A stretch of 53,783 bases of DNA from contig NVXE01000005.1 in the NCBI GenBank assembly GCA_002746975.1, forward strand, positions 59,762 to 113,544. Direction: 5' to 3'. The notes beneath the pieces were generated by a model. It saw nothing but the letters and a program-made list of their open reading frames with translations, was not told the DNA's origin and ran no database searches. The position numbers and the translations under genes were made by a program. Numbering within the stretch: the stretch's first letter is position 1; each line of letters starts with the position of its first letter. This document shows, piece by piece, positions 1 to 53,783 of this stretch. Source of the DNA: Bacteroidota bacterium (lineage in GTDB: Bacteria > Bacteroidota > Bacteroidia > Flavobacteriales_D > Sanyastnellaceae).

Positions 1-899
1 GCATTTCGTCTTTTGTTAGGCTTAGGAGCATCACCCCCTTTCATTAAGTTAAGGAACTCACGTGGCACTCTAGATTTAACCATTATCTCTTCCCCATTAG
101 GTCCCGTTATTTCCAGTGCAAACATATGAACTCCTTCTCTCTTTAGTGGATCAGGAGCTGTTTTGCCTTTTCCAATAATAATACACTTCTCTCTACGCAA
201 TGAAGGCATTATAAGTTGAATAGCTTCAATTGGGGCGTCTACCTTCAAAAGAGTGTGGCTTTCTGTAGCTCTCATAGTTCTATATTGAACATTCACCTTT
301 TCACCATCTTCTTCTCGACACTCTAATTCATCATCGGGAGGTAAGTGGCCTTCAACTAAAATATAAATACCCTGCCTAAAATCATTCCATTCACCTTGAA
401 GATGTTCTCGCCATTTTTTGTTCTTTGCTATCAAACAAATTCCACTGACATCTTTCATTAGTTTGTTGACAAAATGAAGATCAACATTCCCCCTATTTTG
501 TAATTCAAGCCACTTTTTCATTCTTGAATAACTGGTACTAACATGTGGATTAGGTGCAGCGGTTATCCATCCAGAAGGCTTAACATATGCCAAAAAGTTA
601 TCATCCTCGTAAATAATATCAAAAGGAGGCTTCGTAGGTGCGTTCGCAGCTCTAGGGTTCGACCTGAAAGTAGGACTTTCTCCAACTGACGGTGCGTTTT
701 TCACGGTTCTACGACCTCTATCATGAGTTACGTTCATTCCTGGCTGAACTTCCGTCGACGGGATACGAACGACAATTCCTTCAACCTTCACAGCTCCGTT
801 TTTAATTGCTTTTCTTGCTCTTGTACGAGTCGTGTATCCGCCTTGCATTGTAAGAGCGTCAACTAATGTGCCTGGGTGGCGTACCTCAAATCCTTCCAT
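1..899 (-). CDS. RluA-like pseudouridine synthase homologue with S4 domain and degenerate active site (3' end missing)
   Basis: The reading frame opens at the ATG complementary to 897-899 and stays open to the window edge, giving about 299 codons without a stop. Residues 1-60 resemble an S4 RNA-binding domain. Residues about 93-285 follow the RluA-type synthase fold in order: FDIIYEDDNFLAYVKPSGW, then a motif II equivalent, IYILVEG, and a C-terminal part. Where RluA enzymes carry HRLDKDTSG, this protein has NKLMKDVSG (145-153), so the catalytic Asp is Met148 and the preceding Arg is Lys. The later GRTHQIR motif is also lost (about 223-231 reads PIEAIQLIM). The frame is intact, so this does not look like a decaying pseudogene. 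It is probably an RNA-binding protein derived from a pseudouridine synthase and no longer catalytic; the role is unknown. The family assignment is fairly secure, the loss of activity is inferred. Confidence 0.72.
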   Translation of the reverse strand, partial: MEGFEVRHPGTLVDALTMQGGYTTRTRARKAIKNGAVKVEGIVVRIPSTEVQPGMNVTHDRGRRTVKNAPSVGESPTFRSNPRAANAPTKPPFDIIYEDDNFLAYVKPSGWITAAPNPHVSTSYSRMKKWLELQNRGNVDLHFVNKLMKDVSGICLIAKNKKWREHLQGEWNDFRQGIYILVEGHLPPDDELECREEDGEKVNVQYRTMRATESHTLLKVDAPIEAIQLIMPSLRREKCIIIGKGKTAPDPLKREGVHMFALEITGPNGEEIMVKSRVPREFLNLMKGGDAPKPNKRRN

Positions 900-953
900 G
901 GTGCGAAGGTAGGTCGTACATGGTAATTATTGGGCAAATCGTTTAAAGTAAAA

Positions 954-981
954 GAGGTTCATCGCCATTGCAATGAACCTC
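954..981 (-). terminator. Probable rho-independent terminator
   Basis: Perfect 9-bp stem (954-962 with 973-981) and a 10-nt loop. On the minus strand the stem is followed by CTTTTACTTT. It lies about 130 bp past the stop of the BNR-repeat protein gene at 1114 and just upstream of the RluA-like gene, so it fits as the end of the minus-strand transcript from 6777 to 1114. Confidence 0.5.
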
Positions 982-1113
982 CCTAACTAACAACTAAACT
1001 TGACATATTACAAGTACAAATCTGTAACCTTGTAAATCAATCTTAAGCAATTAAAGAAAGAATTTTGACTTTCACAAATCTTAGTCAGCTGGTAACGTGG
1101 AAGTTATTCACAA

Positions 1114-4100
1114 TTAGTAACAAGATGTTCCAAAAGTTGTAAGAAGATTCATTAAATCTACAATTGTAACTACCCCGTCTCCATTAAGGTCAGCTGTACA
1201 ATTTGATATACATCCGAATTCTGACAGAACTAATAGCAAATCAGACACATTCCTCTCTCCATCTCCATTTAAATCTCCATTACACCAAGGTAAATCAATG
1301 CAATTTGTAAATGATGATGTTAAAGAAAAATCAACACCCTGACTAGATGCGATAGAATCTCCAAACGGACTTAACCACTCAAAACCTCCAGGCTCTGCGC
1401 AGTATGCATCTAACCAACCATCACCATCTTCATCAGTCCATTGTAAAACCAAACATCCCGCTGGAAGACATAGGGTAATCGATGTGGAGTCACCAGCAGC
1501 GTGGGGTTTTGATTGAAGAATATGAGACGTCGAGTTACCAAAAGACAAAGACCACTTCAAATCAATGGCATTACAACCAGCCCATTCGGATAGAGTGCCT
1601 CTGTATCCTAATCCTGAAACCGTACAGCTTTCATAAGAAGTGTTATTTAGCAAAGTTGGGTCTGTAATGGAATTTATCTCTGTAATCACGAACGATATAG
1701 TGCGAGTTCCAGATGAATCTACAACATGACTAGAAGTAGGAAGAATTGTTAGTGACCCCGGTTCAAGGGGTTGTGAGAAAGTGTGATTGATAGTCGTTGA
1801 CGAATTATCCCATTCTATTTTGTATGTTAGAGACGTAATCGAAGTAAGTCCAGAGTTTAAAACTTTTGGTGAACAATCAAATGTCCAATCACATTGAAGA
1901 CGTTCGAAATTATCAAAGCCCATTGCCGTTAAGTCAAGTACAGGAATATTTAGTAGCGGCACTTCCCATACACCTCTTCCGTATGTTGCTGCTACAAGGC
2001 GATTAGTAGCAGTCCTTATCTCTAAATCTGTAATAATCGTTATAGGTAATTCTGTACCAAACCTCTCCCACCCTATACTTGAATCATAAATAAAAACCCC
2101 CATATCTGTACCCACATACTTCGTTCCAATAGAAGATTCAATAATAGTATTTACAGGAAGGGCTGGCAAACCCAAGGACATATCTACCCAAGTCCCCCCA
2201 GCGTCATATGAAACCCACACTTGATTTCCTGAGACATAACTACCGAAAGTTATCCATATTTCATTAGGGTCAGATGATGAGATCAGGACGTCGCCTATAG
2301 TAGCTCCAGGTAAATTTATTATCTCTGTAAAGTCGTAGCCGTTAGTTGACTTCCAAAGTTCTTCACGTTTGGCAACATATATTAAATCAGGGTTTGTAGC
2401 AGATAACGCTATAGCGTCCGCTTTAGTCGTACTCATAGGTCCTAACGTTGTCCATGTTGATCCTCCGTCATCAGAGCGATGAATCGATTTCTTACCGACG
2501 TAAATAACGTTAGGATTAATAGAACTAGGCAACCAAGGAGTTAACCAGTTACCGAATTCATTAACTCCAGAACCAGAATAATTCGCGATTTGCAAATTTG
2601 TTCTACCTCCATTATCCGATCTGTATAGAAGTCCGTAGTAAGCACTCATAAACAGCTTACTTGAGTCAGAAGCATGATAGAAACATCCCATCCCATCTCC
2701 ATCTAATACTCTTTGCCAACCATCTTTGTTGTATAGTGATGTCCCATTGTCTTGTGTTCCGAGAATCATTTCTGAATGTTCGTGTGGATTAAGACCTAAA
2801 CGATAGATTTGGGCTATATCAAGACCATTAGATTTGTCATCATAAAATCCATTGTTATCTCTTAGATATACTCCTCCATCGTTTGCAACGATCATTCTTC
2901 CATCCTGAAGAAAAGTTATTCCATGTTGATCTGCATGAACTAAAGGATGTGCTCCTTGGCCTGACCAATGAGCATCACAAATCCAGTTCACACCACCATC
3001 GATAGATTCCCATAAATTAACCCCTCCAATAACGATATTGTCAGCATTTAAAGGATTTACAGCTATACACATATCCCACCAAGCTTGTCCCGAATAATCT
3101 GAACCGTCACTTGTCCATCCGTGCATGTTAGGACCACCATTAGATCTTAGCATAACTGGATAAAATGATGCACCGCCATCATCAGACCTCCATACTCCTA
3201 GAGTGGTTTGGGTGAAATAATGTGCTCCGAAAACGTAAACTATATCTGGGTTTGAATCCCCCACAGCTATTTCTATTCTTCCTAAACTTGAAGATTCTGG
3301 TAAATTAACTTGAACCCAAGTTATGCCAAAGTCTGTTGATCTAAATACTCCAACATTTTCTTGAGCAATTGTAATAATATTCGACGAGAAGTTATTAAAC
3401 TCAATATCACGTATAACTCCGGGTTTTATTTGGTTAAAAGAAACTCCTGAGTCAGAAGACCTATATAAACCACTACTAGAAGCAACAAAAATTACGTTAG
3501 AGCTATCGGGATGAAATTCAACTTTAAAAATCTTACCTACTCCATCCACGGGCATTATTAGTCCCGTTGTTTGCCATGAAACACCCGCATCTAAAGTCTC
3601 TAATAAGCCTATGCTATAAGTAGTTGCGCCATCAGAATCTCCTGTTGCCAAATACCAATGATTTAAATTTAATGGATCTACAATCACATCTGTTGCGCCA
3701 ACCGCAGAAAGTGCGTCTACACCCCCGCCAGCAGGATTCCAAGTCACCCCCTCATCCGTAGAAAGCCAAAGCCCTCCAGACGGAGCACAAGCTAACCAAC
3801 CTCCATCATATACCACAACGTTATTAACCCGGCCTGCACCACCAAATATTGGTATGTTATCGTTGCCCGCATACTTCCAAGCACTTCCTATTATAGAACT
3901 TGATCTTGAGTTATTAGACTTCTCATCAACAAAAGCATCCCATAAAGCTCTAGCAGGTGGTCGATTTGAATTTGGAGCAGTTCGTCGTTCAACCCACCAG
4001 GCCCATCTTTCAAATGGTTTCGCTCCATTAGATCTAGGAACAGCACTTCTGTCAGACCATTTAGTTTTAAAAACTTCACGAACTTCTTCAACAGAAACAT

Positions 4101-4227
4101 CAGAATTTTGTAACTCGGACTGCCAGGTAATTTCGTTTTGGCCCCAAACACTACCTCCTACCCAAATGAAATTGAGTAAAACAAACACAGGGAAAAACAT
4201 CCCTCGAATATTAATCGGGCGGCACAT
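1114..4227 (-). CDS. Secreted BNR/sortilin-type beta-propeller protein with C-terminal dockerin-like tail
   Basis: 1037 residues. The N-terminus is a signal peptide; Met10 (at 4200) gives the cleaner one and has a GAGGG just upstream, so the true start may be there. Residues about 110-770 contain many BNR/sortilin-type blades, recognisable by recurring short motifs such as S.DGG.TW, SDDGGASF and RSTDFGITW, as in VPS10-like or GH74-like propellers. A later region has a CLPAGC...DEDGDGW segment that looks like a divergent copy of a module in neighbouring secreted proteins. The last 57 residues (981-1037) hold two EF-hand-like repeats (DLNGDGERNVSD, DLNGDGVVTIVD), each framed by cysteines and ending FGTSCY. 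No T9SS type A domain is visible. Last gene of a minus-strand set with yebC and the FG-GAP protein. Likely a surface or released binding protein; the ligand cannot be told. Confidence 0.8.
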   Translation of the reverse strand: MCRPINIRGMFFPVFVLLNFIWVGGSVWGQNEITWQSELQNSDVSVEEVREVFKTKWSDRSAVPRSNGAKPFERWAWWVERRTAPNSNRPPARALWDAFVDEKSNNSRSSSIIGSAWKYAGNDNIPIFGGAGRVNNVVVYDGGWLACAPSGGLWLSTDEGVTWNPAGGGVDALSAVGATDVIVDPLNLNHWYLATGDSDGATTYSIGLLETLDAGVSWQTTGLIMPVDGVGKIFKVEFHPDSSNVIFVASSSGLYRSSDSGVSFNQIKPGVIRDIEFNNFSSNIITIAQENVGVFRSTDFGITWVQVNLPESSSLGRIEIAVGDSNPDIVYVFGAHYFTQTTLGVWRSDDGGASFYPVMLRSNGGPNMHGWTSDGSDYSGQAWWDMCIAVNPLNADNIVIGGVNLWESIDGGVNWICDAHWSGQGAHPLVHADQHGITFLQDGRMIVANDGGVYLRDNNGFYDDKSNGLDIAQIYRLGLNPHEHSEMILGTQDNGTSLYNKDGWQRVLDGDGMGCFYHASDSSKLFMSAYYGLLYRSDNGGRTNLQIANYSGSGVNEFGNWLTPWLPSSINPNVIYVGKKSIHRSDDGGSTWTTLGPMSTTKADAIALSATNPDLIYVAKREELWKSTNGYDFTEIINLPGATIGDVLISSSDPNEIWITFGSYVSGNQVWVSYDAGGTWVDMSLGLPALPVNTIIESSIGTKYVGTDMGVFIYDSSIGWERFGTELPITIITDLEIRTATNRLVAATYGRGVWEVPLLNIPVLDLTAMGFDNFERLQCDWTFDCSPKVLNSGLTSITSLTYKIEWDNSSTTINHTFSQPLEPGSLTILPTSSHVVDSSGTRTISFVITEINSITDPTLLNNTSYESCTVSGLGYRGTLSEWAGCNAIDLKWSLSFGNSTSHILQSKPHAAGDSTSITLCLPAGCLVLQWTDEDGDGWLDAYCAEPGGFEWLSPFGDSIASSQGVDFSLTSSFTNCIDLPWCNGDLNGDGERNVSDLLLVLSEFGCISNCTADLNGDGVVTIVDLMNLLTTFGTSCY

Positions 4228-4293
4228 AGCATTAAAATACGACTATTTATATCAAAAGTTACGGTTGATACTTAGAATTTAGATTTAACTCAG

Positions 4294-5013
4294 TTAACTA
4301 GAAGAAGACATCGAATGATAAACATTCTGTACATCATCATTTTCCTCTAGTTTATCAATCAGCTTTTCTACTTCTAGTGTCTCAGATTCACCAAGTTCAG
4401 TAGTGGTTGCAGGCACCCTATCAAATCCAGACTCTTGGATTTCTATACCTAATTCTTCAAGTTTTTTCATTAAACCACCGAAAGATTCGAATGGAGCGGT
4501 AATAATTATTATCGATTCATCTACCTCAATTTCTTCAGCACCATAATCTATCAGTTCAAGCTCCAGCTCTTCAGGATCCTGTCCCTCAGAACTGATATTA
4601 AAAAAACATACTCTATTGAATAAAAACTCAACACTTCCAGTAGTCCCTAAATTCCCTCCATTATGAGCGAAATCACTCCTTACACTAGCTACAGTTCGGT
4701 TGTTATTATCCGTTGCAGTTTCTACAAAAAAGGCCACTCCATGAGGTCCGTATCCCTCGAAAGTAACTTCCTTATAACTAGATGTATCTTTATCCGTAGC
4801 CTTCTTAATTGCACGAGCAATATTATCCTTGGGCATATTGGCAGCACGGCAATTCTGAAGTACAGCTCTTAATGTGGAATTCGTATCTGGATCGGCGTTC
4901 CCTCCATCTTTAATAGCTATAATTATATCTTTATTAAGCCTTGAAAAAACTTTAGACATTGCTGACCAACGTTTCATCTTCCTTGCCTTCCTAAATTCGA
5001 ATGCTCTTCCCAT
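4294..5013 (-). CDS. YebC/PmpR-family protein (TACO1 type)
   Basis: 239 residues, the usual family size. The N-terminus (MGRAFEFRKARKMKRWSAMS) is a Bacteroidota variant of the MAGHSKW.NI start. The conserved core follows: NADPDTNSTLRAVLQNCRAANMPKDNIARAIKK split over residues about 39-70, then EGYGPHGVAF and NGGNLGTTGSVEFLF. Family members are cytoplasmic; some were described as DNA-binding regulators, and more recent work links the family to relief of ribosome stalling. It lies 42 bp after the FG-GAP protein gene and 66 bp before the BNR protein gene on the same strand, so it may be co-transcribed with two secreted-protein genes. The family call is very secure; the target is not known from sequence. 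Confidence 0.93.
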   Translation of the reverse strand: MGRAFEFRKARKMKRWSAMSKVFSRLNKDIIIAIKDGGNADPDTNSTLRAVLQNCRAANMPKDNIARAIKKATDKDTSSYKEVTFEGYGPHGVAFFVETATDNNNRTVASVRSDFAHNGGNLGTTGSVEFLFNRVCFFNISSEGQDPEELELELIDYGAEEIEVDESIIIITAPFESFGGLMKKLEELGIEIQESGFDRVPATTTELGESETLEVEKLIDKLEENDDVQNVYHSMSSSS

Positions 5014-5055
5014 AATTATCGTCTCTTTTTGCGAATATCGGCTCCGTTGAATTAT

Positions 5056-6777
5056 TTACCAAGTCGTGTTGCAGAATGTCCCAAATTGAGTTAGTACTAA
5101 TATCAAATCGTGAACAGATGTATAGCCATCATGGTCAACATCTGTCGGGCAAAGGTTCCCCTGAATCGTAGATATACATGTCTGGGTTAAGTCATCCCAA
5201 ACAGTACCTGATCCACAAAACTCTGATGGATTAGGACAAAATTGAACGGAAGAGCCTTCAATTAAAATTATGGACTCGTCAACTAAAATACCAGTAAATG
5301 TTTCATCGATTCCTCCTGGCCAATGGACTATTACCGAATCTACTTGAGTACTTAAACCAAGTCCGAAATGAAGATAACGCGAGTTTTGGCTTAAATATTT
5401 ATCACCGCAAAAAACGACATCGTACTCAAGACCATTAGGATGATACACTGACACTTCGGCACCTATTGCATCTCGATTTGATGTAACTCCTTCAGGCCTT
5501 ATTTTTAAATAATGGTTCCCATTAGGGATTCCACTAATCATAGTAGCATATTCTCCTATCCTATGAGACACCAAATCTGGGAATCCATCACCATTAAAAT
5601 CTCCAGTAGCTATTGAAAATGTAAACTGATCGATTTGAGGTGTCAATAAGGAAACATCAAGAAGTGGTGATAGTCCATCATTCTCAAAAAATACATTTAA
5701 ATTTTCTTGAAACTGATTGAAAACATTAGGATAATCATTATAGGAACTTATACCTGTACCAACATACAAATCAGGCCACATATTATTATCATAATCGACA
5801 AAAGCAGCTCCCCAACAAAGTTTATTTACAGATACTCCTTCTACTACTGTTACATCATTAAAATCACCTGTGGAATTTAGATCATTCTTAAAAAAATAGT
5901 TTCCCAATGGTCCATTTGTCATATATAAATCCATATCTCCATCCCTGTCGTAATCTCCGAAAGTAGAACTCATTGCATAAATTCCTATATCTACACCCCA
6001 CAACATTGCCATATCACTAAATGTGCCGTCTCCATTGTTTAAATAAAACGCATTTAAAAAACTAGTCCTATCGTTAATAATGTGAAGATCTAATAACCCA
6101 TCTTTATTTATATCGATCCACGTACTTTGAAAGGTTTGTTTTAAACCATTACCAACACCTGCAACTTCAGTGACATTAGTAAAAGTCCCATCTCCATTAT
6201 TGTGATAAAGTTCATTCTCACTATTGTTTATAGGTGTGTGATAATTACAGATATATAAGTCCAAAAAACCGTCATTATCGTAATCTCCAAACGATGCTCC
6301 ATAACTCTTAGTATCAGAAGCAGTAGATAAACCACAAGTAGTAGATACATCTGTAAACTGCATTCCACCATCATTTATCCATAAAGAATTTGAAGCATTC
6401 CTATTTGTAACAAGGAAATCTTGATCTCCATCATTATCAATATCAGCCCAAAGAACGGCCTTAGTTTCATTTGATAAATTAGTGATATTAAAAAACACTT
6501 CTTGGAACCCCGTACTATCGCCTTGATAAAATCTCATATTTCCAGCATGATGACCAAAAGTTAAATCATCAATCTCATCTCCATTAAAATCAGCAAAACT
6601 TACTCCTGTTCCTAGAAACCCACCTGTATGGTCAGTATTTAAAGACATTGAATTAGAAACATCAACAAATTGAGCTTGAACATAAAATGAAATTAGTGAA
6701 AACAAAAAGCACGTCAATACCAGCCGTAAGGCCTCTGTTTGAAAATAAATATTTCGATTAATTATATACAAAATCAA
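5056..6777 (-). CDS. Secreted FG-GAP/VCBS repeat protein with ASPIC/UnbV domain and dockerin-like tail
   Basis: 573 residues. The N-terminus has a long basic n-region, a hydrophobic stretch (LVLTCFLFSLISFYVQA) and a likely cut before QF. Residues about 50-430 carry FG-GAP/VCBS calcium-binding propeller repeats (DFNGDEIDD, DIDNDGDQDFLV, DYDNDGFLDLY, DINKDGLLDL, DYDRDGDMDLY, DFNGDGFPDLV). Residues about 430-515 match an ASPIC/UnbV domain (AIGAEVSVYHPNG, VIVHWPGG). A short Cys-containing linker (CGSGTVWDDLTQTC) precedes a single EF-hand-like repeat (DVDHDGYTSVHD) in the last 31 residues, ending FGTFCNTTW. It is divergent from the protease gene at 6877 with 99 bp between them, which must hold both promoters. 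Probably an extracellular adhesin-like protein similar to CRTAC1-type proteins. Confidence 0.82.
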   Translation of the reverse strand: MILYIINRNIYFQTEALRLVLTCFLFSLISFYVQAQFVDVSNSMSLNTDHTGGFLGTGVSFADFNGDEIDDLTFGHHAGNMRFYQGDSTGFQEVFFNITNLSNETKAVLWADIDNDGDQDFLVTNRNASNSLWINDGGMQFTDVSTTCGLSTASDTKSYGASFGDYDNDGFLDLYICNYHTPINNSENELYHNNGDGTFTNVTEVAGVGNGLKQTFQSTWIDINKDGLLDLHIINDRTSFLNAFYLNNGDGTFSDMAMLWGVDIGIYAMSSTFGDYDRDGDMDLYMTNGPLGNYFFKNDLNSTGDFNDVTVVEGVSVNKLCWGAAFVDYDNNMWPDLYVGTGISSYNDYPNVFNQFQENLNVFFENDGLSPLLDVSLLTPQIDQFTFSIATGDFNGDGFPDLVSHRIGEYATMISGIPNGNHYLKIRPEGVTSNRDAIGAEVSVYHPNGLEYDVVFCGDKYLSQNSRYLHFGLGLSTQVDSVIVHWPGGIDETFTGILVDESIILIEGSSVQFCPNPSEFCGSGTVWDDLTQTCISTIQGNLCPTDVDHDGYTSVHDLILVLTQFGTFCNTTW

Positions 6778-6876
6778 TTGATTACGCCCTTTAAGTTAAG
6801 TTAATCTAGTTATACACGCAACTCATCGATTAAATTAGCGTCTTAATGTCGAACCAATTGAAAAAACCATTTCACC

Positions 6877-9309
6877 ATGAGTAATTATAAATCAGTACTA
6901 CTATTATGTTTAGGGGCTATTTTCTCAGTCGCTATTCAAGCTCAAATTTCACACGGAGGAGCCCCTATTCAGTGGGGAAACGCAACATATTCTCCAACGA
7001 TTGACACAAAGTTAATGCCTACACTTGACTTAATAACACTTGCTGCTGAGGATGCTGTTACTGACCAATATAAAGAAGCGCCATGGAGATTTGGGGTTGA
7101 ACACCCTGTTTCATACAACCTTCAAAACTCTGGAACTTGGACTTTCGAAGAAGGCGTTCATGTTTGGAGATTGCAAGTGGACTGCCCAAATGCATTAAAC
7201 ATTAGTTTTATGCTCTCTAGATTCATTCTTCCAAAGGAAGCTGAATTATACGTTTACAATGCTCAAAGAACTGCATATATCGGTTCTTTCACACGTGAAA
7301 ACAATAAAGATTGGGAAGGGCTTTCTTTAGGTATTCTAGACGGATCTTCAATGATTCTTGAATACCACGAATCTCCAGCCTCTTATGGTATGGGTGAAAT
7401 TGAAATAGATCAGGTAGTTCACGGATATCGCTCTTTATTAAATCACCAAGATGCTGTACTAGCTGAAATGGCTGACAGAATGGGACCTTTCGGAAACTCT
7501 GGGGCTTGTAACATTAATGTTAATTGTACAGAAGGTCAACCTTGGCAAACAGAAAAGAGATCAGTAGCTCTTATCGTTAACGGTGGATCTGCATATTGTA
7601 CTGGAGCATTGATTAATAATACTGCGAATGACGGCACTCCATATTTCCTGACTGCAAATCACTGTATAGGAACACCTAACACTTGGGTTTACTACTTTAA
7701 CCACGAAAGCAGTACTTGCGCAGGTTCAACTGGTCCTACAAACCAAAGCATTTCAGGAGGAACTCTTTTAGTACAAAACGGTGGATCTGACTTTGCCTTA
7801 ATACAACTTAGTACTACCCCACCAGCTAGCTTCAATGTAGAATATGCAGGTTGGGATAATTCAGGCACATCACCTACCTCTGCTGTAGGGATTCACCACC
7901 CTAGTGGAGATGTGAAAAAAATATGCTTCCAAAACAATGCTCCTACAATTAATAATACTGGTGGAGCAGATGTTTGGTGGATTGACTCTTGGGAATTAGG
8001 TGTAACTGAGCCGGGTTCTTCAGGCTCTCCTCTTTTTGACCAAAACCATCGTATCATAGGTCAATTATACGGTGGAGCTGCAGCATGTAACGGGTCTGTA
8101 AATAACGGACAATACGATTACTACGGAAGATTTAACGTAAGCTGGGGATTAGGAGCATCTCAATATTTAGACCCACTAAATACAGGAGTATCTACATTAG
8201 ATAGCTATCCTACAAATGCCGTGCCTGGCATGGGTTGTACTGATCCAACTGCGTGTAACTACGATCCAACTGCTACAACTGATAACGGGAGTTGTGTACA
8301 AAATGACGCATGTGGAATTTGCGGAGGTGATGGAACGTCATGCTCTGGATGCACAGACCCTACATCTTGTAACTATGACCCTGCAGCAACTGTTGACGAT
8401 GGCTCTTGTATTGGTAATGGAATTGAAATTACTTTCACAATTCTTACGGATAACTATCCTGGTGAAACTACATGGAGTATAAATGACGCAACGGGTTCTG
8501 TTATTATGTCTGGAGGACCATATAACACTGCATCAACTACATACTCGCAAACTGCTTGTGTTGCCGCTGGTTGTTACGATGTTACAATCAACGACAGCTT
8601 TGGCGATGGTATTTGCTGTGCATACGGCACTGGTAATTATGTGGTTTCATCTCTTGGAACCTCTTTAGTTACTGGTGGACAATTCACTACTACAGAAACC
8701 ACTAATTTTTGTGTTACAAGTGCTGTCGATGTTCCGGGGTGTGTTGATGTTGCTGCTTGTAATTACAACCCATCTGCTACAATAGATAACGGAACTTGTA
8801 ACTATACTTCTTGCGCTGGATGTACTAACACTAATGCTTGTAATTATGACCCGACTGCTACTATTGATGATGGTACTTGTGAAACTTTAAGTTGTTCTGG
8901 ATGTACAATACCTGGAGCATGTAACTATGATCCAACAGCAACTATTAACAATGGAACTTGTGAAAGCATAAGCTGCTCTGGCTGCACTAACTCTACAGCA
9001 TGTAATTATGACCCTGCTGCAACTATAGATAACGGAACTTGTGAAAGTTTAAGTTGTGCAGGATGTACAGATTCAACAGCTTGTAATTATGATTCGACAG
9101 CAACTATTGATAACTCAACTTGTGAATTCACATCATGTGCATGTGTTGGAGACTTAAATGGAGACAGCATGATTACTGTATCTGATATTCTTATAGTGCT
9201 TTCAGAATTCGGTTGTATGTCTGGATGTACTGCTGACGTTGATGGAGATACTTTTGTGAATGTCTCTGACATTCTGGTGATACTCTCAACGTTTGGTTCA
9301 GCTTGTTGA
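6877..9309 (+). CDS. Secreted trypsin-like serine protease with GC-repeat array and dockerin-like tail
   Basis: 810 residues. The signal peptide ends near FSVAIQAQ. A propeptide-like region (about 25-200) precedes a lysyl-endopeptidase-like S1 domain with the full triad: His262 in TANHC, Asp305 in GGSDFALIQL and Ser382 in GSSGSP. After it come two Cys-rich repeats of the GCTDPTACNYDPTA type, a GETTW...GGPY...DSFGDG module (about 515-610), then five tandem 27-residue Cys-rich repeats (about 621-755). The last 57 residues are two Cys-framed EF-hand-like repeats (DLNGDSMITVSD, DVDGDTFVNVSD) ending STFGSAC. No T9SS sorting domain is visible. First gene of a likely operon with 9355 and 11254. Predicted extracellular protease; the specificity is not certain. 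Confidence 0.88.
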   Translation: MSNYKSVLLLCLGAIFSVAIQAQISHGGAPIQWGNATYSPTIDTKLMPTLDLITLAAEDAVTDQYKEAPWRFGVEHPVSYNLQNSGTWTFEEGVHVWRLQVDCPNALNISFMLSRFILPKEAELYVYNAQRTAYIGSFTRENNKDWEGLSLGILDGSSMILEYHESPASYGMGEIEIDQVVHGYRSLLNHQDAVLAEMADRMGPFGNSGACNINVNCTEGQPWQTEKRSVALIVNGGSAYCTGALINNTANDGTPYFLTANHCIGTPNTWVYYFNHESSTCAGSTGPTNQSISGGTLLVQNGGSDFALIQLSTTPPASFNVEYAGWDNSGTSPTSAVGIHHPSGDVKKICFQNNAPTINNTGGADVWWIDSWELGVTEPGSSGSPLFDQNHRIIGQLYGGAAACNGSVNNGQYDYYGRFNVSWGLGASQYLDPLNTGVSTLDSYPTNAVPGMGCTDPTACNYDPTATTDNGSCVQNDACGICGGDGTSCSGCTDPTSCNYDPAATVDDGSCIGNGIEITFTILTDNYPGETTWSINDATGSVIMSGGPYNTASTTYSQTACVAAGCYDVTINDSFGDGICCAYGTGNYVVSSLGTSLVTGGQFTTTETTNFCVTSAVDVPGCVDVAACNYNPSATIDNGTCNYTSCAGCTNTNACNYDPTATIDDGTCETLSCSGCTIPGACNYDPTATINNGTCESISCSGCTNSTACNYDPAATIDNGTCESLSCAGCTDSTACNYDSTATIDNSTCEFTSCACVGDLNGDSMITVSDILIVLSEFGCMSGCTADVDGDTFVNVSDILVILSTFGSAC
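8737..9141 (+). repeat. Five tandem 81-bp repeats inside the protease gene
   Basis: The stretch holds exactly five 81-bp units coding for 27 residues each, pattern GC-(V/T)-x3-AC-NY-(D/N)-P-x-AT-I-(D/N)-(D/N)-G-T-C-E-x2-SC-x. Every unit has five cysteines in fixed positions. The DNA copies are similar but diverged, which points to an old expansion kept by selection on the cysteine frame. Unit boundaries were checked in frame: the first Gly codon is at 8737 and the next domain begins at 9142. Confidence 0.85.
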
Positions 9310-9321
9310 TTTTCAACTATC

Positions 9322-9344
9322 TTGTGAGTTAAAGAAGCTCACAA
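9322..9344 (+). other. Intercistronic hairpin
   Basis: A 7-bp stem (TTGTGAG with CTCACAA) and a 9-nt loop lie between the protease gene and the next start codon at 9355. There is no T run, so it is not a typical terminator. It could shield the upstream message or partly attenuate read-through. Confidence 0.3.
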
Positions 9345-9354
9345 AGTAGACACT

Positions 9355-11220
9355 ATGACTTTTAATATAAAACAAATGATAGGAGCGGTGGCCATATTTT
9401 TGACCTCCGCTTCTGCATTTACTCAATGTACTACTTGTGCACCTGATTACACATGTGTCGCAAGCGGTTACCCAATACTTTGTCCTGAAACTCTTCCTGA
9501 TGGAACTACAGGTGTCGCATACGAAACTACTGCTACATTTAATATGCCTGGAACAGTTACAGACCCTAGTTCTGGAGTAGATGCATCTCTTGAAAGTATA
9601 ACTATTACAAGTATTACAGGCTTGCCTTATGGTCTTACGCTTACTCCCAGCAACCCCGATGGCATATATTACCCGGCAAGCGGCGAGAATTATGGTTGTG
9701 CAACTATTTGTGGAACGCCATTAGCTGCAGGCCAATATTTTGTAAGCATAAATGTTGCCGTTGTTGCTTCAGCTTTCGGATTCACTCAAACTTTAAATGA
9801 AACTTTCTCTCTTCCTCTCACGATTATTCAAGGTGAAGGAGGAGGAAATCCAAGTTTTTCAACTTCAGAAACAACAGGCTGCTCACCTTTAACTGTTGAT
9901 GTTGTTAATACTATCACAGGTCCCGGGGTTAGTTATGCTTGGGATTTCGGCGGTCCTTCAAGTGGTTCTACTATTACTTTGGATATATTAACTGATGACT
10001 ATCCTGGAGAAACGACCTGGATGATTACAGATGAAACTGGTGGGGTAGTCATATCTGGAGGCCCTTACTCTTTAAGCCAAACCCTATTTTCAGAAACCAT
10101 TTGTTTAGGTCCCGGTAATTACACTCTTATTGTAACAGATAGCTTTGGTGATGGAATGCAGTATGGAGGTGTTGTGGGTAATTATGCTCTAACAGATGGA
10201 GCAGGTGTAATCCTTGCTGAAATTGTAGCTGGAGGGAACTTTGGTACTCAGAGTATACATTCATTCACTATCGATTCTACTTCAGGACCTGGTGGATGCA
10301 TTCTTACTACGAGTAATCCTTCCGTAGTTTATGATATTCCGGGTACTTACAATCTTTCGCTAACAACTACTGTTAGTGAATTGACATTAATCGGACTAAA
10401 TATAATAACACTTGCAGGAGGTTGGAGTGGAGATGTAGAGGAGTTTTTTTGGGGCGCGCCCGATCCATTTTTTGTAATTGGGGGTGATGCTTCTTATACT
10501 TCTGATTGGATTGGAGATACTGAAACTCCTAATTTTACTGGATTAAGTATCCCTTTAGATTATGGCGGGACATATTCCTTTTCTTTTTATGATGATGATG
10601 ACATCTCTGCAAATGACTTCTTAGGAACCGCAAATTTCGTCGCGAATGTTCCTGGAGAGTTTACAATTAGTGGAGGAGGAACAACTGCTATACTTTCCAT
10701 AGTTGAAACTGTTAGCTCTCAATTTATAGATAGTGAACTGATAACAGTTTTTGAATCTCTAAATGTATGGGCTGATATAGATGGAGATGGTTATGGAGAC
10801 TTTAACGTGCCGATTAATGGATGTGACACATCTATTACTACAACATTCGCTTTTAACGGCGAAGATTGTAACGATGGTGATGCTTTAATGTTTCCAGGTG
10901 CTCCTGGCACATTTAGCGGAATAGACAACGATTGTAATTCGATTATTGAGGGTGATGAAATAATTACGATACTGGGCTGTGTTGATCCACTTGCTATAAA
11001 CTACGATCCTACAGCAACAACTTCAGATGGTACATGTGAGTATATTATATGTTCTGGTGACTATAATAATGATGGTGTAATTTCAGTAAGCGATTTATTA
11101 GAACTACTTTCAACTTTCGGATGCACGTCTAATTGTGTAACTGACTTAACTGGTGATGATATGGTGAGTGTTGGTGATTTACTAAATTTACTCTCTCTAT
11201 ACGGAACTAATTGTCCCTAA
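9355..11220 (+). CDS. Secreted modular protein: Ig-like domain, DSFGDGM module, MopE-type motif and dockerin-like tail
   Basis: 621 residues with a signal peptide ending near SASAFTQ. The N-terminal part (about 25-165) is a putative Ig-like domain (CPETLPDGTTGVAYE, CGTPLAAGQYFVSI) related to the protein at 11254. A PKD-like fragment (SYAWDFGGPSSG) is interrupted by a GETTW...GGPY...DSFGDGM module (about 203-285). Residues about 470-545 carry a MopE-like metal-binding motif (DIDGDGYGDF, EDCNDGDALMFPGAP, IDNDCNS). One GC-type Cys repeat follows, then two Cys-framed EF-hand-like repeats in the last 56 residues, ending YGTNCP. It is 45 bp after the protease gene. I see no enzyme active site; it is probably a surface or matrix binding protein. 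Confidence 0.78.
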   Translation: MTFNIKQMIGAVAIFLTSASAFTQCTTCAPDYTCVASGYPILCPETLPDGTTGVAYETTATFNMPGTVTDPSSGVDASLESITITSITGLPYGLTLTPSNPDGIYYPASGENYGCATICGTPLAAGQYFVSINVAVVASAFGFTQTLNETFSLPLTIIQGEGGGNPSFSTSETTGCSPLTVDVVNTITGPGVSYAWDFGGPSSGSTITLDILTDDYPGETTWMITDETGGVVISGGPYSLSQTLFSETICLGPGNYTLIVTDSFGDGMQYGGVVGNYALTDGAGVILAEIVAGGNFGTQSIHSFTIDSTSGPGGCILTTSNPSVVYDIPGTYNLSLTTTVSELTLIGLNIITLAGGWSGDVEEFFWGAPDPFFVIGGDASYTSDWIGDTETPNFTGLSIPLDYGGTYSFSFYDDDDISANDFLGTANFVANVPGEFTISGGGTTAILSIVETVSSQFIDSELITVFESLNVWADIDGDGYGDFNVPINGCDTSITTTFAFNGEDCNDGDALMFPGAPGTFSGIDNDCNSIIEGDEIITILGCVDPLAINYDPTATTSDGTCEYIICSGDYNNDGVISVSDLLELLSTFGCTSNCVTDLTGDDMVSVGDLLNLLSLYGTNCP

Positions 11221-11253
11221 ATTGATATAACACGTACTCAGAAACAAATTAAA

Positions 11254-12027
11254 ATGAAAAATATACTACTCGGTTTTTTTGCCATACTTACTATTGGAAG
11301 TGCCGCAGCTCAATGTACAGCTGACTTTAATTTTGGGCTTGAAACTTCAGGGATTTCGCCAAATCCTAACCTGGGGGAACAGTTTGCTCCTGCAATTGTT
11401 CTGCAACCTTATTATGATGTTCTACATATTCTAATTCCGCAATACGTTCTAGAAATTGATTCTACACTCCCCTTCTCTCCTACTACTCCACTTGATTCTA
11501 TCGAGTTAATAAGCATAGTAATGGTAGATTTAAATGACACTCTAACTACTTATACTCTTCCTCAAATCGGACTAGATGTCGTTTGTAACAACAATGGAGA
11601 TTCAGGTAATCCGTGTTCTTTTTTAGGAGGAAATCAGTACTGTGCAAGCATTGAAGGAACTCCTTTTCTTTCAGGCAGTTATAGAGCCGATATTACTGTA
11701 AAAGGTTGGGTTACGGTTTTTGGTTTCCCCTTCGGACAAGAACAACTATTTGGATCTCTAAATCTAAATATTGGTACAGAAGGATGCATGGACCCGCTTG
11801 CTGACAATTATGACCCTGCTGCGGTTATTGATGATGGATCTTGCTCTACAGCAATTGCCTGTTTTGGAGATTTAAACGGTGACTCAAGTGTATCCGTAGC
11901 TGATCTGTTATTGATCTTATCCGAATTCGGATGTACTTCAAATTGTAGTACAGACCTTAATAATGATGGTGTAACTAGTGTAGCAGACCTACTTGAATTA
12001 CTCTCTGTGTTTGGTACTCAATGTTAA
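11254..12027 (+). CDS. Small secreted protein: Ig-like domain, one GC repeat and dockerin-like tail
   Basis: 257 residues. Signal peptide MKNILLGFFAILTIGSAAAQ. The body (about 25-175) is related to the N-terminal domain of the preceding protein, as shown by the shared YC-A-S-I-x-GTP-x-x-SG-Y pattern and the following VFGFPFGQ / AFGFTQ stretch. A single GC-type repeat (GCMDPLADNYDPAA) comes next, and the last 55 residues are two Cys-framed EF-hand-like repeats (DLNGDSSVSVAD, DLNNDGVTSVAD) ending FGTQC. It is a minimal version of the architecture of its neighbour and lies 33 bp after it, so it is likely co-transcribed. The function is unknown. Confidence 0.75.
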   Translation: MKNILLGFFAILTIGSAAAQCTADFNFGLETSGISPNPNLGEQFAPAIVLQPYYDVLHILIPQYVLEIDSTLPFSPTTPLDSIELISIVMVDLNDTLTTYTLPQIGLDVVCNNNGDSGNPCSFLGGNQYCASIEGTPFLSGSYRADITVKGWVTVFGFPFGQEQLFGSLNLNIGTEGCMDPLADNYDPAAVIDDGSCSTAIACFGDLNGDSSVSVADLLLILSEFGCTSNCSTDLNNDGVTSVADLLELLSVFGTQC

Positions 12028-12049
12028 ATAAATTTTAAAAGTAAATTAT

Positions 12050-12079
12050 AGCTGGGTTTCCTCGCTAGGTCTTTCAGCT
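12050..12079 (+). terminator. Possible weak terminator
   Basis: AGCTG (12050-12054) can pair with CAGCT (12075-12079), with an inner CCT/AGG pairing, and is followed by CATTTTTG. It would end the transcript of the 6877-12027 set. The stem is short, so the call is tentative. Confidence 0.3.
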
Positions 12080-12126
12080 CATTTTTGTCTTAAATTGCAA
12101 CATCTATACGTAAAACTTTGAGATTA

Positions 12127-14577
12127 ATGTTTAAGTATCTACTATATATAAGTGTTTCTATTGTTCTGCTCACATCTACTCAAGTAGTTTTTGCACAATG
12201 CAATACGACGGTCAGTTTTGATGTAAATCTTTCAGCTGCACAAACCGCAAATCAGAATCTAGTTCTTAGTGGCACATTAACTCAAGTTCAATTTAATTTA
12301 AACTTTTCAGCTAATGGTGCTGAATGGCCCGCTGATATGATAGTAATCATAACAGGAGCTAATGGAAATTGTATGGCTGGAGAAGGATATAATATTAATC
12401 CTCCATCAAGCTGTTTTGCTATAGATTTTCCAGGCGGCTGGACATCTAGTACAAATGGATTCTACACATATACTATGTCAGCCGCAGCTGCAAACATATC
12501 TGGTGATGGAACCTGGTTGTTTTCTGTCCAAAATGGCTGGACATCTGCATCAAGTACTAATTACGACTTAGATATTGTTCTTTTCGGGGTTTGTGATCAA
12601 GGTGATTGCATGAACGTGTGGGCTTGTAATTATAATCCAAATGCTGCTTATGAAGACAATTCATTCTGTATCTATCCTGAATTTGGTTATGATTGTAACG
12701 GTAATTGTAATGCTGACGAAGATGGAGATGGTGTATGTGATATGTTTGAAGTTCCTGGATGTGACGACTTAGCTGCATGTAACTTCTCTTTATTAGCAAC
12801 TGACAACGACGGTTCATGCGGATATGCAAATCTTGATGAAGACTGTGAGGGTAATAGTCTTATACCACATTTCAATAATGCTCCTGAAGATATTTCGGTA
12901 AGTTGCTCTATGGTTCCCAATGCACCCACAGTGTACGCCTCTATTTCATCGTATGCCTCGGTTTTTGAAGCTGAACATAATCCAGACGGAAATTGTTATG
13001 CCGCTGTATGGGGAGTTACAATAGTTATGGATGAGAGTACTTTTGAAGGAAATTGCCCTGGAGAATACTCCATTGTTCGTCATTGGGTCGGAACAGATTG
13101 CATGGGGAGGCAGGTCGAACATACACAAACAATTTCTGTAATTGACAATACAGCCCCAGTTTTCACTTTCGGAATAGAACCTGTTACAACTACATGCCCT
13201 ATCCTACCTGCGTTCGAACAACCTATAGCAGAAGATGTTTGTAGTTCTCCAGTTGTTTACAATATTGAAGCAGAGTCTATACTTCCTGGCGAATGTGATG
13301 GTCGCTATTCTATTTATCGTCTTGTAACAGCTACAGATGCTTGTGGCAATAGTTCAACTGTAGAACAGGTAATTGAAGTAAATGATGAAACTGGGCCTAT
13401 TTGGTCTGAATTATTGCCAGAACAAGTTATTTCGTCAGCTATTGAAACCGAAGATTTCGGAATGCCAGTGGCGATGGATTTATGTAGCGATGTAACAATT
13501 CAAGTCGTGTCAGAATTAGGCCCAGGAATTTGTCCTCTAGCTGTTGAACTAACCAGGACTTTTATTGCTACTGATGCTTGTGGAAATGAGAGTGTCCCTT
13601 TTGTTCAAGTGATTAATGAGGACACTGATTTATTTACGTTTATTTCAGCTACATCTGATGCAACTTGTTCTTACTCTAGTGATGGATATGTCGTAGTTGA
13701 AACTTCTGGAGCAGTACCTCCTTATGATTTGTATTTCGGAAATGTCAATCCAGAAGCATTGTCTTCAGGAGAGTATACTGTTACTGTGAGTGATGCAAAT
13801 CTTTGCTCAACGACTCTTGACTATAGTATTTTCGCTCCTCCAGCACTTCAACTTTCACTAGAAAGTACAGAGCCCAACTGTTCCGATATGTTTTCAGGTA
13901 CAGTCACTGCAACAGCTGCCGGTGGAACAGGAGATTTAACTTATGACTGGGGGGGTATAAACCCCTTAGCCGTTGCTGGTGGGAACTACACCATAACTAT
14001 AGAAGATGAGAATGGATGTACTTTATCAGACGAAGTCATTGTAGAGTCTGCAATAATTCCAGTTGTTGGAGTTATTGATGGAAATACAGAGGTCATGTAC
14101 GGTGACTCAAGTGTTTATGAATACACTTATACCGCAGGAAGTTCGTACGAGTGGATGTTTTCTGGTGCAGATTCTCTAGTTGTTTCAAACATATTCGCTA
14201 TCTCATTACTTTGGAGCACAGAAGGCCCTGGGTATGTGTGTGTAACTGAAACAAATGCTTTCGGATGCGTCGGAGATCAGGTTTGTATTGAAACAAATGT
14301 ATCTGTGGGCGTTAATGAGCAATCGAGCGACATGAGTCATGAAAACCTTTATGTATTCCCTAACCCGTCCTCAGGTAAGTTCAGTTGCCACTTACCAGAG
14401 TCACTAAGTGGAGCTTTGGAGTGGAGTTTAATTGATTTAGGCGGTGCAATTGTTGGTAATGGATCTCTTTCCGCTAACTATGTTTCAGACCAAACTTTTG
14501 ACTTCTCACACTTATCAAATGGTAGCTACCTTCTTATTCTTGGAGACCATGCTATCTCTGTTCAAATAGCACGATAA
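12127..14577 (+). CDS. Secreted HYR/P-domain protein with T9SS type A sorting domain
   Basis: 816 residues from the ATG at 12127; a TTG nine bases upstream is in frame but less likely. Signal peptide MFKYLLYISVSIVLLTSTQ.., cut near VFAQ. The N-terminal region (about 25-155) resembles a proprotein-convertase P-like or jelly-roll domain. Two GC-type Cys repeats and a DEDGDGVCD loop follow, then several HYR-like Ig domains (VIDNTAPVF, VTATDACGNSS, FIATDACGNES), SprB-type repeats (GNYTITIEDENGCT) and a PKD-like segment. The last 80 or so residues form a T9SS type A sorting domain (VFPNPSSGKF ... LSNGSYLLIL). It differs from its upstream neighbours in having this domain and no EF-hand tail. Likely a surface adhesin or matrix protein exported through the T9SS. 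Confidence 0.82.
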   Translation: MFKYLLYISVSIVLLTSTQVVFAQCNTTVSFDVNLSAAQTANQNLVLSGTLTQVQFNLNFSANGAEWPADMIVIITGANGNCMAGEGYNINPPSSCFAIDFPGGWTSSTNGFYTYTMSAAAANISGDGTWLFSVQNGWTSASSTNYDLDIVLFGVCDQGDCMNVWACNYNPNAAYEDNSFCIYPEFGYDCNGNCNADEDGDGVCDMFEVPGCDDLAACNFSLLATDNDGSCGYANLDEDCEGNSLIPHFNNAPEDISVSCSMVPNAPTVYASISSYASVFEAEHNPDGNCYAAVWGVTIVMDESTFEGNCPGEYSIVRHWVGTDCMGRQVEHTQTISVIDNTAPVFTFGIEPVTTTCPILPAFEQPIAEDVCSSPVVYNIEAESILPGECDGRYSIYRLVTATDACGNSSTVEQVIEVNDETGPIWSELLPEQVISSAIETEDFGMPVAMDLCSDVTIQVVSELGPGICPLAVELTRTFIATDACGNESVPFVQVINEDTDLFTFISATSDATCSYSSDGYVVVETSGAVPPYDLYFGNVNPEALSSGEYTVTVSDANLCSTTLDYSIFAPPALQLSLESTEPNCSDMFSGTVTATAAGGTGDLTYDWGGINPLAVAGGNYTITIEDENGCTLSDEVIVESAIIPVVGVIDGNTEVMYGDSSVYEYTYTAGSSYEWMFSGADSLVVSNIFAISLLWSTEGPGYVCVTETNAFGCVGDQVCIETNVSVGVNEQSSDMSHENLYVFPNPSSGKFSCHLPESLSGALEWSLIDLGGAIVGNGSLSANYVSDQTFDFSHLSNGSYLLILGDHAISVQIAR

Positions 14578-14601
14578 TTATAATTTCACATTAAAAATGG
14601 A

Positions 14602-14631
14602 GAGAGGAGTCAAAATTAATTGACTCCTCTC
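14602..14631. terminator. Bidirectional terminator between the HYR-protein gene and rnpB
   Basis: A perfect 12-bp stem (14602-14613 with 14620-14631) and a 6-nt AATTAA loop. The plus strand continues ATTTTTACGG, the minus strand TCCATTTTTAA. It can end both the secreted-protein gene to the left and the RNase P RNA gene read from the right. Confidence 0.85.
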
Positions 14632-14636
14632 ATTTT

Positions 14637-14997
14637 TACGGTGTAAGCCGGATTCTGTTCTCCGATTCAGTGATAACACTTTATCGAAGCTTCATCATTG
14701 ATCTAGTGCGACCTACCCTCTAGTATCGAACGAGTAGCCCTCAAACACTAGTTTACATGGTCTTGCAGCCCATAAGGTTTACCTAAGCTAATGAATCACT
14801 TCATTACTGGTGAGCTCTTACCTCACCTTTTCAGCCTTACCTGTTCTCAAGTTTTTCAACCTAAGTCATCGGCGGTTTAAATCTCTTTAGCACTTTCTGT
14901 GTCATCTCGTTAGACGACCCTTCCTTTTGAGAAGTATGGTACTCTACGCTGTCCGGACTTTCCTCCCCGATTTAATGAGGCGATGAAGTCAACCGTG
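14637..14997 (-). ncRNA. rnpB: RNase P RNA (bacterial type A)
   Basis: On the minus strand the 5' part contains GAGGAAAGTCCGGAC and the 3' part ACAGAATCCGGCTTAC, the two conserved strands that form helix P4 in bacterial RNase P RNA. The ends pair as P1: ACGGT (minus strand from 14996) with ACCGT (ending 14638). The length of about 360 nt fits. It is the catalytic RNA that matures tRNA 5' ends. A TAAATTTG -7 box at 15001-15008 puts the start close to 14996, where P1 begins. The ends are good to a few bases. Confidence 0.95.
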
Positions 14998-15000
14998 ACA

Positions 15001-15008
15001 CAAATTTA
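15001..15008 (-). promoter_or_regulatory. rnpB -7 promoter box
   Basis: TAAATTTG on the minus strand matches the Bacteroidota -7 consensus TAnnTTTG. It sits about five bases before the first base of helix P1. The -33 element is weak (TTTA about 22 bases upstream). Confidence 0.5.
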
Positions 15009-15030
15009 ACAATTATGCAACTTGTATTAG

Positions 15031-15038
15031 TAAATTTG
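15031..15038 (+). promoter_or_regulatory. Candidate -7 box of the PD40 lipoprotein gene
   Basis: TAAATTTG on the plus strand ends four bases before the ATG at 15043. If used, the transcript would be leaderless or nearly so. It mirrors the rnpB box at 15001-15008. No clear -33 TTG at the right spacing, so the call is tentative. Confidence 0.3.
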
Positions 15039-15042
15039 GCAA

Positions 15043-16176
15043 ATGAAATTAAACCTACCGCTAAGTCTTCTAATTATTGCATCCTCCGCTCTCATTAATA
15101 GCTGTTCTAACTCCAGTGAAAACACACACTCAGACTATCATCTTGGAAACTCAGTGCAAAATAATTTTTCAGAAGATGGTATAACTTATGAAAAGGAAAT
15201 AAACCTTTCAAACATGCATCAATTCACTTTCGGTGGGGATAATGCTGAAGCTTATTGGTCTTTTGATTCGAACTCGCTTGTATTCCAAACCTCAAATCCT
15301 AAAGGAGGAATCCAGTGCGATCAAATATTCGTGATGAATGTAGATTCAGATGGAACGCCTTCTGAAACTCCTCCTTCTCGAGTTTCTAACGGACTCGGAA
15401 GAACTACTTGTGCTTACTTTATGCCTGGAGATTCTACTGTCGTTTACGCCTCTACCCACTTAGGAGATGTGAACTGTCCTCCTGTGCCTGAGAGAGGTGT
15501 AGAAGGAAGATATGTTTGGGCTATATACCCTGACTTTGACATCTTCGAAACTGATTTGAAAGGAAATATAGTGAACCAACTTACAGATTTTGAGGGGTAC
15601 GATGCAGAAGCTACACTTTCGCCACAGGGGGATAAAATCGTTTTCACAAGTACTAGAAGTGGGGATTTAGAGCTTTACACATGTAACCTTGACGGTAGTA
15701 ACGTCTTTCAAATCACTAATGAATTAGGATATGACGGAGGTGCATTCTTCTCGCCAGATGGAGAGTGGCTTGTTTGGAGATCTTCGCGACCTAAGACTGA
15801 TGAGGAAGTGAAAAAATATCAAGACTTACTTGCAAATGACCTTGTAGAACCAACAGACATGGAGTTGTTTATAGGACGAGTTGATGGAACTGACATAAGA
15901 CAAATCACGGAATTAGGCGGAGCTAACTGGGCTCCATACTTTCATCCTGATGGAGATAAAATATTATTTTCTACCAATCATCATACAGGAGGTTTTCCTT
16001 TTAATATTTTCATGATAAATATTGATGGAACAGGATTAACTCAGATTACTTTTGATAATGCTTTTGATAGCTTTCCAATGTTTTCACCTGACGGAAAGCG
16101 TTTGGCCTTTTCTTCTAACAGAAACAATGGCCGCACAAGAGCTACAAATGTATTCGTAGCAAACTGGAATGACTAA
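15043..16176 (+). CDS. TolB-like PD40 beta-propeller lipoprotein
   Basis: 377 residues. The N-terminus is a lipoprotein signal (lipobox LINSC, Cys21). The body has repeated PD40/WD40-like blades: LSPQGDKIVFTSTRSG, FSPDGEWLVWRSSR, FHPDGDKILFSTNHH and FSPDGKRLAFSSNRN, as in TolB and the DPP-type beta-propeller. There is no peptidase domain and no Pal/OmpA domain, so it is a stand-alone propeller tethered to a membrane, probably facing the periplasm. Its stop overlaps the start of the next gene (TAATG), so the two are translationally linked. The substrate or partner is unknown. Confidence 0.8.
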   Translation: MKLNLPLSLLIIASSALINSCSNSSENTHSDYHLGNSVQNNFSEDGITYEKEINLSNMHQFTFGGDNAEAYWSFDSNSLVFQTSNPKGGIQCDQIFVMNVDSDGTPSETPPSRVSNGLGRTTCAYFMPGDSTVVYASTHLGDVNCPPVPERGVEGRYVWAIYPDFDIFETDLKGNIVNQLTDFEGYDAEATLSPQGDKIVFTSTRSGDLELYTCNLDGSNVFQITNELGYDGGAFFSPDGEWLVWRSSRPKTDEEVKKYQDLLANDLVEPTDMELFIGRVDGTDIRQITELGGANWAPYFHPDGDKILFSTNHHTGGFPFNIFMINIDGTGLTQITFDNAFDSFPMFSPDGKRLAFSSNRNNGRTRATNVFVANWND

Positions 16177-16757
16177 TGAAAAAATACTATTTACTTCACA
16201 AACCTTATGGTATGCTCAGTCAATTTACTCGTGAGGGTGGTCATCCATCACTTGCAGATGTTGACTTTACATTTGAAACTGACGTTTATTCCGTAGGAAG
16301 ATTAGATACTGATAGCGAAGGACTTCTTCTACTTACTAACGATAAACGACTTAATTCAGAGTTGCTATCTCCTGAAAATGGACATCCTAGAACCTATCAC
16401 GCTCAAGTTGAAGGCGCACCTGAATTTTCTGATGTTAGGAAGCTACAAAATCCTATGAAACTTAAAATTAAAGGGAAGGAATTCACAACGCGACCTTGCC
16501 GAGTCTCTATCTTAGAACCTCAGCCTGACTATGTCGATAGACTTCCTCCTGTAAGAGTACGAAAATCTATTCCTGATACTTGGATATCAATTACTTTAAC
16601 AGAGGGTAAAAACCGGCAAGTAAGACGAATGACTGCAGGAGCTGGATTTCCTACCTTAAGACTAATTCGAGAGGCTATAGGTCCCTTTAAACTAAAAGGT
16701 CTAAAAGCTGGAGAAGTTAGAGAATTAACTGAAGAAGAAGTAGGGAAGTTAATATAG
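16176..16757 (+). CDS. rluE: RsuA/RluE-type 23S rRNA pseudouridine synthase
   Basis: 193 residues. It starts directly with the catalytic domain (YYLLHKPYGMLSQF), lacking an S4 domain as in RluE. The active-site motif is intact: VGRLDTDSEGLLLLTND, catalytic Asp44. Later family motifs are present (ITLTEGKNRQVRRM, ..GFPTLRLIREAIG). RluE modifies U2457 of 23S rRNA in E. coli; the exact target here is inferred. It overlaps the PD40 lipoprotein gene by one base and is followed after 17 bp by plsC, so the three likely form one operon. It contrasts with the inactive-looking RluA-like protein at the left edge. Confidence 0.88.
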   Translation: MKKYYLLHKPYGMLSQFTREGGHPSLADVDFTFETDVYSVGRLDTDSEGLLLLTNDKRLNSELLSPENGHPRTYHAQVEGAPEFSDVRKLQNPMKLKIKGKEFTTRPCRVSILEPQPDYVDRLPPVRVRKSIPDTWISITLTEGKNRQVRRMTAGAGFPTLRLIREAIGPFKLKGLKAGEVRELTEEEVGKLI

Positions 16758-16774
16758 ATTCAAAATAAAAAATC

Positions 16775-17527
16775 ATGATAAGATCATTTATCGCCATCAT
16801 TTCATCAGCTTGGTGGTGTGGATTAGCTGTTGTCGTATTAATGATTTCTCCTAAAAGTTCAGATTTTGTATTAATAAAATTAGCCAAAAAATACTGGAGC
16901 GCACCTCTCATTAAATGGATAGTAGGAGTTGACTTAGAAGTCCAAATAAACCCCAAAACGCAGGCTCTACTCAATAGCGGTAAAGGAGCTGTTTTAATGG
17001 CAAATCACTCCAGCTTTTTAGATATTAATGTCGCTTTTGCTGCTTGTCCAGCACCTATAGTATTTCTTGCAAAGGCTAGTATTAGAAAAATCCCTTTGCT
17101 AGGTGGAGCAAACGCAAGAGTAGGAACTGTTTTTGTAGAAAGGGGTAATAAAAAATCAGCTAGAGTAGCAATTTCTACTTTAGTAGAGACAATAAAGAAT
17201 GGACGCTGCGTTTTGGTCTTTCCAGAAGGAACGAGATCAGATAAAGGCAGTGGTGAGATTAGGCCTTTCAAAAAGGGTGGTTTTCATCTTGCTTTTAAAG
17301 CTAATGCTCCTGTTATACCAGTATATTTTGATGGAGTAGGCCCGCTATTGCCCAAGGGACATTTCGCTATACGTAGGAATACTAATTCTACACGTAAAGT
17401 GAAAGTCATCTTCGGAGCTCCAATAATTGATGAAAAACACTCTGTAACAAGTTTAAAAGATGAGTGCTACGAGTCTTTAAAAGCAATTTCACAAGCGAGA
17501 ACTAAGCCCTCTCTAATAGCGCGTTGA
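16775..17527 (+). CDS. plsC: 1-acyl-sn-glycerol-3-phosphate acyltransferase (PlsC family)
   Basis: 250 residues. An N-terminal hydrophobic segment (about 5-25) anchors it to the inner membrane. The acyltransferase motifs are present: NHSSFLD (His78, Asp83, the HX4D pair), FVERGNK (about 120-126), FPEGTRSDKG (149-158) and a VIPVYFDGVG block. It transfers an acyl group to lysophosphatidic acid in phospholipid synthesis. The last 61 bp overlap the tail of the convergent FadH-like gene, and no terminator hairpin is evident between them. Third gene after the PD40 lipoprotein and rluE. Confidence 0.9.
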   Translation: MIRSFIAIISSAWWCGLAVVVLMISPKSSDFVLIKLAKKYWSAPLIKWIVGVDLEVQINPKTQALLNSGKGAVLMANHSSFLDINVAFAACPAPIVFLAKASIRKIPLLGGANARVGTVFVERGNKKSARVAISTLVETIKNGRCVLVFPEGTRSDKGSGEIRPFKKGGFHLAFKANAPVIPVYFDGVGPLLPKGHFAIRRNTNSTRKVKVIFGAPIIDEKHSVTSLKDECYESLKAISQARTKPSLIAR

Positions 17528-19515
17528 GCATCTAGTCCTTTAGAGTTTCTAGCTCCTCCGATAATCGAAACTTTTATACCGCATTTTTCTAACTCTTCTT
17601 TAAGAGGAACGAATGGCAGTTGGCCTGCACAGACTATTACATTATCTACTTCCAAAGTAAATATTCCTTTTTCCCTGTGATTGCAATGAAGTCCATGGTC
17701 ATCAAGCCTTAAATATTCAATACCGGATAACATCTTAACGCCTCTTTCTCTTAATGTTAATCTATGAATCCAACCTGTAGTTTTCCCTAGATTAGCTCCA
17801 GGCTTTCCTTGACTTCGTTGGAGTAGATATACTGATCTTTTTGATTTATGACGTTGTGGTATTGATAACCCACCTCTGTCTTCCAAGTCCTCATCTATTC
17901 CCCATGATTTTAAAAAACCAGCATTATCTGCATCATGAGTTAAAAAGTCTGCTACATCAAACCCTATACCACCTGCACCTATTATTGCTACCTTTTCACC
18001 TATTTCAACTTCGCCATTTAGTACTTGTAAATAATTAACTACTTCTGGCCTGTCAGAACCTGGAATCTTCCACTCCCTAGGAAGAACACCCGAAGCTAAA
18101 ACTACATGAGAGTAAGATTCATTTTTAATCATTGTAGAATCTACATTACATGAAAGCTTGACATTTACATTTAAACTTTTTAAACGATTTGAGAAATATC
18201 TTATTGTTGATGAAAACTCTTCTTTTCCGGGGATTTTTTTTGCTACATTAAATTGACCTCCAAGAGACATTGCTTTTTCATACAAGTCAACTTCAAATCC
18301 CAAATTTGCTAACTCAGAAGCACAGCTCATGCCTGCAGGTCCTCCTCCTATTACTGCTATTCTACCTTTTTTATAATTTCCTTCATGCAGCAAATTAATT
18401 GCAGGCCAATCCCCTTCTTCACAGGCCCTAGGATTAACTAAGCAAGAAGCTGTTTTCTGTTTAAAAACATGGTCTAGACATGCTTGGTTACACGCTATAC
18501 AAGTATTAATCTCTTCAGGGTTCCCGTTGAGAGATTTATTAATAATAAATGGGTCGGCAAGAAATGGTCTTGCCATTGAAATCATATCGGCACATCCTTC
18601 TGCAAGTGCTTGCTCACAATTTTTCGGATCATTAAAGCGGTTAGTTGTAATTAGCGGTATACCTAATTTCCCCATAAGCCTTTTAGTTACAAATGCGAAT
18701 CCTCCTCGCGGAACCATCGTAGCAATTGTAGGTATTCTTGCTTCATGCCAACCTATTCCCGTATTGATAACATTCGCCCCAGCCTTTTCTATTTCTTTTG
18801 CTAATATTTCTACTTCATCCCATGAACTCCCACCATGCACTAAGTCTAACATACTCAGTCGATACATAATTACAAAATTCGGCCCCGTAGCATCTCGTAT
18901 TTGCTTAACAATTTCAATGGGAAATTGAATTCTATTTTCAAAACTCCCTCCCCACTTATCAATTCTTTTATTAGTTTCTGAAGCAATAAATTCATTAATT
19001 AGATAACCTTCAGACCCCATAATTTCTACACCGTCGTAACCTGCAATCTGAGCCAATTTAGCTGCTCGAATAAAGTGTTTTATAGTTCGCCTCACTCCTA
19101 TACCACTCAAAGCTCGTGGTTTAAATTTACTGATTGGAGACTTGATGGCTGATGGTGCAACTGCAAAAGGAGTGTAAGCATATCTTCCCGCATGTAGGAT
19201 TTGCATAATTATTCTACCTCCTTCTTTATGAACTGCCTCAGTAATTCTTATATGTTTTTTTGCATGTCTAACCCTTGTCATCCTAGCACCTCCCCAAACA
19301 GTAACACCTGAAATATTTGGTGAAATACCCCCACTTACAATCAAAGCTGCTCCTCCTTTTGCTCGTTCAGCATAAAAATTGGCTAGCTTTATAAAACCAC
19401 CTTTTTCCTCTTCAAGTCCTGTATGTATAGAACCCATTATCACTCTATTAGATAGTGTTAAGGATCCTATTTTAATAGGAGAAAATAATTTGGGGTATTT
19501 ATTATGTTTTCTCAA
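17467..19515 (-). CDS. NADH:flavin oxidoreductase, 2,4-dienoyl-CoA reductase (FadH) type
   Basis: 682 residues, close to the 670-680 of FadH. Residues 1-330 are an Old-Yellow-Enzyme-type FMN barrel (LFSPIKIGSLTLSNRV, QILHAGRYAY, WGGSFENRIQFP). A 4Fe-4S cluster motif follows (CIACNQACLDHVF...C). Residues about 380-682 form a FAD/NAD(P)-binding half with two dinucleotide motifs (IAVIGGGPAGMSCASELA, VAIIGAGGIGFDVADFL). Such enzymes reduce 2,4-dienoyl-CoA during oxidation of unsaturated fatty acids, but the family also includes other enoate and trimethylamine-type enzymes, so the substrate is inferred. The 3' end overlaps plsC by 61 bp. It lies 20 bp after the large unknown gene and is probably co-transcribed with it. 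Confidence 0.85.
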   Translation of the reverse strand: MRKHNKYPKLFSPIKIGSLTLSNRVIMGSIHTGLEEEKGGFIKLANFYAERAKGGAALIVSGGISPNISGVTVWGGARMTRVRHAKKHIRITEAVHKEGGRIIMQILHAGRYAYTPFAVAPSAIKSPISKFKPRALSGIGVRRTIKHFIRAAKLAQIAGYDGVEIMGSEGYLINEFIASETNKRIDKWGGSFENRIQFPIEIVKQIRDATGPNFVIMYRLSMLDLVHGGSSWDEVEILAKEIEKAGANVINTGIGWHEARIPTIATMVPRGGFAFVTKRLMGKLGIPLITTNRFNDPKNCEQALAEGCADMISMARPFLADPFIINKSLNGNPEEINTCIACNQACLDHVFKQKTASCLVNPRACEEGDWPAINLLHEGNYKKGRIAVIGGGPAGMSCASELANLGFEVDLYEKAMSLGGQFNVAKKIPGKEEFSSTIRYFSNRLKSLNVNVKLSCNVDSTMIKNESYSHVVLASGVLPREWKIPGSDRPEVVNYLQVLNGEVEIGEKVAIIGAGGIGFDVADFLTHDADNAGFLKSWGIDEDLEDRGGLSIPQRHKSKRSVYLLQRSQGKPGANLGKTTGWIHRLTLRERGVKMLSGIEYLRLDDHGLHCNHREKGIFTLEVDNVIVCAGQLPFVPLKEELEKCGIKVSIIGGARNSKGLDAQRAIREGLVLACEIAFKDS

Positions 19516-19535
19516 AAGTCAATAATTACACTAAA

Positions 19536-22500
19536 TTATTCAAAATCTCTAAATCGGTCAACAAAATCATCCCTTAAACCTCTTCTTGAAACCTGCATTT
19601 TTATAGATTTATTAGTCTTTGGATTAGTCAAAGTTTTATCCTTTTCTTTCAAATTATTCCAAATTTCCATAAAAACAAGATCATTAGTTTCAAAATTTAG
19701 AAACGTGTTGTATTCAAAGTAATACCAATGCCCCTCACTAAGGTGAAAGTAAATTCTCAATTCGTCTCTCCCTCTGTCCCTAACCATTTCGACTCGTCCA
19801 GGTATGGTTCGGAATACAGCGTCATCCCCTATTGTAGCTATTCCAATTTCAGCCGTGGAAATAAATGCATCTTCAAACGAATCATACGTAAACTCTAAAC
19901 CCGTTAACATCATTGTGTATTTGATGTCTTTAGGTACTTTTTTAAAGGTTCCATCGCGAGAAAGTTCACGTAGAGCATTGTCAGCAGATTCTAATCCAAC
20001 AAGCTCACTAAGAGCGTATTCATAATTTGTTGAACTAAAGTCAAGCGGGGTAGAAACTGCAGCATTCGTTAGCTGTTCTGCTAAATGTATTTCTAACTCT
20101 TTTGCCATATAAATATCCAGAGCCAAGCTTCCTCTCATCTGTATTTTTCCTGACTCTGTCTGCCAAGCCGACCCGACAAACGTATGGTCTATTATACTGA
20201 AATCAAATGGTAATGTTGTTGAACCTGAAGAATATATTCCACATCCATTTTCAGGCAATTCTGTTAATGTTCCTGGGAGACTTTCACGCCTTAGTTTATC
20301 TAAATTAGAAACAACATACCTCTCTTTTTTCTTATCATATCTAATCGCTCCTTCTGGCTTAAATATCTCCATGTCACCTCTATCAGGTTTCTTTGTGAAG
20401 AATGCTGAATAAGCCGTAAAGGGTGCGTCATCTGACAGTAAAACACCTACACCTAAGTGAGCTTTAGTTAACTCCTTTACAATTGAATCTAATGGAATTG
20501 CAACTTCAATGGGATCAATTACTGAACTAAATTGAATCCACTGTCTAGGATATTTATCACAGCTATATGCCAATCTAGTTCCTCCATCAAATTCTAAGTT
20601 TTTTCTACTAGCAAGTAAATTTACCTCACCTGTAAACTCGAAATAAGGGCTTAAGTAAAACTCTTGTCCTAAATTAACTAAACCATTTGCTATTGTTGAC
20701 AATGAAGTATCTACTTCTATTTTCGAAAAGTATATAGGCCAATCAATTCCTTTAGCATCCTTATATAAGTATGTAGCAGAAGCTGTGTAATCTATGCGAC
20801 TATTAACTTGAATCGTAGCATCAAAAAATCTATGATAACGTGTAACGTCATTAGCATAAATCTGTGCTCTTTTAAGCACATCCATTGCTGCATCTCTCCT
20901 TATTGTAACTCGGCCACTATCTGGCCAAACCTCAGCATCAGCTATTGCCATAGCCCTAACATCCTTACACTCTACTATAGCTTCTTCCACTTTATATAAT
21001 GCTCTTGTACAAGCAAAATGAAGTGAGTCTTGATCTGGGTGTACTGATACAAAATTAGAGAAAGACTTATCTGCTAAATCAGCAAAAACTAGCTCTTGTT
21101 TGTCTGTAAATGTGTTTTCAAGCTCAATTTGGTCTTCATCCATAAACCATCTAAATCTATCCATAGTACATATATACCTGACTGCAGGCAAAGCAATCTC
21201 TGTAAGTCCTTCATGAGAAATAAAATCACCTACTCGCTTATCAAAATCCACTTCAGCGATAACGTTATTCGTTTTAAAAGCTAGAGAATTTAAGTCGTTT
21301 CCTATAATTTCAAAACTTGCTGTATCAGCCTTCATTCCTCTTTCTGCCATTTGGAATAACGATGAAGATAAATACGCCTCCTCGAATTCAAACTCACCAT
21401 TCGCAGTCATACCTGACTCACTCAAATGTATTGCACCTGATAGCAAAACATTATCGTTAAAACATCGCAGTTTATCTAAACTTGACCTTACGTCAAGTAA
21501 GGGTTCTCCTAACTCCGAAGAAATATTAAGCGTGAATTTAGTTTTCGCACCCTCTATTGATGGCGTACGGTTTAACGAAACAACATTTGTATATGATGTG
21601 GTCTCTCCAAAAGTAGAGTCTGGAACTAATACCATATCTTCTCCAACTATATGAGATGTCAAAAAATCTATAGATCCTGTGCCTTGTAGCCCATCCATAT
21701 CAAGAGTTAGGTCTGCGTCTAGTTTTCCTATACCATTATAAAGGGGGAAGCCCTCTGAAGGGGTCGAAGTTTTAAGGCCTAACGAGAAATCATCCATTAA
21801 TTGTAAATCTACTTGAAGATCTGGAACAATACCTCCTGCTAAAAGTTCTCCCTTAAATCTCATATCATCTTTAACGAAATTATCTAAGCTGTCTATTTCG
21901 AAGGGTTCCAAAGCGTAACGAAATCTATTTCTGTGGTAAGCTCCTTTATGAATACGTTGACTGTCGTAATAAACATATGAAGGGCCTTCACTGTTTAGAA
22001 CTGGATAGTGCGTGAAGAACTTTGATTTCCAACCTGAACGATTTGATGGGTCATCTAATTCCAAAGTGCCAGTTATTCCATCAATTGAATTCCTAACTAA
22101 TCTAGTTTTAGGTTTACCGTCAATTCCTTTTTCCCCGTCAATTTCAGCTCTTATATGCATATTATCTACAGAATTCAAAGCTATTAAGAACTCTGAATAA
22201 TCGAATTCAAACCCTTTTCCACTAAATTCAAAATTACCAGCTTTAACATGGCCGGAAAATTTGAAATCTCTATCATTAGACATGTCTATACGACCATGTT
22301 TAGGCGTTACAACTACATCTTGGGCTCTACTTAATTTAAATGCAGGAATACCATAAATCTCTAGAATCTTGTTACTTAAACCCAGTCTTGCATTATAACC
22401 TCTGGATACTTCAGATCTAAACGCTATAACATCGTAATCAACTCTTCCTCTATTACAAAGAAGGTGATTCTCGGCTTTAGGTAACCATTCACACCACCTA

Positions 22501-24071
22501 TCGCTTATATCATATTTAACATATCCCTGTAATGCCAAATTGATAATTAACAAACGAGCCTGCTCTTCACTAAGCTTAAGATAATCAGCATATTCTGAAG
22601 TATAAAAACCTGTTCCTGAACGTCCGTGAATAAATCTACCTAATTCAATAAGAGGGTGTATTTGAGCATAGGCAGACATCTTGTCGAAGGATGCCTCATC
22701 AAAATTAGCCTGAGATCTAAAATACCCTACTCCTCTACCACTAGGAAGAAGTGCCCCTAAGTCAAGTACCCGTCCTCCAACTTCCCATGTTAACACCTCA
22801 ACCTCGAAATCAATTTTATGGTATGAATCCGAGAAGGCTTGCATTCCTATACCATCCTCATCTCTAATAAATTTAATCATTTGGCTCCTTTTATCATACC
22901 TAACTCCAATGCTAGGGTGATAAATACTATCTGAGTCCAAATAAATAGACATTCCTACTCCTGATGCTGCAAAACCATCTGCCTTAAATAATATTTCATC
23001 AACAGCACATCTGATAAAAAGCGTATCATCATTGAATATTTTTAAGTAGCCCGGAGTATCGCCGACAGAAATCCCATCTAATTTTGAACCTCGAACGACA
23101 ATCCCTCCTTCAAAGTCCATATTGGGGAAAATATTCTTTAACTCTAATCGTTCATTTCTAGATTCGAACTTAGGGTATGATCGATCATGAGGTGTTTTGG
23201 AATTTTTCACCTTAACCGTTAATACACCCTCAAGTTCTCTATTGATTAATTCTGTGTGAAATGTGACAGGGCTAGTCTTAAAGGAACTCCCCGTTAATTT
23301 AATCTCATATGAGTTAATCACTGCAAACTGAAGACTATCATTAAACGTTGTGTTTTCCCAATAGACTTTACCAGCCCCACCCTTCCATCTTTGTAATGTC
23401 GGAAAGAATATCCCTGAAGTTTCTCTAACTCTTGCACTGTCACCTTTTGCATAGCAAACTAATGTACCATTTGAGAACTTCACGAAGGGCAATGAGTCGA
23501 GCCCTAATTGCATTTCACCTCCTTTAAATTGCCAAACAGCAGACACCTTATTTGCAATTATACCTTCTGAAAATAGACTAGCCGAATTTTGCAAATAAGG
23601 TACAAGTCGTTTACGCCATTTCCTGTTTTCAATCATTGAGTGAACCTGCAAATGCCAATTACTCCAATTATTTTGATTAATCCCTAATTCAATTTGGGCT
23701 AAAACACCTTTAAGATATCCAAGTACTCCTGAAGAGTTTTTTATGTGAACTTTTTGAAGCTGTAGGACAGTAGAAATTACCGTGTCTTGTATAGCTGATG
23801 ATAACGAATTACTTAAAAATTGTGGTGTGAAATCTTTTCTCATCCACTTAGCGTTTTTTGCAAGACCTTTTGCGAAATCAGTTTCCATTTCTTTAACCCA
23901 CGACTCAGGTGATGGTAAGTCAGGTTTTTCAGATGTTAAATCATCTTGTGACAAACCCGAAAAAGACGTGGTTAACATAAAAATAACCCCTAGTATTACA
24001 GAAATCGAAGTGCGTTTATCAAAGACCAAATCCATCATTAGGGTTGAGTTATTATTTCTATTCATCAACAA
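19536..24071 (-). CDS. Very large exported protein of unknown function
   Basis: 1511 residues. The N-terminus holds an uncleaved-looking leader, then a hydrophobic segment (SISVILGVIFMLTTSFSGLSQ); the true start may be Met3, Met12 or Met13. I recognise no enzyme domain. The body alternates beta-rich stretches (repeated phrases such as DFEGGIVVRGSKL, FEVEVLTWEVGG, LQGTGSIDFLTSHIVGEDM), compatible with a long repetitive beta structure of the TamB/AsmA kind, but I could not establish homology. There are few cysteines, no T9SS sorting domain and no EF-hand tail; the end is charged (RRGLRDDFVDRF). It is transcribed towards the FadH-like gene. Probably periplasmic or outer-membrane associated; the family should be checked by profile search. 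Confidence 0.6.
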   Translation of the reverse strand: MLMNRNNNSTLMMDLVFDKRTSISVILGVIFMLTTSFSGLSQDDLTSEKPDLPSPESWVKEMETDFAKGLAKNAKWMRKDFTPQFLSNSLSSAIQDTVISTVLQLQKVHIKNSSGVLGYLKGVLAQIELGINQNNWSNWHLQVHSMIENRKWRKRLVPYLQNSASLFSEGIIANKVSAVWQFKGGEMQLGLDSLPFVKFSNGTLVCYAKGDSARVRETSGIFFPTLQRWKGGAGKVYWENTTFNDSLQFAVINSYEIKLTGSSFKTSPVTFHTELINRELEGVLTVKVKNSKTPHDRSYPKFESRNERLELKNIFPNMDFEGGIVVRGSKLDGISVGDTPGYLKIFNDDTLFIRCAVDEILFKADGFAASGVGMSIYLDSDSIYHPSIGVRYDKRSQMIKFIRDEDGIGMQAFSDSYHKIDFEVEVLTWEVGGRVLDLGALLPSGRGVGYFRSQANFDEASFDKMSAYAQIHPLIELGRFIHGRSGTGFYTSEYADYLKLSEEQARLLIINLALQGYVKYDISDRWCEWLPKAENHLLCNRGRVDYDVIAFRSEVSRGYNARLGLSNKILEIYGIPAFKLSRAQDVVVTPKHGRIDMSNDRDFKFSGHVKAGNFEFSGKGFEFDYSEFLIALNSVDNMHIRAEIDGEKGIDGKPKTRLVRNSIDGITGTLELDDPSNRSGWKSKFFTHYPVLNSEGPSYVYYDSQRIHKGAYHRNRFRYALEPFEIDSLDNFVKDDMRFKGELLAGGIVPDLQVDLQLMDDFSLGLKTSTPSEGFPLYNGIGKLDADLTLDMDGLQGTGSIDFLTSHIVGEDMVLVPDSTFGETTSYTNVVSLNRTPSIEGAKTKFTLNISSELGEPLLDVRSSLDKLRCFNDNVLLSGAIHLSESGMTANGEFEFEEAYLSSSLFQMAERGMKADTASFEIIGNDLNSLAFKTNNVIAEVDFDKRVGDFISHEGLTEIALPAVRYICTMDRFRWFMDEDQIELENTFTDKQELVFADLADKSFSNFVSVHPDQDSLHFACTRALYKVEEAIVECKDVRAMAIADAEVWPDSGRVTIRRDAAMDVLKRAQIYANDVTRYHRFFDATIQVNSRIDYTASATYLYKDAKGIDWPIYFSKIEVDTSLSTIANGLVNLGQEFYLSPYFEFTGEVNLLASRKNLEFDGGTRLAYSCDKYPRQWIQFSSVIDPIEVAIPLDSIVKELTKAHLGVGVLLSDDAPFTAYSAFFTKKPDRGDMEIFKPEGAIRYDKKKERYVVSNLDKLRRESLPGTLTELPENGCGIYSSGSTTLPFDFSIIDHTFVGSAWQTESGKIQMRGSLALDIYMAKELEIHLAEQLTNAAVSTPLDFSSTNYEYALSELVGLESADNALRELSRDGTFKKVPKDIKYTMMLTGLEFTYDSFEDAFISTAEIGIATIGDDAVFRTIPGRVEMVRDRGRDELRIYFHLSEGHWYYFEYNTFLNFETNDLVFMEIWNNLKEKDKTLTNPKTNKSIKMQVSRRGLRDDFVDRFRDFE

Positions 24072-24107
24072 CCCAAGGTAGGATTATAAGAGTGATTACA
24101 GAAAGAA

Positions 24108-24977
24108 TTATTGGGGAGTTTTCACACAAATAATACACGCCCACCCCTCTTTTTCTAACACCTTTACAACTTTCCAGTTTAATTTATCAATCTCTTCTCT
24201 TAGAATCTCCACATCACCGGTAAAAAACCCTGAGAGAGCAACTATTCCTTCTTCTTTAAGTACTCTATTATATGTTGAAATATCTGCTAAAAGAATGTTT
24301 CTGTTAATGTTAGCAAGAATTACATCATAACTTTTACCTGATTTCAAACTTGAAGCATCACCACAAATAACATTTAATACCTTTTCACCTTCAAAGTGGT
24401 TAAGTTTTGCGTTTTCTAATGTGTTTTTATAAGCTCCTTCTTCAATGTCTATAGCAAGAACTTTTGATGCACCCATCTTCATTGCGGTCAACGCCAAAAC
24501 TCCAGTCCCACATCCCATATCCAAAACACTCTTGCCTAACACATCAATATCTAGTAAAGACTTTATCATCAACCAAGTTGTTGCATGATGACCGGTTCCG
24601 AATGACATATGTGGAGCAATAATAACATCTAACCCTGACAGTGGTTGATCATGGAAGGGTGCCCTTACTATCACCATTCCTTCAACATTAACTGTTTCGT
24701 AGTTTGCTTCCCATTGAGCATTCCAATTTTCTGTCTTGACAATTGATTCATTCCAAACTACAGATGCTATTTCCTCTAGCCTAAGCCTTACTTTAGTTAA
24801 TTCTTCAATAGAAATAATTTTTTTAGGCGCGTAAACAATAAGCCCCGTATCTGTAGATTCAAACACCTCGAATTCTAATTCTGCAAGCCATGCAATAGCT
24901 ATTTCACGTGCCGGCAGAACAGGTTTAAATATTATTTCTACCCTTAAGTAATCCTCTCTAATAAACTCTCTACTCAT
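24108..24977 (-). CDS. prmA: Ribosomal protein L11 methyltransferase
   Basis: 289 residues, the usual size. The SAM-binding core is clear: VLDMGCGTGVLALTAMKMGA (about 155-174), the acidic end of beta-2 (VLAIDIEEGAYKN) and the family motif DVILANINRNILL. The SAM-site loop HMSFGTGHHATT (about 134-145) is typical of PrmA. It methylates ribosomal protein L11 in the cytoplasm. Its start overlaps the stop of tpiA by four bases (ATGA), so the two are translationally coupled. Confidence 0.95.
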   Translation of the reverse strand: MSREFIREDYLRVEIIFKPVLPAREIAIAWLAELEFEVFESTDTGLIVYAPKKIISIEELTKVRLRLEEIASVVWNESIVKTENWNAQWEANYETVNVEGMVIVRAPFHDQPLSGLDVIIAPHMSFGTGHHATTWLMIKSLLDIDVLGKSVLDMGCGTGVLALTAMKMGASKVLAIDIEEGAYKNTLENAKLNHFEGEKVLNVICGDASSLKSGKSYDVILANINRNILLADISTYNRVLKEEGIVALSGFFTGDVEILREEIDKLNWKVVKVLEKEGWACIICVKTPQ

Positions 24978-25738
24978 AGTTCACTTGATGCTGCTCTTAT
25001 GATTGATTTAAAATCTTCAGGATTAAGAGATGCTCCACCTATTAACCCACCGTCAACATCTTCACCTGCAAAAATTGCTGCAGCATTAGATGGCTTACAA
25101 CTTCCTCCATAAAGAATACTAGTTTTAAGAGCTGTTTCAGAATCAAATCTCATAGCAATCCATTCCCGAATAAATTTATGCATTAATGCAGCTTGTTCAG
25201 CTGTTGCAGTTCTTCCCGTCCCTATAGCCCAAATCGGTTCATAGGCTATGATGACATCTTCCATTTCCAAAGCATTAACCCCTTCTAGTGCTGATAATAA
25301 TTGACCTCGAATAACTTTTTCTTGTTCTCCGTTATCTCGTGTTTCAAGATTTTCACCACAACATAAGATTACACCGAGTCCTGCATCAAGACTGCAACGC
25401 ACTTTTTTACACACAATCTCCTCGGTTTCGCCATACGAAGCACGTCGCTCCGAATGCCCAATTAAAGCATAATCAACACCGCAAGACACAAGCATTTCAG
25501 CTGTAAACTCACCAGTAAAAGGACCGCTTTGAGTCGCGCTAACTTGCTGAGAAACATAGAGTAATCTTGAGCTACTTAAATTAACTAATAACGCAAGATA
25601 TGGGGCTGGAGGGGCTATCATAACCTTTACATCATCTGGTAATGAATCCATATCTCTTTCCATAACGCCTATCCATTCACGGGCATCGTTGATACTTTTA
25701 TTACTTTTCCAGTTTCCTGCTACGATGTTCCTCATCAT
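24974..25738 (-). CDS. tpiA: Triosephosphate isomerase
   Basis: 254 residues, full length. Catalytic residues are in place: Lys11 (GNWKSN), His95 (IGHSERRA) and Glu167 (AYEPIWAIGTG). The C-terminal phosphate-binding motifs are LYGGSCKPSN and GGLIGGASL. It interconverts glyceraldehyde-3-phosphate and dihydroxyacetone phosphate. First gene of the tpiA-prmA pair and divergent from recQ; the short gap between the starts (44 bp to the recQ ATG) means their promoters overlap. Confidence 0.97.
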   Translation of the reverse strand: MMRNIVAGNWKSNKSINDAREWIGVMERDMDSLPDDVKVMIAPPAPYLALLVNLSSSRLLYVSQQVSATQSGPFTGEFTAEMLVSCGVDYALIGHSERRASYGETEEIVCKKVRCSLDAGLGVILCCGENLETRDNGEQEKVIRGQLLSALEGVNALEMEDVIIAYEPIWAIGTGRTATAEQAALMHKFIREWIAMRFDSETALKTSILYGGSCKPSNAAAIFAGEDVDGGLIGGASLNPEDFKSIIRAASSEL

Positions 25739-25782
25739 CTTTGAATTCTGATAATTATACTACTAAAGCCATTTGTGCAAAG

Positions 25783-27690
25783 ATGCCTAAGTCTGACTAT
25801 AAAACTACAATCGAATCAACTCTTCAGTCATTTTGGGGGTTTAATTCACTTCGTTCTTATCAGAATGGTCCCGTTATTGACCTATTAGAAGGCCATGATG
25901 TAATAGCCTTACTTCCTACAGGTGGTGGTAAATCTTTATGTTTTCAGCTTCCAGCATTGATGCGTGGAGGTATTTGTTTGGTGATTTCTCCACTTATTGC
26001 ACTTATGGAAGACCAAACCAATCAACTCAAGCTCAATGGAGCACGAGCAGCTGCACTAACAGGTAGTTTAGGAAGAGAGGGAATAGACAGAGTACTTGAA
26101 AATGCTAGATTAGGTTGTTTAGAATTCCTATATATGTCTCCAGAACGTATCAAAGACCCTCTTTTTATTGCTCGAGCTGAGAATCTTGATGTCCGTACTA
26201 TTGCTGTTGACGAAGCACATTGTATCTCACAATGGGGACACGATTTCCGTCCTGAATTTAGAAACATCTGTGATTTAAGGGGACTTTTCCCCAAGGCTGT
26301 AATGGGTGCCTATACAGCGACCGCTACTCAAACAGTGTTAGAGGACATCGCGACACAGTTGAAACTTTCAAATGTTAGGATTCACAAAGCTTCAATGAGG
26401 CGTTCTAACTTGAGTTATGAAGTAAATGTATGGGGAGATATTGAAGCTGAATTATTAGATACCGTAAAAAAACTTTCTGAAAATTCAGGATCAGGACTTG
26501 TATACGTTAAAACCCGAAACGAAGCTGATCGTTGGGCACAGCGTATGATTTCTGTCGGGATATCCGCTACTTCTTTTCATGCAGGTCTTGATGCTAAATT
26601 TAAACAAAGTAGACAAAGAGATTGGATATCAAATAAGGTTAAAGTAATGGCCTGTACATCAGCATTTGGTATGGGAATAGATAAATCAGATGTGAGATGG
26701 GTAATTCATGCGGGTGCGCCCATAAACTTAGAGAGCTATGTTCAAGAAGCGGGAAGAGCGGGAAGAGACGGTGAGCCAGCTAGGTGTATATTATTTCAAG
26801 GGAATAAAGAACGGAAGAAAGTTCAAGACAACCTCGAATCTCAGTTTCCTGAAATTAAAATCATTCGTGATTTATACCAAGCCGTTGCAAATCAAGGTCT
26901 CGTTGCTATAGGTGACGTCCCAACTTCACCTACCGAGTTTAACCTAAAATCCGCGACACGTAAAATTCAATGTTCGGCATTTCAAGCAAAAGCTGCCTTA
27001 ACACTTCTCGAACTTGCTAATTACTTTAAAGTCATTAAAAACCCTAGTTCATCTCTTGGAACTCTGAGATGGCTTGGAGGACGGTCTCAAGTCTTAAATT
27101 CCAGGAATTCACCTATGGATATCGTAGCAGAATGGCTTATGAGAAACAGTGTAAATGACGCCCCTACCCTTACATCGCCCAAGAAACTCGGAGTCGTCAT
27201 AGGGATGAAAGAAGACATTGTTGAGGTCGCACTTAAATCTTTAGACGCCCAGGGAAGAATAGAATGGACTCCTAACGTATCGGAATACTCTATTGTTTGG
27301 CCTTCAGCAAGAATTAATGCAGATAGCATTGTAATTCCCCGTTCAATTTATGAGGACAGAAAAGTTCAAGCTGCAGAAAAATGGCAATCCATTCAGAAAT
27401 ACATCGACCTTGATGATTGTAGGTCCGTGTTTATCGAATCATATTTTCAAACCGGTCAAGAGTCATCTCCTACATGCGGATCGTGTGATAACTGTACTTG
27501 GAAAAAATCTGAAGTGAAAAAATCTATTCACAAGAAGCTAAGTAATGCAGCTCCTTCAGGCATCGATGCCTTTGATTTAATTAGAAGTGTACGTCCTGGG
27601 CACCGCTCCCACATATCCATTTTGCTTCGAGAAATGCTAGATTCACAACAAATTCGAACATTGGGAACTACGGTCTTCAGTATATCGTAA
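25783..27690 (+). CDS. recQ: ATP-dependent DNA helicase RecQ
   Basis: 635 residues from the ATG at 25783 (a TTG at 25741 is in frame but would abut tpiA). Motifs in order: motif I TGGGKS (about 46-51), DEAH box at 143-146 within DEAHCISQWGHDFRPEF, motif III TATAT, motif V SAFGMGIDKSDVR, and motif VI QEAGRAGRDGEPARC. A RecQ-type zinc site follows late in the protein (CRSVFIESYF ... CGSCDNC). No clear HRDC domain is seen, so it is the shorter form. The enzyme unwinds DNA 3' to 5' in recombination and repair. The next gene, an RlmI-like methyltransferase, begins 9 bp after its stop, so they are probably transcribed together. Confidence 0.93.
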   Translation: MPKSDYKTTIESTLQSFWGFNSLRSYQNGPVIDLLEGHDVIALLPTGGGKSLCFQLPALMRGGICLVISPLIALMEDQTNQLKLNGARAAALTGSLGREGIDRVLENARLGCLEFLYMSPERIKDPLFIARAENLDVRTIAVDEAHCISQWGHDFRPEFRNICDLRGLFPKAVMGAYTATATQTVLEDIATQLKLSNVRIHKASMRRSNLSYEVNVWGDIEAELLDTVKKLSENSGSGLVYVKTRNEADRWAQRMISVGISATSFHAGLDAKFKQSRQRDWISNKVKVMACTSAFGMGIDKSDVRWVIHAGAPINLESYVQEAGRAGRDGEPARCILFQGNKERKKVQDNLESQFPEIKIIRDLYQAVANQGLVAIGDVPTSPTEFNLKSATRKIQCSAFQAKAALTLLELANYFKVIKNPSSSLGTLRWLGGRSQVLNSRNSPMDIVAEWLMRNSVNDAPTLTSPKKLGVVIGMKEDIVEVALKSLDAQGRIEWTPNVSEYSIVWPSARINADSIVIPRSIYEDRKVQAAEKWQSIQKYIDLDDCRSVFIESYFQTGQESSPTCGSCDNCTWKKSEVKKSIHKKLSNAAPSGIDAFDLIRSVRPGHRSHISILLREMLDSQQIRTLGTTVFSIS

Positions 27691-27699
27691 TTTCGCGGC

Positions 27700-28899
27700 A
27701 TGAATAACTCTAACTTCTGCACGATTACAATAAAACCTAAACGACAAGAAAGCATTCTACGTCGTCACCCATGGGTTTTTAGTGGAGCTATAAAAAACAT
27801 TGACGGAAAGCCTAGAGCTGGAGATTGGGTATGCGTAAGAGCAAACAAAGGCGCATTGCTTGGATGGGGGCATTATTCACCAGGCACTTCTATCGCAATA
27901 CGTATGCTTACATTCGGCGAAGACAGACCAGATGAAGATTGGTGGAAGAAGAAGATAAATGAAGCCGTAGATGTGCGCTTGAGCCTTGACCTACTCGATA
28001 ATAAAAGCAATGATACATGTCGTTTGGTATTTGCCGAGGGTGATGGACTCCCAGGTCTTATAGCCGACTTCTATGGCGGGGTTCTTGTGATTCAGTGTCA
28101 CACTCCTGGAATGCATAACGAAATTAAACTCCTATGTAATGCTTTTTCTGAGGCACTAGGATCAAAACTTATTGCTGTTTATGATAAAAGCTCTAAGTCT
28201 CTGGCGAAACACGGGGGAGTAATAAGTGAAGATGGATTGGTTTGGGGTAAAATGCCGGAAAATCACTTCGCAACAGAGTTGGGACATAAATTTAAAATTG
28301 ATTGGGAGAAAGGGCAGAAAACTGGGTTTTTCATAGACCAAAGAGAAAACAGAAACCTTCTTGCAAAATACTCAAAAGGCAAGAAAGTCTTAAATGTATT
28401 TAGCTATACCGGAGGATTCTCCATCTATGCAATGAAAGCTGGAGCTACTGAAGTACACAGTTTAGATAGCTCAGCAAGAGCGTTAGAGGTTTGCGATGAA
28501 AATGTAGCATTAAACAAATTGCCTCTTAAAAATCACAAATGTCTACAAGAGGATGCTGTTGCTTATTTGAAAAGTGACCTAAGCGATTACGATATCATTA
28601 TTCTCGATCCTCCTGCATTTGCTAAAAGAGCATCCGCTCGTCATAATGCTGTACAGGGGTATAAGAGAATAAACCTCAGAGCAATCGAGTCTATGAAGCC
28701 CGGTTCTTTACTTTTCACGTTCTCATGTAGCCAAGCTGTCGATGAAAAGCTATTCACAAACACCATTATTGCTGCAGCTATTCAGGCAAATAGAACTGTC
28801 CGAATACTTCATAGACTACATCAACCTGCAGACCATCCTGTTAGTGCCTTCCATCCTGAGGGTTCGTATTTAAAGGGACTAGTACTAAGAGTTGATTAA
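27700..28899 (+). CDS. RlmI-like 23S rRNA (cytosine-C5) methyltransferase
   Basis: 399 residues. An N-terminal PUA domain (about 1-80, RHPWVFSGAI...GDWVCVRANKG) precedes an EEHEE-like linker and a class I methyltransferase domain: KVLNVFSYTGGFSIYAMKAGA (split, about 228-246), DYDIIILDPPAFAK (motif IV), and a late FTFSCSQAV motif with the catalytic-type Cys context. This is the layout of RlmI, which makes m5C1962 in E. coli 23S rRNA. The exact target nucleotide is inferred. It lies 9 bp after recQ. Confidence 0.88.
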   Translation: MNNSNFCTITIKPKRQESILRRHPWVFSGAIKNIDGKPRAGDWVCVRANKGALLGWGHYSPGTSIAIRMLTFGEDRPDEDWWKKKINEAVDVRLSLDLLDNKSNDTCRLVFAEGDGLPGLIADFYGGVLVIQCHTPGMHNEIKLLCNAFSEALGSKLIAVYDKSSKSLAKHGGVISEDGLVWGKMPENHFATELGHKFKIDWEKGQKTGFFIDQRENRNLLAKYSKGKKVLNVFSYTGGFSIYAMKAGATEVHSLDSSARALEVCDENVALNKLPLKNHKCLQEDAVAYLKSDLSDYDIIILDPPAFAKRASARHNAVQGYKRINLRAIESMKPGSLLFTFSCSQAVDEKLFTNTIIAAAIQANRTVRILHRLHQPADHPVSAFHPEGSYLKGLVLRVD

Positions 28900-28917
28900 T
28901 TACTATTTGAGCTTTTC

Positions 28918-29562
28918 CTAAGGTTGTAATAAGGATTTATTCCAACCTCCACTACCGTCTTTTGTATAAAGCACCCTGTCGTGTAAGCGAGAAGCTCTTC
29001 CTTGCCAAAACTCAACTCGTTCGAATTCGATTCTAAACCCTCCCCAATTTGGAGGCCTATCAATTTTGCTAACACCTTGATATTTATCTGTTACAAGTTT
29101 AAGTGTTTTGTTTAAAGTATCCCTACTATCCAAAGCCTGACTTTGATCTGAAACCCAAGCCCCTAATTGACTTTCTCGTGGACGAGTAGCAAAATAAATA
29201 TCATTATCATCTTCTGAGACCTCATATACAGTTCCTGAAATACAAACCTGTCTTTCAAGTTCTGGCCAATAAAATGTAGCGGCTGCTCTAGGATTGACTT
29301 TTAAATCTTGCGCTTTTGAACTTCCTTTATTTGTGTAAAAAATCAGAGCCTCTCCTTTTATTTCTTTTACCAGAACCATTCTTCCCTTAGGACACCCATC
29401 TGCATTCACTGTTGAAAGGCAGAACGCATTAGCATCTAAAGCGCTAGACTCTATAGCGTTATCAATCCACAACGAGAGCTGTTCTTGAGGAGTTACCAGC
29501 ATATTCTGCACTCGCAATTCGCCTTTAACATAGTCAGTTCTAATAGAATGCATGTTTTTCAT
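28918..29562 (-). CDS. pdxH: Pyridoxamine 5'-phosphate oxidase
   Basis: 214 residues. Family features are present: MVLVKEIKGEALIFYTNKGS (FMN and substrate contacts), AATFYWPELERQVCISGTV, and the C-terminal signature ending NWGGFRIEFERVEFWQGR.SRLHDR. It oxidises pyridoxine or pyridoxamine phosphate to pyridoxal phosphate, the last step of the salvage and DXP-dependent routes. It converges on the RlmI-like gene with 18 bp between stops. Upstream is the PhoD-like lipoprotein gene on the same strand, 63 bp away. Confidence 0.95.
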   Translation of the reverse strand: MKNMHSIRTDYVKGELRVQNMLVTPQEQLSLWIDNAIESSALDANAFCLSTVNADGCPKGRMVLVKEIKGEALIFYTNKGSSKAQDLKVNPRAAATFYWPELERQVCISGTVYEVSEDDNDIYFATRPRESQLGAWVSDQSQALDSRDTLNKTLKLVTDKYQGVSKIDRPPNWGGFRIEFERVEFWQGRASRLHDRVLYTKDGSGGWNKSLLQP

Positions 29563-29625
29563 AACATCTAATTTTATATGTCTTTCAATAAAAGAGCTTA
29601 ACGATAAGTCTACTTAATCTAACAC

Positions 29626-30978
29626 TTACAATTCCTTAGCTTTAAGCGTTTTAGACCAAACCTCTACCCCTGTAGCATCTTTTACTATAATCTCACACGA
29701 CCTATCTTTTCTAGGGCCGAAAAAATTTAATTCCGCGAAATTTCTTATAGGAGTTGATGTTCCATCTAATCTCAGAGTATTCTCTTCTTTAGAGTTATCA
29801 TAGGAATGACTAGTTAATGGAGAAACCGTTAAATCGTGTATTACAGCTCCACCCTCTAACTCTAATCGGCTCATATCCGTACAATGCCTATCTCCCGTTA
29901 AAAAGATCACTCCGTGAATGTGCTCCTCTTCAATCCTATCTATTATTTCTTGTCTTTCAGGAAAATTAGCCATGTTTTCTTGAGTAGCTACGTCGTTTAG
30001 AAACTGTCCTCCTACAGCCACCATTTTAAATGGGGACCTACTTTTATTAAGAGCAGCTATAAGCCAATCAATTTGCTCTTCTCCGAGAACCTTTATCTCT
30101 TGAGTTCGATTATTAGGATGCACTCTTTGGGATCTATTATCAAGAAGAAAGAATTCAATATCATTATATCTGAATGCCGTACCTATATTATTTGCACCAG
30201 AAGGAGCTCCATAACTAGGATTAGCCCAGAAAGTTTTAAATGCTTCTTGTGCCCAATCACGATGAATCCAAGACATATCAGCATCGTTTGGTCCATAATC
30301 ATGATCATCCCAGATAGCATAATTTGGACAAGCCTTTAATAATCCCTGTATTTGAGGTAATGATCTCATATGAGAATAGCGATATAGGTAACCGGTATAA
30401 CTTTGGAAATCAACTTCCCTCAAATATATATTATCTCCTAACCAAAGCATCATGTCTGGTTCAGCTGAGGTTATAGATTCAAAAACCTCGTATTCACCTC
30501 CGTACCCCTTCCCTGGTCTATCATATATAGAATCGTTTATAAATGCACAACTTCCAACAACAGCTTTAAAAGCAGGAGGGTCCATTCTGTAGTCCCAAAG
30601 AGTTTGAGTGGTTATTGTTATTGTATCTCCTAATGCAATTCCATTAGCTACCAAAACAGCCTCGTAATTTCTTCCAGGCTCTAAATATCCCAACTCAAAT
30701 TGAGTACTAAATGCTGTGCTCTCATCAACCTGAACAGTTACAGAATAGGTTATATGCTCATTATCTCCTTTCTCCCAGTATAATACTGATAAGTCTGCTT
30801 TCTTATCCACCTGAGTCCAAATATAAGCGGACCTCATGCTCACATGACCTATCATAGGGCCACTCATAAGTTCAGGTAAAGTTTCAACATCACAACTGCT
30901 TAACTGAGTTTTGCAACCGACAATACTTAAGCTTATAAGGCAAAGTATTGAAAAAAGATAAACTATTTTATTCATCAT
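29626..30978 (-). CDS. PhoD-like metallophosphatase, lipoprotein
   Basis: 450 residues. The N-terminus is a lipoprotein signal (SIVGC, Cys22). An N-terminal fibronectin-like region (about 35-130) precedes a PhoD/purple-acid-phosphatase-like domain with metal-binding motifs: GSCAF, WLGDNIYLREVD, WDDHDYGPNDAD and LTGDRHCTDMSRLE. Such proteins are alkaline phosphatases or phosphodiesterases at the cell surface or in the periplasm. The substrate is not known from sequence. Expected location is a membrane-anchored outer or periplasmic position. Bicarbonate- or phosphate-dependent control is not visible in the short upstream region. Confidence 0.87.
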   Translation of the reverse strand: MMNKIVYLFSILCLISLSIVGCKTQLSSCDVETLPELMSGPMIGHVSMRSAYIWTQVDKKADLSVLYWEKGDNEHITYSVTVQVDESTAFSTQFELGYLEPGRNYEAVLVANGIALGDTITITTQTLWDYRMDPPAFKAVVGSCAFINDSIYDRPGKGYGGEYEVFESITSAEPDMMLWLGDNIYLREVDFQSYTGYLYRYSHMRSLPQIQGLLKACPNYAIWDDHDYGPNDADMSWIHRDWAQEAFKTFWANPSYGAPSGANNIGTAFRYNDIEFFLLDNRSQRVHPNNRTQEIKVLGEEQIDWLIAALNKSRSPFKMVAVGGQFLNDVATQENMANFPERQEIIDRIEEEHIHGVIFLTGDRHCTDMSRLELEGGAVIHDLTVSPLTSHSYDNSKEENTLRLDGTSTPIRNFAELNFFGPRKDRSCEIIVKDATGVEVWSKTLKAKEL

Positions 30979-30999
30979 GCTAAATTAAGGCATAAAAAA

Positions 31000-31019
31000 A
31001 GGGAACCCGAAGGTTCCCT
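31000..31019 (-). terminator. Rho-independent terminator of the T9SS substrate gene at 31077
   Basis: An 8-bp GC-rich stem (AGGGAACC with GGTTCCCT) with a CGAA tetraloop. On the minus strand it ends in a run of seven T. It lies about 60 bp after the stop at 31077 and directly upstream of the PhoD-like gene, separating the two units. Confidence 0.9.
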
Positions 31020-31076
31020 CTTTTTGCTAATAAGTTGCTTTCAATGAAAGCATAAGACTTAAGCTCAATGCAAATC

Positions 31077-32036
31077 TTAACGTGTTACCACGAAGTTAGT
31101 TGCTTGAGAGAAATCCTTATGAATAGCAGTCAATGTGTAAGTACCAGCAGCTAAAGAGTGCTTAATCACTAGACGATTACCTCCAACAACATCTTGTTGT
31201 GTGTACTCGCTTGCAAGAACAATCTTACCAGTTAGGTCAGTAGCTTCAATGATGATGTTCTGGTCACCTAAAACAAGCTCAGAGTCAAACTGCATGCTGA
31301 AAGATGATTCGAATACTGGGTTAGGAAATACGTTAAATTTTGTATCAGCATCTATACCTACTAAACCGTCAGTAGCTTGACCTTCGCAAGAACCGTCGTT
31401 ATATGTTGCATCAGAACTGTAGTTAGCTGCATTAGTATTAGTGCAACCGAAAACTTGAGCGTCTGTTGTAGAGAATGTCAAGTCGTGAGCGCGCCATGTT
31501 CCACCTTCACCATCACGTCCTTGAAGGTTAAGAACACCAGTAGCAGTTCCGTCAGTTGTAAGTTGCATTAAAAGCACCTTGTTACCAACTTCAGCAGCAG
31601 CTTGAACGTCAGTAGGAACAACAAACCAAGCTCCATCAGTAACAGTAAGCTCGTTACCAGCTAGGAAGTTTGTGTAATCAATACCTATAGTCCATAAGTT
31701 ATTGTTTTCGCTGTTATCAGCTCCAACAGTTACCCAGCTATCAAAAGCTAAAGCAGGCTCTAAACCTACAATCGCTTCATTCACATCAAGTGAAGAAGAA
31801 GATCCGAACTGGTGCTGGAAGAAAGTTCCAGTTGTAGCAACGTTTAATACGTGCTCTTCAGCAGCGAAAATCGCGTGAAGTGAATATTGAGCAGAAGGAA
31901 GTACTGCGTAAACACGGTATGTGTTTCCAGGTACAAGCCCTCCATTGTCTACTGCCTCTACTACCAACTCGACGTTGTTAGCGTTAGCTCCAAAGCCCAT
32001 TAAAAGGGCGGCGGTCATTGCAAAAAGATTCTTCAT
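31077..32036 (-). CDS. Probably abundant secreted protein with T9SS type A sorting domain
   Basis: 319 residues. Signal peptide MKNLFAMTAALLMGFGANA. The body (about 20-195) is a single beta-rich domain (GNTYRVYAVLPSAQYSLHAI, DGAWFVVPTDVQ, VLLMQLTTDGTATGVLNLQG) of a type I have seen in secreted marine proteins, with no known function. One GC-type repeat follows (GCTNTNAANYSSDATYNDGSC split over 199-219). The last 85 residues are a T9SS type A sorting domain (FNVFPNPVFESSF ... LAAGTYTLTAI). Codon use leans to AAC, TAC, TTC, CAC and CGT, unlike the neighbours, and there is a strong terminator, both signs of high expression. Exported by T9SS to the surface or medium is inferred. Confidence 0.82.
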   Translation of the reverse strand: MKNLFAMTAALLMGFGANANNVELVVEAVDNGGLVPGNTYRVYAVLPSAQYSLHAIFAAEEHVLNVATTGTFFQHQFGSSSSLDVNEAIVGLEPALAFDSWVTVGADNSENNNLWTIGIDYTNFLAGNELTVTDGAWFVVPTDVQAAAEVGNKVLLMQLTTDGTATGVLNLQGRDGEGGTWRAHDLTFSTTDAQVFGCTNTNAANYSSDATYNDGSCEGQATDGLVGIDADTKFNVFPNPVFESSFSMQFDSELVLGDQNIIIEATDLTGKIVLASEYTQQDVVGGNRLVIKHSLAAGTYTLTAIHKDFSQATNFVVTR

Positions 32037-32305
32037 GAGAATGGGTTTATTATTATCTCGGATTTAGTTATTTATTCAAAATTTATAAAGTCGTTCATCA
32101 GACTTGCGCATAAAGATATAACATTCTTCTCAAAAAACATAACTCTTTTTACGGAGTTTATAAAAAAATGTTCGACGAATGAGGAGAAATAGTCGATGAG
32201 CGATATTTAAACGATTTGGGAATCATATATAAGACGTGGAATATATTAAAAGGTTGCCTGAGGATTATCTTTCTAACTTGCCGATTCAAATAATGCTAAA
32301 AAGTT
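32037..32305. other. 269-bp divergent intergenic region
   Basis: It separates the T9SS substrate gene (-) and paaZ (+) and must contain both promoters. On the minus strand I see TATCTTTA about 75 bases before the start and TATAAATTTTG closer in, each one step from the -7 consensus. On the plus strand TATCTTTC lies about 40 bases before the paaZ start. None is a perfect match and I see no clear operator, riboswitch or coding potential. Confidence 0.35.
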
Positions 32306-34360
32306 ATGAAAAAGCTTGGAAATCTCGTTGAGGATAGTTGGGTTGAAGGAAATGGAGCAGGAACCCCGCTATTTAATGCTATTACAGGTGAAGCAATTGC
32401 CTCAGCAAGTACAAACGGAGTCGATATAGGTTCAATGTATGAATACGCTAGATCAACTGGGGGCTATGCTTTAAGGCGGATGACTTTTCAAGAACGTGGG
32501 AGAATGCTTAAAAAGCTTGCCCTCCACCTTCACAGTTGTAAAGACAAATTTTATAAGGTTAGTTATGCTACAGGGGCAACACGTATTGATAGTTGGATAG
32601 ATATTGAAGGTGGCATAGGAAACCTGTTCGCAAATGCAAGCCTTCGTAGAAAATTGCCAGACTCTACATTTGCTGTTGATGGTGATTTCATTCCTCTTTC
32701 TAAAGAAGGTTCTTTCGGAGGGCATCACATTATCGTTCCGAAGGAAGGCGTTGCCGTTCACATTAACGCATACAATTTTCCTATTTGGGGAATGCTCGAA
32801 AAGATTGCGGTAAACCTTCTTGCAGGAGTACCTGCAATAGTAAAACCAGCAACCGTAACCTCCTTTTTGACTGAATATATGGTGAGAGAAATTCATTCTA
32901 GCGGAATATTACCTAAAGGTTCTTTACAACTCGTATGTGGATCTGCTCGTGATATTCTAGACTTTGTAGATGAAAGAGATGTTGTGACTTTTACTGGCTC
33001 TGCAACTACTGGCAGAAAGCTTAAAGTTCATCCCCAAATAGTTGAAAACAGTGTCCCATTTAACCTAGAGGCAGATTCATTGAATGCTGCAATTTTAGGT
33101 CCTGATGCTGTGCCAGGAACACCTGAGTTTGACCTATTTGTTAAGGAAATACGTAACGAAATGACCGTTAAATGTGGTCAGAAGTGTACCGCCGTTCGTA
33201 GAATAATGGTTCCTGAGAAGCACATTGACGCATTTCAAGATGCGCTAACCACACAACTTTCTAAGACAGTTATAGGAGACCCTTCCGTTGAGGGTGTGCG
33301 CATGGGCTCTCTCGTAGGCCAAACTCAACGCGATGACGTCAGATCGCAAATTGCAATACTAGAGGAAGATGCTGAAATTGTTTTCGGCTCACCAAACGAA
33401 GTAGAGGTAAAAGGTGCAGACTCTAACATAGGCGCATTTATGAGCCCTGTTCTTCTACGAGTAAATAATTCTAGTGATGCATCTAAAGTGCATGAGGTCG
33501 AAGCTTTTGGGCCTGTGAGTACTTTAATGTCTTATAACGAAGTGAGTGAAGCAGTTGCCTTATCGAAAAAAGGAAGAGGATCGCTTTGCTGTAGTATCAC
33601 CACACACGATAAAGATGTAGCCACGGAATTTGTACGTAACGCCGCTTGTATGCACGGTCGAATTTTAGTACTTAATCGAGAGTGTGCAAGAGAAAGCACA
33701 GGCCATGGCTCTCCCCTACCACTGCTAGTCCACGGAGGTCCAGGACGAGCAGGAGGCGGAGAAGAAATGGGTGGTCTTAGAGGTGTTCGTCACTACATGC
33801 AGAGGACAGCCATTCAAGGTCATCCTTCAATGCTTACAGCAATAACTTCTCAATATCAGCCTGGTTCTATACAAGTGGAATCTGAACCACACGTTTTCAG
33901 AAAGCACTTTGAAGAATTAAACGTTGGAGATACAGTAACAACGGCAAAACATACTGTTACTGAAGCCGACATTTCTAATTTCGCTAATGTTTCGGGCGAT
34001 AATTTTTACGCTCACGTCGATGCAACTTCACTCGAGGGCACTATTTTCGAACAACGAGTTGCTCATGGATACTTTATACTTAGTAAAGCTGCAGGTTTAT
34101 TCGTAGATCCTAAAAAGGGACCTGTTCTGTTAAACTACGGAATCGAGGAATGTCGATTTACAAAACCTGTTTATCCGGGATCAACAATTGGAGTTCGACT
34201 TACTGTAAAAGAAAAGATTTCTCAAGAGCGTCGAGAACCTGAGGATGTAGCAAAAGGAATTGTTAAATTCCAGGTAGACGTTTATGATGAGACAGGTGAA
34301 ACCGTTGCAATTGCAACTATTTTGACCATGGTAAAGATGTTGGACCAAAGCCCTGATTAG
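32306..34360 (+). CDS. paaZ: Bifunctional phenylacetate-pathway enzyme: aldehyde dehydrogenase plus oxepin-CoA hydrolase
   Basis: 684 residues, matching the E. coli enzyme in length and layout. Residues 1-520 are an aldehyde dehydrogenase with catalytic Glu255 (NLEADSLN) and Cys294 (GQKCTAVRR), equivalent to Glu256 and Cys295 of the E. coli protein. Residues about 535-680 are a MaoC-type hydratase with Asp565 and His570 (SGDNFYAH). The linking motif GGPGRAGGGEEMGGLRGV is typical. It opens the ring-expanded oxepin-CoA and oxidises the resulting aldehyde in aerobic phenylacetate breakdown. First gene of an operon with an S41 peptidase, GH92 glycosidase and aminotransferase, an odd set. Other paa genes (paaY, a thiolase) are about 20 kb away. 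Confidence 0.93.
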   Translation: MKKLGNLVEDSWVEGNGAGTPLFNAITGEAIASASTNGVDIGSMYEYARSTGGYALRRMTFQERGRMLKKLALHLHSCKDKFYKVSYATGATRIDSWIDIEGGIGNLFANASLRRKLPDSTFAVDGDFIPLSKEGSFGGHHIIVPKEGVAVHINAYNFPIWGMLEKIAVNLLAGVPAIVKPATVTSFLTEYMVREIHSSGILPKGSLQLVCGSARDILDFVDERDVVTFTGSATTGRKLKVHPQIVENSVPFNLEADSLNAAILGPDAVPGTPEFDLFVKEIRNEMTVKCGQKCTAVRRIMVPEKHIDAFQDALTTQLSKTVIGDPSVEGVRMGSLVGQTQRDDVRSQIAILEEDAEIVFGSPNEVEVKGADSNIGAFMSPVLLRVNNSSDASKVHEVEAFGPVSTLMSYNEVSEAVALSKKGRGSLCCSITTHDKDVATEFVRNAACMHGRILVLNRECARESTGHGSPLPLLVHGGPGRAGGGEEMGGLRGVRHYMQRTAIQGHPSMLTAITSQYQPGSIQVESEPHVFRKHFEELNVGDTVTTAKHTVTEADISNFANVSGDNFYAHVDATSLEGTIFEQRVAHGYFILSKAAGLFVDPKKGPVLLNYGIEECRFTKPVYPGSTIGVRLTVKEKISQERREPEDVAKGIVKFQVDVYDETGETVAIATILTMVKMLDQSPD

Positions 34361-34368
34361 AAAGCCCT

Positions 34369-36156
34369 GTGCGTAAACTATTAATCTCATTAATTATATT
34401 ATGCAGTGCATCAACTGTAAGTTATGCTATTACGTGTTCTTATTTAGAAGAAGTATTTGATAGTGATTCTTTAGTAAAAGATACCCAAACGTACCTGAGG
34501 GATTTAGACACTTTATTAATTTGGATTGAAGATCTACACCCACTTCCCTATGCTAGAATTTCTAAAGAAGACTTTCAAATTGCTTTTAATCGTGCTAAAA
34601 AAGAGGTTGAATCGTTGAAAAACGAAAAAGAATTCCTGTACATAGTTTCTGAACTTCTAAAAGAGCTGAGAGATAGTCATACTGGAATATCACTTGGGGT
34701 TTGGTATAAAGAAACCTTAGATAAAACACACAAAACCGGCACATATTTGCCCAAATTAATCAATGTTGATAGTGGGTTGTATGTGATGAGTGATGGGTCT
34801 GGCAATTTATCTTCAGGAGATGAAATTAATGAAATTAATGGATTCTCAAGTAGTGATATTTTTTTCAAAGCACTAAAGCTATCACCCATAGAAGGCAACA
34901 GTTTCTTGAGTAATAACAGAGCTGCTGGAAGGCTCTGTGTCGCCACGGCACTACATGATTCTCCAGAAGGCAGCGACTTATTTATTAACGGAATAGAATA
35001 CCTCCCGATAAAACAAACGAAGAAAAAGAAGAAGCGATTTACTGGTATAAATTGGGATTTTGAGAACGAAATATCTTACCTTAAAATATCGACTTTTTCG
35101 AGCACATTTAATCGCAAATACAGTAAAGCGATTAAAAGAGGGTTTAAAGAACTGAATAAATCAAGAAACAAGAACATCAAGTGTTTGGTAATAGACCTAA
35201 GAGGTAATACAGGTGGGTATTTAAATAAAATGCTTGAAATATTTGACTATCTGCCCGTAGAGAAAAATGTTAGGGTAAAACCTAATTCATATATTTTCAG
35301 GAAAAGTCCAGAATCAAATGAAAGTGTAAGCAAATACTACAAAGGGGTTTATAAAAAAATAGTCGAGAAACGGAGTGATAAAAATGAGGAATTCAGACAC
35401 ATCCGTAAAGTTGCTGAATTGAAAATGGGTGAAATAGACACATTATTTTTTAAAAACACCGAATTAGTGGAACTTGATAAATGGAAAGGTCAAACCATAC
35501 TCCTCATTGACGGAATATCTGCTTCAGCTTCTGTAGCATTTGCATCATACTTCAAAAAATTCAAATTAGGCTACATACTAGGTGAGCCATGTATGGGGCC
35601 ACTCTCGGGAACATTTGGAGACCCTGTACTTAGAGTATTACCCGAGAGCGGAGTAAGCATAGAAATATCTACAGCAAGAATGGTTCTTTTTGATGATTAT
35701 ACAATCGGTTCTCGGTCTATACAGCCCCACAGATGGGTGCAGTGGAGCATCGATGATCTAATAAGTGAAAATGACCCTTTCAATGAGGCTATTCAAGATT
35801 GTATTAACTTTCCAGAGGTAGGACAAATCTCACGTTTACATTTAAAAGAGTCGGAATTATTGTGGACTGAACTAGATAAAGTTTTTTCCAAGGAAAGACT
35901 ATGGGGTGGTGAAGTAAGATCTGCTGTTTGGTCAAAAATATTAAATGCAGATGAATGCATCTCTAAATGCACTGGTGACATAGGGTGTGCTGAAACTGTA
36001 AGAGACTGTGAAGATAGGCGAAATATTGCCATCAAAGTTTCTTTACCTATTTCACTAAGGAGTGTTTTCGATGAGATTTTTTATCCACAAAAACCCGCTG
36101 TTTTACATTTTGGAATACATAATCGAGCGGATTGTAAAGTTTGTAAACCAAATTAG
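34369..36156 (+). CDS. S41-family peptidase-like exported protein
   Basis: 595 residues, starting at a GTG 8 bp after the paaZ stop. Signal peptide MRKLLISLIILCSASTVSYA. An N-terminal helical region (about 25-110) with ELLKELRDSHTGI precedes a PDZ-like stretch (GSGNLSSGDEINEINGFSS) and a tail-specific-protease fold: LVIDLRGNTGGYLNKM, then LIDGISASASVAFASYFKK, where the Ser of SASA is in the position of the S41 nucleophile. A Lys equivalent is not obvious, so activity is uncertain. The C-terminal 150 residues are cysteine-containing and unassigned. Its stop is 4 bp before the GH92 start, so the genes are co-transcribed. Expected location is the periplasm or outer surface. Confidence 0.75.
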   Translation: MRKLLISLIILCSASTVSYAITCSYLEEVFDSDSLVKDTQTYLRDLDTLLIWIEDLHPLPYARISKEDFQIAFNRAKKEVESLKNEKEFLYIVSELLKELRDSHTGISLGVWYKETLDKTHKTGTYLPKLINVDSGLYVMSDGSGNLSSGDEINEINGFSSSDIFFKALKLSPIEGNSFLSNNRAAGRLCVATALHDSPEGSDLFINGIEYLPIKQTKKKKKRFTGINWDFENEISYLKISTFSSTFNRKYSKAIKRGFKELNKSRNKNIKCLVIDLRGNTGGYLNKMLEIFDYLPVEKNVRVKPNSYIFRKSPESNESVSKYYKGVYKKIVEKRSDKNEEFRHIRKVAELKMGEIDTLFFKNTELVELDKWKGQTILLIDGISASASVAFASYFKKFKLGYILGEPCMGPLSGTFGDPVLRVLPESGVSIEISTARMVLFDDYTIGSRSIQPHRWVQWSIDDLISENDPFNEAIQDCINFPEVGQISRLHLKESELLWTELDKVFSKERLWGGEVRSAVWSKILNADECISKCTGDIGCAETVRDCEDRRNIAIKVSLPISLRSVFDEIFYPQKPAVLHFGIHNRADCKVCKPN

Positions 36157-36160
36157 AATA

Positions 36161-39100
36161 ATGAGAACTCTATTCTTTAAGTGCACCTCATTAAAGATCT
36201 TAATCGGCTTATCCACGATTTTCTTTTTAAGATCTTCTTTCCTATCCCAAAACATATCTGATACTAGTAATTACGTTAGAAAAGCTCCAGTAAGACAAGT
36301 TTTGGAAAGCTCACCTAACTACATGAAGGTTAACCCAATGATAGGTACGGGAGGTCATGGACACACATATCCTGGTGCAACATCACCTTTCGGCATGGTA
36401 CAGCTTAGTCCAGACACAAGACTAGATGGATGGGACGGATGTAGTGGTTATCACAATTCTGATTCAATTATTTATGGATTCAGCCATACTCACCTTCAAG
36501 GTACTGGAGTAAGTGACTATGGTGACATACTTCTAATGCCTTGCACTAAGTTTACAGCTGGTGCAACATCTTGGCAGGATAGGTATAAGAGTAGGTTTCA
36601 GAAAGATACAGAATATGCTCACGCAGGGTATTATTCTGTTTTTCTCGAAGACCAAAACATACAAGTTGAGTTAACTACCACACCTCGAACAGGAATACAC
36701 AAATACACCTTAACTGAACCCGATACACTTACATTAATAATAGATCTTGAGCACAGAGACAAACTAATTAATTACAGTATATACCCATTAGATGACAGCA
36801 CCATCGTAGGACATAGACTCTCAGAAAATTGGGCGAAAAATCAATATGTTTATTTCGCTATTCGATTCAACAAAGAGTTTAAGTGGAGTGACCAACTCTC
36901 TGAAATAAAGACCGTTGTTACGAATAAGATTAACGGGTCAATATCTCAAGAAATGGAATTCGTTCCTGTTTTTGCAGTCGATTTCGGGGTAATTACTGAT
37001 TTAACCGTTAGAGTAGGCTTGAGCTTTTGCGATACTGAAGGAGCAGTAAAAAACTTAACCGAAGAAGCACCACATAGTGATTTTTCTGATTATCGAAAAG
37101 CAAATGAAGAGGTCTGGGAAGAACAATTAAAACGTATTGAAGTAAGTGGTGGAGATGGCGGAATAGATCAACAAGAAATATTCTATACTGCATTGTACCA
37201 TACTTTCACAGTTCCAAATTTGGCCTCTGATGTTGACGGGAGATATAGAGGCACTGACTTGAAAATTCATAATCTAAGACCCGTTGATGGCTTTCATTAC
37301 ACTGTTTTCTCTCTCTGGGATACTTTCAGGTCACTACACCCCCTACTCGCATGGATAGAGCCTGGAAGGACCCGAGATTTTATTAGATCTATGCTGCGAA
37401 TGTATAAGGACGGTGGTCAATTACCGGTATGGGAACTTGCCAGCAATTACACAGGGTGCATGATAGGGTATCACAGTATACCAGTAATTGCAGATGCTAA
37501 AGCTTGGGGTATTATAGGTATAGACCAAAATCTTGCACTGGAGGCTATGGTTCAAGCTGCAGATTCCATGCATTTAGGATTAGAAAGCTATGTTAAATAT
37601 GGGTATATCCCCAGCGAAAAAGAAAGCGAAGGAGTCTCGAAAACTTTAGAGTACAGCTATGACGATGCTTGTATTGCTGCTTACGCAGAGAGTTTGGGTG
37701 AAATTGAATTGAGCGAAAGATTTCGCCAGAGATCTCTTTTTTGGAGGAATTTACTAAATCCTGAATCTCATTTTATTCAGCCCAAACGTGATGGCGCTTG
37801 GATTGCTGGCTTCGATCCTACTGAAGTGAATTTTAATTATACTGAAGCTAACGGGTGGCAGTACACTTTCTTTGCGCCTCACGATATATCGGGATTGATC
37901 AAGTTCGAAGGAGGAACGAAGGAGAGGTTTAGTGAAATGGTGGAACGACAATTTCTCGATTCTTCAATGACATCGGGTCGTACACAAGTCGATATTTCTG
38001 GATTAATGGGGCAATACGCTCATGGAAATGAACCCTCGCACCATGTTGCGTACTTGTTCAGTTATGCGGGGCAGCAATATAGAACTGTCGAAATAGTAAA
38101 TGATATTCTAAATAAATTATACACTTCAGAACCTGATGGGTTGTGTGGAAATGAAGATTGTGGGCAGATGTCAGCTTGGTATGTTTTGTCTTCAATAGGA
38201 TTATATCCCGTCGCACCGGGAAGTCAGGTAAGTGCTCAAAAAGCTCAACTCGTTGTAGGGTCTCCACAATTCGATAATGTTATAGTGACTCCTGCAATTA
38301 GCAATCGTAGTGGAGGTGTCAGACCGCTATATATAAGCAAAATTGGTGAAGGTGATTATGTGAAAACCGTTAATTCTAAGACGAGATCGTGGATGAGCTA
38401 TGAAGAAATACTCAAGGGAGGCCCGCTTGTGTTTGAGATGACTGACTCAATCAACACGGGGTTTGGAATACTTGATGGGGATAGTCCTTCGACTTCTGTT
38501 TCTGATTCGAATTTCGTTCCCGTACCTGCTTTTGTTGCTGGTAGAAGTTTTCAGGGTAAATATTCGAAAGTCAGATTGCATCATTTAATCCCCGATGCTT
38601 GTATTTACTACAAAATAGATGATGGGGTTTGGCATAAATACAAATCAGCAATAAAAATAAAGTCAGACGCAGAATTATTTGCGTACGCAGAAATAAATAA
38701 AGTACGTTCAAAAGAAGTACATCACTCATTAGTTAAAATCAAACACGACTGGGATGTAAATTACACATTCCCATACTCACATCAATACGCTGCTTCTGGT
38801 CTTAACACTTTAGTTGATGGGCTTAAGGGCGGTAATGAATATAGAACTGGCGACTGGCAAGGATTCTACGACTCTCCTTTCGAAGCTACTATAGATTTAG
38901 GAGCAATGAAATCCATTTCTGGAATGTCACTAGGATGTATTCAAGATATACGTCCATGGATTTGGTTACCTGAAAGTGTTGAGTTTTTCACATCAAATGA
39001 TGGAGTTAACTTCACTTTGTTCGATAAAGTAACTCACGACATAGACGAAAACAATTACTCAAAAATTGTACATCGCTTCATTACTGAAAATTCTATTCCT

Positions 39101-39229
39101 ATTACTCACGCTAGATATGTAAGAGTAAAAGCTAACTCAACTGGTCCTATTCCTAATTGGCATCTCGGGGCAGGAAACAATAGATGGACTTTTGTAGATG
39201 AATGGGAAATTACATTTGAATCAAAATGA
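36161..39229 (+). CDS. GH92 family alpha-mannosidase-type glycosidase
   Basis: 1022 residues from the ATG at 36161, four bases after the previous stop; an upstream GTG in frame would overlap that gene by 95 bp. Signal peptide about residues 1-30 (LIGLSTIFFLRSSFLSQ). The GH92 fold is clear: NPMIGTGGHGHTYPGATSPF, FSHTHLQGTGVSDYGDI, FSLWDTFRSLHPLL, GQLPVWELASNYTGCMIGYH, and GNEPSHHVAYLFSYAG with GLCGNEDCGQMSAWYVLSS. A chitobiase-like C-terminal Ig segment and a discoidin-like domain (about 865-1022) follow. GH92 enzymes remove alpha-linked mannose from glycans, acting in the periplasm or outside. No T9SS domain is seen, so the periplasm is more likely. It sits in an operon with an S41 protein and an aminotransferase. 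Confidence 0.9.
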   Translation: MRTLFFKCTSLKILIGLSTIFFLRSSFLSQNISDTSNYVRKAPVRQVLESSPNYMKVNPMIGTGGHGHTYPGATSPFGMVQLSPDTRLDGWDGCSGYHNSDSIIYGFSHTHLQGTGVSDYGDILLMPCTKFTAGATSWQDRYKSRFQKDTEYAHAGYYSVFLEDQNIQVELTTTPRTGIHKYTLTEPDTLTLIIDLEHRDKLINYSIYPLDDSTIVGHRLSENWAKNQYVYFAIRFNKEFKWSDQLSEIKTVVTNKINGSISQEMEFVPVFAVDFGVITDLTVRVGLSFCDTEGAVKNLTEEAPHSDFSDYRKANEEVWEEQLKRIEVSGGDGGIDQQEIFYTALYHTFTVPNLASDVDGRYRGTDLKIHNLRPVDGFHYTVFSLWDTFRSLHPLLAWIEPGRTRDFIRSMLRMYKDGGQLPVWELASNYTGCMIGYHSIPVIADAKAWGIIGIDQNLALEAMVQAADSMHLGLESYVKYGYIPSEKESEGVSKTLEYSYDDACIAAYAESLGEIELSERFRQRSLFWRNLLNPESHFIQPKRDGAWIAGFDPTEVNFNYTEANGWQYTFFAPHDISGLIKFEGGTKERFSEMVERQFLDSSMTSGRTQVDISGLMGQYAHGNEPSHHVAYLFSYAGQQYRTVEIVNDILNKLYTSEPDGLCGNEDCGQMSAWYVLSSIGLYPVAPGSQVSAQKAQLVVGSPQFDNVIVTPAISNRSGGVRPLYISKIGEGDYVKTVNSKTRSWMSYEEILKGGPLVFEMTDSINTGFGILDGDSPSTSVSDSNFVPVPAFVAGRSFQGKYSKVRLHHLIPDACIYYKIDDGVWHKYKSAIKIKSDAELFAYAEINKVRSKEVHHSLVKIKHDWDVNYTFPYSHQYAASGLNTLVDGLKGGNEYRTGDWQGFYDSPFEATIDLGAMKSISGMSLGCIQDIRPWIWLPESVEFFTSNDGVNFTLFDKVTHDIDENNYSKIVHRFITENSIPITHARYVRVKANSTGPIPNWHLGAGNNRWTFVDEWEITFESK

Positions 39230-39233
39230 ACAA

Positions 39234-40448
39234 ATGATGAAAATGACAAACACAGATACCACCCCATATAAATATGGACCTTTTTTAGATCTAGGACTTG
39301 CAGCAACAACTCCTTACCCTTTAAATATTAAAATAAATAGTGCTGAAGGGGTTTGGCTTAATTGTGAAAATAGAGGGCGTTTATTTGATGCTATTAGCGG
39401 TATAGGCGTTAGCAACTTCGGACATGGACACCCTTACATTAAAGCTGCATTACACGAGCAAATCGAAAAGAATTTGCATACTATGGTTTATGGTGAATTT
39501 CATCACGAATCAACAATAGAGGCTGCCTCGCTCCTATCTTCATTTCTTCCAGACAATCTTGATACAGTTTATTTTGTCAATTCTGGAACAGAGGCAATTG
39601 AAGGAGCTCTTAAACTTTCAAAACGAATTACAGGAAGGCATAGAATGATTGCTTGTATAGGAGGATATCATGGGAATACGGCTGGTTCTTTATCTGTTTC
39701 ATCAAATTCTGAAAGAAAAGCTCCCTTTTTACCTCTTTTACCTGAAGTTTCATTTATCACATTCAATGATATACAAAGCCTGTCTGAAATAGACGATAGT
39801 ATTTCATGTGTTATTATTGAAACTATTCAAGGAGATGCAGGTGTAATAGTGCCTAGTGAAGCCTGGATGATCAAACTCAGAGAAGTTTGCTCTAAAAACG
39901 GTGTGACTCTAATTTTTGATGAAATACAGTGTGGTATGGGGCGTTCAGGAAGGCCATTTGCTTTTACTGAATACAAAGTAACACCAGATATCTTGTGTGT
40001 AGGAAAAGCTCTTGGCGGAGGAATGCCAATAGGAGCATTTGTTTCATCCCGAGCTAATATGAAGCTCCTATCTAATAATCCCGTTCTAGGACACATTACA
40101 ACATTTGGTGGACACCCAGTAACATGTGCCGGTGCCGTAGCAGCGCTAAAACTATTAAAAGATATAGATTTCGTTGCTCTTGAACGTCGTTGTGACATGT
40201 GGGAACAGAAGCTATCAAGCCACTCTTCAGTAAAATGCGTAAGAAGAAATGGTGCCTTTTTCGCCATTGAACTAAAAGATGCAGAGACAACATCTAGGGT
40301 CATCTTGAAGGGGCTTGAAATTGGAGTGTTGATGTTTTGGTTTTTAAGTGTCCCATCAGCTTTTCGACTTTCTCCTCCTTTATCTATGTCAGACGAAGAA
40401 GCTGAGATAGGAATTGCAATGATTTTAGAAGCTCTTAATGTAGCTTGA
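39234..40448 (+). CDS. Class III PLP-dependent aminotransferase (acetylornithine/GABA type)
   Basis: 404 residues from the ATG at 39234, four bases after the GH92 stop; an upstream ATG at 39198 would overlap. Class III motifs: FDAISGIGVSNFGHGHP, VNSGTEAIEGALKLSK, GGYHGNTAGSL, LIFDEIQCGMGRSG and CVGKALGGGMP, where the Lys binds PLP. Members act on acetylornithine, ornithine, GABA, lysine or related amines; I cannot decide the substrate. It is last in the paaZ operon. The stop precedes the convergent esterase gene by 15 bp. Confidence 0.87.
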   Translation: MMKMTNTDTTPYKYGPFLDLGLAATTPYPLNIKINSAEGVWLNCENRGRLFDAISGIGVSNFGHGHPYIKAALHEQIEKNLHTMVYGEFHHESTIEAASLLSSFLPDNLDTVYFVNSGTEAIEGALKLSKRITGRHRMIACIGGYHGNTAGSLSVSSNSERKAPFLPLLPEVSFITFNDIQSLSEIDDSISCVIIETIQGDAGVIVPSEAWMIKLREVCSKNGVTLIFDEIQCGMGRSGRPFAFTEYKVTPDILCVGKALGGGMPIGAFVSSRANMKLLSNNPVLGHITTFGGHPVTCAGAVAALKLLKDIDFVALERRCDMWEQKLSSHSSVKCVRRNGAFFAIELKDAETTSRVILKGLEIGVLMFWFLSVPSAFRLSPPLSMSDEEAEIGIAMILEALNVA

Positions 40449-40463
40449 TATTCTTGCCATAAT

Positions 40464-41393
40464 CTAATTCATAAGAAAATTTGCTACCTCTTGCAAAGAC
40501 CGTTTTGCTTCTGGCAAAATATCAGGAAGAAGGTGCCAACCGTGAAGAGCTTTTGTCTCCCAATGAACTGTCGTTACAACATCATCGCTATTCATCGCCT
40601 TGAGTGTTGACTCAGCATCTGAATATAAAAACTCAACATAAGACCCTTGGATATGAGTAGGTGGAAAACCTTTAAAAGAACCGAATACGGGAGAAACTAG
40701 TGGATCTTTGTCATCCATTTCGCCTATATACTCCCTACTAAACGCTACCGTATCTAAATTGTCGAAAGGACTGAAATCACTAGAGTTCTTTATGTTACTC
40801 TGAGATTTTTTAGAAAGGTCCATCCAAGGAGAAAGTAGAACAAGTTTATCTGGGACTTCTCTGTTTTCCTGTAACAGTTTAGAGACAAGGCATGATGCTA
40901 GATTACCACCAGCTGAGTCACCTATTAAAAATATCAATCCTGATTCAGACTTTCTGATTGAGGAATAAACTTTAAAAAGGTCTTCAATAGCAGCAGGATA
41001 AGGGTGTTCAGGAGCTAAACGATACTCAGGAATAATTACTTCACATTTTAAAGCTTTCGCTAAAAATATTGCAGCTGCCTTGTATACTCTTGCAGAGCCA
41101 AACGAAAATGCACCTCCATGAGCCCATATTACACGCTTGCCATGGTCCTTTATTCCATGAAAATCCACTACTCCACACCTTATACCTTCTATTTCTCTAT
41201 ACTCAAGATTACCTCCAAATCTGCCCGGATTTAATCTAGACATTCCCTCAATAGCAATTCTTATTTGTTGAGGTGTTGCTCCAACAAGTTCTCTACGAAG
41301 GCGAATAGCAACTGCATTACCCGATATAACGACATCATCAAATCGACGTCCTATGAAGTTTAAAATCGAAGAATTAGAACTTTTACCAAACAT
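40464..41393 (-). CDS. Hormone-sensitive-lipase-type esterase (alpha/beta hydrolase)
   Basis: 309 residues, cytoplasmic, no signal peptide. HSL-family features: oxyanion motif AHGGAFSFGS, IIPEYRLAPEHPYPAAIED, nucleophile GDSAGGNLA, and catalytic His in HGWHLLPD. The Asp is probably in the YSDAEST region. It hydrolyses short-chain esters; the physiological substrate is unknown. Divergent from yqgE with 72 bp between the starts. Confidence 0.88.
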   Translation of the reverse strand: MFGKSSNSSILNFIGRRFDDVVISGNAVAIRLRRELVGATPQQIRIAIEGMSRLNPGRFGGNLEYREIEGIRCGVVDFHGIKDHGKRVIWAHGGAFSFGSARVYKAAAIFLAKALKCEVIIPEYRLAPEHPYPAAIEDLFKVYSSIRKSESGLIFLIGDSAGGNLASCLVSKLLQENREVPDKLVLLSPWMDLSKKSQSNIKNSSDFSPFDNLDTVAFSREYIGEMDDKDPLVSPVFGSFKGFPPTHIQGSYVEFLYSDAESTLKAMNSDDVVTTVHWETKALHGWHLLPDILPEAKRSLQEVANFLMN

Positions 41394-41465
41394 TCTATGA
41401 AAATTAGGAGGTATAGGGCTTTCAAGTTCGGGATAAATGATGGAACTTTACAACAATACTAAGAA

Positions 41466-42035
41466 ATGATACGCTTTACACCGACAGAAAATGCTGTTCC
41501 TAAAGTAGGTGACGTTCTATTGAGCGAACCTTTCCTTGACGACCCTTACTTCGGTCGTAAGGCAGTATTGTTGTGCGAACACAATGAAGATGGCGCTTTC
41601 GGTTTGGTACTAAACAACTTTGTAGATGTTAAAATAGCGGACATAATCAAAGAATTGAAGGAGGATAAATCTAGGGTGAGTATTGGTGGCCCTGTAAATA
41701 ACTCTAATCTTTACTACCTCCATACATGTGAAACCATTGAGGGTTGTCAGAAAGTTGCAGACGGAATTTATTTAGGCGGCAATTTTGAGGACTTAACAGC
41801 GCAAATTAAATCAGGGTTTAATTCTTATAGATTCTTCATTGGCTACTCCGGATGGTCTAACTCACAACTTGCCGATGAAATTCGAAGTAGATCATGGTTT
41901 GTGACTAGGGCATCAAAAGAAGAGATAATGTCAACAAAAGGAGAAAATGAAGACTTTTGGAAACAGTTAATACGAGGTATGGGACCTGGATATACTCATA
42001 TCGCAGAATCGCCTAGTGACCCTACATTGAACTAA
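41466..42035 (+). CDS. YqgE/AlgH family protein
   Basis: 189 residues, the usual size. Conserved start: PKVGDVLLSEPFLDDPYFGR, then VLLCEHNEDGAFGLVLN and GGPVNNSNLYYLHT, with GYSGWSNSQLADEI later. The family is widespread and named for an alginate-related locus in Pseudomonas, but its role is not settled; it is cytoplasmic. The stop is one base from the stop of the convergent DUF2797 gene. Confidence 0.92.
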   Translation: MIRFTPTENAVPKVGDVLLSEPFLDDPYFGRKAVLLCEHNEDGAFGLVLNNFVDVKIADIIKELKEDKSRVSIGGPVNNSNLYYLHTCETIEGCQKVADGIYLGGNFEDLTAQIKSGFNSYRFFIGYSGWSNSQLADEIRSRSWFVTRASKEEIMSTKGENEDFWKQLIRGMGPGYTHIAESPSDPTLN

Positions 42036-42036
42036 T

Positions 42037-42876
42037 TCACCCTACTTCAAAAATCACTTTCGAGCCTTCATGAGCTCTGATATTTAATACTCTACCGTCT
42101 TCAAAAATTAAGTATTGACCTTTTATTCCCGCAATAACTCCTTCTCCACTAGGCGTTTTATGAAGATTAATGCTCTTGATTTTACTAGGATAAAAAGATA
42201 CTGGATAATAAATGCTGTATACTTTGTCGTCATCTGAGAAAAACGGCTCATAATTTGGGCCTAAGTGATCAAAACACTCATCTTTAAGCTCTATAAGTTC
42301 TTCAGGATTACGTTCAACATCTTTTAGCATTCCTAACCAATACGTTTTGTCATTAATATATTCCTTCATAGCAACTTCAATCTCTCCTGCAAGTTGTCTA
42401 TAAGGTGTAACACAAAGCCTTATAGCTTCAACAGCTCCTTGATCATTCCATCTTAACTGTTCACGACCTAAGCCAGTTACTCCAACTTTCAATTTATCGG
42501 TTCTGCTCAAGTAAACTACGTGAGGAACATTGTGATAACGCTCTTCAAAATCGCGATCCCTTAAAACTTCGCCCGTATGAATAGTACTTAACTCTGGATT
42601 AATAATTGAAGGGCACGATAATGGTGAGTCGAAGAATGCTTTTTTGCACATACCCATTCGATATGCCCTTTCCATTTCAACACCTGTCACCACACAATTC
42701 ACAACTCCCTCAAATGTCCATTTAAAGCTTTTACCTACCCAGTTATTAATCGGTTCTCTGTCATTTTTATCAAGTACATTACAAGTTTCAAGAAAGTAAC
42801 TTATAGCACCTTTTACCTCGTCAGAAGGCTCAGTGCTCATTTTTCTAAGATTGCCTTTAACTATTATTTTGGACAT
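42037..42876 (-). CDS. DUF2797 domain protein
   Basis: 279 residues. Family features include WTFEGVVNCVVTGVEMERAY, CKKAFFDSPLSCPS, HVVYLSRTDKLKVGVTGLGR and a C-terminal KGQYLIFEDGRVLNIR. The central part resembles a GIY-YIG-like fold, but I cannot show nuclease activity. Several Cys and His residues in the N-terminal half could bind a metal. Family function is not established. It converges on yqgE with one base between the two stops. Confidence 0.82.
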   Translation of the reverse strand: MSKIIVKGNLRKMSTEPSDEVKGAISYFLETCNVLDKNDREPINNWVGKSFKWTFEGVVNCVVTGVEMERAYRMGMCKKAFFDSPLSCPSIINPELSTIHTGEVLRDRDFEERYHNVPHVVYLSRTDKLKVGVTGLGREQLRWNDQGAVEAIRLCVTPYRQLAGEIEVAMKEYINDKTYWLGMLKDVERNPEELIELKDECFDHLGPNYEPFFSDDDKVYSIYYPVSFYPSKIKSINLHKTPSGEGVIAGIKGQYLIFEDGRVLNIRAHEGSKVIFEVG

Positions 42877-42969
42877 TTTCGAAAGGTACTACTAACTTTT
42901 TCCGTAACTTAAAGTCAAATTGATTAATTTGTGCGCTGAAATACGTATCTTACATTCTAAATCTATTCA

Positions 42970-43872
42970 ATGAAACAATTTTTACTTCCATGTGCTCTTC
43001 TTGTTTTCAGTTCAGCCTTTGGCCAAACTCCTTTACTTGAGGAAAACTTCGATTCTTATACTGTAGGCGATTACATCGGAGAGGTAAGTTCGGTTTGGAC
43101 TACTTGGAGTGGTGTTACTGGTACTGATGAGGATGCTCAAGTTAGCGATGAGCAAGCTAGTTCAGGCACTCAATCATTAAAGATTTTCGGATCTACTGCA
43201 GGAGGTCCTATGGACGTTTATCTCCCTATAGGTCTTGAAACAGCTTACGAAGTAAGTTATAACATATACGTTCCTTCTGGAAACTCTGCTTATATGAATG
43301 TTCAAGAACAACTAACGCCTGGAATGTTATGGGCATTTGATATTGTTTTTGCTTCAAGCGGACAAGTAAGCTTTGGAATTGACCAAGTAGTTCTTGCTTA
43401 CGGAACTTATACTCAGGACTCTTGGACTACACTCTCGATGAGAATGGATCCTGTAAATGATAGAGCTGAAATTTATGTAGGTGGTGAATATCTTGCAAAT
43501 GTTGCTTTTGATGGAATAATTGGAGGAATTGACTTCTTCGGTTTCGGAGATGGAATGACTCCAGGTCTTTACTACATAGACGACTTAGTAATTGTTGAAA
43601 CAGACGACGTTGTCAACGGGGTTTCTGAAGCATCAGCTCTAGACCTTAGGTTCGGCCCTAACCCTGCTAGTAATTTCATACAAATCACAAGCAATACTAA
43701 TAACGGAATCATTCGCATAATGGCTTTAAACGGTCAAGTTGTTAAAGAAATTTCTGCTACTAACCTAAACTCTGGTAAGCATATAGATCTTGATCTTGAC
43801 AATGGAATTTATCTTATCGAACTTACTTCTAACAACTCTCGCACAATGCGTAAACTTGTTGTCAGTAAATAA
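42970..43872 (+). CDS. Secreted lectin/jelly-roll-like protein with T9SS type A sorting domain
   Basis: 300 residues. Signal peptide MKQFLLPCALLVFSSAFG. Residues about 22-215 look like a concanavalin-type jelly-roll (EENFDSYTVGDYIGEVSSVW, SGTQSLKIFG, RAEIYVGGEYLANV, FYYIDDLVIVE-like end), as in many carbohydrate-binding secreted proteins. The last 75 residues are a T9SS type A sorting domain (LRFGPNPASNFIQI ... LDNGIYLIELTSN). Probably exported to the surface by T9SS. It has its own terminator at 43895. Ligand unknown. Confidence 0.83.
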   Translation: MKQFLLPCALLVFSSAFGQTPLLEENFDSYTVGDYIGEVSSVWTTWSGVTGTDEDAQVSDEQASSGTQSLKIFGSTAGGPMDVYLPIGLETAYEVSYNIYVPSGNSAYMNVQEQLTPGMLWAFDIVFASSGQVSFGIDQVVLAYGTYTQDSWTTLSMRMDPVNDRAEIYVGGEYLANVAFDGIIGGIDFFGFGDGMTPGLYYIDDLVIVETDDVVNGVSEASALDLRFGPNPASNFIQITSNTNNGIIRIMALNGQVVKEISATNLNSGKHIDLDLDNGIYLIELTSNNSRTMRKLVVSK

Positions 43873-43894
43873 CTAGATTTTCTTATAAAAATTA

Positions 43895-43918
43895 AGAGCT
43901 ACTCAATTGAGTGGCTCT
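43895..43918. terminator. Bidirectional terminator overlapping the end of the neighbouring coding region
   Basis: A near-perfect palindromic stem AGAGCTACTC with GAGTGGCTCT around an AATT centre (one G-U pair) and a T run on the plus strand. On the minus strand it ends AATTTTTATAAG. The stop codon and last five codons of the minus-strand hydrolase (..KEPLN) lie inside this hairpin, so one element ends two convergent genes and codes protein. Confidence 0.85.
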
Positions 43919-44757
43919 TTTTTTGCATCTAATTTGGACAGAAAGCTCAATATTTCCTCCGTTGCCATTTCAGCATGAGGAGGTAATTTAGGTTGAGTCC
44001 ATGGATGTGAAGTCCCGAAGGTATGACCCGCGTTAGGGATAGATATGAACTTTCCGTTAGAAGCCCATGTCGCAAGTTTGCGTCCTTCGACATAGGGAAC
44101 TGCTTGATCGTTATCTCCGTGAATAGCTAGTACTGGTATTTTTAATGAACGAATGGCTTTTTCGATATTCAGCATTTCCGAATTTGCTATGAAGTCTTCG
44201 TAGAATGCAAAAGGGTGAACCAAAACTTGCATTGTCCTTCCGTTCAACACCTCTAATCGGTCTGATTTACGCCACTTAGCTAAAGCCTCACCCACAGGGA
44301 ATCTTGAACCGAAATCAGAAACTGAGGCTAGTAATACACAGGCATCTACACTAATCGTTGAGGCGGCAATGGACGCTATCCCTCCTCCTCTACTATGTCC
44401 GATTACTATAAGACTCTCCCCTACTAATAATAAACCTCTGGCATACTTAAGCATATCCCTTAAATCTTCAAGTTCCTTGGAATATGTGTTGTTACTCCAA
44501 GCGAATTCGTCAGAACAATCCTCTATATTTGGCATAACGTGTCCATTGTGAGAAAAATTAAATCTCAAAAACATCCAACCATTTTTTGCAAACTCATCAG
44601 CCATCAAACCCCAAGCTCCCCAGTCCTTAAACCCCTTATATCCATGTGCAAAAACTACAATGCCTTTGCGTTTCACTCCATCAGGAACTTTGTGAATATC
44701 ACCATTCAATGGACCATTAGTGCCAAGATGTGTGAAACTGTTGCGAATAATGTTCAT
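43903..44757 (-). CDS. Alpha/beta hydrolase (dienelactone-hydrolase/esterase type)
   Basis: 284 residues from the ATG at 44757. The open frame continues up to 44835, but that extension would leave only 11 bp to the divergent gene and no room for promoters. Fold motifs: VVFAHGYKGFKDWGAWG, nucleophile GHSRGGGIAS, AIHGDNDQAVP with the acid, and the catalytic His in NAGHTFGTSHPW. It is cytoplasmic. Its substrate is unknown. Its last codons form part of a terminator hairpin. Confidence 0.85.
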   Translation of the reverse strand: MNIIRNSFTHLGTNGPLNGDIHKVPDGVKRKGIVVFAHGYKGFKDWGAWGLMADEFAKNGWMFLRFNFSHNGHVMPNIEDCSDEFAWSNNTYSKELEDLRDMLKYARGLLLVGESLIVIGHSRGGGIASIAASTISVDACVLLASVSDFGSRFPVGEALAKWRKSDRLEVLNGRTMQVLVHPFAFYEDFIANSEMLNIEKAIRSLKIPVLAIHGDNDQAVPYVEGRKLATWASNGKFISIPNAGHTFGTSHPWTQPKLPPHAEMATEEILSFLSKLDAKKEPLN

Positions 44758-44846
44758 GTCAGATTTGTTTGAACAAAGGTGGGCATTAAATTGCGTACTC
44801 TTATACAAGTTATACCAGTAGTCTATTAAATACACAATCGATACAG

Positions 44847-46391
44847 ATGAATTTGAAGAGCTTATTAATTGTCGTCGCTGTCAGTGTCATTTCTGATTTA
44901 TACAACCCTCTCTCAGCCCAAACCCCAAACAACCTCGACGTCACTGTCGAAGGTCTTGGTGCAGATACAGTATATTTAGCTAATTACTATGGTTCAAGGC
45001 TTTACTATAGCGATACAACTGTTGCTGATGTAAATGGTCATTTCACTTTCGATGAAAAGCCATATGAGGAATGTGGTAAATACGCAGTTGTTTTACCTGG
45101 CCCTGTTTTTTTCGACATAATGTTTGTAAATGAACCTATGCAATTTCGCACCACCTTAGGCAATCCTCAAGGTGATATGGAAATCATTAAAAGTCAGGAA
45201 AATAAAGTATTCTACGATTACTTAAACTTTTTAAATTCAAAAAGAGAAGAACGAATTCCATATGATGCTGTTCTAAATGACTCAACTTCTTCCGCATTAA
45301 AAGTTGAGATTGCAAAAAATGCAATGGTTCAAATGAATGATGAGGTTACGGAGTATCAAGACGCATTAATTGATGACCCTCATGGTTTTCTGTTTGGTAA
45401 ATACATGGGTATGCTACGAGACCCGAAAGTGCCTACAATACCTGAGGGAGTAGAAGATGAGCGGCTCTGGAGCTATATGTGGTACAGAAAACACTACTGG
45501 GATAGGGTAGACTTTTCAGACCCGCGTTTAGTACGAGATGGCTCTTTCCACCAAATTTTAGATCGCTGGTGGAGTCAAGTCCTACCTCCTGATCCTGATA
45601 CTTTATTTTTCGAGGCAAAAAAACTTCTTGATCAAATAACGGACAATGATGATATGTTTAAGTACATTTTACATCATATGACATTCGAAAGTGAATCTTC
45701 GAAAATAATGTGTATGGATAGAGTCTTTGTCGAACTCGTAAATGAATACTATGTAACAGGAAAAGTTAAATGGCTAGACGATGAGCAACTTAAAAAAATA
45801 ATTGATCGAGCAGAAGCCCTTAGGTTTTCTGTGTGTGGAAACATCGCACATAATATTACTCTTCCGGGGTTAGACGGTAAGACTTGGAAGTCACTTCACG
45901 ATATTGATTCTAAGTATACACTATTGGTTATTTGGGAAAGTACATGCGGACATTGCAAGAAAGAAATGCCTATAATCCAACGTATTTATGAGGAATGGCA
46001 TGATAAAGGACTTGAGATTTATGCTATTGGGAATGACTTCGAGACTGAACCATGGGTAGAGTATTTGGAAACAACCAATTATTTGGACTGGATTCATGTA
46101 AGTGACAATCCACAAATCAACGCTCAAGATAGTGCCCTCAAGCTCATACAAAGTGGCGTGACTGATCTTCAATCTCTTAATTTCCGCACGACTTTTGATG
46201 TGTTTTCAACTCCGAAACTTTTTCTTCTAGATGAAAATAAAAAAATTCTAGCAAAACAAATTGGGGCTCTTCAACTAGCAGAAATGCTTTATCGTCTTGA
46301 AGGGCTTGAGCCACCTAATCCTGAATTTTTTCTTTCAGAAGACGCTATAAAAAAACTTAGATTGAAAGAAGAAAAAAATAGCAAGCATTAA
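44847..46391 (+). CDS. TlpA-family thiol-disulfide oxidoreductase with DUF4369/DUF5106-like N-terminus
   Basis: 514 residues. Signal peptide about 1-25 (MNLKSLLIVVAVSVISD...LSAQ). The N-terminal part (25-130) resembles DUF4369 (beta-sandwich with LEGLGADTVYLANYYGSRLY-like start), followed by a helical DUF5106-type middle. The C-terminal domain (about 335-480) is a thioredoxin fold with active site Cys367-Gly-His-Cys370 (WESTCGHCKKEMP). Expected in the periplasm as a reductase of disulfides, for example in cytochrome c maturation or envelope repair. It is followed after 21 bp by a methyltransferase gene. Confidence 0.87.
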   Translation: MNLKSLLIVVAVSVISDLYNPLSAQTPNNLDVTVEGLGADTVYLANYYGSRLYYSDTTVADVNGHFTFDEKPYEECGKYAVVLPGPVFFDIMFVNEPMQFRTTLGNPQGDMEIIKSQENKVFYDYLNFLNSKREERIPYDAVLNDSTSSALKVEIAKNAMVQMNDEVTEYQDALIDDPHGFLFGKYMGMLRDPKVPTIPEGVEDERLWSYMWYRKHYWDRVDFSDPRLVRDGSFHQILDRWWSQVLPPDPDTLFFEAKKLLDQITDNDDMFKYILHHMTFESESSKIMCMDRVFVELVNEYYVTGKVKWLDDEQLKKIIDRAEALRFSVCGNIAHNITLPGLDGKTWKSLHDIDSKYTLLVIWESTCGHCKKEMPIIQRIYEEWHDKGLEIYAIGNDFETEPWVEYLETTNYLDWIHVSDNPQINAQDSALKLIQSGVTDLQSLNFRTTFDVFSTPKLFLLDENKKILAKQIGALQLAEMLYRLEGLEPPNPEFFLSEDAIKKLRLKEEKNSKH

Positions 46392-46412
46392 GTCTTACTA
46401 TATTTACCGACT

Positions 46413-46958
46413 ATGAGTCAAAGCCATTTCCTTAAAATGTTCTTGCGTCAACCTAAAGTTAACGCATCAATAACTCCCAGTTCTAAAAGGGCTGCAAGAG
46501 AGATGGTCAGTGGTTTGGACTTAGGTGTTATGAAATATGTTGTAGAACTTGGGCCGGGAACAGGAGTTTTTACGGACATTCTATATGAACGCCTTCCCAA
46601 AGATTGTAAGGTTTTACTCATAGAACTAGAAGAGGAATACATTCAGCCCTTGAAAGAAAAATATGATGATCGTTTTGAAGTTATAAAGTGCAGTGCTTGC
46701 CAACTCTCGAAACTACTTATGGAAAGAGGAGTTACACATGTTGACCTTGTCATTAGTGGACTGCCTTACACTCTACCAAATGAAGTTAAAGACCCATTAT
46801 TTAACACTTTAGCCGAGCTCACTCAAAAGGGTACTTGTATGCGTTGGTTTACCTATTTTCCTTTTTGGATGAAAAAGCATTACACCAAATTTCCTCTTCG
46901 CAAGGCTTCTTTTGTTGCATGGAATTTCCCACCTATGTGGATTTACACAGTTAACTGA
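46413..46958 (+). CDS. Class I SAM methyltransferase, phospholipid N-methyltransferase (PmtA)-like
   Basis: 181 residues. SAM motif I is YVVELGPGTGVFTDIL (about 43-58), motif II LLIELEEEYIQPL and motif IV VDLVISGLPYTLP. The N-terminal FLKMFLRQPKVNASITPSSK is a feature of PmtA-like and rRNA-dimethylase-like enzymes of Bacteroidota. Conversion of phosphatidylethanolamine to its methylated forms is plausible but not shown. It follows the TlpA-type gene by 21 bp, so the two are likely co-transcribed. Confidence 0.8.
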   Translation: MSQSHFLKMFLRQPKVNASITPSSKRAAREMVSGLDLGVMKYVVELGPGTGVFTDILYERLPKDCKVLLIELEEEYIQPLKEKYDDRFEVIKCSACQLSKLLMERGVTHVDLVISGLPYTLPNEVKDPLFNTLAELTQKGTCMRWFTYFPFWMKKHYTKFPLRKASFVAWNFPPMWIYTVN

Positions 46959-46985
46959 AATTTAGCCTTCAATAAATATTAGTTA

Positions 46986-47029
46986 TTTGATTTTATAGGC
47001 AAGTCCTTGACTATCTTTGCACCGCATTT
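46986..47029 (+). promoter_or_regulatory. Bacteroidota-type promoter of the RRM-protein gene
   Basis: TTTG at 46986-46989 and TATCTTTG at 47022-47029 match the -33 and -7 elements, with a 32-base spacer between them counted end to start. That is longer than usual, so the TTTG may not be the partner; the -7 box is a full match. It lies 15 bases before the GTG start, and the leader is very T-rich with no Shine-Dalgarno motif. Confidence 0.55.
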
Positions 47030-47044
47030 TAATTTTTTTTTATT

Positions 47045-47305
47045 GTGAATATTTTTGTAGGTAACCTTGCTTGGGGCGTCGATGACGTTGCTTTGCGAGA
47101 AACATTTGAGGCTCACGGCACTGTTGACAGTGCACGAGTGATCCATGATCGCGAAACTGGTCGCTCACGCGGGTTTGGCTTTGTAGAAATGCCAAACTCT
47201 GACGAAGGGCAAGCTGCCATTGAGGCTCTTGAAGGCAAAGATGTAATGGGTCGTCCGATTCGTTGCAACGAAAGCGAGCAACGCGAAAAGCGCCGTTCTT
47301 TCTAA
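47045..47305 (+). CDS. Small RRM-type RNA-binding protein
   Basis: 86 residues starting with GTG. A single RNA-recognition motif: RNP2 IFVGNL (3-8), RNP1 RGFGFVEM (about 42-49), and a basic end (QREKRRSF). Such glycine-poor RRM proteins are common in Bacteroidota and cyanobacteria, where they bind RNA and are often cold-induced; function here is inferred. Codons lean to CGT/CGC, AAC and GAC, and a matching -7 box and strong terminator frame the gene, which suggests high expression. Confidence 0.9.
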   Translation: MNIFVGNLAWGVDDVALRETFEAHGTVDSARVIHDRETGRSRGFGFVEMPNSDEGQAAIEALEGKDVMGRPIRCNESEQREKRRSF

Positions 47306-47324
47306 GATACTTCGATTTAAGAAA

Positions 47325-47352
47325 AAGCCCCAATCATTAATGGTTGGGGCTT
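47325..47352. terminator. Bidirectional terminator after the RRM-protein gene
   Basis: A 9-bp GC-rich stem (AAGCCCCAA with TTGGGGCTT) with extra inner pairing around TCATTAATGG, followed by seven T on the plus strand; on the minus strand it ends CTTTTTCTT. It can serve both the RRM gene and the convergent HYR-protein gene ending at 47394. Confidence 0.9.
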
Positions 47353-47393
47353 TTTTTGTATCAATAATTATCTATGTTAATGTAGTGAAAACT

Positions 47394-48965
47394 CTACTCA
47401 CAAGTCAAACCGTAAGCAGAAAGAAGAGTTAATAAATCATTTGAATCAACAGTACCATTATAATTTGTGTCAAAATAACAACCTGGTGAAAGGGATACAG
47501 CTTCACAAACTCCCAACTCCGAGTTCCAAAATGTTCCCGCTCCACAATACTCCTCAGGAACAATATTCCCAAAACAATCATAGCCAATTATATCAAACAA
47601 ACAACTGCCATCATCATCATTTGCTATTGAGTTGTAGTTACAAGCAATCGAGTCAGTACATCCAAAAACTTGAGGGTGATAAATCATTGTATATGTAACT
47701 GAACTTGTATTTAAACAACCATCTGTTGCAGTTAATGTTCGTACGATAGTTTCAGCTAAATCTGACCCTTGAGAATCATCGACAGTAATAATTTCTGAAA
47801 CTTCAACAAAAGAATTAACATCACAATCATCAATAATTTCATATTCAGGAATTGGAATTACATCTCCATTTATCCAATAAATCTCTGTGAAAGCTGGAGG
47901 AGATGATGTGAAAACAGGAGGTAAACTATCTACGAATGTTACAATTTGAGAAGTTTCCGTAGAATTGCCACATGGGTCCGTAATAGTAAATGTTCGGGTT
48001 ACGACACGTTCTCCAGGACAGTTTCCTTGTATTTCATTTACCGATTCTGTCAACATTGACGTTGCACAGACATCATAATGGTTTGGCAAATCTGATGGTA
48101 TATCGTCTTCACAGTAGAGTGTTATATCGGGAATAATTGTTTCAAATACAGGTGGGACATCGTCAATAATAGTGATAATTCGAGTAGCATAGGAAGTAGC
48201 TCCACAAGCATCGGTTAGTGAATAGTTTTGGACTGAAGAACCTGTACAACTTGAAAATAAACTATTATTTTCTTCTATATATACTAACCCTTCTGGACAG
48301 TCATAAGTTGCTGATTGTAATGAAACGGATGCTAAACACGAAACAGTATCATTTACAGGTACATTTATAAAAGATGGCGGCATCGTATCATGAACATACA
48401 CAGATCTGGATTCAATTGTCGTATTGCCACAATTATCAAATGCAGTAATAGTATAGTTAATTAAGGTCACTCCATCACAATATTGTGACTGGACAGAATT
48501 AAATGACAATGAAATAGTTGATTGGCAGTTATCTTGAGCTGAGGGGTAAATACTTGTGAAACTTGATTCGCATACGTGAGCACCGTCAATGGGACTAAGT
48601 ATTATTGGAGGGGTCGTGTCATTAAAATATAGGTATTGTGATGATTCGATTACATCTCCACATATTTCTGCTGACCAAACTCTTTCAATAGTGAATGAAT
48701 TCTCACAATCTCCATTAAGGTTATTATCCAAGTAGTCTAAAATTAGAGTACCATTACACATACTTCCCACAGTATCTAATAATACACTTGGGTGTGCAAA
48801 ACTTGTTGGCAAATCATCATCACAATTGAGATACAGATTGTCAGGAAAATCTGAGAATGATAATATAGGAGTAGTTGATTGCGCTAATAATTCGTGTCTA
48901 TATAAAAAGAACAAAGGAATCAACAATAATAAAATTTTAAAATGACTCATGGAATAAGTTGACAA
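47394..48965 (-). CDS. Secreted HYR-repeat protein with dockerin-like tail
   Basis: 523 residues. Signal peptide about 1-28 (FKILLLLIPLFFLYRHELLAQ). Residues about 35-415 are HYR-like Ig domains with the usual phrases (NDTTPPII, ITAFDNCGN, SLTDACGATS, FTITDPCGNST) and paired cysteines. One GC-type repeat (GCTDSIACNYNSIAN) follows, then a CGAGTFWNSELGVC linker like that in the FG-GAP protein, and a single EF-hand-like repeat (DTNYNGTVDSND) in the last 28 residues, ending YGLTCE. No T9SS sorting domain. Shares its architecture with the 1114-12027 cluster though 35 kb away. Probably an extracellular adhesin or matrix protein. Confidence 0.8.
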   Translation of the reverse strand: MSTYSMSHFKILLLLIPLFFLYRHELLAQSTTPILSFSDFPDNLYLNCDDDLPTSFAHPSVLLDTVGSMCNGTLILDYLDNNLNGDCENSFTIERVWSAEICGDVIESSQYLYFNDTTPPIILSPIDGAHVCESSFTSIYPSAQDNCQSTISLSFNSVQSQYCDGVTLINYTITAFDNCGNTTIESRSVYVHDTMPPSFINVPVNDTVSCLASVSLQSATYDCPEGLVYIEENNSLFSSCTGSSVQNYSLTDACGATSYATRIITIIDDVPPVFETIIPDITLYCEDDIPSDLPNHYDVCATSMLTESVNEIQGNCPGERVVTRTFTITDPCGNSTETSQIVTFVDSLPPVFTSSPPAFTEIYWINGDVIPIPEYEIIDDCDVNSFVEVSEIITVDDSQGSDLAETIVRTLTATDGCLNTSSVTYTMIYHPQVFGCTDSIACNYNSIANDDDGSCLFDIIGYDCFGNIVPEEYCGAGTFWNSELGVCEAVSLSPGCYFDTNYNGTVDSNDLLTLLSAYGLTCE

Positions 48966-49105
48966 AAATCACTTCTGAGGTTAATTCCTAAAAGAGTTTA
49001 TATCTCTGCAAATATGCTAAATAGAATTAATTTATAAAACAGAAAATTCTGTATAGTTATCAACGAACATAAACAAACGCTTTTGCGTAACTATAATATT
49101 ACAAG

Positions 49106-51028
49106 TTAGTTACATGGTGTCCCTAATATTGTAAGGAATAGTAGAAGGTCGGAAATATTAACGTGACCACTATTATCGAGGTCACCTGCACAATTGAAGC
49201 TAGCATATACACATGATCCATCATCAACGGTAGCTACTGGTGAATAATTACAAGCGACAGAGTCTAAGCACCCTTGTAGATAACACGATCCGTCATCATA
49301 TGTAGCATTAGGATTGTAATTAGCCGAAAAAGAGTACATACATCCCGGAACAGGACCTACACAAAGTATATGAGTTGCAACAGAACCGAAGTTACCAGAG
49401 CCAGACACCCAAACTTCACCGGCACCATTTAATACTTCGTATCCACCTCCGAATGACATACCGTCACCAAAAGCATCAAAAACTCTGAAATTATAACAAC
49501 CATCAACTAAACAAGTAGATCTTTCATAAATGTTTGTTGGAGAAGTATTCGAATAAGGCCCTCCCCCCATAATAAACACTTCGTTTTCATCTGTCAACTC
49601 CCATGTAGTTTCTGTGGCAAAATAATCTGGTTCAATGATGACTGTACAGTGCTCTAAAGCCTCTCTAGTAAAAGACTTAGAAAAAATGTTGTTTTGTGAC
49701 CATTCATCAACTCCATCTGCTAACCAGGTTACGGAAAAATCTACCAAGTGTGGCCCCATTGAAACAGCTAATGAATCTAAATAAACTTCAATACTTGCTC
49801 CAGAACTCAAACTACCGTTCCATACAACAGAAACTGTATCTGTAGCATCTAATACTGCTTGAATAGAAAATATAGATGCCGGTAAAGTACCATAATTAAC
49901 TACTTGCACCGAAGGAAATGAGAAATTACTACAGGTTATGTTTTCTGGGTTTGTTACTCCATCTATTCCTAAATCTCTTAGAGAAACAGGAACGCAAGCA
50001 TTCGTATTTAGAAGAGATAGTCTCTGTGTGAATAGGGTGTTACGCATTCGAGAGGTTTGGCCTAAAGTGAAAGTATTCTTACACTCCTGAGCAGTGTAAT
50101 CCATATAGTTTTCTAACTGGGCACTAGAACAACTTGGAGGGATAACACAGCTGTGATTAGCCATAGTAGGCGGTGTGTCACAAACCTGATCTCCTTGAGT
50201 ATCACATGAAACCTCATTATCACAGGCAGATTGAGAATTTGTATTGTGGAAAGTGTGATATAAACCTAAATAATGGCCTACCTCGTGAGTTAGGGTTCGA
50301 TTCAAATTTGACCATGATTTTAAATTCCCTACCGTGCCAAAAGTGTTATAAAGTAGAGTCACCCCATCTCTAACATCGTCAAACGGGAAATATGAAAAGC
50401 CTTGAGTACCATTACCTGCATTATTCCCATCTATTTCAGTTACAACGAAAATGTTTAAATATTCGGATCTAGGCCAAGCGACAAGAGATTTAATCTCTAT
50501 CTCATCAGCACCTAATCCAATATTACCCGATTTAATCCCATCATCTAAATAACCCGGCACAGAAGATGCGTCGGTACGAGTAATTCCATTTGTAGGGGAT
50601 CCGAGAGTATCTCTTTTTACAAGACAGAACTCAATTTCAGTATCTACCCCTAACCCATATCCGTTAGTGCCTATCTGCATTCGAAAATCTTCATTCAAAG
50701 CATTAATAGCACTAAGAACTTGTGCTTCTGTAATATTAGTGCCAAACCCTAATGGTTCACCAAGATGTATAATATGAACTACAGTGGGTATAATAAGTAT
50801 TTCTGCCTGTCTCTCTGTATTTACATTCTTAGGTAATCCCATCACTAGAACTTGTTTATTCACAGTCAGTGACGTATCAAATCCACAGACATCGTTAGCA
50901 CCAAATTGGGATAGTGCAAACTGTGGGTAAAATACAAGCAGGAATATCGATAAATAAATAAATCGCAGATAGCTTAAGCTCGATTTATTCAACAAGTTTC
51001 TAGACAACATAGCGCAAAGTTCGGTCAT
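49106..51028 (-). CDS. Secreted M43-family zinc metalloprotease with dockerin-like tail
   Basis: 640 residues. A start at Met7 (51010) is possible, since a promoter-like TTG...AACTTTG overlaps the first codons. Signal peptide about 15-41 (FIYLSIFLLVFYPQFALSQ). The zinc site is intact: HEVGHYLGLYH with His248, His252 and His258, and a Cys pattern (ACDNEVSCDTQGDQVCDTPP) like pappalysin/cytophagalysin enzymes. Residues about 355-450 are a CARDB-like Ig domain. A module with ETTW...GGPY...DAFGDGM follows, then two GC-type repeats and one EF-hand-like repeat (DLDNSGHVNISD) in the last 28 residues, ending ILGTPCN. No T9SS domain. Predicted secreted protease that degrades proteins outside the cell. 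Confidence 0.88.
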   Translation of the reverse strand: MTELCAMLSRNLLNKSSLSYLRFIYLSIFLLVFYPQFALSQFGANDVCGFDTSLTVNKQVLVMGLPKNVNTERQAEILIIPTVVHIIHLGEPLGFGTNITEAQVLSAINALNEDFRMQIGTNGYGLGVDTEIEFCLVKRDTLGSPTNGITRTDASSVPGYLDDGIKSGNIGLGADEIEIKSLVAWPRSEYLNIFVVTEIDGNNAGNGTQGFSYFPFDDVRDGVTLLYNTFGTVGNLKSWSNLNRTLTHEVGHYLGLYHTFHNTNSQSACDNEVSCDTQGDQVCDTPPTMANHSCVIPPSCSSAQLENYMDYTAQECKNTFTLGQTSRMRNTLFTQRLSLLNTNACVPVSLRDLGIDGVTNPENITCSNFSFPSVQVVNYGTLPASIFSIQAVLDATDTVSVVWNGSLSSGASIEVYLDSLAVSMGPHLVDFSVTWLADGVDEWSQNNIFSKSFTREALEHCTVIIEPDYFATETTWELTDENEVFIMGGGPYSNTSPTNIYERSTCLVDGCYNFRVFDAFGDGMSFGGGYEVLNGAGEVWVSGSGNFGSVATHILCVGPVPGCMYSFSANYNPNATYDDGSCYLQGCLDSVACNYSPVATVDDGSCVYASFNCAGDLDNSGHVNISDLLLFLTILGTPCN

Positions 51029-51067
51029 TTGCTTTTATGTCAACACTTAATCTAGAAAATAAATAAG

Positions 51068-51141
51068 TAGCGAGGGGGGGGCTCGAACCCCCGACCTCAG
51101 GATTATGAATCCTGCGCTCTAACCAGCTGAGCTACCTCGCC
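51068..51141 (-). tRNA. tRNA-Met (CAT)
   Basis: 74 nt on the minus strand. Acceptor GGCGAGG pairs with CCTCGCT, leaving a G1-U72 wobble; D arm with AGCTCAGCTGGTTAGAGC; anticodon loop TTCATAA between CAGGA and TCCTG; T arm GGGGG-TTCGAGC-CCCCC. Discriminator A, no encoded CCA. The stem does not show the initiator features, so elongator Met is preferred; a lysidine-modified Ile2 tRNA is possible. Confidence 0.92.
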
Positions 51142-51277
51142 AAGAGGGGCGCAAAGATAGTAAGGAGAATCTATTTTTACACATTATTAAGGAAAAGTTC
51201 CTCTAGACAATTGTATATTGCCAAAAATCAAAAGAACACTAGATAATCTAGTATCGAAAGTGGAGAAGAACGAAACC

Positions 51278-51664
51278 ATGGAGAAAGAAAAATTCCAAAT
51301 AGAATTCCCGATAAACAGCAGTAAAGGAGTGCTTTACAATTGCATGAGCACACCTAGCGGACTAGCTGAGTGGTTCTGTGATGATGTAAATATTAAAAAA
51401 GAAGTCCATACCTTTATTTGGGACGGAAGTGAAGAAGTAGCAAGACTTATCACGAAGAAGAAAGATGAATTCATTAAATTCAAGTGGCTAGAGTCTGAAG
51501 AAGAAGGAGATTCAAGCTACTTTGAACTCAGAATCAAAGTCGATGAAATGACTGGAGAAAGAGCAATTATCGTTACCGATTTTGCTGAGGAAGATGAAAT
51601 TGAAGATGCAAAAGAGCTTTGGATTGCGCAACTAGAGAATCTAAGACGAGTTCTTGGAGGTTAA
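51278..51664 (+). CDS. START-like domain protein (AHSA1-like)
   Basis: 128 residues from the ATG at 51278. The frame reaches back to a TTG at 51218, but the upstream stretch lies just after the tRNA and is not conserved-looking. The fold reads as a START/AHSA1-type helix-grip protein: FQIEFPINSSKGVLYNCMST, GLAEWFCDDV, EEVARLITKKKDEFIKFKW, and a C-terminal helix with KELWIAQLENLRRVLGG. It is a small cytoplasmic protein common in Bacteroidota, with no known ligand. Confidence 0.8.
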   Translation: MEKEKFQIEFPINSSKGVLYNCMSTPSGLAEWFCDDVNIKKEVHTFIWDGSEEVARLITKKKDEFIKFKWLESEEEGDSSYFELRIKVDEMTGERAIIVTDFAEEDEIEDAKELWIAQLENLRRVLGG

Positions 51665-51679
51665 TCTATTTGATTAAGG

Positions 51680-52438
51680 CTACTTATTCAAGAAAAAATC
51701 ACTCATAAGTTGAGAATACTCTTTAGTGAAATTTCGCCCCCCTCCTTCACCTGTTTCAAGAGTAATTACTGAACGCTCTGTCTTCTCGGAGTTTTCATTA
51801 ATGGACGATACTTTTTTGAATTCTACAAGGAATCGTACTGCCGGCCGGTCAGGTCTAGGGCGTATTTCACAACGTTTCGTAATCGAAAAATCATTAGCTT
51901 CTGCACTTCTCATTAGATCCTCTTCCCTTTCCAAAGGCCAAACTAAAGCAAACACTCCGCCCTCTATTAATACTTTTTTAGCGCCGTTGAAAAGATCGTC
52001 TATATTAAGAAAATCATCATGTCTAGCGAGATTACGCGCATGAAATGGCGATTTGGGTTTACCGTGAAAGAATGGTGGGTTAGATACAACTAAATCTAAG
52101 ACAGAATCGTTTGTCTGAATATCTGCCCACTCTTGAAAGGACATCTCTACACATTTTAATCGAGAAGAGAATGGGCTAGATATGAAATTTTCTCGAGATT
52201 GTTCTGCTGCTAATGGTTCAAGTTCTATAGCCGTAATTGAAGAGTTTGGGAATCTTTGTGCGAGCATAAGAGCCACCACTCCAGAACCAGAGCCAATATC
52301 AGCAATTTTATTAGCCGGAAATGAACTCGAAGCCCAAGCTCCTAGGGTTACTCCATCAGTTCCTATTTTCATAGCGCACTTTTCGTCAAATACAGTAAAG
52401 CGCTTAAAAACCATTTTCCGATTTCCCGATGTTCCCAT
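51680..52438 (-). CDS. trmN6: tRNA1(Val) (adenine(37)-N6)-methyltransferase
   Basis: 252 residues, class I methyltransferase of the YfiC group. N-terminal MKIGTDGVTLGAWAS precedes SAM motif I (IADIGSGSGVVALMLAQRF), an acidic motif II (AIELEPLAAEQSREN), and the catalytic NPPF motif (VVSNPPFFHGKPKSP), which marks N6-adenine methylation. It modifies A37 of tRNA-Val. Its start codon directly abuts the paaY stop codon, with no gap, so the two are translated from one transcript. Confidence 0.92.
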   Translation of the reverse strand: MGTSGNRKMVFKRFTVFDEKCAMKIGTDGVTLGAWASSSFPANKIADIGSGSGVVALMLAQRFPNSSITAIELEPLAAEQSRENFISSPFSSRLKCVEMSFQEWADIQTNDSVLDLVVSNPPFFHGKPKSPFHARNLARHDDFLNIDDLFNGAKKVLIEGGVFALVWPLEREEDLMRSAEANDFSITKRCEIRPRPDRPAVRFLVEFKKVSSINENSEKTERSVITLETGEGGGRNFTKEYSQLMSDFFLNK

Positions 52439-53035
52439 TTATTTTGAAGAGCGTTTATTCCAAGTATCGAAATCTGGAAAGTTTTCAGTTCTATGCTCTG
52501 GAATTTCTCTCAACGGGGATACTTCTGCAGAATGGTCAAACATTTCTTGAGGTAACGATCTATATAGTTCTGTACCCTCAACTTTATGAGCATATAGCTC
52601 GTCACTTACATCTTTAATTCGTTTTGCAGGGTTTCCTACAATTAATCCACGAGAAGCCCATACAGTATTTGCTTTTAAGAAACTTAGAGCTCCCACTATA
52701 CATCCTTCTCCTAAAATAACATCGTCCATTATCACGGAATTCATTCCAACTAGAGTTTGTTTACCCAAGTTAGCTCCGTGGACACTTGCGCCGTGTCCTA
52801 CATGAGCTCCTTCTTGCAGAACTACAGACTTACCTGGAAACATATGAAGCACGCAGTTTTCTTGGACATTACACCCATCGGCAATTTCTACCTTACCCCA
52901 ATCCCCTCTTAAAACAGCTCCTGGACCTATATAACAATCACGACCTATTGTGACGTGACCGATTACTACGGCTGAAGGATGAATATAACTTGACTCATGA
53001 ATTACAGGAATCATTCCTTTAAAAGATTGAATCAT
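52439..53035 (-). CDS. paaY: PaaY-type gamma carbonic anhydrase-like thioesterase
   Basis: 198 residues, mostly left-handed beta-helix of hexapeptide repeats (VVIGHVTIGRDCYIGPGAVL, VGHGASVHGANLGKQTLVG). The three zinc ligands typical of the gamma class are present: His64, His81 and His86. Length and sequence (RGDWGKVEIADGCNVQENCV, FPGKSVVLQEGAHVGHGA) agree with PaaY, which acts as a thioesterase clearing dead-end CoA esters in phenylacetate breakdown. The C-terminal extension fits PaaY rather than CaiE or YrdA. It is 8 bp after the thiolase gene and abuts trmN6. Confidence 0.88.
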   Translation of the reverse strand: MIQSFKGMIPVIHESSYIHPSAVVIGHVTIGRDCYIGPGAVLRGDWGKVEIADGCNVQENCVLHMFPGKSVVLQEGAHVGHGASVHGANLGKQTLVGMNSVIMDDVILGEGCIVGALSFLKANTVWASRGLIVGNPAKRIKDVSDELYAHKVEGTELYRSLPQEMFDHSAEVSPLREIPEHRTENFPDFDTWNKRSSK

Positions 53036-53043
53036 AATCTATT

Positions 53044-53783
53044 TTATACTTTCGAAGTTGTAGAATTCTTAATAACCACTGCAAAGCCTTGCCCCACTCC
53101 TATGCATAGTGTTACTAGGCCAAACTTACCTCCAGTTCGCTTTAACTGCCTAGCTGCAGCTAGTAGAATTCTAGAGCCAGTCATCCCTAATGGGTGACCT
53201 AGAGAAATTCCTCCTCCGTTTGGATTAATTCTTACATCATCATCGTCTAAGTTCCATTTTCGAATACAGGCAAGAGCTTGAGCCGAGAATGCTTCGTTTA
53301 ATTCGATAACATCGAGGTCGTCAAATCCGATTCCAGCTCGCTTAAGCGCAATCTCGGACGCTCTAACAGGCCCTATCCCCATAATTCTTGGCTCAACTCC
53401 TACTACAGCACTTGAAACGATCTCAGCTAGAGGTTCCAATCCCTGGGACTTCAATCCACTTTCGTTGGCAAATAATAGAGCGGCTGAGCCATCGTTAAGT
53501 CCTGATGCGTTACCAGCTGTTACAGAACCACCTTCTTTTCGGAAGGCCGGTCTAAGATTAGCTAGAACTTCGAGGGTCGTGTTCGATTTAATGAATTCGT
53601 CGTGCTCGAATACCAAATCGTCTTGTTTACGTCTCGGAATAATAACGGGTATAATTTCTTCGGCGAGACGACCTTCGTTTCTCGCTTTAGTAGCTTTCAT
53701 ATGAGATCTGAATGCGAAAGCGTCTTGGTCCTGGCGAGAAATCCCGTAAATATCTACAAGGTTTTCTGCTGTTACTCCCATAC
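53044..53783 (-). CDS. Acetyl-CoA acyltransferase, 3-oxoadipyl-CoA thiolase-like (5' part missing)
   Basis: About 246 codons of the C-terminal part, running off the right edge; the Met at 53781 is internal (MGVTAENLVDIYGISRQDQD matches the middle of thiolases). Motifs: VTAGNASGLNDGSAALL, NEAFSAQALACIRKW, the active-site His in GGGISLGHPLGMTGSR, and Cys in LCIGVGQGFAVV. The N-terminal nucleophile Cys is outside the window. PaaJ/PcaF-type thiolases carry the same MGMTAENVA and HPLGMSG phrases, and adjacency to paaY supports a role in the last step of phenylacetate breakdown. A different beta-ketothiolase cannot be excluded. Confidence 0.88.
   Translation of the reverse strand, partial: MGVTAENLVDIYGISRQDQDAFAFRSHMKATKARNEGRLAEEIIPVIIPRRKQDDLVFEHDEFIKSNTTLEVLANLRPAFRKEGGSVTAGNASGLNDGSAALLFANESGLKSQGLEPLAEIVSSAVVGVEPRIMGIGPVRASEIALKRAGIGFDDLDVIELNEAFSAQALACIRKWNLDDDDVRINPNGGGISLGHPLGMTGSRILLAAARQLKRTGGKFGLVTLCIGVGQGFAVVIKNSTTSKV

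Follow-up and report, generated by a model that had tools for sequence, protein, structure and literature searches.

Cohesin–dockerin systems are known from outside the cellulosome. In Ca. Stygibacter (Cloacimonadota), signal-peptide-bearing enzymes carry C-terminal dockerins, and their 3,755 aa multi-cohesin scaffoldin was inferred to be attached by a conserved CTD (PMC8542988). The 'Planctosome' of freshwater Planctomycetes involves peptidases and HYR domains, with a lamin tail domain as the proposed anchor (PMC6461901). A different kind of C-terminal module is formed by the T9SS sorting domains of types A, B and C, the structures of type A being Ig-like in the sections of PMC10202324 used here. 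Here, we describe a short, cysteine-framed tail of dockerin type encoded in the window, a stretch of 53,783 nucleotides from a genome of the family Sanyastnellaceae (Bacteroidota). With Ca. Stygibacter it shares the C-terminal placement on secreted proteins, and with the 'Planctosome' the non-cellulosomal use, the peptidases and the HYR domains. Both systems belong to other phyla, and the sections consulted mention neither a Cys-framed half-dockerin nor a swap with T9SS domains (PMC8542988), nor the T9SS itself (PMC6461901). Since cohesin–dockerin systems outside the cellulosome are on record, the suggestion in the earlier note on this DNA that such a tail was not yet described stands only in part.

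The seven tailed ORFs that the earlier note had listed in the window are all present, three with one repeat and four with two (Table 1). Between 0 and 4 residues follow their last Cys (4 in 5056-6777), in keeping with its description of a near-terminal cysteine. Searches of Pfam and NCBIfam at E<=0.1 reported no T9SS sorting domain in these proteins, of type A or type B. Conversely, the three T9SS proteins of the window lack the tail, as had been claimed, and the strength of the T9SS domain varies among them. It is clear in protein 42970-43872 (TIGR04183 43.2 bits, cut-off 23). In 12118/12127-14577 it passes with PF18962 (cut-off 27) and falls narrowly below with TIGR04183 (21.8, cut-off 23). 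In 31077-32036 it lies below both cut-offs when the protein is searched (19.4 with TIGR04183, 19.5 with the other model), yet is full-length and C-terminal. Profile A2, built from the 11 repeats of the seven tailed proteins, gives them E-values from 2.6e-14 to 2.4e-11 in a genome search; as these proteins are its seeds, the values show strength and not independence.

Table 1. Tails, T9SS sorting domains and the VEK domain in the window, with their profile matches
Feature	Position	Strand	Protein	Profile match
Double Cys-framed dockerin-type tail	1117..1284	-	Sortilin/BNR protein 1114-4227	A2, C2:60959-61045 and C2:60881-60961
Single tail	5059..5151	-	FG-GAP/UnbV_ASPIC protein 5056-6777	A2, C2:64832-64912, E 5.9e-14
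Double tail	9142..9306	+	Trypsin-like protein 6877-9309	A2, C2:68903-68989 and C2:68987-69067
Double tail	11050..11217	+	Protein 9355-11220	A2, C2:70811-70897 and C2:70895-70975
Double tail	11860..12024	+	Protein 11254-12027	A2, C2:71621-71707 and C2:71705-71785
Single tail	47397..47480	-	HYR_4C protein 47394-48965	A2, C2:107161-107241
Single tail	49109..49192	-	M43 metalloprotease 49106-51028	A2, C2:108873-108953
T9SS sorting domain, no tail	14353..14550	+	Protein 12118/12127-14577	PF18962, residues 746-811, 32.6 bits
T9SS sorting domain, no tail	43657..43863	+	Protein 42970-43872	TIGR04183, C2:103418-103624, 45.8 bits
Weak T9SS type A sorting domain	31086..31331	-	Protein 31077-32036	TIGR04183, 22.1 bits in genome search
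VEK domain	31455..31979	-	T9SS protein 31077-32036	A7, 89.4 and 59.1 bits (sequence itself a row of A7)

The observation is confirmed genome-wide: 39 ORFs of the window's genome end in the repeat, 17 of them in a double tail of two tandem repeats and 22 in a single one, and in 36 the last Cys lies 0-4 residues from the end. The Ca-ligand columns of 50 A3 repeats, rows that were selected for the Ca-loop pattern itself, hold D at position 1 (50/50), N/D at position 3 (47/50), D/N at position 5 (49/50) and D at position 12 (50/50). Both framing cysteines are found in 162 of 167 tails (shifted by one residue in 2 of the 162), all retrieved with a profile that itself includes the Cys frame; both are absent in two and only the last in three. 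One double tail has lost both inner cysteines and retained the outer pair. The tail would fold around Ca2+, and a disulfide between the first and last Cys would lock the fold, giving one clamp in a single tail, and an outer pair plus an inner CxxxC pair in a double tail. Being compact, Cys-framed and terminal, it might be simply a cap, stabilised by Ca2+ and a disulfide, that shields the C-terminus and has no docking role. We regard this as very unlikely, as it leaves the exclusion of T9SS domains, the paralogue swapping and the neighbouring cohesins described below unexplained.

Signal peptides, which the earlier note had ascribed to the tailed proteins, agree with the hydrophobic N-terminal stretch present in 27/27 tail ORFs with a complete N-terminus, assessed by eye and with a crude score that is unspecific, since 98/239 control ORFs pass it as well. 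Weak profile matches near the N-termini of ORFs of ~265-390 aa, by eye presumably FISUMP proteins, are not tails and were dropped.

Judged by sequence, the tail belongs to the dockerin type; it occurs in a single and a double form, both framed by cysteines. It has the same Ca-loop pattern as dockerin type I (PF00404) and NF041540, a related domain already named by NCBIfam ('GC-type dockerin domain-anchored protein', cut-off 29 bits over 67 positions). However, most tails score under the cut-offs of these models and 22/39 are half-dockerins. PF00404 exceeds its cut-off at three places in a six-frame search of the window's genome, all three in double tails, and matches 17/39 tail proteins at E<=1, the best whole-protein score of 22.7 bits being slightly below the cut-off of 22.9. 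For the 17 double tails, a genome search with NF041540 gave five full-length passes, nine matches below the cut-off (14.0-28.2 bits) and three without a listed match. The tail of the Sortilin/BNR protein is above the cut-offs in both genome searches (PF00404 25 bits, NF041540 30 bits), and its whole protein is below both (21.7 and 24.4 bits). Further differences from these models are the Cys frame, the position at the very C-terminus and the alternation with the T9SS domain. A single tail corresponds to only half a dockerin.

This alternation reaches well beyond the window, for which the earlier note had proposed it. Among 408 ORFs in stretches of the window's genome, the tail occurs in 39, a T9SS sorting domain in 78 and the two together in none; in the stretches examined from three members of the family, this genome included, the numbers are 85, 102 and again zero. 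A type A profile made from the genome's own domains matched none of the 39 tail ORFs. Dockerin modules within T9SS proteins do occur in other lineages. Like the domains of types A, B and C (PMC10202324, as far as drawn on here), the tail is C-terminal and is borne by the same sorts of secreted protein. A relative in the same genome that ends in a T9SS domain (E<1e-15) was found by BLAST for 24/37 tail proteins, compared with 1/191 control ORFs, or 1/84 when controls were restricted to those with a hydrophobic N-terminus. One of the two tail ORFs omitted from the 39 sat in the 191-ORF control set and had no match. Relatives of this kind exist for the trypsin-like protein (72% over 273 aa), protein 11254-12027 (49% over 173 aa) and the M43 metalloprotease (33% over 215 aa) of the window, and in a tandem gene pair with 57% identity over 424 aa, one protein ends in the tail and the other in the T9SS domain. 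The tail thus takes the place of the T9SS domain on cargo of the same kind. As an alternative C-terminal signal, the idea of the earlier note, it holds up in being T9SS-exclusive, borne by the same protein kinds and expanded in one lineage, but by its sequence it is a dockerin or half-dockerin.

Replacement of the type A domain on such close paralogues, together with the lack of a detected cohesin in the tail-richest family, would also fit a tail that is itself a novel kind of T9SS sorting signal and, needing no receptor of its own, is recognised directly by the translocon or by an adaptor dedicated to it. We consider this unlikely: the tail resembles a dockerin by sequence, a T9SS-sorted cohesin adjoins it in other families, and the T9SS signals in the consulted part of PMC10202324 belong to different types. 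Outside the Sanyastnellaceae, the tail terminates 75/75 complete copies of one client protein, which were collected with search patterns near the N-terminus, away from the tail. The next gene, at a median gap of 42 bp, encodes a T9SS domain and a domain that we name VEK in 61/61 cases, and a cohesin module in 43/61, the remaining 18/61 lacking it by the one profile used. In the 96 complete cohesin ORFs, 86 have a type A T9SS domain by our own profile; the other ten are all ~1000 aa, and both of the two checked have type B. By profile and predicted fold, the neighbour module is a cohesin. PF00963 matches 10/19 modules at E<=10 (best 2.3e-9), and a predicted model (pLDDT 95) has cohesins as its top PDB matches, including 2vo8 (Z 13.0, 116 residues, 2.4 A). 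A profile search of the PDB returned cohesins in 9/11 matches, each non-significant (E 0.09-1.7).

This T9SS-sorted cohesin is the likely partner of the tail, with gene neighbourhood and co-occurrence suggesting that the two would bind. Among 295 genomes, 25 have the tail; VEK is present in 25/25 of these and the A13 cohesin in 16/25, as raw counts that ignore phylogeny. One genome (G202) was left out of the tail count because its match is internal; with it, VEK is at 25/26. Two of the nine tail genomes without an A13 cohesin have PF00963 matches of E<1e-3, below the cut-off. Cohesin without the tail, and VEK without a detected tail, occur in nine genomes each. Within the class Bacteroidia, one to four tail matches per genome also occur in nine other groups of family rank, so the lineage singled out by the earlier note is where the tail is expanded, but not where it is confined.

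We think it somewhat probable that tailed proteins dock onto receptors displayed by the T9SS, the tail being a minimal dockerin that acts as a C-terminal docking signal. The signal peptide would take the tailed protein across the inner membrane. The tail would bind a receptor module on a separate protein bearing a T9SS sorting domain, and this T9SS cargo would bring the tailed protein along to the cell surface. A T9SS domain of its own would then be unnecessary. A cellulosome was rejected for the window's genome, as neither a multi-cohesin scaffoldin nor any cohesin was found in it. The cohesins next to the tail do belong to the cellulosomal family PF00963 by profile and predicted fold, but are carried together with a T9SS sorting domain, and the window's clients are proteases of two kinds (one each) and BNR, FG-GAP and HYR proteins.

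No cohesin was found in the window's family, although tails are more numerous there than anywhere else. The earlier note's statement that no cohesin is seen is correct for the window's genome (95% complete), but relatives outside the family encode one next to the tail. Searches with PF00963, A5, A6 and A13 found none genome-wide here or in two family relatives (99-100% complete), nor did any appear in 694 ORFs from examined stretches of the family. The lowest-E matches in those ORFs (3e-4 and 2e-3) are not cohesins and are, by eye, presumably citrate synthase. The single A5 match in the window's genome (E 0.26) lies in an ORF that we take by eye to be DNA polymerase III-like, and a PF00963 match in one relative (G292, E 0.66) is not a cohesin by eye. 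Pfam tallies cover the commonest 25 of 150 families for T9SS proteins (76/78 ORFs) and 25 of 77 for tail proteins, which leaves room for a single cohesin among the T9SS proteins. At the receptor position, one family member (G062) encodes a 2358 aa VEK protein with no recognisable cohesin.

VEK is our leading candidate for the receptor in this family. That VEK and not a cohesin is the receptor here, perhaps everywhere, is quite doubtful. Its presence in every tail genome and directly after the client in 61/61 cases argues for it, as does the multiplication of VEK along with the tail in the window's family (39, 35 and 33 VEK matches, often two per domain). In seven genomes of the sister family, three have both VEK and tail and four have neither. 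The predicted model of VEK (31455..31979; pLDDT 81, pTM 0.80) is a beta sandwich, with cohesins in 10/50 rows of a second look (four being one protein) at Z 5.0-6.2, tied with other beta sandwiches and below the best row, a non-cohesin at 7.2. VEK has no PDB sequence match, Foldseek with its model gave no match under 1e-3, and profile comparison with cohesins gave no similarity. Besides the genomes with VEK and no detected tail, VEK domains also sit on tailed proteins in the window's family, so VEK may be mere cargo.

Docking onto a T9SS-sorted partner could, more tentatively, amount to piggyback transport. Tailed proteins folded in the periplasm would dock by their disulfide-locked half-dockerin and cross the T9SS with the receptor; a single T9SS tag would then suffice to export two proteins. 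In the window's family, dozens of proteins would by now use such a parallel sorting route, and their receptor, possibly VEK, would have ceased to be recognisable as a cohesin; we hold this whole scheme to be possible, though rather improbable. Whether Bacteroidota proteins that lack a T9SS domain reach the surface through T9SS-domain partners is now a testable question. If they do, secretome prediction, which counts T9SS domains, would change. The tail itself offers a small C-terminal tag.

All seven window ORFs in which the earlier note had placed a tail (at 1114, 5056, 6877, 9355, 11254, 47394 and 49106) are present there, and all end as it described, in one or two repeats with a near-terminal cysteine, here followed by 0–4 residues. 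Their repeats are close to the pattern C-x2-D-x-N-x-D-G-x5-D-L-L-x2-L-x2-F-G-x2-C. Run against the 2.39 Mb genome, a profile built from the 11 repeats of these ORFs had 75 matches at E ≤ 1; mapped to ORFs, these yield 39 proteins with a repeat at most 62 residues from the C-terminus (17 double and 22 single tails). The terminal cysteine is present in 36 of the 39; the other three, all large proteins (loci L079, L081 and L084, on contigs C10, C7 and C13), have a variant end, CPDFNGDGxxQxxDLxDFLxxWG, without it. The remaining profile matches are weak or internal and were left out of the tail count. Many lie near the N-terminus of ORFs that by eye are FISUMP-like, clusters of which carry a DxDxDG-like motif there that the tail profile matches weakly.

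The claim that the tail and the C-terminal T9SS sorting domain are mutually exclusive, made for the window, holds beyond it. Among 408 ORFs from stretches around tail or TIGR04183 matches in this genome, 39 carry a tail, 78 a T9SS domain (scored with a profile from the genome's own domains) and none both; of the 86 genome matches to TIGR04183 itself at E ≤ 1, 70 are above cut-off. In selected stretches from the three members of the window's family (Sanyastnellaceae), the corresponding numbers are 85, 102 and 0. This exclusivity is limited to the terminal Cys-framed tail and does not apply to dockerins generally, because internal dockerins occur together with T9SS domains in other lineages (the putative L153 receptor, L333 and L335). 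The L333 and L335 proteins, from other genomes of the class, combine internal dockerin-like repeats with a T9SS domain and have a PF00963 match below cut-off.

After trimming of tails and sorting domains and masking of Cys-rich repeats, a same-genome relative with a T9SS domain was found at E < 1e-15 for 24 of the 37 tail proteins searched (out of 39), vs 1 of 191 other ORFs (one tail protein included) and 1 of 84 of those with a hydrophobic N-terminus. Across the three family members, 55 of 83 tail proteins have such a relative. In one pair of tandem duplicates, one copy ends in the dockerin tail CPGDINMDGFLTAIDLLGFLSIFGSFCP and the other in a T9SS domain. Among the 25 commonest Pfam families of each set, those shared by tail and T9SS proteins include Sortilin-Vps10, LTD, HYR_4C, TSP3 and PKD_4. 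Together, these sequence comparisons indicate that the tail replaces the T9SS domain.

Locations of paired proteins and other features (G000, the window's genome; L, loci examined; C, contigs)
Feature	Location	Details
Tail/T9SS relative pair	L071 2545 / L272 895	55% over 695 aa
Tail/T9SS relative pair		65% over 373 aa
Tail/T9SS relative pair	window 6877	72% over 273 aa
Tail/T9SS relative pair	window 11254	49% over 173 aa
Tail/T9SS tandem duplicates	L068:757-3858	neighbouring genes; 57% over 424 aa
GCTxxxAxNYxxxAxxDDGSC-form repeats	window 6877-9309; many tail and T9SS proteins	directly precede either type of C-terminus
FISUMP-like ORF clusters (by eye)	G000 C2:123500-128500; C2:214500-220637	ORFs of ~265-390 aa
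Putative receptor with internal Pfam dockerin	L153:11729-15124	dockerin at residues 768-815, 27.7 bits, ahead of cohesin
N-terminal cohesin proteins	L122:11961-14930; L130:2363-5338	~990 aa
VEK consensus	window 31455-31979; L153-L232	GSVTYRxYxDMxPGYK..LDSWxSxG..QxTTDG

Of the dockerin models, PF00404 scored above cut-off at three places in the genome search and NF041540 at five; whole-protein scores were lower (best PF00404 22.7 vs a cut-off of 22.9; NF041540 24.4 vs 29 for protein 1114). A PF00404 match at E ≤ 1 occurs in 17 of the 39 tail proteins. Four calcium-ligand columns are kept in an alignment of 50 repeats, whose profile identified 167 tails from all loci; 162 have both framing cysteines, two have neither and three lack only the last. 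One double tail has lost its inner cysteine pair and kept the outer one, and we infer outer and inner disulfides in these tails.

Across 295 genomes of the class Bacteroidia, the tail profile matched 26, reduced to 25 by dropping one with an internal match (G202). In the window's family each of the three genomes has at least 28 matches, vs 1–4 elsewhere, and in 19 of 23 loci listed from outside this family the tail is the C-terminus of one conserved protein, the client. Our cohesin profile matched 16 of the 25 tail genomes vs 9 of 270 others (Fisher 3e-14, phylogeny ignored). Its absence from nine tail genomes and its presence without a tail in nine others count against a cohesin partner. The VEK domain occurs in 34 of the 295 genomes: all 25 tail genomes vs 9 of 270 others (Fisher 4e-29, phylogeny ignored).

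Outside the window's family, the client belongs to a conserved cluster (domains checked in a few members) of a TonB-dependent receptor, a VEK T9SS protein, a FISUMP protein, the client and a large VEK T9SS protein, often with small T9SS proteins, one of which has a weak PF00963 match (E 0.08). In the best 80 of 89 loci, gathered by client body with patterns near the N-terminus and including some genomes of the cluster survey, all 75 complete clients end in the tail and none has a T9SS domain; all 61 complete next genes encode VEK and T9SS domains, and 43 a cohesin. At least one neighbour scored as cohesin-less (L190) seems, by eye, to hold a divergent one. The median gap between the client and the next gene, the putative receptor, is 42 bp. 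Cohesin matches at E ≤ 10 were obtained for 10 of 19 aligned modules (best 2.3e-9), and the top matches of a predicted model (pLDDT 95.3, pTM 0.88) are solved cohesins (Foldseek 4e-6 to 2jh2_B; for 2vo8, Z 13.0 with 116 residues at 2.4 Å). None of the 96 complete cohesin ORFs has a tail; 86 have a type A sorting domain, a median of 11 residues after the cohesin, and the remaining ten are ~1000 aa long, with a type B domain in both of the two checked. Type B domains were found in the L213 and L214 proteins, which are similar to the N-terminal cohesin proteins of L122 and L130; the gene adjoining the latter two is putatively PorP/SprF-like. The putative L153 receptor has a second cohesin-like stretch, by eye, ahead of its internal dockerin; receptors might chain to one another.

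The nearest precedent is a Cloacimonadota scaffoldin, itself inferred (PMC8542988, accessible text). In the open-access literature searched, including the accessible text of PMC10202324, PMC8542988, PMC5831590, PMC11557425 and PMC6461901, we found no account of T9SS domains being replaced by a Cys-framed half-dockerin at the C-terminus, nor of T9SS-sorted cohesins in Bacteroidota; a search of open-access literature for 'GC-type dockerin' yielded no paper.

Within the window's family, our profile searches found no cohesin, and both tail and VEK are multiplied. One member (G062) keeps the client operon; within the operon, double tails close two VEK proteins whose equivalents elsewhere have T9SS domains instead, and the gene after the client encodes a 2358 aa VEK protein of the T9SS set with no recognizable cohesin. 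In the few VEK proteins run against Pfam the domain matched no family, and it had no sequence match in the PDB. Its predicted fold is a beta sandwich (pLDDT 81), for which a second list of structural matches has cohesins in 10 of 50 rows (Z 5.0–6.2), tied with unrelated folds; VEK is at most a candidate receptor in this family.
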